This document shows positions 1 to 64,000 of a stretch of 64,000 nt of DNA, piece after piece. A model generated the notes under the pieces. The model was not told the DNA's origin and ran no database searches. It was given only the letters and a program-made list of their open reading frames with translations. The stretch is from Pseudomonadota bacterium (GTDB lineage Bacteria > Pseudomonadota > Gammaproteobacteria > Burkholderiales > Thiobacillaceae). Position numbers and translations under genes: made by a program. Numbering within the stretch: the first letter of the stretch is position 1; every line of letters begins with the position of its first letter. The DNA lies in the NCBI GenBank assembly GCA_030653935.1, contig JAURYL010000022.1, positions 1 through 64,000 of the forward strand. The letters are read 5' to 3'.

Positions 1-140
1 GGTTATACAAACCGCCCACGGAAGCCGGCTGGAAATCGGCGCATGCCTCGGTATGAAGAACATCGGAAAGCCGTGTGCGGGAGAACCGCATGCACGGTTT
101 GATGAGGGAGGGCAGGCGAGAGCCTGTTCTCTACTCTACC
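1..140 (+). mobile_element. 3' end of a group II intron (domains V and VI), truncated by window edge
   Basis: GGAAAGCCGTGTGCGGGAGAACCGCATGCACGGTTT (about 66-100) matches the bacterial group II intron domain V hairpin. It is followed by a domain VI-like stem GGCAGGCGAGAGCCTGTTC and the 3' end CTCTAC. Confidence 0.8.
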
Positions 141-363
141 CATCGAGTTTCTCAACCACGTCATGGAGGCACGGGGGATGACACGTAAAGAACTGGAGCA
201 ATACATCGGCCCGCGTGGCCGGGTATCCGACATCCTGAACCGCGTCCGCCCCCTGACCTTGGACATGATCCGTCGCCTGGCTTCCGGTCTGCAGTTGCCG
301 GCCGAAGTGCTGATCCAGCTCTACAAGCTACGTCGGGATGGCGAGGAACTGGAAGCGGCATGA
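141..363 (+). pseudogene. 3' part of HigA-type HTH antitoxin, 5' part separated by the group II intron
   Basis: Translation PIEFLNHVMEARGMTRKELEQYIGPRGRVSDILNRVRPLTLDMIRRLASGLQLPAEVLIQ resembles the HigA C-terminal half. The reading frame opens directly at the intron 3' boundary. Confidence 0.7.
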
Positions 364-549
364 AGCAGGTACGCGTATTCACCAGCGTCTGGGATGCCAT
401 CGAGGCCCCCCAGCATGCGCGCCAAGTCAGCGCTGATGATGGAACTGGAAAAGCTGATTCGCCAGCGTGGCATGACCCAGGCCGAAGCCGCCGCCCTGTT
501 CGGCGTCACCCAGCCCCGCAGCTCCAACCGGATGGGTGGCAACAGCTAA
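360..549 (+). pseudogene. Frameshifted XRE-family regulator/antitoxin
   Basis: Begins MKQVRVFTSVWDAIE in one frame. It continues MRAKSALMMELEKLIRQRGMTQAEAAALFGVTQPR in another frame from 415, then ends early at 549. Confidence 0.65.
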
Positions 550-623
550 AGGCAAGGGCAATCCGTGCTTCGCGCGGCATCTCGGAAAATCGCTGACAAA
601 GCGCTTACACGGAGGCCAGAAAA

Positions 624-650
624 CAAAAAGCCCGACTGAAAAGTCGGGCT
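624..650 (-). terminator. Rho-independent terminator downstream of tRNA-Phe
   Basis: Minus strand reads AGCCCGACTTTTCAGTCGGGCTTTTTG: 9-bp stem plus T-run. Confidence 0.7.
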
Positions 651-666
651 GATCATTTGATTCTGT

Positions 667-742
667 TGGTGGCCAGAGGCGGAATCGAACCGTCGACACG
701 CGGATTTTCAATCCGCTGCTCTACCAACTGAGCTATCTGGCC
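667..742 (-). tRNA. tRNA-Phe(GAA)
   Basis: Reverse complement GGCCAGATAGCTCAGTTGGTAGAGCAGCGGATTGAAAATCCGCGTGTCGACGGTTCGATTCCGCCTCTGGCCACCA folds as a 76-nt tRNA with GAA anticodon and encoded CCA. Confidence 0.95.
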
Positions 743-830
743 GCTACTTCAGCCAGGGAACCCGGGCCAAAAGAGGCGCGCATTTAACCGTATCCCCGGG
801 GGAGCGTCAAGCCGAACTCGGCCGACGGGC

Positions 831-1886
831 TCATTGGCCGGCCAATTCACTTGTTTTCCTGGCGGCGAAGTCGCGGAGTTCCGGGCTTAGGCGGGTTTGT
901 AGCGCGCGCTGGTAGGCGGCGGCGGCGTCGTTGCGTTGGCCGGTTTGTTCCAGCGAGACGGCGAGGCCGATCCACCAGGAGCCGTGTGTCGGGTTGAGGC
1001 GGGCGGCTTCGCGCCAGGCCTGGGCGGCTTCGCCATGGCGGCCGGCTTTGCTGAGGACGCCGGCGTAGAGGCCCCAGTAGTCGGCGTCGACGCCCTTGCC
1101 GAGGCCGGCTTTGAGGATGTTCGCGGACTGGGTGGTGTCGCCGCGTTGCAGTTGTAGCTGGCCGAGACCACGGTGGTACCAGGGGTCGCTGGGGTGTAGT
1201 TGCAGGCCCTCGCGCAGCAGGCTCTCGCCGCGCGCGGTGTCGCCGGCATCCAGGCTCAGCGCGATCAGCGTCTGCCGCGCCGGGCCGTGGCTGGGGTCCA
1301 GGCGCAGGGCGGCTTCTAGACCGTCCTGCGCCGCCTGGACTCGACCAAGTTCGATCAATCGCGCCGCTTGCCGCCAGGCTTGCTCGGCCTGGTCGCCAGT
1401 GCTGAGGGGGCGGACTTCCTTGATGACCTTAGCGACGCGCGGTTCGGGGAGGCGGGTATCGAGCTGGATCGGTGGCGGCGCCTCGCGCGTCGGCGTGGCG
1501 CCGTGATTGATTTCGCGCGCGGGCGGCGGTTTGGTCGGTTCCGGCTGTTTCGCCTGGGTGAGGGACTCTTGCGCGGTGCCCGTGTCCGCTTCACTGGCAA
1601 CTTCCCCGGCAACGTCCTCGACGCGGGCGGGGAGGGTGGGGCTGCTCAGGGTTGCGCTCATGCGTAGTCGCGGTGTCGATTCTTCCTGAACCGGCGCCGC
1701 CGGCTGTGGTGCCGGCGCGGGCCAGAACCACCAGGCGGCGGCCAGACCGACGAGCGGCAATGCGAGCCAGGGCCAGCGCGGGCGCGCCGAGGGTGTGCCG
1801 GTGTGAACCGCGTGGACGCCGGCGAGGGTCGTCGGTGCGGCGCCCTGGTGGTCGAGATCCTTGAGGACGCGATTGATGACGCTCAT
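831..1886 (-). CDS. mshN: MSHA biogenesis protein MshN-like, TPR repeats
   Basis: MSVINRVLKDLDHQGA start, one TM segment, TPR motifs; last gene of msh cluster. Confidence 0.8.
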   Translation of the reverse strand: MSVINRVLKDLDHQGAAPTTLAGVHAVHTGTPSARPRWPWLALPLVGLAAAWWFWPAPAPQPAAPVQEESTPRLRMSATLSSPTLPARVEDVAGEVASEADTGTAQESLTQAKQPEPTKPPPAREINHGATPTREAPPPIQLDTRLPEPRVAKVIKEVRPLSTGDQAEQAWRQAARLIELGRVQAAQDGLEAALRLDPSHGPARQTLIALSLDAGDTARGESLLREGLQLHPSDPWYHRGLGQLQLQRGDTTQSANILKAGLGKGVDADYWGLYAGVLSKAGRHGEAAQAWREAARLNPTHGSWWIGLAVSLEQTGQRNDAAAAYQRALQTRLSPELRDFAARKTSELAGQ

Positions 1887-1895
1887 GTCAGTTCC

Positions 1896-1968
1896 GCCCG
1901 GCCGTTCCGAAGGAACTGACCTCCCCCCTCGGGGGGGAACGAGCGTAGCGAGTCAGGGGGTCGTTTCA
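1896..1968. repeat. Intergenic repeat copy A (ACGACCCCCTGACTCGCTACGCTCGTTCCCCCC on minus strand)
   Basis: Similar string recurs at 6900-6968, also immediately after a stop codon. Confidence 0.55.
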
Positions 1969-2805
1969 TGTGAGGCCCCAGCGGTCGAGTAGTGACAGGC
2001 GCGCGCCCGGGGTGTCGCGGCCGGCGAGGCGGACATGGCGCGGCGCCACTTGTTCGGCGCCTTCGCCGAAGGCGAGCATCAGGGCCTTGTGCGCGAGGAT
2101 GTTGAGCAATCTTGGCGCGCCGCGGCTGGCGCGGTGGAGTTTTTTCGCGGCGGCGACCTGGAACAGCGGCTGGCTGGCGCCGGCGAGACCGCCTCGGTGC
2201 ATCAGGTAGCTGGGTGTTTCCATGGGCGTGAGGGGGGCGAGCTGGTCATGGAAGGCGATACGGCTCTTGATCTGGCGCACCGAGGGGTCATTCAGGCGCG
2301 TGTCCAACTCCGGTTGGCCGAAGAGGACGATTTGCAGGAGTTTGCGTTTTTCCGTTTCCAGGTTGGTGATCAGGCGCAGCGCTTCCAGGCTTTCCAGGGG
2401 AATGGCCTGGGCTTCGTCGATCAGGGCGACGGCGCGGCGACCGTCCCGCGCCAGTTCCAGCAGCCGGGTTTCCAGCGCCTTGGTCAGACCGTAGGCGAGG
2501 CTGCGTTTGACGTCGCCGCCGAGTTCCGCGAGCAGCGCCTGGTTGAGGGCGGCCGGGGTGAGGTGAGGGTTGGGGATGTAGGCCGTGGCCCAGCCATCGG
2601 CGTCGAGATGATTGAGCAGGTAACGGCAGAGCAGGGTCTTGCCGGAACCGACCTCGCCGACGATCTTGATCAGCCCCTCACCGGCGTCCAGCGCCACCAG
2701 CAGGGTGTTGAGCGCCGCCTGGGTGCCGGCGCCCGGGAAGAAGTAGCTGGTATCCGGGGTGAGGCCGAAGGGGAATTCTTTCAGGCCGAAGTGGGCGAGG
2801 TACAT
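1966..2805 (-). CDS. mshM: MshM/ExeA-like AAA ATPase
   Basis: MYLAHFGLKEFPFGLTPDTSYFF...GEVGSGKTLLCRYLL Walker A, ALIDEAQAI Walker B. Confidence 0.85.
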   Translation of the reverse strand: MYLAHFGLKEFPFGLTPDTSYFFPGAGTQAALNTLLVALDAGEGLIKIVGEVGSGKTLLCRYLLNHLDADGWATAYIPNPHLTPAALNQALLAELGGDVKRSLAYGLTKALETRLLELARDGRRAVALIDEAQAIPLESLEALRLITNLETEKRKLLQIVLFGQPELDTRLNDPSVRQIKSRIAFHDQLAPLTPMETPSYLMHRGGLAGASQPLFQVAAAKKLHRASRGAPRLLNILAHKALMLAFGEGAEQVAPRHVRLAGRDTPGARLSLLDRWGLT

Positions 2806-2811
2806 CTGGCT

Positions 2812-3233
2812 CCCCCCTGGTTCAAGGCGCGGTTCACGTTAGCGGGCGATGTGCGTGAAAGCCGAAGGGAAGGTGACGTCCCCTTTTTGCAAAGGGGGAC
2901 TGAGGGCCATGGCGCTAAGATAACTCGCAGAGGTTGGCAGCTGGTGCTGACCGGCCCCCTCTCCCGCAAGCGGGAGAGGGTTGGGGTGAGGGCGCTTGCA
3001 AGCGTGGCACGCACCCATAATCCCTCATCCCCGGCCCTTCTCCCGCCTGCGGGAGAAGGGAGAAAAGCCTGCGCCGACCTTAACTTAGCGCCATGGGGGA
3101 CTGAGGGGGATTTATCCAAGGGTTGTGCCAGTGCAAGCGTCCGAAAATCCCCCCTAGCCCCCCTTTGCAAAAGGGGGGAACCTTGCCGGCCAGCGTCACC
3201 CGCTAACGCGCTAAGTGCCTTGAAACAGGGGGG
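2812..3233. repeat. Nested inverted-repeat element between mshL and mshM
   Basis: Imperfect outer arms 2812-2847 / 3199-3233; perfect 13-bp inner pair CCATGGCGCTAAG (2907-2919) / CTTAGCGCCATGG (3084-3096); hairpins CCCTCTCCCGCAAGCGGGAGAGGG (2957-2980) and CCCTTCTCCCGCCTGCGGGAGAAGGG (3035-3060). Confidence 0.75.
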
Positions 3234-3256
3234 TGAAGCCCGTACACGCTCGGCCA

Positions 3257-5032
3257 TCAACGCGGGGCCGGCGCCGGGCTGTCGAATTCCCGGATGCGGG
3301 CGCTGCTTTCGCGCGCCGAATCGAGCCAGTCCGATTGCTGCTTGATCAGTGTGGGTTTGAGCAGGATCACCAGCTCCTGCTTGGTGCGCCGCACGTTGCT
3401 GCTCTTGAACAGGGCGCCGAGCAGGGGAATTTTCCCGAGGCCGGGTACGCCGCTGCCGTCGTCGCGCGATTCGCGCTTCATCAGGCCGCCGATGGCGGCG
3501 ATCTCGCCGTTCCTGAGGCGGACGATGCTGTCAGTTTCGGAAATCTGGCTGACCGCCAGGGGCAGGCTGATGCTGGAGAGGCCGCTGCCGCCGAGGGCGA
3601 TGTTCTTGGTGGTTTCGGTGACGTAGCTGATGCTCGGATGCACGTGCAGGATGATGTTGTCGGCGTCGTCGATCTGCGGCGTCACGTCCAGCGAGATGCC
3701 GGAGAAGAACGGTTGCAGGGTCACGTTCGGCGTCGTGGTGCCGCTGCCGGTGCCGGTGCTGGTGGTGGTGGAGACATTGGTGACGAAGAATTCATCGGTG
3801 CCCACCTTGAGCACGGCCTTCTGATTGTTGATGGCGGCGATGCGCGGGCTGGACAGCACCTGGACCTGGCCCTGGGTTTCCAGGAAGCGCACCAGGGCGG
3901 CGAAGCTGTCGGTCTGGAACGCGAGGCCGAGCATGGTGCCGCTGGCGGCCATGTTGAGGGCGCCGAATTCCGTCGCGGTGTTGATGAAGGGGTAGGCGGT
4001 GGAGGGGAAGGTGGCCTGGCCGATGTTGCCGCTGAGGGCGAACGGCGAGGCGTGGCTGCTGCCGATGGCGGCCCAGTTGATGCCGCTTTGCGCGCCCTCG
4101 TTGAGGGAGACTTCGATGATCTTCGCCTCGATCATCACCTGGCGTTCCACGGTCACCCGCGCGGCCTTGAGATACTCGTTCACGATGCGCTGTTCCATCG
4201 GCAGGGCGCGCACCGCCAGCATGCCGGTCGCGGGGCTGGTCATGACGCCGCGCTCGGGCGGGCAGGTGAGGGCGCCGCCGGCTTGGCCGGCGCAGCCGAT
4301 CAGCAGGCCGACGCTGGACTGCAACTCCCCCCAGAAATCGCTTTTCTGGTCGGTGGACAGGCGGCTGGTTTCCAGTTGCCGCGAGGATTGCGTGGGCGCG
4401 GCGCCACTGGCGCCACCGCCGGCGCTGTCGGTCACCGCGCCGGAGATCACGCGCAGTTCCGATTTGCCCTGGCGCACCGAGGTGGGATAGGAAACTGTAT
4501 AGAAGCGGGTTTGCGAGGTCAGTGGTTGCACGAAGATCTGGTTGCCATCGATGCGGTATTCGTAGCCGTACAGCTCGCGCATCGCGCTCATGGCCTCGGG
4601 CACGCTGACATCCTTGAGGTTGACCGTGATGCTGCCCGCCACTTCCGGCTGAAGCAGCATGCTGTAGCGGGTGCCGGAGGCGATGCCCATGAACACCTGT
4701 TGCGCGGAAGCGTTGTTCACCGCCAGGTCGAAACGTGGCTCCACCGCCTGCGCGGAGGAGCGCGGAAGTTGCAGCTTGCTCGGCGGCGCCAGGGCGGCCG
4801 CCACGGCGGCGGGCAGGGGCGCGGGGGCCGGGGCGGCGGCGGCCAGGCGCATTTCTTCCTGGATCGTCGGCAGCGCTGGTTTTTCTCTGACCTGGGCGCA
4901 GCCGGAAAGCATGAGCGCGAGGGAGACGCCGCACCCGATTAGGCAGGCGGCTCGGCGCATGGAAATGACCGGTCGTGAGTCGGCGCCGCGGAAGGCGGCG
5001 GGTGCGCCCGTGGAAGTTGTTGGTTTGTTCAT
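3257..5032 (-). CDS. mshL: MshL-type secretin (PulD/GspD superfamily)
   Basis: Lipoprotein-like signal LMLSGCAQ, secretin domain ...VRLRNGEIAAIGGLMKRESRDD...VPGLGKIPLLGALFKSSNVRRTKQELVILLKP. Confidence 0.9.
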   Translation of the reverse strand: MNKPTTSTGAPAAFRGADSRPVISMRRAACLIGCGVSLALMLSGCAQVREKPALPTIQEEMRLAAAAPAPAPLPAAVAAALAPPSKLQLPRSSAQAVEPRFDLAVNNASAQQVFMGIASGTRYSMLLQPEVAGSITVNLKDVSVPEAMSAMRELYGYEYRIDGNQIFVQPLTSQTRFYTVSYPTSVRQGKSELRVISGAVTDSAGGGASGAAPTQSSRQLETSRLSTDQKSDFWGELQSSVGLLIGCAGQAGGALTCPPERGVMTSPATGMLAVRALPMEQRIVNEYLKAARVTVERQVMIEAKIIEVSLNEGAQSGINWAAIGSSHASPFALSGNIGQATFPSTAYPFINTATEFGALNMAASGTMLGLAFQTDSFAALVRFLETQGQVQVLSSPRIAAINNQKAVLKVGTDEFFVTNVSTTTSTGTGSGTTTPNVTLQPFFSGISLDVTPQIDDADNIILHVHPSISYVTETTKNIALGGSGLSSISLPLAVSQISETDSIVRLRNGEIAAIGGLMKRESRDDGSGVPGLGKIPLLGALFKSSNVRRTKQELVILLKPTLIKQQSDWLDSARESSARIREFDSPAPAPR

Positions 5033-5442
5033 CGCTGTTCCACCTTTTTCCTGCCCTTGCCGGCGGGCGTCTTCTCCACGTCCGGCAACAATTTGAGTTG
5101 TCTGGGTCCAGCCGGTGTCTTCAGCCAGATACCGGTCTCGTCGATCTTGCCGATTCGTCCCGCTTCCAGCCGGTCGCCGACCCGCACCACCCGGCCATCG
5201 AGAATGGCATAGGGCTGCTTGCCCATGAGAAAGATACTGCTGACCCGCAAGGGCGGCGCCGGTGGCGCTTCCGCCGCCCGCTCGCCGAATCCGCTCGGCG
5301 GCCGCGTCGGGTCGGCGATGTCGGCGGCAATGGCGGGCGGCGCCCAGGCCATGACGCAGGCTGCGGTGAGCGCGGCGAACCGCGCCCCCCGGGCGTGGCG
5401 CGGTTCCACGGCGGCTTGCCCCTTGTTCACACCGTCAGCCAT
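5029..5442 (-). CDS. mshK: MshK-like protein
   Basis: Signal peptide, DPTRPP motif, position between mshJ and mshL. Confidence 0.7.
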   Translation of the reverse strand: MADGVNKGQAAVEPRHARGARFAALTAACVMAWAPPAIAADIADPTRPPSGFGERAAEAPPAPPLRVSSIFLMGKQPYAILDGRVVRVGDRLEAGRIGKIDETGIWLKTPAGPRQLKLLPDVEKTPAGKGRKKVEQR

Positions 5443-6071
5443 GTCGGTTCCTCGCTCAGGGTATAGAGGATCAGCGTGAGTTCGATCTCGGGATGGTGGC
5501 TGGCGTCCAGTTCGGCGCGAGACCAGTAGAAGCCCACGGGCAATTTTTCCAGGCTTTCCATGTAATGAACCAGTTCGGCGTAGCCGCCCACCAGGGTGAG
5601 TCGCACCCCCTGACGGAACAGGGCGGCATCCTCGACCTTGGCGTCGCTGGGCAGGCCAACCGGCTCCGGGGGCAGCGTCTTCAGGGTGGCCAGGCGCAGG
5701 CCGGGCTGGTTGCGCAGCAGGCCGTGCAGTACGCGCGTCATGTCCTTGGCGGCCACCAGTCGGTTTTGCGTGTATTCGGCCTCGCGCATCCGGGCGCCCA
5801 GCGCCTGCCGGGCGGATTCCAGACGTTGCCGCGCTGCGCTGGCGGGGTCGCTCTGGCTATCGCGCAGGGTCAGGGTGGCCTGGGCGCCGGCGATCTGGGC
5901 GGCGGCGGCTTGCAGTTTCTGCTGCTCGGCGTGGATCGATTTGTCCAGCGGCCCCAGCAACAGCGCATCCACCACGGCCCACAGGCCGGCCAGCATCAGG
6001 GCGAACAGGATGACGCGCTCACGCGGGCTCAGTGCGTCGATTTTTTCCAGGTATCCGACGAGCTGTTTCAT
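5427..6071 (-). CDS. mshJ: MshJ-like (PilO-like) protein
   Basis: Start MKQLVGYLEKIDALSPRERVILFALMLAGLWAVVDALLLGPL, N-terminal TM then coiled coil; start chosen at 6071 rather than 6851. Confidence 0.75.
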   Translation of the reverse strand: MKQLVGYLEKIDALSPRERVILFALMLAGLWAVVDALLLGPLDKSIHAEQQKLQAAAAQIAGAQATLTLRDSQSDPASAARQRLESARQALGARMREAEYTQNRLVAAKDMTRVLHGLLRNQPGLRLATLKTLPPEPVGLPSDAKVEDAALFRQGVRLTLVGGYAELVHYMESLEKLPVGFYWSRAELDASHHPEIELTLILYTLSEEPTWLTV

Positions 6072-6826
6072 GGCGCGCTCCTCGCGGCGGCGGCGGCCTG
6101 CGCGGCCTGATTCGCGTCCAGTTTGCCGGACGCGAGCGCGGCGGCAAGGGCGGCGGGGTCGATTGCCATCGCGCCGGTCCGGGGGACGGGCGCGGACGCG
6201 TCGCTGGGCGCGGCCTGCCAGGCGGTCAGGGAGAATTCGAGGAACCGGGGTGGCCGCGGCGCGGCGCCATCCGCTTCCTTCTCCGCGTCTTCCGGCTGCG
6301 TCAGCGTGAGGCCGGAGTAGGAGAGGCCGACGAACAGCGGTTCGCGTTGCAGGCTGGCGATCAGGCGGGCGCTGTCCTCGCCGGTGAGGGCGCGGCCGCG
6401 CAGGCTCATGGCCTTGCCACCGTCGCCCACCTCGATGTGGGTCAACCAGGCGCCGTTGACGCGGGCGCGGGAAAGCGCGCGGAATTGCGCGGAATAACCA
6501 CGATCCGAGCCCAGCGAACCGCCGGCCAGAGCGGTCCGCGCCAGTTGCAGATTGTGCAGCCGGGTTTCCACGGCCTCGGCTTCCGCCAGCAGGCGCGGGT
6601 CGGCCTCCCGCGTCGCGGCGCCGGCGTTGACCCGGGCTTCCAGGTTGGCCGCGCGCTGGGTCAGTCGCTCGACTTCCTGGCGCAGTTGCGCGAGGCGCCA
6701 GGCATCCCAGGCATAGAGGGCGAGCATGCCGCAGAGGAAGAACACCCCGCCCATCAGCAGGCGGCGCGCCGGCATGATCACCCGGGGCGGGTGGAAAGCG
6801 GCCTGGTAGAGGTTGATCTGCTTCAT
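6068..6826 (-). CDS. PilN-like/MshI2-like pilus assembly protein
   Basis: MKQINLYQAAFHPPRV, single TM helix, coiled coil; PilN-like. Confidence 0.7.
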   Translation of the reverse strand: MKQINLYQAAFHPPRVIMPARRLLMGGVFFLCGMLALYAWDAWRLAQLRQEVERLTQRAANLEARVNAGAATREADPRLLAEAEAVETRLHNLQLARTALAGGSLGSDRGYSAQFRALSRARVNGAWLTHIEVGDGGKAMSLRGRALTGEDSARLIASLQREPLFVGLSYSGLTLTQPEDAEKEADGAAPRPPRFLEFSLTAWQAAPSDASAPVPRTGAMAIDPAALAAALASGKLDANQAAQAAAAARSAP

Positions 6827-6899
6827 GCCGCCTCCCGCAGGGCCGTCCCAAGGGAGGCTGGCCGCCCCGTGCGTAGCTGTTGCCGCTTTAGCGGCATTA

Positions 6900-6968
6900 C
6901 AGATACGGCCTGCCCCTTGCGGGTACTTGGGGGGCAGCGAACGAAGTGAGCGTGGGGGTCGTATCTCA
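6900..6968. repeat. Intergenic repeat copy B (ACGACCCCCACGCTCACTTCGTTCGCTGCCCCCC on minus strand)
   Basis: Same layout as copy A at 1896-1968: directly after the stop codon of an msh gene. Confidence 0.5.
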
Positions 6969-7865
6969 TGCCGCTTCCCGCAGGGCCGCGCCGAGCAGAT
7001 GGAATGTGCGATTCTGGGTGCGTTCGTCGAGTAGCCGATCCTGGCCGCTCAGGTCGAACAGGCGATTGAGGTCGAGCACTTCCGCGCCGAACGGCAGGTA
7101 GTCCGCGAGCTTGCGCGCCAGCAACGCCGAATCCGGCATCGGCGCCAGGTAGAGCTTGGCCAGGGGCAGCCAGGAGAACTGGCGTTCGAAGTAGTCCACC
7201 GAGCGCTGCGTTTCCATCGCAACCCGGTCGAACAGGAAATCGCCCCCGGCGCCGCGCCCCTCGATCCGGCGCGACAACACCAGGTCGCCGCCGAAGGTAA
7301 AGGTCAGCAGGCCGCTCTCGCCTTCGAGGTGGAGCATGGCCACGGCGTAATCCTCGGGTGCCAGGCGCACGCTCAGATTACGCTGTGCGGTTTCCCGAAT
7401 GTCGATGACGGACAGCGGCAGATCGGCCTGGTGGTAGGGCTGCGCCAGTTCGCGCACGGCCGGCGCCTGGGCGGCCACCACGTAGAGCGAAGGCGTCTGG
7501 CCGGCGCGTCCCGGGACGGGCAGATGGTCGAGCACGGCGTCGTCGATATGGAAATTGAGCAGGTCTTTCACTTTCCAGCGGATGGCGCTGGGGAGTTCGT
7601 CATCGGGTACGTTGGGCGCTTCGATCAGCACCGTGTGGTAGGCATCCTGGTTGAGCAGCGCAGTGAGCGGCGCATTCTGGATGCCGGTCTCGCGCGCCAG
7701 TCGTTGCAGCAGGTCCGGGTTCGGGGATGCGCCGTCCAACAGGGCGAAGGCGGCAACGTGGGGGCGGCCCGGATCGCCCTCCAGGCGCAATGCCGCGACG
7801 CCGTCCTGGCAGGGGGACAGCACCGCGCGGTTGGGAATCTGGGCTCGAGGTTTGAACGAGAACAT
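6966..7865 (-). CDS. mshI: MshI-like (PilM/GspL-like) protein
   Basis: Actin-like PilM-type sequence, first gene of the mshI-J-K-L-M-N block. Confidence 0.7.
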   Translation of the reverse strand: MFSFKPRAQIPNRAVLSPCQDGVAALRLEGDPGRPHVAAFALLDGASPNPDLLQRLARETGIQNAPLTALLNQDAYHTVLIEAPNVPDDELPSAIRWKVKDLLNFHIDDAVLDHLPVPGRAGQTPSLYVVAAQAPAVRELAQPYHQADLPLSVIDIRETAQRNLSVRLAPEDYAVAMLHLEGESGLLTFTFGGDLVLSRRIEGRGAGGDFLFDRVAMETQRSVDYFERQFSWLPLAKLYLAPMPDSALLARKLADYLPFGAEVLDLNRLFDLSGQDRLLDERTQNRTFHLLGAALREAA

Positions 7866-7896
7866 GGGTTAGTTCCAAGCTGCCTGGGTTGCCTGT

Positions 7897-8124
7897 TTAT
7901 TTCGCGGCAATGAATGACTCCGCCTCGATATCGGCTTGCTTGAGGATGGCTCGCAGTGTTCCCTCTGGCATGTCACCGGGGTGATTGGGAATGGTCGTAT
8001 AGCGATTGCTTGCCGGATTGAGCCAGATTTCATGGGAGCCCGCCGCCTGACGATGGAATTCAAAACCAAAATATTTCAGTCGCTTGACGATGTCGCGGTA
8101 GCGGTAACCCGCAAGCCGGCCCAT
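7897..8124 (-). CDS. HicA/YcfA-like mRNA interferase toxin
   Basis: GSHEIWLNPASNRYTTIPNHPGDMPEGTLRAILKQADI matches HicA double-stranded RNA-binding-like fold incl. GSH catalytic His. Confidence 0.85.
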   Translation of the reverse strand: MGRLAGYRYRDIVKRLKYFGFEFHRQAAGSHEIWLNPASNRYTTIPNHPGDMPEGTLRAILKQADIEAESFIAAK

Positions 8125-8351
8125 CAGGTTGCCACAATCAACGGGTAATCGAAGGACTCACGTGCCGGCGGCAGTGCGTCAATGTCGGCGCCGGACTGTG
8201 ATTCGATCAATTTTTTTGCAACATCGCGGGCGATCTCGATGGTCTCCTGAATCGTGCGGCCTTGCGCCACCAGACCTTGAACCTCGTCGCTGGTGGCCAG
8301 GTAGACGTTTTCAGGCAATTTCTCGATATGCAGTTGAATCATGTGTTCCAT
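8124..8351 (-). CDS. HicB-like antitoxin (DUF1902-type)
   Basis: MIQLHIEKLPENVYLATSDEVQGLVAQGRTIQETIEIARDVAKKLIE; overlaps the HicA start. Confidence 0.75.
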   Translation of the reverse strand: MEHMIQLHIEKLPENVYLATSDEVQGLVAQGRTIQETIEIARDVAKKLIESQSGADIDALPPARESFDYPLIVAT

Positions 8352-8375
8352 CGTTTCGCTCCTTGACTAGCCATA

Positions 8376-11300
8376 TCAATAAATCTCCCGCCGAATGATG
8401 ATCTTGTCACTGCCGCGGCGTTTGCCGAAGGCGGCGCGGGCGCGTGGATTGTCGTCCTGCAAGTCGCCATCGCCGCCCTGGTCGACGCCGTCCCAGTTGA
8501 ATTTCAACCAGGCCGGCGCGGCCACGCTCAAATCCATGAAGCCGAAATTACCCTGGCCAGGCGCGGAAAACCGCAAATTGCCGTTGCCCGCGACCAGTGT
8601 CGCATTGAAGCTGGCTGTTGTTTCCCCGCTGCTGAGCTGGTTATCGGCAGTCTGTGAAAAAAATGTAAGGGTAGGCGAAGAAATAGCCGTGCAATGGTCT
8701 TCGGCGTTGCCGATCCAGCCCTGGCCATTCCAGAACTGGGCGGTGAGCGGCATCGGCAGCGGCAACAATTCGGAACCGACCGCGTTGGCGAGACGCAGGC
8801 GGCCAAAACGCATCTGGGCGTCGTTCGTGGTGGCGGCATTGCCATCGTCGAAACTGATGCCGATTTGTTGATACGGGTTGCCGGCGTGAACCACGCCCTC
8901 GCTGTCGGCGACGCTGGCCGCGAGTGTAAGGCTGGCGTCGAACGGGGCGACCGGCGCCGCGCGGGTGAAAACCAGGCCGCCACCGGCGGTGGGGTTGCCG
9001 ACACCGAAGGTGATGCTGCCCAGGCCGCCGCCCAAATCCGTCACGCTCGTCGCCGGCAGCGCGGCGACGGGAGTCACTGTGCCGCTGGCCGCGCTCCAGG
9101 ATTGGCCGGTGATGGTGGCGGCGTTGATCTTGAACAGCGCGCCGCTGTAGTTGCGGGTGGTGGCGCCGGCGCTGTTGCGCGCGGTCACGGTCCATCGCGG
9201 TGGCGTGCCAAAGCCGAACGGCTGCCCCAGGTAGCTGAAGCCGCCGCAGGCGGGCGTGAATGCCGGGGTGTTGGTGCTCACCGCGAAGTTGTCGGGCACG
9301 AAGCGGCCGATGGTGATGGCGCCGGCGCAAACATGGAAGCCCGCGCAACTGGCGGCGCTGTCGCCACTGTCGACGGCGGCATAGCCGGTATCGGTGAAAG
9401 TGGCGGAAATCGCGCCCACTTCGCTGTAGCTGGCCGTGCTGCTGCTGACCGTGCCGCCGCCGGCGCTGAACGCGCCGGTGCTGAAAGTGCCCATCACGCA
9501 GCCGCTCGCCGGCAGGACACAGGTCGTGCTCGCGCTCGGGCTGCCGTCGTAATTGCCGGTAAGGACATTGGCGGCGTTGTAGCCGCTGACCCGGATGCTG
9601 AACGGCCGTCCCGCCTTGTGCACCTCGCCGCCGCTGGTGCCGGCGTTGGCCAGGGTGGCGCTGGTGCCGGCCGTCTGCCAGTCGGCGTGGCTGGCGATGG
9701 CGGTAAGGGCGGCCGGTTTCACCGCGAAGTTGTCGGCGGAACAGGCGGTAACCGTGGCCGCGCCGGTGGCCGGGTAGCGCATCCGCACGCGCACGTCGCG
9801 CCAGGCATTGGCGAGCGCACCCATGTTCGCCGTGGCCTTGCCGGCGGTCAGGGTGACGGTGCCCACAGCCAGGGTGGTCGCGGTGACCGGGCAATTGTTG
9901 GCGTCCAGCGCCACCCCGGCGCTGCTGTTGGCGAGCAGGTCGACCAGCACCTCGCCGGTCGCGCCGCCATCCTGGGCGGTGCGACCGGCGTTGAGGGCGT
10001 ACAGGTCGAGGTTGAAGGACGTGCCCGCCGTTTTCGTGGTGATCCGGCCGGAGACCGCGTTGGCGCCGACATCGACGGCGTTGAGGGCGGCGGGGCCGGT
10101 AGACGGTGGGCTGGCGCAGGTGCGCGTGCTGCCGTCCCAGTTCTTGCCGCTGGATTCGTTGGCGTAGCCGGAGGTGATATCGGCCGCGGAGAGCGCGCTG
10201 GCGAAAATCTTGAATTCATCCAGTTGCCCGCCAAACCCTGGATACCAGGGGTCCTTTCCCAGATAGAGTGGTCCGGTATTGGCAATCGACGTGCCCGCCA
10301 GCGCCACCTGGCTGTCCAGCGTTCCGTTGAGATAGAGCCTGAGTGATGGCCCGCTCTTCACATAAGTCACATGTGTCCAGGCGTTGAGCGCGATCGGGGT
10401 CACGCTGGCATTGATCCCTTCGTTCCAGTTGGAAGTCGTGCTGACGCGGGCGTGCATCTGATTGCTGGACGGATACATCCACATGGCAAAGGTTCGGTCT
10501 GTGTTGGCCGCTCCTTTGTGGATCAGGCTCCGCCAGGCGCCGGTGAAAGTATTGGTGTGGCGCATCCAGTAGGCGACGGAAAAATCGCCGCCATTCTTCC
10601 CCACCTCGATGGCCGGGGTGTGGTTGACCAGCGCGTAACTATTTGCCGGTGCAAAACTCGCCCCGTTGCATAGCTTCCCGGTGCTGATGACGGCACCGCT
10701 GATCGCCTGGCCATTGTTCGCGCCCACGCTATCGATGATCTCGCCCGCTGTGCCGTTCCAGGAAGGTTCATCCATGCGGTATTCGGCGACGAGACTGCCG
10801 CAGGGCTGGGCCTGCTGGTAGAGCGTCGTGACATCCGTCTGGCTGAGTTCGTCTCGATAGATACGCAGATTGTCGATCCGGCCACCGAACTTGTATCCAT
10901 TCGACCAGTTGCCGCCCGCGCCGATCACCGCGCCGGTACTGGTGGCGCGTGCCGCCGGTGAGCCGCTCGATTGCAGGCTACGCAACTGACCATCGATATA
11001 GATCTTGTTGCCGGCAACCCCACCGCTGGTGAACACCGCCACCACGTGGTGCCAGCCATTGGCCAGGTCGCTGCTGGAAAAGCCGGTGACATCACCCTGG
11101 CCGGTGTTGAAGCCGAACCATCCATTGTTGCGGAAGGCCAGGTCGTAAAACTGATTGTCCCAGCGAAACGGCATGGCCCAGCCATCCGAGGGATAGCTGC
11201 CGTCCCAGTACATCCAGAAGGCCACCGTGGATTTGGCTCCCGAGGCGGTATTCAGGTTCAGGCCGCTGGCCGTGAAATAGCCGCTGCGGCTGAAACTGCC

Positions 11301-12548
11301 CGCCTTGCAGGTTTCCGGCTTGAGCCCGCTGGCCGGCGCCAGCACCTGGTCGACACTACCACCGGTCAGCAGGGCGTCGCGGCCATTGCCGGTACTGTCC
11401 GCCAAGGGGACTGTGGCGCTCCACATATTGTCGAAGCGGTATTCAGCCACCAGGGTGGCGGCGGGAGGGGGGGGGTGGATCGGGCAGGTGTGGGTTGCCG
11501 TATTTGCGGTGTTGACCTCGGCCTGACTGAGCGCGCCGTTGTAGACCTTGACGTCGTCGATGTGCCCGGAAAAGCGGTAGCCGCCGTCCGCGCCCCAGCC
11601 GCTGACCTGGAGGGTGCTTCTGACGTAGGCGTTGCCGTTGTTGGGGCTGGATAAGCGCTGGGTCAGGGTTTGTTTGACACCGTCGATATACAGCTCGTTG
11701 GACGCGACCGCGCCATTGGTGAATACCGCCACGACATGGTGCCAGCCGTTGGCCAGCCCACCGGAGGAAATGCCGAAGACGTCGCTGTTGCCGGTGTTGA
11801 AGCCGAACACCCCGCTGACCAGCCAGAGGTCGTGCACATTCCAGCCGATGGGCATGACGTTGTTGCTGCCATCCCAGTACATCCAGAACGCCACGCTGGT
11901 ATTGGCGCCCGGGCTGGTATCGACCGGTAATCCGCTCAGATTCAAGGCGGGGCCGCCGCTGGCGTTGCCGCCAAAGACGCCGTAATCACAGGTGCCCGGG
12001 TTGCCGCTCCGCGCGGGCACGTCCGCATCCATGCCCGGTAGCGGCGTGCCGAAGGCGGTGCCGTGGCGGTTGTTGCCGGAACTGTCTTTCACCTCGCCGG
12101 ATACGCCGGTCCAGGCGTCCTCCTCCAGTCGATACTCGGCCAACAGGGTCACGACCTGGACCCGGATACCGCCAGTCAGGGTAAAGGTCGCGCTGACCTG
12201 GCCGCCGCAATTGTCGCTGGAAAAGGCCACGAAACTGACGTCGTACTGGCCGGTCGTGGCCGGGGCTGTAATGGTGAAGGTGATGCTGTCGGGGCCGGGC
12301 GCGGAATGGTCGGCATGTTCATGGCAGGTGCTCACGCCATCCACGGTCCACTGGGTGGCGCCCCATTGACCATTGGCGCCGGAGGTGTTGCCGAAATAGT
12401 CCAGTGTCACGGAAGTGCTGATCGATGTGCCCGGAGCCACCCTTGTTGTCACGCTGCCATTCAGTGTTGCCGAGCTGACGCCAAACGCGGCGAAGGCGCT
12501 AGAGGCGCATAGAAACAGGAAACAGGCGAACCACGAGCGGAGCACCAT
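8376..12548 (-). CDS. mshQ: MshQ-like giant protein with three LamG/concanavalin-like domains and DUF6701-like C-terminal region
   Basis: MVLRSWFACFLFLCASSAFA signal peptide; LamG-like repeats (YWDGS...GFNTG..DV.G.SS..LANGWHHVVAVFT..GVA.N..YIDG); follows mshP. Confidence 0.8.
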   Translation of the reverse strand: MVLRSWFACFLFLCASSAFAAFGVSSATLNGSVTTRVAPGTSISTSVTLDYFGNTSGANGQWGATQWTVDGVSTCHEHADHSAPGPDSITFTITAPATTGQYDVSFVAFSSDNCGGQVSATFTLTGGIRVQVVTLLAEYRLEEDAWTGVSGEVKDSSGNNRHGTAFGTPLPGMDADVPARSGNPGTCDYGVFGGNASGGPALNLSGLPVDTSPGANTSVAFWMYWDGSNNVMPIGWNVHDLWLVSGVFGFNTGNSDVFGISSGGLANGWHHVVAVFTNGAVASNELYIDGVKQTLTQRLSSPNNGNAYVRSTLQVSGWGADGGYRFSGHIDDVKVYNGALSQAEVNTANTATHTCPIHPPPPAATLVAEYRFDNMWSATVPLADSTGNGRDALLTGGSVDQVLAPASGLKPETCKAGSFSRSGYFTASGLNLNTASGAKSTVAFWMYWDGSYPSDGWAMPFRWDNQFYDLAFRNNGWFGFNTGQGDVTGFSSSDLANGWHHVVAVFTSGGVAGNKIYIDGQLRSLQSSGSPAARATSTGAVIGAGGNWSNGYKFGGRIDNLRIYRDELSQTDVTTLYQQAQPCGSLVAEYRMDEPSWNGTAGEIIDSVGANNGQAISGAVISTGKLCNGASFAPANSYALVNHTPAIEVGKNGGDFSVAYWMRHTNTFTGAWRSLIHKGAANTDRTFAMWMYPSSNQMHARVSTTSNWNEGINASVTPIALNAWTHVTYVKSGPSLRLYLNGTLDSQVALAGTSIANTGPLYLGKDPWYPGFGGQLDEFKIFASALSAADITSGYANESSGKNWDGSTRTCASPPSTGPAALNAVDVGANAVSGRITTKTAGTSFNLDLYALNAGRTAQDGGATGEVLVDLLANSSAGVALDANNCPVTATTLAVGTVTLTAGKATANMGALANAWRDVRVRMRYPATGAATVTACSADNFAVKPAALTAIASHADWQTAGTSATLANAGTSGGEVHKAGRPFSIRVSGYNAANVLTGNYDGSPSASTTCVLPASGCVMGTFSTGAFSAGGGTVSSSTASYSEVGAISATFTDTGYAAVDSGDSAASCAGFHVCAGAITIGRFVPDNFAVSTNTPAFTPACGGFSYLGQPFGFGTPPRWTVTARNSAGATTRNYSGALFKINAATITGQSWSAASGTVTPVAALPATSVTDLGGGLGSITFGVGNPTAGGGLVFTRAAPVAPFDASLTLAASVADSEGVVHAGNPYQQIGISFDDGNAATTNDAQMRFGRLRLANAVGSELLPLPMPLTAQFWNGQGWIGNAEDHCTAISSPTLTFFSQTADNQLSSGETTASFNATLVAGNGNLRFSAPGQGNFGFMDLSVAAPAWLKFNWDGVDQGGDGDLQDDNPRARAAFGKRRGSDKIIIRREIY

Positions 12549-12549
12549 G

Positions 12550-13044
12550 TCAGCCCTCCACCACGGCGTGCATATGCCGTTCCGCGTATTCCGGCTGGGT
12601 CGGCGCGGCATTGGGGCAGGCGCCGGCGGCCGGCTGGTTGCAGGCGACGCTGGTGATGCGGTACAGGGTCACCGCCTGGCCGCCCTCGTCGGCGTTGTAG
12701 GCTGTACACGCGACGGTTGCCGTGAAACGGCCGAGCTGACCGGTGAAACTCAGCGTCTGTGGCGCGCAACTGCCGTTCCGCGCCGCGTAGATGCCCGCTT
12801 CCACGCCCGCTTGCGCCGCCTGGTAGGCGCGCGCGCCCTCCAGCTCCAGCGCCTCCTGTGCCAGCGTCGCGGTGGTCAGCCGCATCATCCATCCCGCCAG
12901 CCCGCCCAGCACCACCAGCAGGAAGATGGCGGCGGGGAGAGCGAAGCCTTTTTCAGGGGCAAGGGGCAAGGGGCAAGGGGCAAGGAACCCCAGTTTCCCT
13001 TGTACCTTGTACCTTGCCCCTTGCCCCTGCTTCTCAAGCATCAT
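12550..13044 (-). CDS. mshP: MshP-like minor pilin, repeat-encoded leader
   Basis: ...PLPLAPEKG|FALPAAIFLLVVLGGLAGWMMRLTTATLAQEALELEGARAYQAAQAG. Confidence 0.8.
   Translation of the reverse strand: MMLEKQGQGARYKVQGKLGFLAPCPLPLAPEKGFALPAAIFLLVVLGGLAGWMMRLTTATLAQEALELEGARAYQAAQAGVEAGIYAARNGSCAPQTLSFTGQLGRFTATVACTAYNADEGGQAVTLYRITSVACNQPAAGACPNAAPTQPEYAERHMHAVVEG
12954..13029. repeat. GGGGCAA-heptamer palindromic element, copy a
   Basis: CAGGGGCAAGGGGCAAGG... / ...CCTTGCCCCTTGCCCCTG: perfect 18-bp inverted ends; 4 tandem GGGGCAA units. Confidence 0.9.
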
Positions 13045-13912
13045 TGTTCACCGCCACTTCCCGATACAGGGTGACCGTTTCGCCATCCTGGCGGAGTTGC
13101 AGGTGCAAGGTGAGTTGGCCGAGGCGTTGCGAGGCGCCGGGGTCGTAGGTGAAGGCGCAGCTGGCGACCTGGCTGGCCAGGAGGCGGGAAGTCGCGCCGC
13201 CGAAGCTGGCGGGTTGCGCGGCTTGCGGGGCATAACCGGAGATCCGGCGGAGTTCGCCAGTGGCCGGATTGCAGGCGTAGGTGACCGGGGGGCCGGCCAG
13301 GTAGAAGCGTTTTCCCGGTGACTCCAGCGGCAGCGGGGCGCCGGTGGCGGCGAAGGCGAGATTGGAAACGCCGCCGTTGCTGGTGACCGTGCGCCGGTTG
13401 CCGCCCAGCCAGGCGGAGGTCGAGGCATCCAGGCCGAGGTTGTAGATCACCAGGTAATGCTCGGCTGTGGCTGTGACGGTGGGGCCGAGCACGTCGAAGC
13501 TGGTATCACTGCCGGCGCTGAAATCGAGCATGTCGCCGCCGCCGGCGCCGGTTTGCGCCGACCGGTAGCGGCCGCCGTCTTCCAGCGGCAGGTATTCCAG
13601 ATAGGTGGCGCCGCCGCTCTGCGTGACCCGCAGGCTGTTGGGCAGGGCGGCCTGGATGTCGCGGGCGATGCGCAGTAGCGCGGTATCGGCGGCGTCAACC
13701 AGCGCGGCGCGGCGCGTGGCTGTCATGTAGGCCTCCAGCGGGTGCCGGATGAACATTGCGACGATGCTGGAGAGAATGCCCACCACCATCATGACGATGA
13801 TGAGTTCGATCAGGGTGAAGCCCAGGGGCAAGGGGCAAGGGGCAAGGGGCAAGCAACGGCCGGTAGGCCGTGGGTTTTCCTTGAACCTTGCCCCTTGCAT
13901 CTTGCCCCTCAT
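13034..13912 (-). CDS. mshO: MshO-like minor pilin, repeat-encoded leader
   Basis: MRGKMQGARFKENPRPTGRCLPLAPCPLPLG|FTLIELIIVMMVVGILSSIVAMFI. Confidence 0.85.
   Translation of the reverse strand: MRGKMQGARFKENPRPTGRCLPLAPCPLPLGFTLIELIIVMMVVGILSSIVAMFIRHPLEAYMTATRRAALVDAADTALLRIARDIQAALPNSLRVTQSGGATYLEYLPLEDGGRYRSAQTGAGGGDMLDFSAGSDTSFDVLGPTVTATAEHYLVIYNLGLDASTSAWLGGNRRTVTSNGGVSNLAFAATGAPLPLESPGKRFYLAGPPVTYACNPATGELRRISGYAPQAAQPASFGGATSRLLASQVASCAFTYDPGASQRLGQLTLHLQLRQDGETVTLYREVAVNNDA
13823..13910. repeat. GGGGCAA-heptamer palindromic element, copy b
   Basis: CAGGGGCAAGGGGCAAGGGGCAAGGGGCAAG ... CCTTGCCCCTTGCATCTTGCCCCT. Confidence 0.9.
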
Positions 13913-14451
13913 CAATAGTTCGCCCGATACCCGTCCAGGGCGAGGGTTCGCCCGGCAGGGTCGGTGGTGGTGATGGTGATGCGCCAGCCGGCGCCGGCGG
14001 GGACAGCGCCGAAGGCGGCGGCGGTGACGGTGACGTCGGCGCGGTAACCGGCGAGACCGGCGACCGCCGCGCCGGAAAGGTCGCTGATGCCGTTCAGGGT
14101 GAGGCCGTTGTAATCCATCACATCGTCGAACTGGCTGCGGGTAGCGGCGTTGTAGGGGCCGGCATAGCCGCCGGGGCTGGGATTGGCGAAGTCCTTGAAG
14201 CTGATCTCTTCCAGCAACGATTGCGCGATGGCCAGCGACTGTCGCCGCAACACCGGGTCGGCGCTGGCCACGGCGGCCTGGTCAAAGGCCTTCACCAACA
14301 CGGCCAGGGCCACGCTGACCACGACCATGAACAGCACGGCCTCGATCAGGGAGACGCCTGCGGCAGGGGCAAGGGGCAAGGTGCAAGGGGCAAGGAAAGG
14401 CGGGGTTTTCCCTTGCCCCTTGCCCCTTGCCTCTTGCCCCTTAATAGACAT
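13912..14451 (-). CDS. mshD: MshD-like minor pilin, repeat-encoded leader
   Basis: MSIKGQEARGKGQGKTPPFLAPCTLPLAPAAG|VSLIEAVLFMVVVSVALAVLVKAFDQA. Confidence 0.85.
   Translation of the reverse strand: MSIKGQEARGKGQGKTPPFLAPCTLPLAPAAGVSLIEAVLFMVVVSVALAVLVKAFDQAAVASADPVLRRQSLAIAQSLLEEISFKDFANPSPGGYAGPYNAATRSQFDDVMDYNGLTLNGISDLSGAAVAGLAGYRADVTVTAAAFGAVPAGAGWRITITTTDPAGRTLALDGYRANY
14364..14442. repeat. GGGGCAA-heptamer palindromic element, copy c
   Basis: CAGGGGCAAGGGGCAAGGTGCAAGGGGCAAGG ... CCTTGCCCCTTGCCCCTTGCCTCTTGCCCCTT. Confidence 0.9.
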
Positions 14452-14953
14452 AGCCGGTCTCCGCTTCCACCGTCAGGGTGCGCACGGTATCGCCGGTGAT
14501 GGTGAGGCTGACTTCCGCATTCGGCCGGCCCTGGGAGTCGAAACTGACGCTGGCGGCGCTGCCGGCGAGGCTGACGCCACCGGGCACGTCGATCTGATAA
14601 GGCGTTTCACCCTGCGGGCCGGGCCAGGGGTTGGCGTCCGCGCAGGGGTTGGCGGTGGTCGCGCAGAGCGCCAGGCCGCTGCTGTTGATCTGCACGGTGA
14701 CCCCGGCATGGCGGGCGATGGCCAGTTTCTGGGCGTAGCGCAGTAAGCCGCTGGCGGCATCGGTATAGCCGCGCGCGGCGAAAGTGGAGGGGTTGAAAAA
14801 GCGGGGGCCGGCGACGGCGGCGAGGATGCCCGCGATCATGATGATGGCGACCAGTTCCACCAGGGTGAAACCCAGGGGCAAGGAGCAAGGGGCAAGGGGA
14901 AACCCCGCCCTTCCTTGTTCCTTGCCCCTTGCCCCTTGCACCTTACCCCTTGT
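14441..14953 (-). CDS. mshC: MshC-like minor pilin, repeat-encoded leader (probable TTG start overlapping mshA stop; ORF open to 15034)
   Basis: LLTRGKVQGARGKEQGRAGFPLAPCSLPLG|FTLVELVAIIMIAGILAAVAGPRFF; exact start uncertain. Confidence 0.75.
   Translation of the reverse strand, partial: TRGKVQGARGKEQGRAGFPLAPCSLPLGFTLVELVAIIMIAGILAAVAGPRFFNPSTFAARGYTDAASGLLRYAQKLAIARHAGVTVQINSSGLALCATTANPCADANPWPGPQGETPYQIDVPGGVSLAGSAASVSFDSQGRPNAEVSLTITGDTVRTLTVEAETGYVY
14873..14951. repeat. GGGGCAA-heptamer palindromic element, copy d
   Basis: CAGGGGCAAGGAGCAAGGGGCAAGGGG ... CCTTGTTCCTTGCCCCTTGCCCCTTGCACCTTACCCCTT. Confidence 0.9.
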
Positions 14954-15408
14954 TAACAACCAGCCTTGTTGCCGGGCTGAGAGATGGTCGGCGCGGCGCC
15001 GGCGGACGCGGCTTCGGTGTAGCTGATCCGGCAAGTCGCCGGCGTCGCGGCGCCGTTGACGTCGATGGTGGTGGTGGTGCCGGTCGTGGTGATGGTGACG
15101 TTGTCGTTGGTGGCGTTCAGGTTGGCGGCGACGACGATGCCGGCGGCGGAGGGATAGCCGTTGACCAGCGCGACCGCCTGGCCTTCCAGGGTGACGCTGG
15201 CGGTCGTGGCGCTGCCACTGACCAGATATGCGGAATGGGCGATGGCGGAGGCGGAACGCACCGAGCCGAAGATGCCGTCAGCCTTGGCCTTGCGGGCGTC
15301 GGTTTGCAGGTCATAGAAGCGCGGCAGGGCGACGGCGGCGAGGATGCCGAGAATGACGATGACCATGACCAGTTCAATCATGGTGAAACCTTTTTGCAGC
15401 TTGGGCAT
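14953..15408 (-). CDS. mshA: MshA-like major pilin
   Basis: MPKLQKG|FTMIELVMVIVILGILAAVALPRFYDLQTDARKAKADGIFGSVRSA; short normal leader without repeat. Confidence 0.9.
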   Translation of the reverse strand: MPKLQKGFTMIELVMVIVILGILAAVALPRFYDLQTDARKAKADGIFGSVRSASAIAHSAYLVSGSATTASVTLEGQAVALVNGYPSAAGIVVAANLNATNDNVTITTTGTTTTIDVNGAATPATCRISYTEAASAGAAPTISQPGNKAGC

Positions 15409-15502
15409 GACGATCTCCTTAAAACGGTTTGGCTATAGGGCTATTGCCCGTTATTACGGCGGGGGAATTGATAACTTGAGAAAAAACAATGCGTCGGCGC
15501 AC

Positions 15503-16744
15503 TTATTTTCGCGTCATGGTGGAGCCGAGATCCCAGATTGGCAGGAACACCCCAAGGGCCACCACCAGCACGATGCCCCCCAGGCTGACGATGAGGATGG
15601 GTTCGATCTGTTCCGAGAGCGTGCGGATCTCGTATTCCACATCACGCTGGTAGAGGTCACCGATCTCGGTCAGGAGTCGGTCGAGTTCGCCGGTTTCCTC
15701 GCCCACCGCCATCATCTGCAATACCACCGGGGTGAAGACGCCGGTGGTGGCGGCGGTACGGGTTAGCGCCTCGCCGCGTTCGACGCCGTCGCGCATTTGT
15801 TCGATGCGGCTGGCGATGAAGGCGTTGTCCACCACCTGGGCGGCATTGGTCAGACCCTGCACGATCGGCACGCCGCTCTGGTAGGTCATCCCCAGTCCCT
15901 TGGCGAAACGCGCCAGCGCGGCCTTGTGCACGATCTTGCCGACGATGGGCACGCGTAGCAGGAATTTGTCCCAGAGGTAGCGGCCGCCTTCAGTCCGCCG
16001 CCACCAGCGGAAGCCGATGCCGGCCAGCACCATGCCGGCCAGCAGCCATGGCCACCAGGCGACGGTGAAGTCGGAGGCGCCGATGAGGATTTTGGTTACC
16101 AGGGGCAGTTCGGCGCCGGAACTCTTGTAGACCTTGGCGAAGGCGGGAATGACCATCACATTGATTACGCCGAGGGCGATGACCAGCGCGGCGATGACGA
16201 AACTGGGGTAGCGCAAGGCCCCCTTCACCCGTTCGCGCATTTCGCGCTCGAATTCCAGGTGGTGGAACAGGCGCATGAATACATCGTCGAGGCGGCCAGT
16301 GGTTTCACCCACGCGCACCATGTTGACGAAGAAAGCCTGGAAGACCGTGGAATGCTTGCGCAGGCAGACAGAGAGCTCGCGGCCGGAGGAAAGCCCATCG
16401 CGCAAATCCAGCAGAACCGCCTGAAAGCCCTTGTGGGCGCTCGATTCGGCGAGCGAGGTGAGGGCGCGGAGAATCGGCACGCCGGCTTTCAACAGGCTGG
16501 ACATCTGCCGCGAGAACAACATCAGGTCGGCCTCGCCGACTTTTTCCGCGAAAAACTGGCCAAACAACTGGCCGATATCCTGGCCACCCTCGCCGCCACT
16601 CTTGGGCCGCGCCCCGACGATGTCGACCGGGGTCAAGCCGGAGCGTTGCAGTTCATCCGCCACCGCCGCCTCGGAACCGCCCTCCAGCTTGCCGGTGAGC
16701 AGCTCGCCTCGGGCGTTGCGGGCTTTGTAGGAGTAGGTGGGCAT
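15503..16744 (-). CDS. mshG: MshG-like inner-membrane platform protein (GspF/PilC family)
   Basis: MPTYSYKARNARGELLTGKLEGGSEAAVADELQRSGLTPVDI; GspF-domain duplication. Confidence 0.9.
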   Translation of the reverse strand: MPTYSYKARNARGELLTGKLEGGSEAAVADELQRSGLTPVDIVGARPKSGGEGGQDIGQLFGQFFAEKVGEADLMLFSRQMSSLLKAGVPILRALTSLAESSAHKGFQAVLLDLRDGLSSGRELSVCLRKHSTVFQAFFVNMVRVGETTGRLDDVFMRLFHHLEFEREMRERVKGALRYPSFVIAALVIALGVINVMVIPAFAKVYKSSGAELPLVTKILIGASDFTVAWWPWLLAGMVLAGIGFRWWRRTEGGRYLWDKFLLRVPIVGKIVHKAALARFAKGLGMTYQSGVPIVQGLTNAAQVVDNAFIASRIEQMRDGVERGEALTRTAATTGVFTPVVLQMMAVGEETGELDRLLTEIGDLYQRDVEYEIRTLSEQIEPILIVSLGGIVLVVALGVFLPIWDLGSTMTRK

Positions 16745-16752
16745 TTCAAATG

Positions 16753-16823
16753 CAGGGGCAAGGGGCAAGGGGCAAGGTACAAGGAGCGGGTTTCCTTGCT
16801 CCTTGCCCCTTGTCCCTTTTACC
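16753..16823. repeat. GGGGCAA-heptamer palindromic element, copy e (mshE/mshG spacer)
   Basis: CAGGGGCAAGGGGCAAGGGGCAAGGTACAAGG ... CCTTGCTCCTTGCCCCTTGTCCCTTTTACC. Confidence 0.88.
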
Positions 16824-16828
16824 TGGGT

Positions 16829-18529
16829 TCATTCGTCCACCTGATGCGTGACCCGCATGGCTTCCGCCACGCTGGTCTTGCTTTCGCACACCAGGCGCAA
16901 GGCTTCGTCGCGCAGGGTCTGGCCGGCCAGGCGTTTCTGGGCGGCGGTGCGAAAGCCGCTGGTGTCGCCGCGATTGAGCAGGCCGGCGAGTTCGCCGTCG
17001 ATTTCCAGCAATTCGTAGATGCCCTGACGGCCCTGGTAGCCGGTGTGATTGCAATGGCCGCAACCCCGGGCTTGTTTCAGCACGCTTTCGTCGAGCCCGG
17101 CGGCCAGTTCCGTTTTCATCCAGACGCGCTCATTGACATCCAGTTGCGCCGGCCGCGCGCACACCGGGCAGAGTTTGCGCACCAGGCGTTGCGCCACCAC
17201 CCCGGCCAGACTGGTGGAAAGCAGGAAAGGCGGCGCCCCCATGTCGAGCAAACGGGCGGCGGCGGAGGGCGCGTCGTTGGTGTGCAGGGTGGACAGCACC
17301 AGATGGCCGGTGAGCGCGGCGCGCAGGGCGATCAAGGCGGTTTCCGTGTCGCGCATCTCGCCCACCAGGATCACGTCCGGGTCCTGGCGCAGGAAGGCGC
17401 GCAGGGCGCGGGCGAAGGTCAGCTCGATCTTGTCGTTTACCTGCACCTGGTTGATGCCGGGCAGCCGGTATTCCACCGGGTCTTCCACTGTCAGCAGTTT
17501 GCGTTCCGGCGTGTTGAGATCGGCCAGGGCGGCGTATAGCGTGGTGGTCTTGCCCGAGCCGGTGGGGCCGGTGACCAGGATCAGGCCATGCGGGCGGTGG
17601 ATCAGCGCCTGAAGACGAGCCAGTTGGGCCTCGGGCATCTGCATGTCGGTCAGGCTGGTGACCCCGCCGTGGGTGAGCAGACGCAGCACGGCGGATTCGC
17701 CGAATTGCACCGGCACCGTCGACATCCGCACATCGACCGCGCGCTTTTTCAGGCGGATGACGAAACGACCGTCCTGGGGCAGCCGTTTCTCCGCGATGTC
17801 CAGATCCGCCATCAGTTTCAGGCGCTGGATCAGCGCCGGGCCGATCTTGCGGTCGGCCTCGGTGGCGACGGAAAGGACACCATCGACGCGAAAGCGGATT
17901 TGCAGGCTTTTTTCCTGCGGCTCGACATGTATGTCGGAAGCGCGCACCTGAATCGCGTCCTCGAACACCGACTGCAACAAGCGCACCACCGGCGCTTCCT
18001 CGGCGTTCTGGGTGGCGGCGAGCGTGCCGAAGTCGATCACCTCGTCGGACAACTCTTCCGTGAGGTTGCGCGCCAGTTCGCTGATTTCTTCCGAACGGCG
18101 ATAGATCAGATCGATGAACTGGGCGAGCGAGCCTTCGTTCGCCACCGCCACCGTCACCTCGCGCTTGAGGTGATTGACGATCTCGTCGTAGGCGAACAGG
18201 TCGGTGGGGTCGGCCATCGCCACCCGCACCTTGTCATCCTTGATTTCCACCACTACGGCGCGGAAGCGGCGCGCCAACTGCTCCGGCAGCAGGCGCACGG
18301 TCTCCGGACGGACATGGACATGGCGCAGGTCCAGCAGGGGAATATTCAACTGCCGCGCGATCGCGCCGGAGATTTCATCCTCGGTGACGAAACCGTGTTC
18401 CACCAGCACCCGGCCCAGTTTGCGGCCGCTCGCCTTCTGTTTCTCCAGAGCGGTGCCGAGTTGCTCTTGCGAGAGCAACTTCTGTTGAACCAGAAGATCG
18501 CCTAGACGAATCTTCTCGGGGCGGGCCAT
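16829..18529 (-). CDS. mshE: MshE-like assembly ATPase (GspE/PilB family)
   Basis: GPTGSGKTTTLYAAL Walker A, DPDVILVGEMRDTETA, CPVCARP...CGHCNHTGYQGRQGIYE zinc motif. Confidence 0.95.
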   Translation of the reverse strand: MARPEKIRLGDLLVQQKLLSQEQLGTALEKQKASGRKLGRVLVEHGFVTEDEISGAIARQLNIPLLDLRHVHVRPETVRLLPEQLARRFRAVVVEIKDDKVRVAMADPTDLFAYDEIVNHLKREVTVAVANEGSLAQFIDLIYRRSEEISELARNLTEELSDEVIDFGTLAATQNAEEAPVVRLLQSVFEDAIQVRASDIHVEPQEKSLQIRFRVDGVLSVATEADRKIGPALIQRLKLMADLDIAEKRLPQDGRFVIRLKKRAVDVRMSTVPVQFGESAVLRLLTHGGVTSLTDMQMPEAQLARLQALIHRPHGLILVTGPTGSGKTTTLYAALADLNTPERKLLTVEDPVEYRLPGINQVQVNDKIELTFARALRAFLRQDPDVILVGEMRDTETALIALRAALTGHLVLSTLHTNDAPSAAARLLDMGAPPFLLSTSLAGVVAQRLVRKLCPVCARPAQLDVNERVWMKTELAAGLDESVLKQARGCGHCNHTGYQGRQGIYELLEIDGELAGLLNRGDTSGFRTAAQKRLAGQTLRDEALRLVCESKTSVAEAMRVTHQVDE

Positions 18530-18592
18530 AGATGCCTCCAGAGGGGGAATTCCCGCGTAAATTAGCGACTTACGCGCTATGCCTCAAGTTAT

Positions 18593-19057
18593 ATGTTCGA
18601 AATTGTCCTGGTTCAGCCGGAAATCCCCCCCAACACCGGCAATGTCATCCGCCTCAGTGCCAATACCGGGTGCCGATTGCATCTGGTGCGCCCGCTGGGG
18701 TTCGACCTGTCTGACAAGAACCTGCGCCGCGCCGGGCTTGACTATCACGAGTACGCCGAGCTGCGGGTCCATGACGATTGGCCGGCTCTGCGCGCCGCGC
18801 TGGCGGAACATCGTCTGTTCGCCTTCACCACCAAGGGGGTGCGGCCCTTCACCGAAGTCGCCTGGCAAGCGGGCGACGCCCTCGTGTTCGGCCCGGAAAC
18901 GCGCGGCCTGCCGGCCGAGTTGCTGGCCGAGTTTGACGCCGACTGCCGCGTGCGTCTGCCCATGCTGCCCGGCCAGCGGAGTTTGAATCTCTCCAATGCC
19001 GTGGCGGTTGCCGTATTCGAAGCCTGGCGGCAGAACGGCTATGTGGGCGGCGCCTGA
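18593..19057 (+). CDS. trmL: tRNA (cytidine(34)-2'-O)-methyltransferase
   Basis: MFEIVLVQPEIPPNTGNVIRLSANTGCRLHLVRPLGFDLSDK; SPOUT family. Confidence 0.92.
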   Translation: MFEIVLVQPEIPPNTGNVIRLSANTGCRLHLVRPLGFDLSDKNLRRAGLDYHEYAELRVHDDWPALRAALAEHRLFAFTTKGVRPFTEVAWQAGDALVFGPETRGLPAELLAEFDADCRVRLPMLPGQRSLNLSNAVAVAVFEAWRQNGYVGGA

Positions 19058-21813
19058 GGCGCGGCGGCCGCGCATTCGGCCAGTAACGCCTCATGTTCGC
19101 GCCAGTGGTGGACGAACGACTCGGCCGGCAACGGCGGGCTGATCAGGTAGCCCTGAATCCAGTCGCAGTCCATGCCGGCGAGCAGGTTGCGTTGGTCCTC
19201 GTCTTCCACACCCTCGGCGGTCACCAGGAAGTCGAGCGATTTGGCGAGCGCGATGATGCGCTCGACGATGGCTTGCTGTCGGGGGTTGGTTGCCAGATCA
19301 CCGATGAAGGCACGGTCCAGCTTGAGGACGTTGGCGGGCAAGCGGGTCAGATAGACCAGGGAGGAGTAGCCGGTGCCGAAATCATCCAGGGCGATGCCGA
19401 CGGCCATGCCGCGCAGCGCCAGCAGGGTGTCGTGGACCGTGCTCGATTCGCTGACCGCCGTGGCTTCCAGGATTTCCAACTCAAGACGCGGATGTTCCAA
19501 CTCGTGCCGAGCGAGCAATTCGCGGATTTTCGACGGCAGGTCGTCATCCTGGAAATTTTCCGGCGACATGTTCACCGATACCGAGATTGCCGGCAGGCCC
19601 GCGCGGTCCCATGCCGCCATCTGGGCACAGGCGGATTCCAGTACCCAGTCGTCAAGCCAGCCGTTCAGCCCCATCTCGCCGAGCAGGGGCACGAAATGCC
19701 CCGGCGGCACGACCCCGCGTTTGGGTGAGAGCCAGCGAACAAGGGCTTCCGCGCCGACGATGCGGCCGGAGGCAAGTTCGACTTTCGGTTGGTAATAGAG
19801 CGTGAGTTCGTTGTGGGCGACCGCTTCGCGTAGATCTTGCGCCAAGTCGAAACGGGCTGTCGCCTGGGCGTTCATCTCCGCCGAATAGAAGCGGAATCCC
19901 CCGCGCTGCCGGCGTTTGGATTCATACATAGCAGCATCCGCCATTTTCAGCAGATCCTCGCCGCCGCCGGCGTTGTCCGGGTAGATCGCGATGCCGATAC
20001 TGACCGAGTTGGTGATCTGGCGATCGGCGATGAGCATCGGTTCGGCCAGGTATTGGTTCAACTTGCGGGCCACTGCGTCGAGTAGGGCGGTCTCGCCGCC
20101 GCGCGGAAGGTCGGGCAGCAGAATGATGAATTCATCGCCACCCAGTCGAGCCACGGTATCGCTTTGGCGGACCTGCGCTCTCAGGCGCCTCGCGCATTCG
20201 ATCAGCAGCGCGTCGCCGGCGGAGTGGCCGAGGGTGTCGTTGACCTGTTTGAAGCTGTCCAGGTCCAACAACATGGCGGCGACCAGGTGCTGTTCCCGAT
20301 CAGCGCGGCTCAACGCCTGTTCGACCCGGTCACGCAGCAGCGCCCGATTGGGCAGGTTGGTCAGCGCGTCATAATGTGCCTGGTGATAAAGCTTCTCCTC
20401 CCAGGCCAGGTTGGAGGCGGCCACCGCCAGTCGATCGGCGATGCCGCGCCCCGCGGCCAGAATTTCATCGATGTCGTCTGGAGGCGTTTCGTAGCCCAGA
20501 ATAAGCAGCGTTTCCAGGCGCTTGCCGGCTCGGATCGGGAAGAGCAAAACCACTCGTGTCGGCGGATCGAACAGCCGGCGAACGCATCCGGCGCGCGGGG
20601 CGTCGAGATCGATGCGCCGCCAGGGTTGCGTGTCGTCCAGAGACAGGCATTCCAGTATCTCCGTGGCATTCATGCCCGGCGGTCTTGCCGGCGCCGCTGA
20701 AAAGTCGACCATGCCGTTGTCATTGAAGCGCAGTAAGCCGGCGCTGTCGCATGGAATGGCATCGTGAATGTGGTCCAGCGTCGAATGGAGCAGATGTTCC
20801 ATGTCGGTGGCACCGAGGATGGCCTGGTCGAGCGCCGAGAGCATTTTCAGCAATTGGAATTTGTTCCGCAGCTTGCCCGACATCTGATTGAAGGCGCCGG
20901 CAAGCGCGGCGAATTCGTCATCGCCCTCGGCTTGCACGATGACGTCGAAATCGCCTTTGGCGAGTTGTCGCGTGCCTTCCGAAAGGCGTTCCAGCGGCCT
21001 GATTTGTCGACGAATCTGGTTGATCGCCAATAAGCTCGCGAGCGCCATGGCGGCCAGAATGAGCGCGGGAAATACGACGTTGAAACGCTCCAGGCCTTTC
21101 AGTACGGCGGCCTTGGAGTCGGCCACCATGATGATGAATCCGTCATGCGCGAAGGCGGGGCGCAGATTGGCGCGCCAAAATCCGGCGAGGTAGGCCGTTT
21201 CTCCGTTTGACCCCCGAATCCGCCAATCGAACACACCGAGGTTGCGCCGCGCCATCAGCGTCGGCCAGGTTTCGGCGTTGGGTGGGTGCAACTCGGGGGT
21301 GCAGAAGTGGCGTTTAAAATTCGTGCCGACCACGCAATAGTGCTCCGGCGCTTCCTCGTCGAGCCAAAGACTGCGCGGGTCCAGCGTGCCGGACACGATC
21401 TCCTCGCGACCAGGTATCCGCGCCAACATCGTGAGCGGGTTGCCGCCGGATGCTCGCAGCACCACTCTGCCATTGCGCATGTGGTGCGCTTCCTGGTTGT
21501 TCAACAGACGGGGTTTTTGCAAACGCTCGATACGGACAAATCCATCCAGGTTCGAATCGGGAGGGCCGCCTTCATCCGCGAGACGCGCCGCTTCGCGCTG
21601 CAATGCCTCGGCGCGCCAATTCAGGCTGGCGATGAAACTCATGCCCAGGGACCGGCTGTCCTGTTGCAGCCGTCGGTAATTCAGATCCACCAGCAGATTG
21701 CCTATCTGGAAATAGGCGAACACCACCACGCCGCTCATCGGCAATAGCGCGGCCAGCACAAAGCGAAGCAGCAGGCGGCGGCCGACCTGGTTATTGAACA
21801 GCGGTTGAAGCAC
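19039..21813 (-). CDS. Membrane GGDEF/EAL protein with HAMP and GAF-like region
   Basis: ARLGGDEFIILLPD active GGDEF; LYYQPKVELASGRIVGAEALVRW EAL. Confidence 0.92.
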   Translation of the reverse strand: MLQPLFNNQVGRRLLLRFVLAALLPMSGVVVFAYFQIGNLLVDLNYRRLQQDSRSLGMSFIASLNWRAEALQREAARLADEGGPPDSNLDGFVRIERLQKPRLLNNQEAHHMRNGRVVLRASGGNPLTMLARIPGREEIVSGTLDPRSLWLDEEAPEHYCVVGTNFKRHFCTPELHPPNAETWPTLMARRNLGVFDWRIRGSNGETAYLAGFWRANLRPAFAHDGFIIMVADSKAAVLKGLERFNVVFPALILAAMALASLLAINQIRRQIRPLERLSEGTRQLAKGDFDVIVQAEGDDEFAALAGAFNQMSGKLRNKFQLLKMLSALDQAILGATDMEHLLHSTLDHIHDAIPCDSAGLLRFNDNGMVDFSAAPARPPGMNATEILECLSLDDTQPWRRIDLDAPRAGCVRRLFDPPTRVVLLFPIRAGKRLETLLILGYETPPDDIDEILAAGRGIADRLAVAASNLAWEEKLYHQAHYDALTNLPNRALLRDRVEQALSRADREQHLVAAMLLDLDSFKQVNDTLGHSAGDALLIECARRLRAQVRQSDTVARLGGDEFIILLPDLPRGGETALLDAVARKLNQYLAEPMLIADRQITNSVSIGIAIYPDNAGGGEDLLKMADAAMYESKRRQRGGFRFYSAEMNAQATARFDLAQDLREAVAHNELTLYYQPKVELASGRIVGAEALVRWLSPKRGVVPPGHFVPLLGEMGLNGWLDDWVLESACAQMAAWDRAGLPAISVSVNMSPENFQDDDLPSKIRELLARHELEHPRLELEILEATAVSESSTVHDTLLALRGMAVGIALDDFGTGYSSLVYLTRLPANVLKLDRAFIGDLATNPRQQAIVERIIALAKSLDFLVTAEGVEDEDQRNLLAGMDCDWIQGYLISPPLPAESFVHHWREHEALLAECAAAAPQAPPT

Positions 21814-21816
21814 GGA

Positions 21817-22287
21817 TCAATGCTCCGATGCCAACCCTATGAAACCGCCATTGCCGGCGCGGACGATATCGTCTCGCGCCTTGGCGGCGGTCAACTGCTT
21901 CTGGGTCTGGCCATCCGGCCCCATGCTGTAGAGGTCGAAATCGCTGTTGAGCGGATTCATGTTCTTGTCCCGGCGAACCTGGCCGGTACTCGGGGGCGGC
22001 GCGATGTCGATAGCCAGATATTGGTAGCTGCGTCCCCAAGGGTCCGTGGGCAGCGTGATGCCCAGGTCCGCCAGGCTGGCCGGAAAAACGCCGACCCGCT
22101 CGCGATGGCTTTCGAGCCTCAGCGCCAACACGGCGATATCCTTGCTCGCGGCGGTGCGTCGGGTGCGTTCGATATATTCCTGGTAACTGGGCACCGCGAT
22201 CGAGAGCAAAGAACCGGCGATCAGCAGTGCAATCAACAGTTCGATCAGCGTGAAGGCGCGCTCTCTGTTCCATTTGGCGGTTTGCAT
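21817..22287 (-). CDS. GspG-like type IV pilin/pseudopilin with Ala at -1 of cleavage site
   Basis: MQTAKWNRERA|FTLIELLIALLIAGSLLSIAVPSYQEYIERTRR...TDPWGRSYQYLAID...DLYSMGPDGQ. Confidence 0.8.
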   Translation of the reverse strand: MQTAKWNRERAFTLIELLIALLIAGSLLSIAVPSYQEYIERTRRTAASKDIAVLALRLESHRERVGVFPASLADLGITLPTDPWGRSYQYLAIDIAPPPSTGQVRRDKNMNPLNSDFDLYSMGPDGQTQKQLTAAKARDDIVRAGNGGFIGLASEH

Positions 22288-22444
22288 GCGTGTTGTCCTA
22301 TTTTCGGCGAGCGTGGTGCGATGCCTTTTTATCGCCCGTTTCTGGCGGAACTTGAGCGGTCGTCCGACTCCTGGCGAGGACGCGGGAGGGTTCATGAAAT
22401 GTCCGGGCTAGAATCAAACTCTCCACACACCAGATCGAAGCGCC

Positions 22445-23344
22445 ATGACCCTGCAAGAACTTCGTTATTTGGTCGCCCTGGCCGATTGCGGGCACTTCGG
22501 GCAGGCCGCCGAGGCCTGTTACGTCAGCCAGTCGACACTCTCAACCGGCTTGAAGAAACTGGAGGATTTCCTGGGCGTGATCGTGTTCGACCGCTCGCTG
22601 AAGCGGGTGACGCCCACCCCCATCGGCCGCGAAATAGTCGAATCGGCGCGGCGCATCGTCGAGGAGGCCGCGCGCATCCGGGAGCTTGCCAGCTATGCCA
22701 AGGACCCGATGGATCGCACCGTGCATCTCGGCGTCATTCCCACTCTGGGCCCGTATTACTTGCCGCATGTGCTGACCGAAGTGCGCACGGCGCATCCGAA
22801 ATTGCGCCTGTTGCTGCGCGAGGAAATGACGCCGCACATGCTCGCGCACCTGGCGGATGGCAAGCTGGACGCCGGCCTGCTGGCATTGCCGATCAGCGAC
22901 CCGAGCCTGGAGGTGGCGCCCTTGTTCGAGGAGCCCTTCCTCGCCGCCGTGCCCACCGACCATGCCCTCGCGGCTGCGCGGACGGTGAATATCGATGAAC
23001 TCGCCGCGGCCGGCTTGCTGCTGCTGGAGGAAGGCCACTGCCTGCGCGACCAGGCGCTGGAGGCCTGCCATTTGCAAGGCCTGAAAAGCGAGGAGATTCG
23101 CGCGACCAGCCTGGAAACCTTGCGTCAGATGGTGGCGATGGGGCTGGGCGTGACCCTCATCCCGATCCTCGCGCGCGGCAACCCCAGTGGTCAGCAAGTG
23201 GCATTGAAGCCGGTGTCGGCGCCGGGCGCCTCGCGCACCATAGGCCTGGTCTGGCGCCGCCGCTCGCCGCTCGCCTACACGATGGCGAAACTGGCGGAAA
23301 CGCTCGCGGCCAAACTCCCACCGGAGACACTGGCGATCAGTTAG
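22445..23344 (+). CDS. oxyR: LysR-type hydrogen peroxide sensor OxyR
   Basis: MTLQELRYLVALADCGHFGQAAEACYVSQSTLSTGLKKLE; EEGHCLRDQALEAC redox cysteines. Confidence 0.88.
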   Translation: MTLQELRYLVALADCGHFGQAAEACYVSQSTLSTGLKKLEDFLGVIVFDRSLKRVTPTPIGREIVESARRIVEEAARIRELASYAKDPMDRTVHLGVIPTLGPYYLPHVLTEVRTAHPKLRLLLREEMTPHMLAHLADGKLDAGLLALPISDPSLEVAPLFEEPFLAAVPTDHALAAARTVNIDELAAAGLLLLEEGHCLRDQALEACHLQGLKSEEIRATSLETLRQMVAMGLGVTLIPILARGNPSGQQVALKPVSAPGASRTIGLVWRRRSPLAYTMAKLAETLAAKLPPETLAIS

Positions 23345-23407
23345 AACTTGTGGCGGTGGCAGGTGCTAACAGACAGGGCGCAATTGCCAGCCTCGGAAGA
23401 ATACCCC

Positions 23408-23483
23408 CCGGTAGGGGGCCCGCTTGCGGCCCGAAATCGCGGCGTAGGCGGCTTATTCGGGCCGCAAGCGGGCCCTCCTACCG
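23408..23483. repeat. REP-like inverted repeat
   Basis: CCGGTAGGGGGCCCGCTTGCGGCCCGAA ... TTCGGGCCGCAAGCGGGCCCTCCTACCGG. Confidence 0.8.
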
Positions 23484-23641
23484 GGGAGGCACATATGCAT
23501 GGATTGGGGCCGTGGACGCCTCCGGGTGGCGAAAAGGAGGCTGCGGCCTGGCCGGCGCCCGCCGAACATAAATAACCGCCGGCGAGGCCATGAAGGGGGG
23601 CGTCCCTTCGGGGCATCACGCCGGCGTTGCCGGGAGGTGAC

Positions 23642-24097
23642 TCAGAAGGCGGCGTTTTCATCCAACGCTTTTTCCTGGATCAGGCGTTCGGTTTCCCGCA
23701 TCAGGGCGCGCATCACCTTGGTGGCGGTCTGGATGCCGTTTTTCGCCATGCTGCCGGCGACGTTGCCGGCCATGTCGCCGAGGTCGCCATTGGCCGCGCC
23801 GAGACCGCAGCCGCCCCCATCACGATTGGCCAGGTTGCTCCGCGCGGCGGGGGCGCCTTCCAGGAAACCGCGCTGGAACTGGGCGAGCTCCCATTGCTGA
23901 CGCATCAGGCGTCCGGCTTCATAGGGGCTGATCTGGCCACCGCGGACGGCGGCTTCGATCTTGCTCATGTCGACAGGCGCTGTTTGCCGGGCGCTGGGCG
24001 TTGCCTGGTCGAACAGGCAGGGGCGGCCATCGGCTTGGGCGGTGCCGGCTGCGGCGAGGGAGAGGAAGGCGACGAGTGCCAGGGTTGAGGTTTTCAT
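23642..24097 (-). CDS. Secreted hypothetical protein
   Basis: MKTSTLALVAFLSLAAAGTAQA signal peptide. Confidence 0.6.
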   Translation of the reverse strand: MKTSTLALVAFLSLAAAGTAQADGRPCLFDQATPSARQTAPVDMSKIEAAVRGGQISPYEAGRLMRQQWELAQFQRGFLEGAPAARSNLANRDGGGCGLGAANGDLGDMAGNVAGSMAKNGIQTATKVMRALMRETERLIQEKALDENAAF

Positions 24098-24245
24098 GAT
24101 TGGACTCCTTGAGAATTTCCCGGGCACGGAATGCGCGGCGGGTGAGTCCACTTTCTGCCTGGTACGTCAGACCGGTATGTCCGAACTATTACCGGTTGCA
24201 AGGAGGTGTTTCAGCGCCGTTACCGACACCTCGCACACCCCGGGC

Positions 24246-25094
24246 TCAGAGTGCGCGCCGGGCCAGTTCCAGTAGCCGCGCGACACGCTGCTCGGTGGCC
24301 GGGTGGGTGCGGAACAGGCCGGCCAGATCGCCGCCGGAAAGCGGGTTGATGATCATCATCTGCGCGGTTTCCGGGTGCAGGTCGGCGGTATGCAGGGGCG
24401 TGCCACGCGCGTAGGACTCGATCTTGCGCAGGGCGGCGGCGAGCGCTTCCGGATCGCCGGAGATTTCCGCGCCGCCCCGGTCGGCGCCGAACTCGCGGGC
24501 GCGGGAGATGGCCATCTGGATCAGGGTGGCGGCCAGCGGCGCCAGGATCATGACCACCAATTGCACGATCATGTTGGGCCGTTCGCGGTCGCCGCCACCG
24601 AACAGGAAGCCGAACTGGGCCAGCGCGGAGATGGCGCCAGCCACGGTGGCGGAAATCGTGGAGGTGAGGATGTCGCGGTTCTTCACGTGCGCCAGTTCAT
24701 GCGCCATCACCCCGCGCAGTTCGCGCGCCGAGAGCAGACGCAGAATGCCGCTGGTGGCGGCGACGGCGGCGTGTTCCGGGTTGCGCCCGGTGGCGAAGGC
24801 GTTGGGCTGTGCTTCGTCGATAAGATAGACCTTGGGCATGGGCAAATCCGCGCGCCGCGCCAGATCCGCGACCATGTTGTAGAACTCGGGCGCGTCCGCC
24901 GGACCGATTTCCTGGGCGTTGTACATGCGCAGGACCATCTTGTCGGAATTCCAGTAGGCCCACAGGTTCATGGCGCCGCCGAGGAGCAGGGCAATCAACA
25001 TGCCGACGGCGCCGCCGAGCAACATCCCCACCGCGCCGAACAGGGCCAGGATGGCGGCCATCAGCAGGGTGGTTTTCAGCCAGTTGTTGAGCAT
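24246..25094 (-). CDS. htpX: Protease HtpX
   Basis: [15 protein letters not shown]...[18 protein letters not shown] HExxH motif. Confidence 0.95.
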
Positions 25095-25212
25095 TTCGAG
25101 ATTCCCTTGGCGAATTCAACTGCCGCCATAGATACGGGGGCGGGGAAATAATTCAACGGTTTTGTCGCGCCGGCGGTTTGGCTTGCAGAAAAGAGCCGGC
25201 GAGACGCCGGCG

Positions 25213-26133
25213 CTACATCAGTAGGTCGCCCGGTTTGATTGTGCTGCCCGCGAGAAACGCGGCGATGGGCAGGCGCTTGCCGCCGGGTTTCTGCGCTTCC
25301 GTGATGTCGAGTGCGCCGGTACCGCAGGCGATACGTAGCGCGTCCTTGTTCACCGCCAGCACTGCTCCCGGCTGGCCGCTGGCGTCCACCGGGCGCGCCT
25401 GCCAGAGCTTGATCGTCTCGCCGCCGAACAGCGCATGGGCGCCGGGGAAGGGGTTGAAGGCGCGAATCTGGCGATCCAGTTCCACGGCTGAACGATTCCA
25501 GTCGAGGCGGGCGTCGTCCTTGGTGATTTTCTTCGCGTAGCTGGCCAGGGCGTCGTCCTGTTGCTCGCCGAGCATCGTTTCCAGCCGGGGCAGCAGGGCG
25601 ACGATTTCGCGCGCGCCTAGTGCCGCCAGCTTGTCGTGCAGGCTGCCGGTGGTGTCGTCGGCGAGGATGGGCAGGGCGGCGCGGGTGAGCATGGCGCCGG
25701 TGTCCAGGCCCTTGTCCATTTGCATCAGGGTGATGCCGGTTTCCGCGTCGCCCGCCTCGATGGCGCGGTGGATGGGCGCGGCGCCGCGCCAGCGCGGCAG
25801 CAGGGAGGCGTGGATGTTGACGCAGCCAAGGCGCGGCATGCCCAGCGCGGCTTCCGGCAGAATCAGGCCATAGGCGGCAACCACCATGGCATCGGCGGCG
25901 GCGTCCGCGATGGGCTGGCGTGCTGCTTCAGTCTTCAGATTTTCCGGCTGCGCCACGGTCAGGCCATGCGCCAGCGCGACTTCCTTCACCGGGCTGGCCT
26001 TGAGTTTCATGCCGCGCCCCGCCGGCCGATCCGGCTGGGTCAGGACCAGGGGGATTTCATGTCCGGCGGCGATCAGGGCGCGCAGGGCGGCGGCGGCGAA
26101 TTCGGGTGTTCCGGCGAAGATCAGGCGCATCAC
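25213..26133 (-). CDS. fmt: Methionyl-tRNA formyltransferase
   Basis: [20 protein letters not shown]...[24 protein letters not shown]. Confidence 0.96.
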
Positions 26134-26633
26134 ATTACTTCCCGCGCCTGTTTCAGGAGTTTCTTGCGAATACGCTCCTGTTTCAGGCGGGAAAGATATT
26201 CCACGAACACCTTGCCATCGAGGTGGTCGATCTCATGCTGGATACAGACCGCGAGCAGGCCGTCCGCCTCCCGTTCGAAGGGCTGTCCCCGACTATCCAG
26301 GGCGCGCACCCGGATGCGTTCCGGACGGGTGACGGTGTCGTAGATGCCGGGTACCGAGAGGCAGCCTTCCTCGTGTTCGCTCTGGCCGCTGGTGGCGATG
26401 ATCTCGGGGTTGATGAACACCTGGAGCGCGTCCTTGGACTCGCTGATGTCCACCAGGATCAAGCGCACATGACGGTCCACCTGGGTGGCGGCGAGGCCGA
26501 TGCCGGGCGCCGCGTACATGGTCTCCGCCATGTCGGCGACGAGCGTCCGGATTTCGTCGTCCACCGTGGCGATGGGCTGGGCAACCTTGTGCAGGCGCGG
26601 GTCGGGATAATGAACAATCTTGAGCAGGGCCAT
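26130..26633 (-). CDS. def: Peptide deformylase
   Basis: [27 protein letters not shown] motifs. Confidence 0.96.
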
Positions 26634-26740
26634 GGTCTATGAGAGGGGTACGTGCAAATTCGAAGAAACTGGTTTAAGTTCGCTGCGGACTCCATTATAA
26701 ATCAGCGTGTTTCGCGCTTTAACGCCATAGGGCAGGAACC

Positions 26741-27844
26741 ATGCGTACCTTTTTTCTGTTTGCCGTCTTATCTCTGACATTCCCAAGTTGGGCGGACCAG
26801 GTTCGTCTCCGGGACAACGCCCCCGAGAAACATGTCGTGGTCAAGGGCGATACCCTCTGGGATATTTCGGAAACCTTCCTGAAAGACCCCTGGCAGTGGC
26901 CAAACGTCTGGCGGCTCAACCGGGATGAAATCAGCAACCCGCATCTGATCTATCCCGGCGACGTGGTGCGGCTTTCCCGCGATGCCGACGGCAATATCCG
27001 CCTCAGTCTGGAAAAGGGGCCGCGCATCGAGCAGACGGTGAAGTTGTCGCCGCGCGCCTATGGCGAGCCCATCATCATCAAGGAAACCGGCATCCCCAGC
27101 ATTCCCGAGCGGGCGATCAAGCCGTTGCTGTCACGTGGCGGCGTCGGCGACCCGAGCGATCTGGACAAGGCGCCGCGCATTCTCGGTTCCCGCGACGCGC
27201 GCGTGATGTTCGGCGCCGGGGATCGCGTTTTCGCCGGCAAGGGCGATGGCGACACCGTCGATTGGCGCATCGTGCGTCTGGGGCAGCCGATCCGCAACCT
27301 GGACGACAAGAACGAAGTGCTGGCTTACGAGCTGATTCATCTCGGCGAGGGCCAGACCGAGCTGCCCGGCGACCCGCAATTGCTGCGCATCACCCACGCC
27401 GAGCAGGAAATCCTGGAGCGCGACCGGCTGCTGCCGGCCTGGAAAGTGGAACCCATCCAGTATGTGCCGCATGCCCCGGACAAGCCCATCTCCGCGCGGG
27501 TGGCGGCGACGCTGGGCGGTACCGTGCTGGCCGGCGCCTGGATGACGGTGGTACTCGACAAGGGCATCCGCGATGGCCTGGAGCATGGCCACGTCCTGGC
27601 GCTGTATCGCGCCGGCCGCTCGGTGGCTGATCCGAAGTGCGTGCGCGCCGACAAGATCGCCTTCCTCGCCGGCGGCGAGGGTCACGCCAAGGATTGCATC
27701 CCCGACAAGGGGGATCGCAGCGCCCTGCCCGACACGCGCGTCGGCCTCGCTTTCGTCTACCGGGTGTTCAACAAGGTGTCTTACGCCTTGGTGATGAAGA
27801 GCGAAGAGCAGATCGTCAAAGGCGACCGCGCCCGTAACCCCTGA
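26741..27844 (+). CDS. LysM peptidoglycan-binding domain protein
   Basis: Signal peptide; KHVVVKGDTLWDISETFLKDPWQWPNVWRLN LysM. Confidence 0.88.
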   Translation: MRTFFLFAVLSLTFPSWADQVRLRDNAPEKHVVVKGDTLWDISETFLKDPWQWPNVWRLNRDEISNPHLIYPGDVVRLSRDADGNIRLSLEKGPRIEQTVKLSPRAYGEPIIIKETGIPSIPERAIKPLLSRGGVGDPSDLDKAPRILGSRDARVMFGAGDRVFAGKGDGDTVDWRIVRLGQPIRNLDDKNEVLAYELIHLGEGQTELPGDPQLLRITHAEQEILERDRLLPAWKVEPIQYVPHAPDKPISARVAATLGGTVLAGAWMTVVLDKGIRDGLEHGHVLALYRAGRSVADPKCVRADKIAFLAGGEGHAKDCIPDKGDRSALPDTRVGLAFVYRVFNKVSYALVMKSEEQIVKGDRARNP

Positions 27845-27878
27845 CCGCGCGCTGGCATGATCGCCGGCCGCCACCCTC

Positions 27879-28946
27879 ATGCCGCTGCACCCTGACGCCC
27901 CTTATTGGCTGGCCCTGGAAGCCGTTCCCGGTCTCGGCCCGGACGCGTTGCGCCGATTGTTCGACGCCTTCCCCTCGGTGACGGACATCTGCGGGGCGAG
28001 GCCGGCGCAACTGGCGCCCCTGGTTGGCGACAAGCTCGCCGCCGGCATCGCCGCCGCCACCGCGCCGGAGGCCGGTCTGGACTGGCTGGCGGCGCCGGAG
28101 AATCACCTGATCACCTGGAACGACCCCACTTATCCGGCGTCACTGCGCGACCTCGCCGGCGCGCCCGCCTGGCTCTATGTGAAGGGCGACCCGGAATGGC
28201 TGGCGCGGCCGATGCTGGCCATGGTCGGCAGCCGTAACGCGACACCGCAGGGCTTGCGTGACGCCCGCGCCTTCGCGGAAGCGCTTTCCGAGGCAGGCCT
28301 GACCATCGTCAGCGGCCTCGCGCTCGGTATTGACGCCGCCGCCCATGAAGGGGGGCTCGCGGGGCTGGCGAGCAGCGTCGCGGTGGTCGGCACCGGCCTT
28401 GATCGCGTCTATCCGGCGCGTAACCGCGAGCTGGCGCACCGTCTGGCGGCGGGCGGCGCCATCGTCTCCGAATTCCCGATCGGCACGCCGCCGAAACGCG
28501 GTCACTTCCCGCGCCGCAATCGCCTCATCAGTGGCCTTTCGCTCGGCGTGCTGGTGGTGGAAGCGGCCTTGAAGAGCGGCTCCCTGATCACCGCGCGGCT
28601 GGCCGGCGAGCAGGGCCGCGACGTCTTCGCCATCCCCGGTTCCATCCACTCGCCGCTGTCCAAGGGCTGTCATTACCTGATCAAACAGGGCGCGAAGCTG
28701 GTGGAGTCCGCCAACGACGTTCTGGAAGAACTGGGCCGCCGTCTGCCCGCGGCAAACCCCGCCGTGACAGCGGCCGCAACTCCCGATGAACTGCTCGATG
28801 CCCTGGCTGGTGGCCCGTTGTCATCGGACCAGCTCGGCGACCGCCTCGGCTTGACGGTGGAAACGCTTTCGGTCAGGCTTCTCGAGGCCGAAATGGCCGG
28901 CCAGGTCGCCCGAATGCCCGGCGGCCTCTACCAAAGACTCTACTAA
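27879..28946 (+). CDS. dprA: DNA processing protein DprA
   Basis: MVGSRNATPQGLRDARAFAEALSEAGLTIVSGLALGIDAAAHEG Rossmann-like DprA core. Confidence 0.93.
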   Translation: MPLHPDAPYWLALEAVPGLGPDALRRLFDAFPSVTDICGARPAQLAPLVGDKLAAGIAAATAPEAGLDWLAAPENHLITWNDPTYPASLRDLAGAPAWLYVKGDPEWLARPMLAMVGSRNATPQGLRDARAFAEALSEAGLTIVSGLALGIDAAAHEGGLAGLASSVAVVGTGLDRVYPARNRELAHRLAAGGAIVSEFPIGTPPKRGHFPRRNRLISGLSLGVLVVEAALKSGSLITARLAGEQGRDVFAIPGSIHSPLSKGCHYLIKQGAKLVESANDVLEELGRRLPAANPAVTAAATPDELLDALAGGPLSSDQLGDRLGLTVETLSVRLLEAEMAGQVARMPGGLYQRLY

Positions 28947-29066
28947 TTGTGGGTTTGTTAATGCATAACCTGAACATTCTGGCTGCGCCAACGGGCGCAT
29001 TGCCGCGTTGCATCGCATCCCTCTAACCTACCCATAATCGCCCAAGTTATTCATTAACGAGCCCTA

Positions 29067-29531
29067 ATGTTCGACATCCTTCTCTACCTCTACGACACCT
29101 ATCTGTTTTCCGACCAGTTTCCGGCCCCGGAACAGCTTTCCCGCAAGCTGTCCGCCGCCGGTTTCGAGGATGACGATATCGGCGCCGCGCTCGACTGGCT
29201 GGCCGCCCTTGATGATCTGGCGCCTAGCGATGCCGGTGAAGGCGTGCCGTCACTGCGTTGCTACAACGATGTCGAAATCAGCCGCCTCGCCACCGAGGGA
29301 CGAGGTTTCCTGGCTTTCCTGGAAGGCAGCAAGCTGCTCTCGCCACTCGCCCGCGAATGGGTGATCGACCGGGCGATGGCCCTGGAAGACACCGAAGTCT
29401 CCGCCGACCGCATCAAGTGGATCGCCCTGCTCGCCCTCTGGAAGCTGAACGGCGCCGGCGACGTGCTCTGGTTGGAAGACCTGGTTCGCGGCGGCGGCGA
29501 AGACGACGACTGGCAACCCACTCTCCACTGA
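29067..29531 (+). CDS. smg: Smg family protein (DUF494)
   Basis: MFDILLYLYDTYLFSDQFPAPEQLSRKLSAAGFEDDDIGAALDWL. Confidence 0.88.
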   Translation: MFDILLYLYDTYLFSDQFPAPEQLSRKLSAAGFEDDDIGAALDWLAALDDLAPSDAGEGVPSLRCYNDVEISRLATEGRGFLAFLEGSKLLSPLAREWVIDRAMALEDTEVSADRIKWIALLALWKLNGAGDVLWLEDLVRGGGEDDDWQPTLH

Positions 29532-29540
29532 CGGATTCCC

Positions 29541-32213
29541 GTGCCCAAACAACTCATCATTGCCGAGAAGCCCTCGGTCGCTCAGGACATCGCCCGCGCT
29601 CTGGGCGGTTTCACCAAAGAGAAAGACTTCTTCGAGTCCGAGAATTTCGTGCTGTCCTCCGCCGTCGGCCACTTGCTGGAACTGACCCTGCCGGAGGAGT
29701 ACGAGGTCAAACGCGGCAAATGGTCGTTCGCGAATCTGCCGGTGATTCCGCCGCATTTCGCGCTGAAACCGGTCGAGAAGACCGAAGACCGCTTGAAAAT
29801 GCTGACCCGTCTGATCAAGCGCAAGGATGTCGATGGCCTGATCAACGCCTGTGACGCGGGACGCGAAGGCGAGCTGATCTTCAATTACATCGCCCAGCAC
29901 AGCGCCACCAAGAAGCCGGTACGCCGCCTCTGGTTGCAGTCGATGACCCAGGGCGCCATCCGCGACGGCTTCGGCTCGCTGCGCGAAGCCTCGGAAATGG
30001 AAGGCCTGCGCGCCGCCGCCATCAGCCGCGCGGAAAGCGACTGGTTGATCGGCATCAACGGCACCCGCGCGATGACCGCTTTCAACTCCAAGACCGGCGG
30101 CTTCCACCTCACCACCGTCGGCCGCGTGCAGACGCCCACCCTGGCCATCGTGGTCGGGCGCGAAGAGCGCATCCGCAAGTTTGTGGCGCGCGCCTACTGG
30201 GAACTGGAAGGCCGTTTTGCCGGAGAGAAGGGTGAATACGTCGGGCGCTGGTTCGACGAAAAATTCAAGAAGGTCGAGGACGACGAACACGCTACCGCCT
30301 ATCGTCTCTGGGAACAGCCACGCGCCGAGACGATTCGTGACGCCTGCCTCGGGCAGCCGGCCACGGCCACGGAAGAAACCAAGCCGTCCAGCCAGTTGTC
30401 GCCGTTGCTCTACGATCTGACCAGCCTGCAACGCGAGGCCAACGGCCGTTTCGGCTTCTCTGCCAAGACCACCCTGGGCCTGGCGCAGGCGCTCTACGAA
30501 AAGCACAAGGTGCTGACTTATCCGCGTACCGACGCGCGCGCCCTGCCCGAGGACTACCTGCCGACGGTGAAGGAAGTGCTGGGCAATCTGCCCGAGATAT
30601 ACGCGCCGCTGGCCGCCACCATCCTGGAAAAAAACTGGCTGGACGAGACCAAGCCGCTGAACAAGCGCATTTTCAACAACAGCAAGATTTCCGATCACTT
30701 CGCCATCATCCCCACCGGCACGGCGCCGAAGTCGCTCAACGAGGTCGAGCAGAAACTCTACGATCTGGTCACCCGCCGTTTCCTGGCGGTGTTCTATCCG
30801 GCGGCGGAGTATTCGATCACCACCCGCATCACCCGCGTCGCGAAAGAGGCGTTCAAGACCGAAGGCAAGGTGCTGGTGAATCCGGGCTGGTTGACGGTCT
30901 ACGGCAAGGAATCCCAGGTCGAAGACGGTGATGGCGGGCCTTCGCTGGTGCCCATCGTCCCCGGCGAAACCCTGGAAACGAAATCGGTGGACATCAAGGC
31001 CGCCTTCACCCGCCCGCCGCCGCGCTTCAACGAAGCCACGCTACTGTCCGCGATGGAAGGCGCCGGCAAGATGGTGGAAGATGAGGAACTGCGCGCCGCC
31101 ATGGGTACCCGCGGCCTCGGCACGCCGGCGACACGGGCGCAGATCATCGAAAACCTGATCTCCGAGGTCTACATGCACCGTGAGGGGCGAGACCTGATCC
31201 CCACCGCCAAGGCCTTCTCGCTGATTACCCTGTTGCGCGGGCTTGGCGTCACCGAACTGGCCTCGCCGGAACTCACCGGAGAATGGGAATCCAAGCTGGC
31301 GCAAGTCGAGCGCGGCAAGCTCTCGCGCGCGGAATTCATGGGGCACATCACCGCCCTGACCCAGGACATCGTCGAGCGCGCCAAGCGCTACGAATCCGAC
31401 ACCGTGCCGGGCGACTTCGCCACCCTGAAAACGCCCTGCCCGAAATGCGGCGGCGTGTTGAAGGAAAACTACAAGAAGTTCGCCTGCCAGGCCTGCGACT
31501 GGAGCACCTGGAAGATCGTCGCCAGCCGCCAGTTCGAGGTTTCCGAAATGGAGGCCCTGCTCAGCGTGGGCAAGATCGGCCCGCTCACCGGCTTCCGCAA
31601 CAAGATGGGCCGCCCGTTCGACGCCGAGATTCGCCTTAACGACGACAAGATGCCGGAATTCGACTTCGGCCAGCCGCGCGAGGGCGAGGAAGCGGAGCCT
31701 GTGGATTTCTCCGCCCAGGAAAGCCTGGGCAAGTGTCCCAAGTGCGGCGCGGCGGTCTACGAACACGGCAACTCCTTTGTCTGCGAAAAGAGCGTCGGCG
31801 CCGAACGCGCCTGCGATTTCCGCAGCGGCAAGCTGATCCTGCAACAGCCGGTGGAACGCGCCCAGATGCAGAAATTACTCGCGGAAGGCAAGACTGATCT
31901 GTTGACCGGCTTCGTCTCCGCCCGCACCCGGCGCAAGTTCTCCGCCTTCCTGGTGCGCGACAAGGCCGGCAAAGTCAGTTTTGAGTTCGAGCCGCGTGCC
32001 GAGGGTGCCAGCAAGCGCGCCGCGCCTGAACCGGGCAAGGAGCTCGGCGCCCACCCGAGCGACGGCAAGCTCGTCACGCTCAAGTCCGGCCGCTATGGCC
32101 CCTATGTGCAGCACGGCAAGCTCAACGCCACTCTGCCCAAGGACATGAACCCGGACGCCATCACCCTGGAACAGGCCGTCGAGTTGCTGGCGATCAAGGC
32201 GGCGGGCAAGTAG
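29541..32213 (+). CDS. topB: DNA topoisomerase III with C-terminal zinc-ribbon/Topo repeats
   Basis: MPKQLIIAEKPSVAQDIARALGG; CDAGREGELIF; CPKCGG and CPKCGA zinc motifs. Confidence 0.93.
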   Translation: MPKQLIIAEKPSVAQDIARALGGFTKEKDFFESENFVLSSAVGHLLELTLPEEYEVKRGKWSFANLPVIPPHFALKPVEKTEDRLKMLTRLIKRKDVDGLINACDAGREGELIFNYIAQHSATKKPVRRLWLQSMTQGAIRDGFGSLREASEMEGLRAAAISRAESDWLIGINGTRAMTAFNSKTGGFHLTTVGRVQTPTLAIVVGREERIRKFVARAYWELEGRFAGEKGEYVGRWFDEKFKKVEDDEHATAYRLWEQPRAETIRDACLGQPATATEETKPSSQLSPLLYDLTSLQREANGRFGFSAKTTLGLAQALYEKHKVLTYPRTDARALPEDYLPTVKEVLGNLPEIYAPLAATILEKNWLDETKPLNKRIFNNSKISDHFAIIPTGTAPKSLNEVEQKLYDLVTRRFLAVFYPAAEYSITTRITRVAKEAFKTEGKVLVNPGWLTVYGKESQVEDGDGGPSLVPIVPGETLETKSVDIKAAFTRPPPRFNEATLLSAMEGAGKMVEDEELRAAMGTRGLGTPATRAQIIENLISEVYMHREGRDLIPTAKAFSLITLLRGLGVTELASPELTGEWESKLAQVERGKLSRAEFMGHITALTQDIVERAKRYESDTVPGDFATLKTPCPKCGGVLKENYKKFACQACDWSTWKIVASRQFEVSEMEALLSVGKIGPLTGFRNKMGRPFDAEIRLNDDKMPEFDFGQPREGEEAEPVDFSAQESLGKCPKCGAAVYEHGNSFVCEKSVGAERACDFRSGKLILQQPVERAQMQKLLAEGKTDLLTGFVSARTRRKFSAFLVRDKAGKVSFEFEPRAEGASKRAAPEPGKELGAHPSDGKLVTLKSGRYGPYVQHGKLNATLPKDMNPDAITLEQAVELLAIKAAGK

Positions 32214-32228
32214 CCGGCCGGCAACATC

Positions 32229-33521
32229 ATGACGTTCAGCATGATTAATCGGCGCCCAATCGGGATTGATCTGTTCGCGGGCGCGGGCGGCATGTCCCTC
32301 GGTTTTGAACAAGCCGGATTCGACATCGCCGCCGCCGTCGAAATCGATCCGGTCCACTGCGCCACTCATGAATTCAATTTTCCGCATACCGCGACAATCT
32401 GCGCCAGCGTGGTTGATCTGTCGGGCGACGACATCCGGCGTCATGCCGGGCTGGGTATCAATGACATAGACGTGGTTTTCGGAGGCGCGCCCTGTCAGGG
32501 GTTTTCATTGATCGGAAAACGGGTGCTCGATGATCCTCGGAATCAGCTTGTTTTCCACTTCATGCGCCTGGTTGCCGAACTGCGGCCCAAATACTTCGTG
32601 TTCGAAAACGTCAAAGGGCTGACGTTGGGCAAACATGCGGCTTTTTTACAAGAACTGATCACGGCATTCGGCGAACGTGGCTATGACGTCTTGTTGCCTT
32701 ATCGAGTTCTAAATGCGGCGGATTACGGTGTGCCACAAGATCGCCACCGCTTGTTCCTGATCGGGGCACGGAGTGGCCTCGATCTGCCCCGGTATCCAAG
32801 TGCCGCAAGGACACGCGTCACGGTGGCTGATGCGATCAGTGATCTGCCGGACGCAGATGCCTTTGTCGTGTTGAACGCGAACGACTCGGTGCGTACCACG
32901 TGGGAGACCCTTTCGCCCTACGCACGACGCCTGCGCGGACTCGATAACGATCCGGGCGACTATTCATATCGCCGCGATTTTGACGCCGGTCTGCTGACCT
33001 CCAGCTTGCGAACCAAACATACCGAGTTGTCCAGAAGTCGATTTCTTGCCACATTGCCTGGCAAGACCGAGCCGATCAGCCGTTTCCGCAAACTACCGGA
33101 GGCCGGGCTTTGCAACACACTTCGCGCGGGTACCGATAGCGCGCGTGGTGCGTTCACTTCGCCACGTCCCATCCACCCGACCCTGCCACGCGTGATTACC
33201 GTTCGTGAAGCCGCGCGCCTGCATTCCTATCCCGACTGGTTCCGCTTGCATTCAACCAAGTGGCACGGTTTTCGTCAGATCGGCAATAGCGTCCCGCCGT
33301 TACTCGCTCGCGCAGTGGCGGGTGAAATAATTCGTGCGCTAGGCGTCTTACCGAGACGCCCATGTGGCATCACGGAGCGCGGCAATGAAGGGCTGCTTAA
33401 ACTTGGCATGGGCGAAGCCGCGATTCGTTTTCGCGTACCGCGCAACGTCATCGCGCAGCGTCTGCGCAAGAAAGACATGAATCAGCTCGACTTGTTGGAG
33501 GCCATGCATGCCCAAGGCTGA
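32229..33521 (+). CDS. DNA (cytosine-5-)-methyltransferase
   Basis: DLFAGAGGMSLGFEQAGFD, GGAPCQGFSLIGKR, FVFENVKGL, QIGNSVPP motifs. Confidence 0.95.
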   Translation: MTFSMINRRPIGIDLFAGAGGMSLGFEQAGFDIAAAVEIDPVHCATHEFNFPHTATICASVVDLSGDDIRRHAGLGINDIDVVFGGAPCQGFSLIGKRVLDDPRNQLVFHFMRLVAELRPKYFVFENVKGLTLGKHAAFLQELITAFGERGYDVLLPYRVLNAADYGVPQDRHRLFLIGARSGLDLPRYPSAARTRVTVADAISDLPDADAFVVLNANDSVRTTWETLSPYARRLRGLDNDPGDYSYRRDFDAGLLTSSLRTKHTELSRSRFLATLPGKTEPISRFRKLPEAGLCNTLRAGTDSARGAFTSPRPIHPTLPRVITVREAARLHSYPDWFRLHSTKWHGFRQIGNSVPPLLARAVAGEIIRALGVLPRRPCGITERGNEGLLKLGMGEAAIRFRVPRNVIAQRLRKKDMNQLDLLEAMHAQG

Positions 33522-34329
33522 CGAGGCCAGGACCGACAGGCAACTCAACAGATATGGTGTGATCATTTCACGCGTGTTTGAAGATCACTACCGGGACGGT
33601 ATCCTTGAATTTGAGTTCACCCGCGACGAGTTCGTGTCGGTTGCCGCTGTTTTGAAGCTTGCCCCTCCAAAGAATATCGGTGATGTGCCGTATTCCTTCC
33701 GCTATCGCAATGAACTACCTTCGAGCATCCGCGCGACCGCGCAGCCAGGTTGCGAGTGGATCATCGAAGGCGCTGGGCACGGTAAATACCGCTTCAAGCA
33801 GGTTCGGCTTAACCGCATCGTCCCGCGTAACGAATTGCTTGCGATCAAAGTACCCGATGCGACGCCGGAAATTATCGGCGCCTACTCGCTTTCGGACGAA
33901 CAAGCGTTGCTCGCCAAAGTTCGTTACAACCGTCTGATCGACATCTTTCTAGGCATCGCCGCGTTCTCGCTGCAAAACCACCTGCGCACCACTGTCAAAA
34001 ATGTCGGACAGATTGAAATCGACGAGGTCTATGTCGGCATAGATCGCCACGGCCGTCAGTTTGTTGTGCCGGTTCAGGCAAAGGGAGGCAGCGACAAGCA
34101 TGGCACTGTGCAGACACAGCAAGACATTCTCTGTTGTGCCGAAAAGTTTCCTGGCCTGATCTGCCGGGCCGTCTCCGCGCAGTTTATGAACGACGACCGC
34201 ATTGCCATGTTTGAACTGGCTTTGCAGGACGGTGAAATCAAGGTCGTCGAGGAGAAACATTACCGGCTCGTACCGTCGTCCGACATTACCGCGAACGATT
34301 TGCGCATCTACGGCACGCGCGTGCCCTAA
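33508..34329 (+). CDS. Putative cognate restriction endonuclease (PD-(D/E)XK-like)
   Basis: Overlaps the methylase 3' end by 14 nt; EIDEVYVGIDRHGRQFVVPVQAKGGSD resembles a D...(Q)xK nuclease core. Confidence 0.65.
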   Translation: MPKADEARTDRQLNRYGVIISRVFEDHYRDGILEFEFTRDEFVSVAAVLKLAPPKNIGDVPYSFRYRNELPSSIRATAQPGCEWIIEGAGHGKYRFKQVRLNRIVPRNELLAIKVPDATPEIIGAYSLSDEQALLAKVRYNRLIDIFLGIAAFSLQNHLRTTVKNVGQIEIDEVYVGIDRHGRQFVVPVQAKGGSDKHGTVQTQQDILCCAEKFPGLICRAVSAQFMNDDRIAMFELALQDGEIKVVEEKHYRLVPSSDITANDLRIYGTRVP

Positions 34330-34500
34330 ACATGACGGGTTCCGCATCTTGTGTGTTTTTACGCGCACACATCGAGGGGAGCCGTTGGTCAACATTTGTC
34401 GGCCAGGGACAAAGGCCTCTCCCACGGGGCGCAATGCCGACATTACCCCCAGGAAGTACTCGCCACCCGAAGGGGTCACATACGTCCTGACTTCTTGAAC

Positions 34501-34542
34501 ATCAGCATATAAAGATATGCTGATATACCTATTGCTAGGTAT
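34501..34542. promoter_or_regulatory. Two adjacent perfect palindromes upstream of DUF302-cytochrome operon
   Basis: ATCAGCATAT-aaag-ATATGCTGAT (34501-34524) and ATACCTA-ttgc-TAGGTAT (34525-34542). Confidence 0.55.
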
Positions 34543-34578
34543 GATGCGCGGCATCCCCATCCATATAGAGGTTGAGTC

Positions 34579-35127
34579 ATGGTCAAGTTGATTGCGGGTC
34601 TCATCGCCGGAGCGGCGATCACCATGGCGCTGGCCTGGAACATGGCCAGCGGCCTGATGTTCAAGGAAGTGCAAAGCCCGTTCGGGTTGGAAGAAACCGT
34701 GGCGCGCATCCAGCAGAACATCCAGAACACGGGTAATGGCTGGGCGCTGGCGGGTTTGCGCAATCCCGCCAAGGCGGTGCAGCAGGATGGCGGTAATGTG
34801 CTGCCGGTGCTGATGATCGAGGCGTGCAGCACCAAATATTCCAAGCCGGTGCTCAAGGAAGACACCGTGCGTTTTCTTTCCATTCTGATGCCCTGCAAGA
34901 TCAGCGTGTACAAGAAGAATGACGGCAAGGTCTACATCGGCACCATGAATGCCGGCCTGATGGGCAGGATGTTCGGACCGCTGGTGGGCGAGGTCATGGG
35001 CCAGGTCGCGGAAGACCAGAAGAAATTCCTGATTTTCGACGCCAGCAAGCCGGCGCCGAAAATGATCGAAGGCATGCCCGGCGCGGCGAGCGGCGGTGGT
35101 GCCGCCGGCGGCGGCGGCGGTTGCTGA
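34579..35127 (+). CDS. DUF302 family protein with Gly-rich tail ending in Cys
   Basis: N-terminal TM/signal; DUF302-like core; C-terminus GAASGGGAAGGGGGC. Confidence 0.8.
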   Translation: MVKLIAGLIAGAAITMALAWNMASGLMFKEVQSPFGLEETVARIQQNIQNTGNGWALAGLRNPAKAVQQDGGNVLPVLMIEACSTKYSKPVLKEDTVRFLSILMPCKISVYKKNDGKVYIGTMNAGLMGRMFGPLVGEVMGQVAEDQKKFLIFDASKPAPKMIEGMPGAASGGGAAGGGGGC

Positions 35128-35141
35128 AGCGGAGCGCGGAC

Positions 35142-36752
35142 ATGTCCCTACGCCAATTTATCAGCGCCGGCCTGCTCGGCCTGCTCGCGTCCCTGGCGCT
35201 GGCAAGCAACGCGCCGACGCCCGCGCCGGCCGCCAAGGCGGCCACCAGTTCCACCGCCGACCACAGCAAGTTCAAGGCCCTGCAACAGTCTTTTGCCAGC
35301 GGTCCGGAAGTCACCAAAGCCTGCCTGACCTGCCACACCGAGGCGGCCAAGCAGGTGCACAAGACCAAGCACTGGACCTGGGAATTCATGAACCCGGATA
35401 CCAAACAGCGTCTGGGCAAGAAGAACGTCATCAACAATTTCTGTACCGCCGTGCCTTCGAACTACGAGTTCTGTACCGCCTGCCACGTCGGCTATGGCTG
35501 GAAAGACCAGAACTACGATTTCACTTCCGAGAACAACGTCGATTGCCTGGCCTGCCATGACACCACCGGCACCTACCGCAAGCTGCCCGGCCTGGCGGGG
35601 CATCCCACCTACAAGGATGTGGAATTCCCGCCCAAGTCCGGCAAGATCGTCAAGGCGCCTGACCTGCGGGCCGTGGCTCAGGGCGTGGGCAAGAGCAGCC
35701 GCGACACCTGCGGCTCCTGCCACTTCTACGGCGGCGGTGGCGACGCGGTGAAGCATGGCGACCTCGATAGCTCGCTGAAGAATCCCGGCAAGTATCTGGA
35801 CGTGCACATGGCCAAGGATGGCCTCAACTTCACTTGCGGCGAGTGCCACAAGACCTCGGGCCACGACGTGCCGGGCAGCCGCTACGCGGTGACCACGGTG
35901 GAGAAGGAAGGCGGCCACATGCGCGGCAAGAAGGATGCCAACCCCGCCACCTGCCAGGCCTGCCATGGTGGCAAGCCGCACCAGGGCGAGAAGGCTGATC
36001 GTCTCAACGCGCATACCGCCAAGCTGGCCTGCCAGACCTGCCACATCCCGGAGTTCGCCCGCGCGCAGCCGACCAAGATGATGTGGGACTGGTCCACCGC
36101 CGGAAAACTGGACAAGGACGGCAAGCCGTTCAAGATCAAGGACTCGGTCGGCCACGACGCCTACGACAGCAAGAAGGGCGATTTCCGCTACGAATCCAAT
36201 GTCATCCCCGACTACGTCTGGTTCAACGGCAAGGTGGATTACACCCTGCGCGAAACCAAGCTGGACCCGAGCAAGGTCATCGAGATCAACCACTTCAACG
36301 GCAGCCCGGACGATGGAAAGTCCAAGATCTGGCCGATCAAGCGCTTCGTCGGCAAGCAGCCCTATGACGTCGGCAGCAACCAGTTGCTGGTGTTCCATAC
36401 CTACGGCAAGGACGACAGCGCCCTCTGGTCGAATTTCAACTGGGACAAGGCGATCGAGTTCGGTATGAAGGAAATCGGCGCCGAATACAGCGGCAAGTAC
36501 GCCTTCGTCAGCACCGAGATGTCCTGGCCGATCACCCACATGGTCGCGCCCAAGGCGGATGCCCTGGCCTGTGCCCAATGCCACACCGGGCCGGGGCGCC
36601 TGGACAAGGTTCCGGGTATCTACATGCCGGGGCGCCATGGCAACGCGCTGCTCGACACCCTGGGTTGGAGTTTCGCCGGATTGGCATTCCTGGGAGTCGT
36701 CGCGCACGGCGCCGGCCGCATCTACACCTCGCGCAAAGGAGCGGAAAAATGA
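35142..36752 (+). CDS. Octaheme cytochrome c (octaheme tetrathionate reductase-like), membrane anchored
   Basis: Eight CXXCH motifs: CLTCH, CTACH, CLACH, CGSCH, CGECH, CQACH, CQTCH, CAQCH; signal peptide and C-terminal TM. Confidence 0.9.
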   Translation: MSLRQFISAGLLGLLASLALASNAPTPAPAAKAATSSTADHSKFKALQQSFASGPEVTKACLTCHTEAAKQVHKTKHWTWEFMNPDTKQRLGKKNVINNFCTAVPSNYEFCTACHVGYGWKDQNYDFTSENNVDCLACHDTTGTYRKLPGLAGHPTYKDVEFPPKSGKIVKAPDLRAVAQGVGKSSRDTCGSCHFYGGGGDAVKHGDLDSSLKNPGKYLDVHMAKDGLNFTCGECHKTSGHDVPGSRYAVTTVEKEGGHMRGKKDANPATCQACHGGKPHQGEKADRLNAHTAKLACQTCHIPEFARAQPTKMMWDWSTAGKLDKDGKPFKIKDSVGHDAYDSKKGDFRYESNVIPDYVWFNGKVDYTLRETKLDPSKVIEINHFNGSPDDGKSKIWPIKRFVGKQPYDVGSNQLLVFHTYGKDDSALWSNFNWDKAIEFGMKEIGAEYSGKYAFVSTEMSWPITHMVAPKADALACAQCHTGPGRLDKVPGIYMPGRHGNALLDTLGWSFAGLAFLGVVAHGAGRIYTSRKGAEK

Positions 36753-37363
36753 ACGCAAACGCAACTGAGCGCATCTACGTCTTCAAACGCTTCGAGCGCT
36801 TCTGGCACTGGTCGCAAGCGGCACTGATCATCACCCTGATGCTCACCGGCTTCGAAGTGCACGGCAGCTACACGCTGTTCGGCTTCGAGGATGCGGTGAA
36901 CATCCATACCACCGCCGCCTGGTCGCTGGTGACGCTATGGGTGTTCGCGGTGTTCTGGCACTTCACCACCGGCGAGTGGAAGCAATACATCCCGACCCTG
37001 GACAAGGCGGGAGCCATGTTCAAGTACTACCTGACCGGCATCTTCAGCCACGCCCCGCACCCGTTCAAACAGACGGTGTTGAAGAAGCACAACCCGCTGC
37101 AACGTCTGGCTTATCTTGGCTTCTGGCTGGGCATGTCACCGCTGATCTGGTTCACCGGCTGGTTCTATCTGTTTTACGACCAGTGGGCGGCGTGGGGGCT
37201 GGATGCGTATCTCTCCCTGGAGTGGGTGGCGTTCTTCCATACCGTGGGCGCGTTCATGATCCTGATTTTCTTCATCGCCCATGTGTACCTGGCCACCGCC
37301 GGCCATACGCCGACCTCCCACATCAAGGCCATGATCACCGGCTGGGAGGATGTCGGGCATTGA
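36749..37363 (+). CDS. Cytochrome b561-type membrane protein
   Basis: ERIYVFKRFERFWHWSQAALIITLMLTGFEVHG; 4-TM with His pairs; ATGA overlap with octaheme gene. Confidence 0.85.
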   Translation: MNANATERIYVFKRFERFWHWSQAALIITLMLTGFEVHGSYTLFGFEDAVNIHTTAAWSLVTLWVFAVFWHFTTGEWKQYIPTLDKAGAMFKYYLTGIFSHAPHPFKQTVLKKHNPLQRLAYLGFWLGMSPLIWFTGWFYLFYDQWAAWGLDAYLSLEWVAFFHTVGAFMILIFFIAHVYLATAGHTPTSHIKAMITGWEDVGH

Positions 37364-37384
37364 GGTGAATACACGCAATTCCCC

Positions 37385-37458
37385 GTGGGAGCGGGCTTGC
37401 CCGCGATAGCAACACTTCGCGCCGACTGACGGCGCATCGCGGGCAAGCCCGCTCCTAC
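37385..37458. repeat. REP-like hairpin
   Basis: GTGGGAGCGGGCTTGCCCGCGAT ... ATCGCGGGCAAGCCCGCTCCTAC. Confidence 0.9.
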
Positions 37459-38267
37459 GGGCGCGCCGCGTGCCTGAGAAATTCCGCGTACTGTGACCAG
37501 TCCGAAACCGGACCGGTGTGTGAAAACAACACCACACCGTGACGGCCCAGGATGTATGTGGCAGGAAAGGCACGGGCGATTTCGCGATCCGCCAGCATCC
37601 CGCCGCCCGCCAGCGGCAACGCCGCATCCCGTGATCCACGCACACCACTGTCATACAGCGGCATGGCAATCTTCTGCCGCCGCAGCCATGCCCGCGCGCT
37701 GGCAACATCCTCGCGCACCTGGATCAGGGCGAAAGCAATTTTTTCCTTCCTGAGTTGTTTGGCGAGACGCTGGAAGCCCGGCATTTCCTGGCGGCAATGC
37801 GGGCACCAGGAACCCCAGAAATGCAGCACCCGCACCCGTCCGTCGAGATCGCTCAGGCGCAGTTTCCTGGCCGCCGCGTCGCTCAGCGCCAGATCGGGAA
37901 AGCGCATTCCCCGCTTCATGCCGACCGCGGCGCGGGCGCTGGCCGCCGCGTCCGGGTAGGGCCCCCACAGGGTCGGCCAGCGTTTGCCATCGAAGACCCG
38001 CTGCTCGTTGACCGCGAACAGCACGCAGGTCTGCTCGCCGTGCCGGCGGCAGGATTCCAGCGCCTGTGTTTCCGCCGCGTCCTCGCTCACCGCGCTGGCG
38101 GCCCAGGCGTAAGCGCCACCAGGGGCGATGGCGAAGGCGCGCGGCGTGGCGGCATTGAGAAAGCTTTGATAGGCGGCCTGGCCTCGGCTGTCGAGGTGCG
38201 GCACGGCAGCTGGCGGCGCCGCCGACGCCAGAATTGGGAACAGCAGGAGCAGTGACCTGAACAACAT
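37455..38267 (-). CDS. TlpA-like thioredoxin-fold protein (CPHC) with N-terminal extension
   Basis: VLHFWGSWCPHCRQEMPGFQRLAKQLRKEKIAFALIQV; signal peptide. Confidence 0.85.
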   Translation of the reverse strand: MLFRSLLLLFPILASAAPPAAVPHLDSRGQAAYQSFLNAATPRAFAIAPGGAYAWAASAVSEDAAETQALESCRRHGEQTCVLFAVNEQRVFDGKRWPTLWGPYPDAAASARAAVGMKRGMRFPDLALSDAAARKLRLSDLDGRVRVLHFWGSWCPHCRQEMPGFQRLAKQLRKEKIAFALIQVREDVASARAWLRRQKIAMPLYDSGVRGSRDAALPLAGGGMLADREIARAFPATYILGRHGVVLFSHTGPVSDWSQYAEFLRHAARP

Positions 38268-39226
38268 CAGCCGCTCACGAACTCGAATGGACTGCTGCTG
38301 CCGAGGAACTCGTCAAATCGCAGGTAGTGCGAGCCGTCGCAGGAGAAGGTGAGGCTGACCATGCCGTTGAAGATGTTGATCGAGGACATGCGCAGATAGA
38401 TGTTCTCGTCAGCCAGACGTAACGAACTCAGGTTGGCGAGGATGCGGGCGATGTCCTGTTCCGGGATCAGGGCGTCGGCCGGGTAGGCCTGTTGCGGGTA
38501 AACCAGGCAGATGTCCGGGTCGCCCAGGGCGTCCTGGTCGAGGATGCGATAGCGATAGGGGTCCGCAACCGTCCAGATGGTCGCCTGGCTGCTGGAAAAG
38601 TGGATCTGGCACTGGAACACGCCACGATGGGTGAGCAATTCCTCGAGGATCGACAGGCCCTTGTCCAGGTTCATATCCATCGGGCTGTCCACCCGGCATT
38701 GCAGGAAGACATTGCTACGGATCGCGGGGTCACCCTTGATCTGGCGCCAATGCCCGGGTTCCTCATAGAGGCTGGCGGTCGCCGGCAGGTTGCGCAGGTC
38801 GAAATCGGCGCCCAGATAGCCGAGCGCGGTGCCATTGGGGTCACGCACGAGTTGTAGCGCGGTGAGCGAGGGGCGACGCTTCAGCAGGCTGATGTAGGCG
38901 TCGGAGAGGAGAAATCCCCAGGCCGGCACCGCTTCGTTCATGTACGGCCGTTGCGAGCGGTCGCGCCCGAAGTGGCCGGGAATCAAACAAGGCTGGCCGG
39001 CGTCGGCGCCGATGTTGTCGCAGAGCTGGATGCCGTCAAAGCCGAGGCAGTAGAGGAAGGTGCAGTGGGGGATGCCGAAAAAGCCTTCCAGCAACACCGC
39101 GTTCAGGCGCTCGTGATCTCCCCAGGCGGGCGCGCATTGCGCCGCCAGACGCGCCAGAGGTTCTTGCAGGAGCAACGCCAGTTGCTCGCGTTGCAGGTAG
39201 ATGCCGTCTTTCCAGGGGGTCGTCAT
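38267..39226 (-). CDS. PDC/Cache-like sensor domain protein
   Basis: GIQLCDNIGADAGQP...GRDRSQRPYMNEAVP...LSDAYISLLKRRPSLTALQLVRDPNGTALGYLGADFDLRNLP resembles Cache-type domain. Confidence 0.6.
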   Translation of the reverse strand: MTTPWKDGIYLQREQLALLLQEPLARLAAQCAPAWGDHERLNAVLLEGFFGIPHCTFLYCLGFDGIQLCDNIGADAGQPCLIPGHFGRDRSQRPYMNEAVPAWGFLLSDAYISLLKRRPSLTALQLVRDPNGTALGYLGADFDLRNLPATASLYEEPGHWRQIKGDPAIRSNVFLQCRVDSPMDMNLDKGLSILEELLTHRGVFQCQIHFSSSQATIWTVADPYRYRILDQDALGDPDICLVYPQQAYPADALIPEQDIARILANLSSLRLADENIYLRMSSINIFNGMVSLTFSCDGSHYLRFDEFLGSSSPFEFVSG

Positions 39227-39284
39227 GGCGCGCCATTCCGTTAATCCGATGAAAACGCGCGTAGGTTACGCCATCGCGGGCAAG

Positions 39285-39315
39285 AAAAAAGCCGGGCAAT
39301 GCCCGGCTTTTTTCA
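39285..39315. terminator. Bidirectional rho-independent terminator
   Basis: AAAAAAGCCGGGCAATGCCCGGCTTTTTT. Confidence 0.85.
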
Positions 39316-39330
39316 GCGAGTGGTGAAGGT

Positions 39331-40221
39331 TCAGGCCTTGCGGCTGGTTTCCACCATGCGCTCGATCAACGGCCCGAGCACAACTTCCATCGCGAAGCCC
39401 ATCTTGCCGCCGGGCACCACCAGGTTGTTGGGGCGCGACATGAAGGAACCGGGGATCATGTTGAGGAAGTAGGGGAAATCCACGCCCTTGGGATTGCGGA
39501 AGCGCACCACCACCAGGCTCTCGTCCGGGGTCGGAATGTCGCGCGCGATGAAGGGGTTGGAGGTGTCCACCAGGGGCACGCGCTGGAAGTTCACGTCGGT
39601 CTGCGAGAACTGCGGGGTCACGTAGTTCACGTAATCCGGCATGCGGCGCAGGATGGTGTCGACGATGACCTCGGCGGAGTAGCCGCGCTCGGACGCGTCG
39701 CGGTGAATCTTCTGGATCCACTCCAGGTTGACCACGGGCACCACGCCGACGCCCAGGTCGACGTGCTGTGGCATGTTCACGGTGTCGGTCTTGACCAGAC
39801 CGTGCAGGCCTTCGTAGAACAGGATGTCGCTGCCGCCGGGCAGGTCCTGCCAGGGGGTGAACTCGCCCGGCTTCAGGCTGGTGCCCAGTTTGGCGTTGAG
39901 ATCGTCGGCTTCTTCTTCGCTGTGGATGTAGTAGCGACGCTGGCCGCCGCCGGTTTCGCCGTAGGTCTTGAACAGGTTTTCCAGGGCGGCGAAATCGTTG
40001 GCTTCCGGGCCGAAGTGGCTGAAGCTGTGGTTGCCGGCGGCTTCCGCCTTCTTCATGGCTTCCTTGAATTCGACGCGACCCAGGCTGTGGAAGCTGTCGC
40101 CTTCGATGACGGCGGCGGTCAGCTTCTCGCGCGTGAAAATGTGTTCGAACGCGCGCTTGACGGTGGTGGTGCCGGCGCCGGACGAGCCGGTGACGACGAC
40201 GACGGGATGCTTCTTGGACAT
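39331..40221 (-). CDS. prk: Phosphoribulokinase
   Basis: MSKKHPVVVVTGSSGAGTTTVKRAFEHIF...EGDSFHSLGRVEFK; proteobacterial PRK. Confidence 0.95.
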   Translation of the reverse strand: MSKKHPVVVVTGSSGAGTTTVKRAFEHIFTREKLTAAVIEGDSFHSLGRVEFKEAMKKAEAAGNHSFSHFGPEANDFAALENLFKTYGETGGGQRRYYIHSEEEADDLNAKLGTSLKPGEFTPWQDLPGGSDILFYEGLHGLVKTDTVNMPQHVDLGVGVVPVVNLEWIQKIHRDASERGYSAEVIVDTILRRMPDYVNYVTPQFSQTDVNFQRVPLVDTSNPFIARDIPTPDESLVVVRFRNPKGVDFPYFLNMIPGSFMSRPNNLVVPGGKMGFAMEVVLGPLIERMVETSRKA

Positions 40222-40333
40222 GGGTGTTCCCCCAAAAAAGAACCGTAAAAAGATGAAACGAGAAAAATGAAATGTGTCGGTGAGGTGCTTGCTTCCGTCA
40301 CATTTTATGTTTCGCTTCTCACCCCGGTAATAA

Positions 40334-43012
<2,679 letters not shown>

Positions 43013-43023
43013 GGAGGCTTGAT

Positions 43024-43512
43024 ATGAGACGCCAACTGATCAAGGTTCTCGCCGGGCTGGCGGTGGCGGGCCTGCTCGCCGGCTGCGGCTTCCAGTTGCG
43101 CGGGCAGTCGCAGTTGCCGTTCACGGCCGCCCATGTCGAAGCCGCGCGCGGCTCGGCCCTGGCCGAGGGGCTGCGCCAGTCGCTACGCGGCCAGGACAAG
43201 TTGACGGAGCAGAGCGAAGGCGCGCCGATGCGCATCCGTCTTGGCAAGGAATCGCGCCAGAAAAACATCCTGTCCCTCTCCGGCGCCGGCAAGGTCAAGG
43301 AATACCGGCTGGAATACCGGGTCGAACTGTCCGCCTACAATGCCGCCGGCGTGGAGTTGATCGCACCCGCGCAAATTTATCTGACGCGCGAGTTTTCCTA
43401 CAGCGACACCGAGGTTCTGGCCAAGGAAGGCGAGGAGGCCGCCCTCAATCGCGCGATGGAGCGCGAGGCGCTGCGCCAGATACTGCGCCGCCTGTCCTAC
43501 CTCAAACCTTGA
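43024..43512 (+). CDS. lptE: LPS assembly lipoprotein LptE
   Basis: LLAGCGFQLRGQSQLPF lipobox and LptE pattern. Confidence 0.92.
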   Translation: MRRQLIKVLAGLAVAGLLAGCGFQLRGQSQLPFTAAHVEAARGSALAEGLRQSLRGQDKLTEQSEGAPMRIRLGKESRQKNILSLSGAGKVKEYRLEYRVELSAYNAAGVELIAPAQIYLTREFSYSDTEVLAKEGEEAALNRAMEREALRQILRRLSYLKP

Positions 43513-43525
43513 GTCGGCGCCCAAG

Positions 43526-44557
43526 ATGAAACTGCGGGGCGAGCAACTCGAAGCCCAGCTCAAGCGCCAGCTGGCCCCGGTCTGGCTGGTCAGCGGCGAC
43601 GAACCGCTGTTGACCGACGAAGCCTGTGCCCGCATCCGCGCCGTCGCGCGCGCGCAAGGCTACGACGAACGCCAGTCGTATCAGTCCGAGACCGGTTTCG
43701 ACTGGAAGGGCTGGCTGGCCGGCTTCGACTCGCTTTCTTTGTTCTCCAGCCGCCGCCTGATCGAACTGCGTCTGCCCACCGGCAAGCCGGGCATCGAAGG
43801 CGGCAAGACCCTGGAGGCCTGGGTCGCCAATCCCCCGGCCGATACCCTGCTGTTGATCACCACGCCCAAGCTGGACAAGGCGACGCTGTCGACCAAGTGG
43901 GCGACGGCGCTGGAACGTGGCGGCATCCTGCTCCAGACCGCGCCGCCGCCGCTGGAACGCCTGCCCGACTGGATCGGCGAGCGACTCGCCCGCCACGGCC
44001 TGAAAGCCGACCGCGACACCCTGGCCTGGCTGGCGGCGCGAGTGGAAGGCAACCTGCTCGCCGCGCATCAGGAAATCGAAAAGCTCGCGTTGCTGCTGCC
44101 GCCCGGGCAGATGGACCGCGAGGCGGTGCGTGGCGCCGTCACCGATGTCGCGCGTTACGATGTGTCCGACCTGTCCGAGTCCTTCCTCAAGGGCGATGCC
44201 GCGCGTTTCTGCCGGGTGCTGGACGGCCTGCGGGCGGAAGGTGAGGCGCTGGTCTTCGTGCTGGCGGTATTCGGTGGCGAAGTGCGCACCCTCTACCGTC
44301 TCGCCGCCGGCCTCGCTCGCGGTGAACGCCTGCCCGCCCTGATGCAGGCCGCGCGCGTCTGGGACAGTCGCCAGGGGCTGGTGGAACGCGCCCTGCAACG
44401 CGCGGATGTCGGCAAGTGGGCCTGGGCCATGCGCGGCCTCTCCCGCCTCGACCGCGCCGCCAAGGGCTTGTTGCGGGAAGATGCCTGGGATGAACTGAAA
44501 CAACTGGGCCTCGCTCTGATGAACAAGGGCCAGGCCCCCGCCTTTGAAAAAAACTAA
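43526..44557 (+). CDS. holA: DNA polymerase III subunit delta
   Basis: MKLRGEQLEAQLKRQLAPVWLVSGDEPLLTDEACARIRA. Confidence 0.93.
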   Translation: MKLRGEQLEAQLKRQLAPVWLVSGDEPLLTDEACARIRAVARAQGYDERQSYQSETGFDWKGWLAGFDSLSLFSSRRLIELRLPTGKPGIEGGKTLEAWVANPPADTLLLITTPKLDKATLSTKWATALERGGILLQTAPPPLERLPDWIGERLARHGLKADRDTLAWLAARVEGNLLAAHQEIEKLALLLPPGQMDREAVRGAVTDVARYDVSDLSESFLKGDAARFCRVLDGLRAEGEALVFVLAVFGGEVRTLYRLAAGLARGERLPALMQAARVWDSRQGLVERALQRADVGKWAWAMRGLSRLDRAAKGLLREDAWDELKQLGLALMNKGQAPAFEKN

Positions 44558-44602
44558 CCAAACATGGCCCGCACGAACCGTGCCCGCTTTATGAAACAAC
44601 GA

Positions 44603-44684
44603 CGTAGGATGTGGTGAGCGCAGCGAACCGCATCTTCCGCCGCGTTATGCTTCGATGCGGTTCGTTCCTCACCGCATCCTACGC
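44603..44684. repeat. Imperfect inverted repeat in holA-proA spacer
   Basis: CGTAGGATGTGGTGAGCGCAGCGAACCGCATC ... GATGCGGTTCGTTCCTCACCGCATCCTACG. Confidence 0.85.
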
Positions 44685-44710
44685 GTGGACTAACGCCTAA
44701 CGGAGCCGAA

Positions 44711-45982
44711 ATGGACATCAAAACCTACATGCAAACCCTCGGCCGGCAGGCCCGCGACGCCTCGCGCGCCGTCGCCCGCGCCGACACCAACCAGAAAAAC
44801 CAGGCGCTGCTGGCGATGGCCGACGCCATCGAACGCGACGCCGCGAAACTGCTTGCCGCCAACGCGCTGGACATGGACGCGGCGCGCGCCCGTGGCCTCG
44901 ACTCGGCCATGCTCGACCGCCTCGCCCTCAACGAGAAAACCGTCGCCGGCATGGCCGAAGGCTTGCGCCAGATCGCCGCGCTCCCCGATCCCGTTGGCGA
45001 AATGGACGACCTCAAGTTCCGCCCCTCCGGCATCCAGGTCGGCAAGATGCGGGTGCCACTGGGCGTCATCGGCATCATTTACGAGGCGCGTCCCAACGTC
45101 ACGGCGGACGCCGCCGGGCTCTGCCTGAAATCCGGCAACGCCGCCATCCTGCGCGGTGGCAGCGAAGCTCTGCAATCCAACCAGGCCATCGCCGCCTGCG
45201 TGCGCGAGGGGCTGGCCGCCGCCGGCCTGCCGGGAACCGCCGTGCAGGTGATCGAAACCAGTGACCGCGCCGCCGTGGGCGAACTCATCACCATGAAGGA
45301 TTATGTCGACGTCATCGTCCCGCGCGGCGGCAAGGGCCTGATCGAGCGCATCAGCGGCGAAGCGCGGGTACCCGTGATCAAGCACCTGCACGGCAACTGC
45401 CACGTCTACGTCGACGACCGCGCCGACCTCGCGAAAGCGGTGAAGATCGTCGAGAACGCCAAGACCCAACGCTACGGCACCTGCAATACCACCGAATCCC
45501 TGCTCGTCGCGCGCGATGTCGCCGCCACCGCACTACCCGGCATCGGCGCCATGCTTGCGGCCAAGGGCGTGGAAATGCGCTGCTGCCCGGAAGCCCTGGC
45601 CATCCTCGACCGCGCCGCCGTGTCCAACCTGAAACAGGCCGCCGAATCGGACTGGGATGAGGAATACCTCGGCCCCATCATCGCCATCAAGGTGGTGGAC
45701 GGTCTCGACGCCGCCATCGATCACATCAACGTCCACGGCTCCCACCACACCGACGCCATCCTCACCGAAGACTACGGCCGCGCCCGCCGCTTCCTGCGCG
45801 AAGTCGATTCCGCCAGCGTCATGGTCAACGCCTCCACCCGCTTCGCCGACGGCTTCGAATACGGTCTCGGCGCGGAAATCGGTATCTCGACCGACAAGAT
45901 CCACGCCCGCGGTCCGGTCGGCCTGGAAGGGCTGACCAGCCAGAAATGGGTGGTGTTGGGGGATGGGCATGTCAGAGGCTGA
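44711..45982 (+). CDS. proA: Gamma-glutamyl phosphate reductase
   Basis: [18 protein letters not shown]-like core, [11 protein letters not shown]. Confidence 0.97.
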
Positions 45983-46196
45983 AGTGGACGTTGCTGCCGC
46001 CATGCCCGCTCGACGCAACCCCATGCTAGCGAGCACGGAGCCTACAGACGAGGAATTACATCAAGTGATGCGCGAAGCGTGCGATCTTGCTATGCAACGC
46101 AAGGCAGCCACTGATGACTGGGTTCGACAACAATTGGCAACAGCAGTACGCGAGGCGAGAGAGCGGGGCGAGACTCATCGCGACATCGCAGGGTAG
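45969..46196 (+). CDS. Small charged ORF overlapping proA 3' end (possible first gene of accessory cassette or remnant)
   Basis: [75 protein letters not shown]. Confidence 0.4.
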
Positions 46197-46266
46197 GCCC
46201 GCCGGCAAGATACACTGGGATCAGGATCATGCCGTACAAACAAAATCAAACAGTTGGAGGAGGTGT

Positions 46267-47016
46267 ATGTGCGTAAAGAGGTGGAAAATCAGCTATACAC
46301 AAGGCGATCTGAATGATCGGAGACAAATTCGTGAAGCACTTGCGTACCAGAATTTCCTAGGGTCGCCCGCAGCCATCCAGTCCAAGGCTGTTGATGCCAT
46401 GCAAGGAAAGGACTGTGACGCGCTGCTGGACGGACCTATGCAGCCCGCAACTGAGCAATGTTGTCTTGGCGATAGCGTTCCCATTGAGGGGGGCACCTCG
46501 TACCTCGTGGTAACAAAGAAAAGTCTGTTTCCAATCCCCGCATCCACCACCGTTTTGGAGCCTTCCTACTTGCTCGATAACGTGTTGGCTCTCAGGAGGA
46601 AAGCTATCTTCATCAGCAACTGGACAGATGACGAAGGTAAGACCGTATTGCCGAAACCAGGCCAGGTTGACTGCGGGGTTCTGGCCCGTGAACTGGGTCT
46701 GTGCGGGGTGTCGTGGAAACGAGGCAGTGAGATTGCCATCCTCGCCTTGCAAGTGAAGCAGGCGCACAAACCTACCTGGCTGGATAGTGGACTCTCGTTC
46801 TTCTGGTACGCCGCACCTCACCGTGGCAAATGGGGACTGACGCGAAGTCTGGAAACCGGTCAACCCCGTTTGCGGGAATGGATGCTGCCCAAGCAGGATG
46901 GTGCCTTCGTCGTAGTGGAATACTGGAAACGAAACGTCGCTCAGGATTGCGATCTGCACCCGGAAAACCTCAGCGAGCGCTACTGGGAGTCCTGCGCCAA
47001 GGAGATTCGGCCATGA
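46267..47016 (+). CDS. Hypothetical protein, accessory cassette gene B
   Basis: GGAGGAGG Shine-Dalgarno-like site upstream; ATGA overlap with next gene. Confidence 0.65.
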   Translation: MCVKRWKISYTQGDLNDRRQIREALAYQNFLGSPAAIQSKAVDAMQGKDCDALLDGPMQPATEQCCLGDSVPIEGGTSYLVVTKKSLFPIPASTTVLEPSYLLDNVLALRRKAIFISNWTDDEGKTVLPKPGQVDCGVLARELGLCGVSWKRGSEIAILALQVKQAHKPTWLDSGLSFFWYAAPHRGKWGLTRSLETGQPRLREWMLPKQDGAFVVVEYWKRNVAQDCDLHPENLSERYWESCAKEIRP

Positions 47017-47867
47017 ATATTCATGAGATACTTTCCATATTGCGCGGCGAGCGCGAGATAAACCCGAACCTGGGCATCGAAGAAGATGATCTGCTTGAAA
47101 ATGCTTTTTTCGATCTGCCTAAGACGGAAAAAGACAGTTTTTGGCCAATGTTTGTCGATGCGCTGAGGCTACTGGCAGTCAACAAGGAAGGCATGCCTGT
47201 TTATCTGGCCTCACGTTTCATATACAGCCTCAGTGAAATCAAGCCACGCCAGCTACCGCACAAGAAGAACCTGTTTGATTTTTTGCTTATTGTGCTGGAT
47301 GCGGACTCCCCCGACCCAATGCGCGCGGGCGTCCTACTCCTGTTGCTCGTGCTTGATAGAGGCAATGCCGAATTCTGGAAAAAACAGGTTGCGGCCAGCT
47401 TGATCCGCTTAGAAGAAAACCAGGATACAACCTATGGCATGGCCGCTGTTGTTTATGCCTTTCTTGGCCTCAACCCGAAGGACACCATCATGGCGGAAGA
47501 TTGGGGCCGATTGTTCTTGGTCCTGAGCGAGCTGCCACGCACGCCGCGTCTTGAGTTGCTCGAACTACTGGTCGGGGTGGAAAAAGAAACCAAGGAACCG
47601 GAAAGATTGAGAGAAGAACTTGAAACAGGTTTAAACGAACTGGCCTCATCCACTAAAAGAAATATATTGCCAGAACTCAAGCCATCCATTAAATCTGTAT
47701 TCAAGACATGGCTAGAGAGAAATGATCCGCATCCGGCTATCGCCATGTTATTGGACAACCAACTTTCGGACAGGCAGCATTCTAAGAAATGGGAATTCTC
47801 CTCCCCTCGCCAAGTATTGAAAGATATATACGACGCAAGATATGAGCACAGAAAGGCCACGGTATGA
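47013..47867 (+). CDS. Hypothetical alpha-helical protein, accessory cassette gene C
   Basis: MNIHEILSILRGEREINPNLGIEEDDLLENAFFDLP; helix-rich; ATGA overlaps both sides. Confidence 0.7.
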   Translation: MNIHEILSILRGEREINPNLGIEEDDLLENAFFDLPKTEKDSFWPMFVDALRLLAVNKEGMPVYLASRFIYSLSEIKPRQLPHKKNLFDFLLIVLDADSPDPMRAGVLLLLLVLDRGNAEFWKKQVAASLIRLEENQDTTYGMAAVVYAFLGLNPKDTIMAEDWGRLFLVLSELPRTPRLELLELLVGVEKETKEPERLREELETGLNELASSTKRNILPELKPSIKSVFKTWLERNDPHPAIAMLLDNQLSDRQHSKKWEFSSPRQVLKDIYDARYEHRKATV

Positions 47868-50686
47868 GTGAGACCCGTTTCATCGCCTTTTATTCCTACA
47901 AAGGTGGCGTCGGGCGCAGTCTTGCGTTGGCAAATCTGGCTTATGTGCTGGCGCGAGAAGGGAAAAAAGTGTTGGTGATGGATGTGGACCTGGAAGCACC
48001 AGGCCAGCACCAGACAGACCTGTTCCGTCTACCCGCGCCAGGGCCGGGCGTGGTGGAGATGCTGTCCGACTACCTTGATTACCGGCGGCGCCTCAATAAC
48101 GATGAGACGAAAGCCTTATTCCAGTTGCAATTGGTGGAACGCTACCTGCGCATTGGCCAGGGATGGCAGGTGGGCCAGGAGCTTGCGGAAGAGGCCGAAG
48201 TCGGAAGCTTATGGCTGATGCCGGCGGGCGAGGTGGATAAGCCGGATTATCCCGAGCGGCTAGGAAAGTTGAATTGGGATGAGTTCTATAAAGAGCAGGG
48301 GCGTGCCTTCTTTCGCTTATTCAAGGCGGAATTACGGCGGAGAAATTTTGATTATGTGCTGATCGACTCCCGTACCGGTTTGTCGGATGAGTTCTATATC
48401 ACCACGCTGGAATTGGCTGATACTGTGGTGTGCGTGACGGGTTACAACCGACAGAACATTGAGGGGACTAAGCGTATTCTGGAAGTGCTACGAGATGACC
48501 GCGTTGTGGAGGAATACGAAGCCAAGCGACTAATTCTGGTTGGCACGCCCAACCCAGCAGAAACTACTAGTCTTTCCGAGAAACAGGCGCGCCTTGCGGA
48601 AATTGCCAACGAGTTCCCAGGGTTCAGAGATTTTAACCTTGAGCTTCCTTATGTGGCTGAACTGGCGTTGAGAGAAATTGTGCTGTGTAAAACAGCTGCG
48701 CAACTGCGCCAGGAAACCACCTACACGCGAGCAATCCAGAGCCTGAGGGCGTTGATTGATGACGACAATCCAATCAGGGAAGCCGTGCCCAGCCAGGCTG
48801 ATAAGCCTGACAACCCCTTCGCCTTGATCCGCAGTGATTACATTACCGCCGAGGAGACTTGGCGCAATTTTGTGGATCCGGCAGGCACCATCATGCAGGA
48901 CATGAACAACTTCATGCCCTTGCTGGTCACTGGTGCGCGCGGGTCGGGCAAGACCATGTTGGCACGGCGCTTCTCGCTGGATGTGCAACTGGCCGAATAC
49001 CGTGCCACAGATCGCCCCATCAAACGGGGAGATTTTCCCCGCATCGGCTTGTATCTGCGCCCTGATGCGGACTTTTTACACAGTTTCAATCAGGGCGATG
49101 AGGGACTGCGCGGGGATTTCGACCATCTGTTTGCGCAGTTCTTCGATATCCTGGTCATACGGAAGGCGCTGAATGCGCTGGAAAGCCTAGAGGGGCTTGG
49201 TCAGTGGTGTGACGAGGCCGGCTTGCTGCAAGCGCTCTATGCCGAATTCGGACACTTTGAGATCACCAAGCCAGGGTTGGCAGCCTTTCTGGAGTTTCTG
49301 GAAAGCCACATTCAGCGTATCCGCTTCTACTTGAACAATCCTTTCCCACAGAATCGCCCGGTCTTCACCCAGCCCAATGCCTTGATGAAGCTGCTCACGG
49401 AGCGTTTGCGCCGGGCCGGTTGCTTTGAAGGGCATTACTTCGTCGTACTGGTAGACGAATATGAAAACTACGCCGACTACCAACAGCGCATCGTCAATAC
49501 TCGCTTGAAACAGGGACGTCGCGAGGATGGTGTTACCTATCGCCTATTCATGCGCAGTGGTGGCCTGCGTACTCGCGAGACACTTACACCTGGACAGTTG
49601 ATCGAAGAAACTCATGATTATCGACAACATGCTCTCGATGAGGAAATGGCCTTCGACGATTTCAGGGCCTATGTCTTGGCTGTGGCCAACCACCATCTGA
49701 AACGGCATCCTTACTTCCGTGAGCGCGCACTGACCAAACTTGAAAACATGCTGGAAGACCTTTCTCCAGAGGGGGAGGCGCGCCTGCTGGCGGGTGGAAA
49801 GCGTGCACCGCCTTTGGTGGAATGGGTCAAGAAGCAATTCCCCCAAGATGCCGCCGCCATCCTGGCCTGGATGGACACCGAGCAGGAACCCTTGCGCCAA
49901 GCTACCGCCATTGTGTTGCTCAATCAGGGTAAGTCGGTGGACAAGGTTCTGGCAGCCTTCGGAGCCAACGACAAGAATGCGCGCGATTGGTATCACAACT
50001 ACAGCCGGGGTGCTCTGCATTGGCTGTGTCGCCTTTATCACCAAGATAAACGATATTCTGGATTGAATCAGTTGGTCGGCCTCTCAGGAAATACCATTCG
50101 CGTATTCCTCGATTTCTGCCACGCTATCTTTGCCGAGTGGTTGGATAATGGTGCGGGTAGCTTACCCATTCCCCACGCCGTGCAGGATGGCGCCATCCGC
50201 CGCCAGTCAAAAATCTTCCGGGAAAACTTGCGTTCCGCCGACCACTCCCCGCGTGAGGTCAACAATCTATGTGAGCGCCTGGGTCGTTTATTCGAGGCCA
50301 AGCAGAAGAGCCCGAAGCAGAGCGAGCCCGAGGTGAACCATTTCGCTATCAGCGGGCTGGATGAAGACGAACGGCGTGATCAACTCGAAAAATGGTTGAA
50401 CGATGCATGGTACGAAGGTGCGCTGCGACGCCTGGAAGGCACCAAGCAAAAAAGCCTGGAAGACCTGCGTCTGACCGATTGGCAACTGGTGCCCTGGTTC
50501 GCACCTCTGTTCAACCTGTCAACTCGGCGCAAGAAAAAACTTACGCTCAAGCCGGGGGAGTGTTACGACCTGTTTATGGGTGACCAGCAGACTTGGTCTC
50601 GGCTGTTCAAACACTTCGAACGCAAGTTCGAGGTGATGGTGCGCGGACAGGACGCCGCAGGTGGGAAGCAAGGATTGCTGCTTTGA
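47864..50686 (+). CDS. Dual NTPase: N-terminal KGGVGRS ParA/MinD-like domain plus ORC/STAND-like P-loop ATPase, cassette gene D
   Basis: IAFYSYKGGVGRSLALANLAYVLAREGKKVLVMDVDLEAPG; second Walker A LLVTGARGSGKTMLARRFSLD; second Walker B YFVVLVDEYENY. Confidence 0.85.
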   Translation: MSETRFIAFYSYKGGVGRSLALANLAYVLAREGKKVLVMDVDLEAPGQHQTDLFRLPAPGPGVVEMLSDYLDYRRRLNNDETKALFQLQLVERYLRIGQGWQVGQELAEEAEVGSLWLMPAGEVDKPDYPERLGKLNWDEFYKEQGRAFFRLFKAELRRRNFDYVLIDSRTGLSDEFYITTLELADTVVCVTGYNRQNIEGTKRILEVLRDDRVVEEYEAKRLILVGTPNPAETTSLSEKQARLAEIANEFPGFRDFNLELPYVAELALREIVLCKTAAQLRQETTYTRAIQSLRALIDDDNPIREAVPSQADKPDNPFALIRSDYITAEETWRNFVDPAGTIMQDMNNFMPLLVTGARGSGKTMLARRFSLDVQLAEYRATDRPIKRGDFPRIGLYLRPDADFLHSFNQGDEGLRGDFDHLFAQFFDILVIRKALNALESLEGLGQWCDEAGLLQALYAEFGHFEITKPGLAAFLEFLESHIQRIRFYLNNPFPQNRPVFTQPNALMKLLTERLRRAGCFEGHYFVVLVDEYENYADYQQRIVNTRLKQGRREDGVTYRLFMRSGGLRTRETLTPGQLIEETHDYRQHALDEEMAFDDFRAYVLAVANHHLKRHPYFRERALTKLENMLEDLSPEGEARLLAGGKRAPPLVEWVKKQFPQDAAAILAWMDTEQEPLRQATAIVLLNQGKSVDKVLAAFGANDKNARDWYHNYSRGALHWLCRLYHQDKRYSGLNQLVGLSGNTIRVFLDFCHAIFAEWLDNGAGSLPIPHAVQDGAIRRQSKIFRENLRSADHSPREVNNLCERLGRLFEAKQKSPKQSEPEVNHFAISGLDEDERRDQLEKWLNDAWYEGALRRLEGTKQKSLEDLRLTDWQLVPWFAPLFNLSTRRKKKLTLKPGECYDLFMGDQQTWSRLFKHFERKFEVMVRGQDAAGGKQGLLL

Positions 50687-51627
50687 TTTCAGGTTTTTCT
50701 TGCACCCCGGAATATGCCGAAGCTGCCCTTGCCGCGCGGGATTCTTGGAATTGGTTGGTGACTAGCGGGCGTGAGGCCAAGGAAACGGAAGATCGCAGCA
50801 CTTGGGGCGGGAAATACGTCTTGGAATTGCCCCGGTTGGCTTTGAAGCGCGCACGACAGGACACGCCACACCGCTTCCTATTGAAGGTGGGCCAGAGCGA
50901 GTGCGAGGTGAACTGGAACGAGCTGTATTCAACCATCTCGGAATACATTCCACCCGGATCGTCCATCCTGCTGGATACCACCCATCTGAGTTTCGACACC
51001 CTGCTTTATCTGTTGCACGCGTTGCGCGCCTGCCAGCCAGCCGCTCTGGACTGCCTGTATGTTGCGCCGGTCGATTTCCACGAGATAGAAACTGACCCAT
51101 TGGCCGTTCACGACACCCTGCCCATCGGCCAACCCAAGGGCTATGTCGCACTCACTACCGAGGAGACCCGTGCCCACAGCCGCCATATCGTGCTGTTGGG
51201 CTTCGATAAGGGTCGCGCCTGGAAATTCATCCAGCGCTATGACTGGGATGAGGCGCATCTCCACTTGGTTGTGGGTGATCCTCCGTTTGTCGAGAACGGC
51301 GCAGCCATTGCACTCGATGCCTGCCAACCCTGGCTGGAACCCTTCCAAAGGCGGTTTCCTGACCATATTCATGCGCTGGATGCCCGCGACCCCAATCAAG
51401 TGCATGATTTTCTTTCAAGACAATTGAAAGAGGCGAACTGGATCGACATCGTGCCGCTTGGTCCCAAGCCCATGCTGCTGGGTGTGCTTGCGTTCTATTT
51501 CGGCCTGTCCGACCAGGAGCGTGCACGGGTACGCTTGCTGTATGACTTTTCCGAACAACGCTCGCGCCGGTGCGGCGGCGTCCAGAGGATTTATTCCTGG
51601 GACTGCAACGGTTTCTATAGTCCATGA
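50683..51627 (+). CDS. Hypothetical Rossmann-like protein, cassette gene E (probable TTG start)
   Basis: LISGFSCTPEYAEAALAARDSW...SILLDTTHLSFDTLLYLLHALRACQP...LDCLYVAP; TTGA overlap with D stop, ATGA overlap with F. Confidence 0.65.
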   Translation: MISGFSCTPEYAEAALAARDSWNWLVTSGREAKETEDRSTWGGKYVLELPRLALKRARQDTPHRFLLKVGQSECEVNWNELYSTISEYIPPGSSILLDTTHLSFDTLLYLLHALRACQPAALDCLYVAPVDFHEIETDPLAVHDTLPIGQPKGYVALTTEETRAHSRHIVLLGFDKGRAWKFIQRYDWDEAHLHLVVGDPPFVENGAAIALDACQPWLEPFQRRFPDHIHALDARDPNQVHDFLSRQLKEANWIDIVPLGPKPMLLGVLAFYFGLSDQERARVRLLYDFSEQRSRRCGGVQRIYSWDCNGFYSP

Positions 51628-52799
51628 ACCCCTGGGCACAGTTTTACACACCGCAATCCGCCGGCCAGTTGCTGGTGAGCGCCATGCACAGCAAGCAGGC
51701 CGATACGGTGGTGGACATCGGTGTAGGTAGCGGTCAGTTGTTGCGCGCAGCCCGTGCGCGTTGGCAAGACGCTCGCTTGTATGCGGCTGATATTGATCAC
51801 CAGCATGTTGAAGCGGCGCGAAATTGTTTTCCCGAGGCCGTTTGCCGCAAGCTGGATGCGCTACGGATTTGTCTGCCGGCCAAACTCGGCCTGGAGGAAG
51901 GCCAAGCCGACGTGGCGGTTTGCAATCCGCCCTATCTGCCAGTCACCGATTTACCCGAGATTCACGACATCCTGCGGGCGGCGGATTTGCATGACTGCTT
52001 CTCCGCAAAGCGGGTCACCACGGAAATCATCTTTATCGCCCAGAACCTACGCCTTCTGCGCCCCGGCGGCGAGCTGGCGGTGATCGTTCCGGATGGTCTG
52101 GCAACTCATAGCCACTATGCCGAGTTGCGCCAGGCTTTGTGTGAGCGTCACGGTTTGTACCGAGTCATCCAATTGCCGGATCGTTTCTTTGCGGGGACGG
52201 AAGCACGCACTCACATTTTTTATCTGCGCAAGCAGGGAAAGCCTGTCAGCACAATTCGTTTGGTGGGGGCAACGCCAAATGGCGATCTCGCGGAGGAGGT
52301 AGCCATCGTTCCCGACTCCGCGCGGACACGCTTGGATTACAGTTTTTATGCCCATGCGGTGAGTGCGCCACTCGCGACCATCACCCTGCGTGATTTGGGC
52401 GCCGAGATCGTGCGCGGAATGTTTACCCATCAGGAGTGCAGAAAGCAGGCCTTCCCTTTTTTTCATACGACCGATTTCAAGCGTTTTCCCGATGGTCGGG
52501 TTATCTATCCCGGACACGTCGATTACCCCGAACGCTGGGGGGCACGGGCTGGGGACATCCTGGTGCCGCGTGTCGGCGCGCGTTGCCTGCACTATACGGC
52601 CAAGGTGGTGTCCGGACAGCCGGTGTTCACCGATTGCGTGTATCGCATCCGTGTGGAGGCGCGTTGGCGCCAAGCTGTTTGGAATGCCTTGTCTTCTGAG
52701 GCAGGTAGGAATTGGCGTATACAAGCGGCACATGGCGTCTGCGCGCGGGTGCTGGGAAAAGAAGTGTTGCTCAACTTCCCTACCCGTGTGGCTGAATGA
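51624..52799 (+). CDS. N6-adenine DNA methyltransferase with C-terminal specificity-like region, cassette gene F
   Basis: VVDIGVGSGQLLRAA SAM motif; DVAVCNPPYLPV catalytic NPPY; HsdS-like C-terminal region GDILVPRVGARCLHYTAKV. Confidence 0.85.
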   Translation: MNPWAQFYTPQSAGQLLVSAMHSKQADTVVDIGVGSGQLLRAARARWQDARLYAADIDHQHVEAARNCFPEAVCRKLDALRICLPAKLGLEEGQADVAVCNPPYLPVTDLPEIHDILRAADLHDCFSAKRVTTEIIFIAQNLRLLRPGGELAVIVPDGLATHSHYAELRQALCERHGLYRVIQLPDRFFAGTEARTHIFYLRKQGKPVSTIRLVGATPNGDLAEEVAIVPDSARTRLDYSFYAHAVSAPLATITLRDLGAEIVRGMFTHQECRKQAFPFFHTTDFKRFPDGRVIYPGHVDYPERWGARAGDILVPRVGARCLHYTAKVVSGQPVFTDCVYRIRVEARWRQAVWNALSSEAGRNWRIQAAHGVCARVLGKEVLLNFPTRVAE

Positions 52800-53452
52800 A
52801 ACACCAGCCCATCGCCCTTCTCGGCGGCACCTTCGACCCCATCCATTTCGGCCATCTGCGCCTGGCCGAGGAGTTGGCGGAGGTGCTGGAGATCGAGCAG
52901 GTGCGTTTCATTCCCGCCGGCCGGCCGCCGCATCGCGGGCAGCCGCGCGCGGCGGCGCGGCACCGGTTGGAGATGGCGCGCCTGGCTATCGCCGGGAACC
53001 CGCGTTTCGTGCTCGACGAGCGCGAGTTTCAGCGCGCTGCGCCCAGTTACAGCGTCGATACGCTTTCCGATCTGCGCGCCGAGTTGCCGGCCGCCACGCC
53101 TTTGGTGCTGTTCATGGGGGCGGATGCTTTCATGGGCCTGACCACCTGGCACGAATGGCGGCGGTTGTTCGAACTGGCGCATGTCGCGGTGGCGCATCGC
53201 CCGGGTTTTTCCGCCGCCGCATGGGAAGATGCGTTACCCGACCCCTTGCGCCGCCTGCTTGCCACGCACCGGGTGGAACAGCCCGGCGAAATCCTGGAAA
53301 AAGCCGCCGGCCGCATATTTCTTCATGGCATCACCCAACTGGACATTTCGGCCAGCCAGATTCGTGACCGCGCCCTGCGCGGCAAGAGCCTGCGCTATCT
53401 GTTGCCGGATGCCGTCATCGCTTACCTCAACGAGAACCATCTCTATGTCTGA
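52796..53452 (+). CDS. nadD: Nicotinate-nucleotide adenylyltransferase
   Basis: IALLGGTFDPIHFGHLRLAEEL; ISASQIRDRALRGKS. Confidence 0.96.
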   Translation: MKHQPIALLGGTFDPIHFGHLRLAEELAEVLEIEQVRFIPAGRPPHRGQPRAAARHRLEMARLAIAGNPRFVLDEREFQRAAPSYSVDTLSDLRAELPAATPLVLFMGADAFMGLTTWHEWRRLFELAHVAVAHRPGFSAAAWEDALPDPLRRLLATHRVEQPGEILEKAAGRIFLHGITQLDISASQIRDRALRGKSLRYLLPDAVIAYLNENHLYV

Positions 53453-53801
53453 ACATCTCTCCCCCGAACAACTCGCCAAGATCGCCGTCGCCGCCCTGGA
53501 GGAAATCAAGGGCAAGGACATCACCGTCATCAACGCCGGACACCTGACGTCGTTGTTCGACAAGATGATCATCGCCACCGGCGATTCCACGCGCCAGGTG
53601 AAGTCGCTGGCCGACAACGTGCAGAAGATGCTGAAGGAGGCTGGCGCCGAGATCATCGGCATCGAGGGCGAGCAGGTGGGCGAATGGGTGCTGGTCGACG
53701 CCGGGGACGTGGTGGTGCACGTGATGCACCCGACGGTGCGCGCGCATTACAACCTGGAAGAACTCTGGGGCGCGGCGCGCAAGGCCAGACAGGCGCATTG
53801 A
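53445..53801 (+). CDS. rsfS: Ribosome silencing factor RsfS
   Basis: ALEEIKGKDITVINAGHLTSLFDKMIIATGDSTRQVKSLADNV. Confidence 0.95.
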   Translation: MSEHLSPEQLAKIAVAALEEIKGKDITVINAGHLTSLFDKMIIATGDSTRQVKSLADNVQKMLKEAGAEIIGIEGEQVGEWVLVDAGDVVVHVMHPTVRAHYNLEELWGAARKARQAH

Positions 53802-53873
53802 GCCGGCAGGCTGCCAGGAGATCAGGCAATATCCTCATGACCTATCCGGGCCAGGGTGGCCGCGCCTGACCCC

Positions 53874-56639
53874 ATGCATCCAAAAAACCTCAGCCTGAAG
53901 CTGCGTCTGGTCGCCGTGATCGGCGTCCTGGCGCTGCTTGGTTCGCTGCTTCTGAGCAGCCTGGCGAGCCAGCTCAGCCGTCGCCAGATCGAGCACGACC
54001 AGAGTGCGTTGCTGGAGAACATCGCGGTGCGGATGACCTCGCAACTGGCGCAGGACATGAGCACGCGCGCCGGCGAGCTGTTGTTCCTGTCACATCTGGA
54101 TCGCGTCCGCGAACGAGGCTATCCCGCCGAGAAGAAACAGGCGTTGTTCGACCAGGTGCGCGCCGCCTATCCGTTCTACGCCTGGATCGGCATCACCGAC
54201 CGCGACGGCAACATCGTCGCCGGCACCGACGGCAAGCTGGTCGGCAAGAGCGTGGCGCAGCGCGACTGGTTTCTCAAGGGGCGCGACGGCCTGCATTTCG
54301 GTGACGCCCACGATGCCTTCCTGCTGGCCAAATTCCTGCCGAAACCGAAATGGGACGACTTGCCGCTACGGCTGGTCGACATTTCGGCGCCGGTATTCGA
54401 TGAAAAAGGCGAGTTGCTCGGTGTCCTCTGCGGCCATCTGAGCCTCGACTGGGCTTTCGAGGCGCGCGAGCGGATGCCGGATCAACTCGCGCGCGAGCAT
54501 CTCGATCTGGTGGTGTTGAACCGTGAGGGCAAGGTGCTCATGGGCACCCCGACGCTGCCCTCGCTCAAGGTCGACCTGAGCGGCCTCGGCATCGTCAGTG
54601 GCGTTGGCGAAGGCCGGCCATTGGTGGAGACCTGGCCGGACGGCCAACGTTATCTTGCCGCCATAGCGCGCGACGCCGGCTTTCGCAACTACCCCGGCCT
54701 CGCCTGGTCGGTGCTGGTACGCAAACCGGAGGCGGTCGCCTTCGCGCCGGCGGCGACGCTGTCGCGCTGGATTCTGCTGGGCGGTCTGGTCACCGCGCTG
54801 CTGTTCGCCCTGGCGTTGTGGACGGTGCTGAAACGCGCCTTGCGGCCACTGGAGCAAATCAGCGCCGCCGCCGAGCGCATTCGCCTGGAAGATCTCACGG
54901 CGACGATTCCCCAACCCGAGGGCGATGGCGAACTGGCATCGTTCGCTCGTTCCCTGACCGCGCTGGTGAGCACGTTACAAGCGCGCAACGCCGAATTGCG
55001 CCTGATCAGCCGGGTGTTCGAGGAGAGCGGCCAGGGCATTCTTGTCACCGACGCGGAAAACCACATCGTGCGGGTCAACCAGGCTTTCACCCGGATTACC
55101 GGCTATGCCCCGCAAGAGGTGTTCGGCCAGAACCCGAAGCTGCTGGCATCGGGTTTCCAGGATGCGGATTTCTATCAGGCGATGTGGTCGGCGATCAATG
55201 AACTTGGCGTCTGGCGCGGCGAGATCAGCAATCGCAACAAGGATGGCGAGCTTTATATGGAGTGGCTGACCATCAACGTCCTGCGCGACGAGCAGGGCCA
55301 GGTCAGCCATCACATCGCCCTGTTCGACGACATCACCGAGCGCAAACAGATCGACGCGGAACTGGAGCGCCATCGTCACCGCCTTGAGACGATGGTTGAG
55401 GAACGCACTGCGCAGCTCACCGCGACGAATCATGAGCTGGAGATCGCGCGCGACCTGGCGGAGGACGCCACCCGCGCCAAGAGCGCGTTCCTCGCCAACA
55501 TGAGCCACGAGATACGCACGCCGATGAACGCCATCCTGGGCATGGCCCATTTGATGCGGCGCGCGGGCGTGACGGCGAAACAGCGCGAGCAGCTGGACAC
55601 GATCCGCAATGCCGCGCAGCACCTGCTCAATGTCATCAACGGCATCCTCGACCTGTCCAGGATCGATGCCGGAAAGCTCGCGCTCGAGCGCGTCCATGTC
55701 CAGGGAGACAGCCTCCTGGCCAATGTCGCCTCCATGCTCGCCGAGCGCGCCGCCGCCAGGGGCCTGAGCCTGCGCGTGGAGGCGGAGCGGTTTCCCGGCA
55801 ACCTGCTGGGTGATCCGACCCGGCTCACCCAGGCGCTGCTCAACTTTGCCGGCAACGCCATCAAGTTCACCGAGGGCGGCGAGATCGTCCTGCATGGCCG
55901 CGTCCTGGAAGAAGACGACGCGAGCGCGCTGTTGCGTTTTGAGGTGCGGGATGGCGGCATCGGCATCGCGCCGGAGGCGCTCTCCCGCCTGTTCGCGGCC
56001 TTCGAACAGGCGGACGCCTCCACCACCCGCAAGTATGGCGGCAGCGGCCTCGGGCTTGTGATCAGCCGCCGTCTGGCGCGGCTCATGGGGGGCGAGGCCG
56101 GGGCCGAGAGCACACCGGGGGTCGGCAGCACCTTCTGGTTCAGCGCGCGCCTGGACAAGGGCGAGGTGGCGGCGGTCGAGCGCGTCGCCGTGGCGAACGG
56201 CGATGACGCGGAGGCGATCCTGGCGCGCGACCACACGGGCACGCGCATCCTGCTGGTCGAGGATGAGCCGGTCAACCGCATGGTGGCGCTGGAACTGCTG
56301 GCGGACACGGGGCTGTGCGTGGAGACCGCCGCGGATGGCGGCGAGGCCCTGCGCAAGGCCGGCGATACCGCCTACGCGCTGATACTGATGGACATGCAGA
56401 TGCCGGAAATGGACGGCATCGAGGCCACACGGCGCATTCGCCAGTTGCCCGGCCACGCCACGACACCGATCCTCGCGATGACCGCGAATGCCTTCGCCGA
56501 GGACAGGGAGCGTTGCTTCGCCGCCGGCATGAACGACTTCCTCGCCAAGCCGGTGGATCCCGACAAACTGTTCGTCACCCTGCTGAAGTGGCTGGCTCAG
56601 GGCCGGGAACGCGGCGCCGCCGGCGCGGGGGAAGCATGA
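53874..56639 (+). CDS. Hybrid sensor histidine kinase (Cache-HAMP-PAS-HisKA-HATPase-REC)
   Basis: [59 protein letters not shown]...[12 protein letters not shown]. Confidence 0.92.
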
Positions 56640-57190
56640 CGCCGCTGCCTGATATCCGCCGCGTGCGCGCCTGGCTGAAACGCGGCGGTGTGATCGCCTA
56701 CGCCACCGAATCCTGTTTCGGCCTCGGTTGCGACCCGCGCAACGCCCGCGCGGTGCGGCGGATTCTCGCCTTGAAGCGGCGGCCGCGAGCCAAGGGGTTG
56801 ATTCTGATCGGTTCCGAATTTGCTCAGTTCAAGCGCTTCCTGGCGCCGCTTCCGGCGTCTCTGGTCGCGCGTTTCCCGCAATGGTGGCCGGGGCCGAATA
56901 CCCTGTTGTTGCCCGCCGCGCGGCATTGCCCGCGCCTGCTCTGTGGCCGCCACGAGCGGTTGGCGGTGCGGCTGACGGCGCATTGCGAGACCGCGCGTCT
57001 GTGCCAGGCGCTGGGCATGGCCCTGGTCTCCACCAGCGCCAATCGCGCGGGCCGGCGCTCCCTGAAGACCGCGGCCGCCTGCCGTCAGGCCTTCGGCCCC
57101 GGGGTCTGGGTGCTGCCTGGGCGTATCGGTCGCCGGCGCGGCCCCTCCACCATCCTCGATCCATTTTCCGGAACGGTGTTTCGCGTCTGA
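56636..57190 (+). CDS. tsaC: Sua5/YciO/YrdC family, threonylcarbamoyladenylate synthase TsaC-like
   Basis: [20 protein letters not shown]...[15 protein letters not shown]...[10 protein letters not shown]. Confidence 0.85.
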
Positions 57191-57211
57191 GCGCGGGACT
57201 GTCGCTGACCT

Positions 57212-58789
57212 TTGTTTCCCGTTTCCTGGCAGGTTCTGCTCGCTTATGCCCTGTGCAGCCTGGTGCTGGACGCCGCGAGCAACCCACAGACGGTGTTGCC
57301 GCTGGCGCTGGTGCCGTGGACGCCACCCATCGGCCTCGCCCTGGCTTTTCTCCTGCTCCACGGCAGTCGCTACGCGCCCTGGCTGATCGCCGTCACCTTC
57401 CTGCTCGGTTTGCCGGTTCATGGTCAGCCCGGCGACTGGCTGGCCGCGTTGTGGGCGGCCACCCTGCTGATGCTCGGCTTGCTCGGTATCAGTACCTGGC
57501 TGATTCGTGGCCTGAAGATCGATTCCGGCCTGTCCAGCCAGCGAGATCTGTCCTGGTTCGTGGTCGCGGCCGTGGTCGGCGCCATGCTCGATTCCGGGGT
57601 CCATGTCTTCGCGCGCAGCCCGGAGGCGGCGCCGGACGTCTGGGCCTGGGGCGCCGATCTGGTGAACTACTGGGTGGGGGCGTTGATCCGCCTGCTCGTC
57701 ATCGCGCCCCTGGTGCTGGTGCATGCCCGCCACGACTGGGCCGCCTGGCGTAGCTGGCGGCCAAGCCGGGAAATGATCCTGCAGGCGATCACCATCGCCG
57801 TCGCCCTGGCGGTGATTTTTGGCCTCAAGTTCACCGACGAATTCAAGTTCTTCTACTTGCTGTTCCTGCCGCTGATCTGGGTCGCCATGCGCCACGGCAT
57901 CCAGGGCGCCACCGCCGCGCTTGCCTATATCCATATCGGGCTCAACGCCATCCTCGAATGGCGCGGCCTGCACGTGGTGGCGGTGGTGGAGTTCCAGATG
58001 CTGATGCTGGGCCTGACCATCACCGGCCTGTTTCTCGGGCTCACCGTCAGTGCCCGCCGCGCGGCGGAAGAAAAGCTGCACCAGCGCGAAGCCGAGCTCA
58101 ACCAGGCGATGCGCCTGGCCGCCGCCGGTGAAATGACGCAGGCCATCGCCCACGAACTCAACCAGCCACTGTCCGCCCTCGCCAACTACGCGCGCGCCAG
58201 CCGGGCGATGCTGGACGCGCCGGAACAACATGGCACGTTGCTGGCCGAGACGCTTGGCAAGATCGACCGCGAAGCCACCCGCGCCGGCCAGGTGGTGCAC
58301 CGCCTGCGCGAATTCTTCCGCGGCGGCGGCCTGCGCCTGGAGACGTTGAGCGCCGCCGAACTGATCGAGGAAGGCCTCGCCCCGGCGCGCCGCCGCGCCG
58401 AGCGCGCCGGCATCGCGGTCTCGGTCGATCTGCACGGCGACTTGCCGCTATTCCTGGCCGACCGCGTGCAGATGGGCACGGTGCTGCACAACCTGTTGGT
58501 GAACGCGATCGAGGCGATCGAGAGCGACGACCCGAAAACCCGCGCCATCGCCATCACCGTGCGGCAACTGGACGCCGGACGCCTGCGCTTCTGTGTGCGC
58601 GACAGCGGTCGCGGCGTGGTTCCGGAAATGCGCGGGCGGCTGTTCGAGTCCTTCGCCACCAGCAAGCCCGAGGGCATGGGCCTGGGGCTGACGATCAGCC
58701 GCACCCTGGTGGAGGCGCACGGCGGTGAACTGTTGCTGGATAATCTGCGCCCCACCCGTTTCTGTTTCACTCTACCGATCCAGCCATGA
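57212..58789 (+). CDS. MASE1-like membrane sensor histidine kinase (FixL-type transmitter)
   Basis: Multi-TM N-terminus; AAAGEMTQAIAHELNQPLSALANYARASRAML H-box; EGMGLGLTISRTLVEAHGG. Confidence 0.85.
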   Translation: MFPVSWQVLLAYALCSLVLDAASNPQTVLPLALVPWTPPIGLALAFLLLHGSRYAPWLIAVTFLLGLPVHGQPGDWLAALWAATLLMLGLLGISTWLIRGLKIDSGLSSQRDLSWFVVAAVVGAMLDSGVHVFARSPEAAPDVWAWGADLVNYWVGALIRLLVIAPLVLVHARHDWAAWRSWRPSREMILQAITIAVALAVIFGLKFTDEFKFFYLLFLPLIWVAMRHGIQGATAALAYIHIGLNAILEWRGLHVVAVVEFQMLMLGLTITGLFLGLTVSARRAAEEKLHQREAELNQAMRLAAAGEMTQAIAHELNQPLSALANYARASRAMLDAPEQHGTLLAETLGKIDREATRAGQVVHRLREFFRGGGLRLETLSAAELIEEGLAPARRRAERAGIAVSVDLHGDLPLFLADRVQMGTVLHNLLVNAIEAIESDDPKTRAIAITVRQLDAGRLRFCVRDSGRGVVPEMRGRLFESFATSKPEGMGLGLTISRTLVEAHGGELLLDNLRPTRFCFTLPIQP

Positions 58790-59403
58790 GCGAACCCATC
58801 ATCACCATCGTCGACGATGACGACGCCGTACGTGATTCACTGGCGTTGCTGCTCAATTTTCGCGGCTTTCGCTGCCGTGGTTTCGCCTGTGCCGAGGAGT
58901 GCCTGGCGGAGTGGCAGCCGGATTGGCGCGGCTGTTTGCTGCTGGACCTGCGCATGGGCGGCATGGATGGCCTCGCCCTGCAAAGCGCTCTGGCCGAACG
59001 CGGCTCGCGCCTGCCGGTGGTGTTCCTCACCGGCCATGGCGATATCGCTCATGCCCGCGCGGCGCTCAAGGCCGGCGCCGTCGATTTCCTGGAAAAACCC
59101 TATGCCGAGGCGGCGCTGCTGGAAGCCGTGCGCGAGGCGGTGGCGCGTGACACACGGCAACAGGCCGAACACGTCTATTCCAATGAAATCGTCATGCGCA
59201 TGGCGCGCCTGTCGGAACGCGAACGTCAGGTCATGGAGTTCGCCGTCGCCGGCAAGCCCAATCGGGAAATTGCCGTCCTCCTGGAGATCAGCCCGCGCAC
59301 CGTGGAAGTCTTCAAGGCGCGCATGATGGAGAAGATGCAGGCGCGCAGCCTGCCGGAGTTGGTGCGCATGCGGATGGGGTCGGGGGTGAAGCTCCCGCCC
59401 TGA
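58786..59403 (+). CDS. FixJ-type response regulator (REC-LuxR HTH)
   Basis: IITIVDDDDAVRDSLALLLNFRGF; LLLDLRMGGMDGL; LSERERQVMEFAVAGKPNREIAVLLEISPRTVEVFKARMMEKM. Confidence 0.92.
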   Translation: MSEPIITIVDDDDAVRDSLALLLNFRGFRCRGFACAEECLAEWQPDWRGCLLLDLRMGGMDGLALQSALAERGSRLPVVFLTGHGDIAHARAALKAGAVDFLEKPYAEAALLEAVREAVARDTRQQAEHVYSNEIVMRMARLSERERQVMEFAVAGKPNREIAVLLEISPRTVEVFKARMMEKMQARSLPELVRMRMGSGVKLPP

Positions 59404-59540
59404 ACGGGCGACGGCCCCAAAGCCAAATCACGACGGACTGAACGTGGTTTGGCGCAAACACACCATCCTCTGCTTGTATGGGTAACCCTTACGTGGCGAG
59501 ACGAATGCTCCCCGGCGCTCGGTAACCGAAAATTGCGCGG

Positions 59541-60125
59541 ATGCCCATAAAGAAATTCACACCCCATCCGTCTCGGGAAGAGGATGCCACCGTCAGTTGG
59601 GCACGGCGAAAGGAAACCATCCGTGGCGCGCTCAAACTGTTCCGTGTGTTGCTGGATGCGGTGAAGCGACACGCCGAGTGGGTGGAGTCGCACCATGGCA
59701 TCGGCGGCGCGCAACTTTGGGTGCTCTGGGAGCTGAGCCACACCCCCGGCATGCGCGCCGTGGACTTGGCCAAGAACATGGCGGTGCATCGCCACACGGC
59801 CGAGGCCATGCTCAATGAACTGTTGGCGAAAAACCTGGTCAGGTTCGAGACGGGTGGCGAAGCGCAGTCCCCCGTTTACTTCCTGACGCCCTTTGGCCAG
59901 CGCATCGCGGAGGCCTCGCCGGAACACGGCCAGGGGGTACTGAAGGCCGCTCTGGAGCAACTCCCGGATGCCGCGTTGGAGCAAGTTGTCGCTTCGATGC
60001 GCGCCGTTACCGAAAGCCTGCCCTTCCGCGAGGATCGCGCGGCGTTGCGGCCGCTGGCGGATCTATTGCGACCAACCGCGCATGAAGCGGCCCCTGGAAG
60101 TCCTCGAAACAAACCGGAGAAATGA
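59541..60125 (+). CDS. MarR-like winged-helix regulator
   Basis: GIGGAQLWVLWELSHTPGMRAVDLAKNMAVHRHTAEAMLNELLAKNLVRFET. Confidence 0.75.
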   Translation: MPIKKFTPHPSREEDATVSWARRKETIRGALKLFRVLLDAVKRHAEWVESHHGIGGAQLWVLWELSHTPGMRAVDLAKNMAVHRHTAEAMLNELLAKNLVRFETGGEAQSPVYFLTPFGQRIAEASPEHGQGVLKAALEQLPDAALEQVVASMRAVTESLPFREDRAALRPLADLLRPTAHEAAPGSPRNKPEK

Positions 60126-60126
60126 C

Positions 60127-60795
60127 ATGGACACACAGATCGACCTGTTCTTGACCTCGTTGCAAGCGTTCTGGGGGCAGATTGCCATATTTCTGCCGAA
60201 GCTCCTCGCCGCCGCCGTGCTGCTGCTGGCGGGCTGGCTGCTGGCCAGGTTGCTGCGCGCCGGCATGAAGCGTGGCCTGGAAGCCCTGGGTTTCGAGCGG
60301 ATCGCGGACAGTTCCGGCCTGGAAGCCCTGTTGCGCCAGGGAGGGGTGGAACTGTCGCTCTCCGGGCTCATCGCCGGCCTGGTTTACTGGCTGGTGTTGC
60401 TGGTGGTCGCTGTCTCCGCCGCCAACAGCCTGGGGCTGGATGCCGTCGCGGGTCTGGTCAATCGGGTGGTGTTGTATCTCCCCAATGTCATGGTCGCGAT
60501 CCTGGTGCTGTTGTTCGGAACCTTGTTCGCGCGTTTCCTCAACCGTCTGCTGTTCGCCTGGCTGAGCGGCATCAAGGCGCCGGCCGCGCTGACCATCAGT
60601 ACCGGCATGGAATACTCGATACAGGTGTTTGCCCTGTTCATCGCCCTGGAGCAGCTTCAGCTCGGCACTACCCTGCTTACCGTGGCCTTCGCCATCGCCT
60701 TCGGCGGCCTGGTCCTCGCCATGTCGCTGGCATTCGGGCTGGGTGGTCGCGAATGGGCGGCCGAGCGGATCAAGCACTGGTCGGTCAAGTCCTGA
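60127..60795 (+). CDS. Mechanosensitive channel-like protein with conserved TM helices
   Basis: PKLLAAAVLLLAGWLLARLLRAGMKRGLEALGFERIADSSGLEALLRQGG; two further TM repeats. Confidence 0.75.
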   Translation: MDTQIDLFLTSLQAFWGQIAIFLPKLLAAAVLLLAGWLLARLLRAGMKRGLEALGFERIADSSGLEALLRQGGVELSLSGLIAGLVYWLVLLVVAVSAANSLGLDAVAGLVNRVVLYLPNVMVAILVLLFGTLFARFLNRLLFAWLSGIKAPAALTISTGMEYSIQVFALFIALEQLQLGTTLLTVAFAIAFGGLVLAMSLAFGLGGREWAAERIKHWSVKS

Positions 60796-61157
60796 CGCCA
60801 TTCCCGCCCCGGCTCGGGGGAACATGTAAGCGCCGCGACGTCATCGCGGCGGCCGCATACGTGATCCCCTTACGCGCCCCCGCTAATTCAGACCCGCACG
60901 TATTTTTTTATTATCGCGACCGGCTTTCATCACGATACGTCTTCATGCAAGTACCCGCGTTCGCAACAGGTTCCAAGCAGCAAACTTCGCTCGCCGACAT
61001 TTCGGCCAGCCGATTCGCTTCTTTCTTTCATGCTGGTCGCGTTTCCGCTCATGTCGTTGAGCATCGCGGTCAGCCATCTCTACATCGGGTGGCACGCTAC
61101 ACCTGATTAAACGAGTCCCTTGAGCAGGACAGCTGCATGCGATAGCAGCATTTTTTT

Positions 61158-61183
61158 CAGGCGACTTCGGTCGCCTGTTTTTT
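61158..61183 (+). terminator. Rho-independent terminator
   Basis: CAGGCGACTTCGGTCGCCTGTTTTTTTG. Confidence 0.8.
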
Positions 61184-61258
61184 TGCCCAGCCGGCGCGCG
61201 CTTCAAACTGATGTGGAAACCATGGTTGGCATGGCGAGGTGATCGTGAAACATCCGCC

Positions 61259-61351
61259 GTGGGAGCGGGCTTGCCCGCGATTGGCAACGCTTGGTATGTA
61301 GTGACGTGGAATATTGCGGTTGTAGGGGCGGGTTTGAAACCCGCCCCTACA
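61259..61351. repeat. REP-like sequences: GTGGGAGCGGGCTTGCCCGCGAT half-site plus hairpin TGTAGGGGCGGGTTTGAAACCCGCCCCTACA
   Basis: The first string is identical to the left arm at 37385-37407; the second is a perfect palindrome at 61321-61351. Confidence 0.85.
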
Positions 61352-61578
61352 ACGGGCCTCATCATGCGGGGCAGCCACTCTTGGGGTACGGCCACATCAG
61401 TTTGAATCGCACCCGGGTATTGGCCGCGGGGGCGATGAATCGCGGTAATTCACGGATAATCGCGGCGTTTCATCGCCACACGACCCTGGTGGATCAGGGC
61501 CGCGAGTGAATTCAGGCGTCGAGCGACCAACGACGCCGAACCTATCCAACTCAACGAATTGAACGAGAGGCCAATCCC

Positions 61579-63024
61579 ATGCTGTTGGGTTTCGTCATCC
61601 TTTATCTGCTCGTATCCGTCGGCGTCGGCATCTATGCCGCCACCCGCGTGCACAACGCCCGTGATTACATCGCCGCCGGTCGTTCGCTACCGCTCTACAT
61701 CGTCATGGCGATGGTGTTCGCCACCTGGTTTGGCGCCGAGACGGTGCTCGGTATTCCCGCCACCTTTATGGAGGAAGACCTGGGCGGTCTGATTTCCGAC
61801 CCCTTCGGCGCGGCGCTTTGCCTGGTCCTGTTCGGCTTGTTCTTCGCGCGCAAGTTGTACCGCATGAACCTGCTGACCATCGCGGACTATTACCGGGAGC
61901 GCTACGACCGCCGCGTCGAAGTCATTACCGGCATCGCCATCGCCTTGTCCTACCTGGGCTGGGTGTCGGCGCAGATCACCGCGTTGGGGCTGGTGTTCAA
62001 CGTGCTCTCTGACGGCCAGATTTCGCAGGCGCAGGGCATCCTGATCGGCGCCTCGGTGGTGTTGATGTACACCTTGTACGGTGGCATGTGGTCGGTGGCG
62101 CTGACCACTTTCATCCAGATGATCGTCATCGTTCTCGGCCTGTTATACATCGCCTGGTTGGTGGCGGGCATGACCGGCGGCGTCGCGCCGGTGATCGAGC
62201 ACGCGGCCGCCAACGACAAGTTCCATTTCTGGCCGGAGCTGAACGCGGTGGCGCTGGTCGCTTTCATCTCCGGCCTGATCACCATGGGGTTCGGCTCCAT
62301 TCCGCAGCAGGACGTGTTTCAGCGCGCCAACGCCTCAAAGAACGAAAACGTGGCGGTCTGGGGTACGGTCGCCGGTGGCGTCGCCTACTTCCTGTTCGCT
62401 GCTGTGCCTTTGTTTCTGGCCTATTCCGCCAATCTGATCGACCCCGCCCTGACCGCCCGCTGGCTCGCCGAGGACAGCCAGAAATTGCTGCCGGAACTGG
62501 TCAAGGGGCATCTGCCGCTGTTCGCGCAGGTGATTTTCTACGGCGCCCTGCTCTCGGTGATCATGTCCACCGCCTCCGGCACCCTGCTGGCGCCCTCGGT
62601 GACGATTTCGGAAAACGTGCTCAAGGGCTTCCTCACCCATCACAAACCGCTCTCGGAACAGAACTTGCTGCGGCTGACCCGCTGGGTGGTGGCGTGTTTC
62701 TCCGTGCTGGTGACGCTTTATGCGCTGTGGGCGCTGGGTGAGAATGCCGGCATCCATGAAATGGTGGAGAACGCCTACAAGGTCACACTGGTGGTGGCTT
62801 TCGTGCCGCTGGTCGCGGGGCTCTACTGGGCGCGCGCCAATACGGCGGGCGCCTATCTGGCCATCGGCATGGGGCTGGTCACTTGGTTGTCGCTGGAGGC
62901 CATCGCGCCCGAGGGCGACATGCCTCCGCATTTCGCCGGTTTCCTGATGAGTCTGACCGGCATGCTGCTGGGGTCGCTGCTGTTCACGCGGATGCCAGGG
63001 CGCAAGGTGTCGGAAAAAACGTAA
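61579..63024 (+). CDS. Sodium:solute symporter family transporter
   Basis: 13-TM SSF pattern: ARDYIAAGRSLPLYIVMAMVFATWFGAETVLG; GFGSIPQQDVFQRANASKNE. Confidence 0.9.
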   Translation: MLLGFVILYLLVSVGVGIYAATRVHNARDYIAAGRSLPLYIVMAMVFATWFGAETVLGIPATFMEEDLGGLISDPFGAALCLVLFGLFFARKLYRMNLLTIADYYRERYDRRVEVITGIAIALSYLGWVSAQITALGLVFNVLSDGQISQAQGILIGASVVLMYTLYGGMWSVALTTFIQMIVIVLGLLYIAWLVAGMTGGVAPVIEHAAANDKFHFWPELNAVALVAFISGLITMGFGSIPQQDVFQRANASKNENVAVWGTVAGGVAYFLFAAVPLFLAYSANLIDPALTARWLAEDSQKLLPELVKGHLPLFAQVIFYGALLSVIMSTASGTLLAPSVTISENVLKGFLTHHKPLSEQNLLRLTRWVVACFSVLVTLYALWALGENAGIHEMVENAYKVTLVVAFVPLVAGLYWARANTAGAYLAIGMGLVTWLSLEAIAPEGDMPPHFAGFLMSLTGMLLGSLLFTRMPGRKVSEKT

Positions 63025-63081
63025 AGTAATATCCGGTTATGCCGATATATCTATTCCAAACTGTATAAGTTATCCGGGACC

Positions 63082-64000
63082 ATGACCCAGACCCCCAACG
63101 TCATCGGCGCAACCGTCATGCAATTGCTCAAGGAGCGCGGCGAAGCCGCGACCCCGGAGAACTACGAGCGCACTTATTACGAATTGTCCGGCTTGCCGCT
63201 GCCGGCCAAGCCGGTCGTGGCCGAGACCGGCGGCGCCACGCCGTTCTGTGGCGACCTGCTCGTGGTTCTGCGTCAAATGGTGCAGGAAATCACGGACAAG
63301 ACCGCGCATCTCGCGCACGACCTGGGTGAGAAGAACCAGGGTTTGTCGGACAACGTCAGCAACCTGAAGTCGTCGCGCGACAAGAATGAAATCCTGCGCC
63401 TGCTCTCCACCGTGGTGATGCAGGCCGGCAGCATCCACAGCACCGTCGAATCGAGCCATCAGGAACTCCTGGAAACCCGCCAGTCGCTCGCTGTCATGCA
63501 GGAAGAGCTGGCGGAAACCCGCCAGATGCTCAATGAGGACCCGCTCACCGGCGCGCTCAACCGGCGTGGTCTGGAACTGGCCCTGTCGCGCGAGGTCGCC
63601 CGCGCGCAACGCCTGAATGCGCGGCTTAGCCTGGCGATGCTGGATCTCGATCACTTCAAGAAGATCAATGATGTCCACGGCCACGAGACCGGCGACCAGA
63701 TGCTGATCCACTTCACCAGCCTGCTGCGGGCGGTGATGCGGAAATCCGACGCACTGGTCCGCTATGGCGGCGAGGAATTCACTCTGGTATTGCCGGACAC
63801 CGATGCCCGGGGCGCCCATTTCGTGCTCGGCCGTCTGCAACAGGTGATGTCGCGCACACCGCTGTATTACGAAGGCAAGTCGATCAACACCACCTTCAGC
63901 GCCGGTATCGCCACCCTGAAAGCGGAGGAAAACGGCCATGCGTTGCTGCGTCGCGCCGACGAGGCGGTTTATGCCGCCAAGAACGCGGGGCGCAACGCCA
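63082..64000 (+). CDS. GGDEF diguanylate cyclase, truncated by window end
   Basis: DPLTGALNRRGLELAL; ALVRYGGEEFTLVLPDTD; open to window edge. Confidence 0.9.
   Translation, partial: MTQTPNVIGATVMQLLKERGEAATPENYERTYYELSGLPLPAKPVVAETGGATPFCGDLLVVLRQMVQEITDKTAHLAHDLGEKNQGLSDNVSNLKSSRDKNEILRLLSTVVMQAGSIHSTVESSHQELLETRQSLAVMQEELAETRQMLNEDPLTGALNRRGLELALSREVARAQRLNARLSLAMLDLDHFKKINDVHGHETGDQMLIHFTSLLRAVMRKSDALVRYGGEEFTLVLPDTDARGAHFVLGRLQQVMSRTPLYYEGKSINTTFSAGIATLKAEENGHALLRRADEAVYAAKNAGRNA

Follow-up and report, generated by a model that had tools for sequence, protein, structure and literature searches.

The five genes that separate proA from nadD in the stretch of DNA analysed here (64,000 nucleotides, referred to as the window) raise the question of which function they serve together and how much of their combination is novel. 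The insert occupies positions 46267-52799 and all of its genes lie on the forward strand. Gene B (46267..47016) encodes an alpha+beta protein of 249 aa without family assignment, gene C (47013..47867) a fast-evolving protein of 284 aa, predicted to be all-helical and repeat-like, gene D (47864-50686) a protein of 940 aa with two NTPase domains, gene E (50683..51627, with a TTG start) a protein of 314 aa which was assigned to the CARF6 family, and gene F (51624..52799) an N6-adenine DNA methylase of 391 aa possessing an NPPY motif. Gene A (45963..46196, forward strand) encodes a resident small protein and lies outside of the system. Each junction within the insert is an overlap of 4 nt (B/C ATGA, C/D ATGA, D/E TTGA and E/F ATGA), exactly as given in a first-pass annotation of this DNA, which had missed a further overlap of 4 nt between the F stop and the nadD start (52796..52799, forward strand). 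The latter marks the right boundary of the insert in the sequence and is found also in L044, a Sulfuricellaceae MAG locus that represents the closest copy (D 94% identical). The overlapping arrangement of B-F is kept in L044 and, as judged by coordinates, in a Ferrovum locus (L045). With 48-59%, the GC content of B-F is below that of the window (63%), which is in line with acquisition. When L044 was used as reference, dN/dS values of 0.20 (B), 0.18 (C), 0.065 (D), 0.14 (E) and 0.096 (F) were obtained; all five genes are under purifying selection (0.06-0.20), hence all five are real proteins that are maintained as such.

Domain identities were derived from Pfam (2025), NCBIfam (June 2026) and PADLOC (2023). 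The first-pass annotation had described D as a dual NTPase, and two domains were confirmed. The N-terminal one (47864..48490, forward strand) is a KGGVGR-type ParA/MinD-like ATPase matched by NCBIfam NF047398 (KGGVGR-motif AAA; aa 5-209, E 2e-42, above cut-off), and the C-terminal one (48812..50548, forward strand) is an ORC-CDC6-like AAA+ ATPase matched by Pfam PF24389 (aa 317-895, E 5.8e-96, 323 bits versus a cut-off of 27), in which Walker A and Walker B are both kept. The KGGVGR domain retains its signature lysine, the serine following the P-loop and motifs of the DxDLEAPG and DS/ARTG types; 52 residues are invariant across the nine loci compared, and Arg18 stands in place of the usual P-loop lysine, an arginine being present at this position in nine of nine compared copies. 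None of the models in Pfam, NCBIfam or PADLOC spans the whole KGGVGR-ORC fusion. For E, the earlier label 'Rossmann-like' gave way to an assignment as a CARF6 protein, which was drawn solely from PADLOC models: E itself matches CARF6 with E 6e-20, for relatives encoded at the corresponding place of their loci the matches to CARF6 models ranged from 1e-38 to 1e-220, and a sequence search of the PDB returned neither a CARF match nor a homologue. Aligning 26 E sequences identified R38, G173, R178 and D288 as invariant and T100, P258, G260 and K262 as nearly invariant. F had been annotated as an adenine methylase, and this is borne out by matches to PF02384 (N6_Mtase, E 1e-15), to PADLOC MTase_II, which covers the protein end to end (aa 5-385, E 5.6e-70), and, in a PDB search, to type I M subunits; its C-terminal half looks like a specificity domain (GDILVPRVG...RCL).

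As a next point, the conservation of the gene linkage was considered. Scanning 84,980 genomes with an ORC-domain profile yielded 51 loci, which were then scored with per-gene profiles; since the loci were fetched via the ORC domain, the counts given here measure the companions of this domain and not the frequency of B or C by themselves. The KGGVGR-ORC fusion was found in seven of the 51 loci; each of these also possesses B and C, and a phosphoribosyltransferase-type (PRTase) gene is lacking from all seven. In 41 loci a PRTase-CE gene precedes ORC, and neither KGGVGR nor B nor C is encoded there; the remaining three loci are truncated at the end of a contig. Among the loci fetched, B, C and the KGGVGR domain were thus never seen apart from one another, which marks the five genes as a conserved unit and not as a cluster formed by chance. 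One of the truncated loci (L046) lacks its 5' part, which was identified on a second contig of its genome (L145); B, C and the beginning of D with KGGVGR are encoded there. Counting this split operon once, there are eight more proteobacterial loci in which B-F are found together, so the linkage whose absence had been named in advance as speaking against a system is in fact kept. Within this set, L046 lacks E as well as the start of F, and F was not found in L050 by profile scoring. CARF6 follows directly after ORC in 50 of the 51 loci and a methylase homologous to F is located near ORC in 48. In a phylogeny of ORC-domain sequences the KGGVGR type groups in a single clade (100/100), separate from the PRTase type. 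In the latter, the methylase gene frequently lies on the opposite strand or flank of the core and is thus less tightly associated with it. A PF24389 ATPase, CARF6 directly after ORC and a methylase in the operon, i.e., all core features examined for the general kind, are present in the window. As judged from these gene neighbourhoods, ORC, CARF6 and methylase constitute the recurring core of a predicted conflict system.

The position before ORC differs from this core in being exchangeable. In seven distant PF24389 loci it is occupied by HD-CE (L037, L039), PRTase-CE (L040, L041, L043) or a calcineurin-like phosphoesterase (L038), and in L042 a protein-kinase-like domain is fused to ORC itself. 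CARF6 follows ORC in six of these seven (L037-L041 and L043), and in L042 ORC is followed by a gene of 247 aa without CARF6 match. The ORC-CARF6 pair is therefore the constant part and the slot before ORC the variable one. The PRTase retains its PRPP-loop motif (VDDFLGTG), and PRTase-CE also matches the PRTase models of type III-A retrons. B, C and the KGGVGR domain, which stand where other loci possess PRTase or HD, were found as slot occupant in the KGGVGR type only. The accession numbers PF24389-PF24391 run consecutively, and a single source may therefore have described both the PRTase and the HD type.

Considering this, the first-pass annotation went too far in treating the combination as unrecognised: the C-terminal half of D together with E and F corresponds to the ORC/CARF6/methylase core of the predicted conflict system, for the usual partners of which models exist in Pfam (PF24389, PF24390, PF24391) and PADLOC (CARF6). 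On the level of sequence families, the novel part is the module of KGGVGR, B and C in the partner slot. With the PRTase-CE/ORC-CDC6-like/CARF6/methylase loci (PF24389, PF24390) the window shares ORC followed by CARF6, a methylase of the F family and compact, overlapping genes, but it lacks a PRTase, carries KGGVGR at the ORC N-terminus and B and C in addition, and belongs to a rarer, separate clade. The HD-CE (PF24391) and calcineurin-type loci likewise share the ORC-CARF6 core with another enzyme before ORC, namely HD or phosphoesterase where the window has B, C and KGGVGR, and the two HD loci encode C5 instead of N6 methylases; PF24391 has no match in B, C or D. The PRTase models of type III-A retrons match the slot PRTase of the main type, whereas neither a PRTase nor a reverse-transcriptase match was found among the five proteins of the window. 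BREX combines a methylase with a large AAA+ ATPase of the STAND/ORC-Cdc6 kind (PMC12839542), a feature common to both systems, but PglZ, BrxC/PglY, BrxA, BrxL and PglX were not found above cut-off among the five proteins, the likeness to PglX being that of a generic methylase core. With MADS, a local resemblance of F to MAD2 and a weak one of the ORC domain to mad8 were identified, yet the NCBIfam MAD2 match reaches 40.8 bits versus a cut-off of 720 and the operon contains no other MADS gene. As compared to type I restriction-modification, the HsdR motor-nuclease and HsdS are absent from the five proteins and F possesses a specificity-like half of its own. No match to a non-defence pathway, which had likewise been named as speaking against a defence system, was found. 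None of the models in Pfam, NCBIfam or PADLOC gives the system a name, and a literature search that did not extend to the main CARF census returned no paper on PRTase-CE, KGGVGR or CARF6 systems.

Neither B nor C has a match in Pfam, NCBIfam or PADLOC, and a direct search of 378 genomes of the phylum found no B outside the window. Homologues of B in the eight other KGGVGR-type loci share 11 invariant residues with it, including K168, R193, E204 and W205, and a conserved C-terminal motif was identified (KPxWLDxGLxFYxxxxP...GxTRxLxTGxxxxREW). The AlphaFold2 model of B (pLDDT 52) has no recognisable fold; its top PDB fold match, the MbcT-MbcA toxin-antitoxin entry, is too weak to use (E 0.59, TM 0.26). 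For C, which had been annotated as helical, the AlphaFold2 model consists entirely of helices (mean pLDDT 68, approximately 90 over most of residues 1-150), and a fold search gave weak HEAT/ARM-type matches, none with E<=0.001 and no specific relative, so C is modelled as a helical-repeat protein. A remote PRTase was ruled out for both, as hhalign probabilities versus the PRTase profile were 0.1 and 0.4% for B and C. B rather than C is favoured as the active part and is regarded as candidate effector, as K168, R193 and E204 are invariant polar residues in B, while C has almost none and is composed of helical repeats; given that B has no recognisable fold, this suggestion is drawn solely from its position and conservation.

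We consider it fairly probable that B-F are one subtype of an anti-invader system of modular design, in which a fixed core of ORC, CARF6 and methylase is combined with an exchangeable executing part encoded before the ATPase. The suggested mechanism assumes, on the basis of what is known for the family, that F, by means of its C-terminal specificity half, recognises a short motif at which it methylates adenines, and that host DNA becomes marked in this way. The ORC half of D, as suggested by its fold, would load onto unmarked or actively replicating foreign DNA, whereby its ATPase state would shift. E, in keeping with CARF proteins, may bind a nucleotide ligand and so license or reset the response. 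The KGGVGR half of D, with arginine for the P-loop lysine, would serve as a ParA-like switch relaying the signal to C and B, where C may act as a helical scaffold and B as the effector, both together stopping either the replication of the invader or the cell. A more far-reaching version, which we put forward as a tentative possibility, holds that B possesses an unrecognised effector fold which is switched by an arginine-P-loop ParA-like ATPase fused to a DNA-loading ORC/CDC6 ring, under CARF control. If true, invader DNA would be sensed by an origin-recognition-type machine and answered by a new kind of effector.

As F is a complete N6 methylase, one half of which resembles a specificity domain, and D has an intact second ATPase domain, the operon would also fit an unusual restriction-modification system, in which F methylates and an ATP-dependent complex of D, B and C cuts or blocks unmethylated DNA, a suicide or dormancy step not being involved. 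However, no match to a nuclease family was identified in B, C, D or E, and the PRTase, HD and phosphoesterase enzymes occupying the same slot in the sister types suit nucleotide chemistry better than DNA cutting, so that we regard restriction-modification as unlikely. Being assigned to CARF6, E could instead read cyclic oligoadenylates formed by a Cas10 encoded elsewhere in the genome and trigger D, B and C, in which case the operon would be an accessory arm of type III CRISPR. A Cas10-like gene does exist in this genome (palm match E 1e-31), but it resides on another contig (C30) and is not encoded together with E, whose conserved partner is ORC and not Cas10; moreover, the plasmid relatives stem mostly from Klebsiella, in which type III CRISPR is rare as far as we know. 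A type III branch may thus operate in this host but would not be the general rule, and we hold this explanation to be improbable.

The anti-invader reading draws further on the genomic context of the relatives. The ORC domain was found in 151 plasmid records, 129 of them from Klebsiella and 136 typed as conjugative, and in two Acinetobacter phage records; among the viral contigs searched with the ORC profile none was confirmed. In two of the plasmids (L134, L136) a methylase gene is followed directly by a PRTase-sized gene, ORC and one further gene, the annotations being mostly hypothetical or N-6 methylase, and in L135 the same gene order is found with ORC unannotated; the last of the four genes was confirmed to be CARF6 in L134 and L135. 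A TniQ gene adjoins the Alishewanella copy L068, candidate defence genes (Mokosh-like and PDC-S28) adjoin L065 and L075, and the window-type Ferrovum copy L045 lies next to the conjugation genes TrbI and CagX. Defence is considered likely from this analysis, as the PRTase type resides on conjugative plasmids, two relatives are found in phage records and TniQ lies beside one locus. The defence-like idea of the first-pass annotation gains support from these plasmids, phage records and neighbouring TniQ and candidate defence genes, while immunity itself is still inferred; no window-type locus was seen in a defence island, the window copy being flanked by housekeeping genes. That the system is a module by which a mobile element controls its replication or partition is very improbable: ORC/CDC6 and ParA-like domains form the classical pair for replication initiation and segregation and many relatives are plasmid-borne, but relatives come from many assemblies, several of them on chromosome-sized contigs, the window copy sits among housekeeping genes, the main type has a PRTase in place of the ParA-like part, and the CARF6 core does not fit, as CARF6 is not a replication protein.

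Understood as an anti-invader system, the widespread, plasmid-borne and predicted ORC/CARF6/methylase system would be a platform for exchangeable executing modules, of which the KGGVGR type is a rare subtype, whereby the exchange includes the fusion of two NTPase switches. As the main type is carried by many conjugative Klebsiella plasmids, it bears on plasmid and phage ecology. Sensing by ORC/CDC6-like ATPases, CARF6 ligands outside CRISPR and the role of KGGVGR ATPases become testable now.

A last observation concerns the insertion site. D was found in one of 23 genomes of the window's genus, and no SMODS cyclase was found in the window's own genome. In sister genomes the gap between proA and nadD is either nearly empty or contains a small gene and, after it, a zeta toxin gene, the gene after the small one in L096 being Zeta_toxin (PF06414, E 8e-9). 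Gene A shares 62-77% identity with the small proA-nadD gene of these sister genomes; the window has thus retained the small gene, and B-F occupy the place of the zeta toxin.

The gap between proA and nadD, which in the window harbours the five-gene operon B-F (predicted to encode an ORC/CARF6/methylase system), was found to be variable among the genomes of the window's genus. In sister genomes a small gene together with a zeta-type toxin gene locates to this gap (L096, 662-1484; L097, 2165-2981), and the window has retained the small gene (45963-46196), with the toxin gone and B-F occupying its place. The Sulfuricellaceae contig L044, which bears a further copy of the operon, opens with the final third of nadD, after which comes a 3' fragment of proA (1-340); at its other end lies the initial portion of another nadD (7258-7639). 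The break points, nadD residues 127/143, are common to L044 and contigs of genome G757. The nadD pieces at both contig ends and the breaks at the same residues suggest that the operon may here be flanked by two nadD copies, or may be present as a circular form. In Sulfuritalea (L051), the B-F copy directly follows clpB (1-1749) and a second, partial clpB 3' part is found downstream of it (8462-9421), as if the target had been duplicated by B-F insertion; a PIN-domain gene comes after it. In the window-type copy L046, a truncated F directly follows D (1560-1620); since the locus lacks both E and the beginning of F, it is decayed or misassembled.

Relatives of the system were identified on mobile elements. 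A Klebsiella conjugative plasmid (OW959907.1; L134, 2511-7562) carries a set of methylase, PRTase-sized gene, ORC and CARF6, and ORC similarity was found in 129 Klebsiella plasmid records, where the genes are annotated as hypothetical or, for the methylase gene, as tRNA methyltransferase. D also has a distant ORC-CDC6-like relative, with 23% identity at 92% coverage, in a 90 kb Acinetobacter phage record (CAKLQF020000018.1, 65043-66737), and in Alishewanella jeotgali a TniQ gene adjoins the PRTase-type copy (L068, 4764-6275), which suggests this copy to be transposon cargo. As for the HD-CE type, the HD-CE/ORC/CARF6 set of L039 has two neighbours (6077-9001), a match to the PADLOC candidate PDC-M33A (E 5e-191) and a cytosine methylase of the C5 kind, hinting that PDC-M33 belongs to this type.

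The window's genome further possesses a type III CRISPR-like locus on contig C30 (L144, about 1774-15512); no direct-repeat array was found in the stretch examined. Its Cas10-like protein comprises 917 aa with a palm-domain match, and CARF-like and Cas1-like proteins were recognised by eye only.
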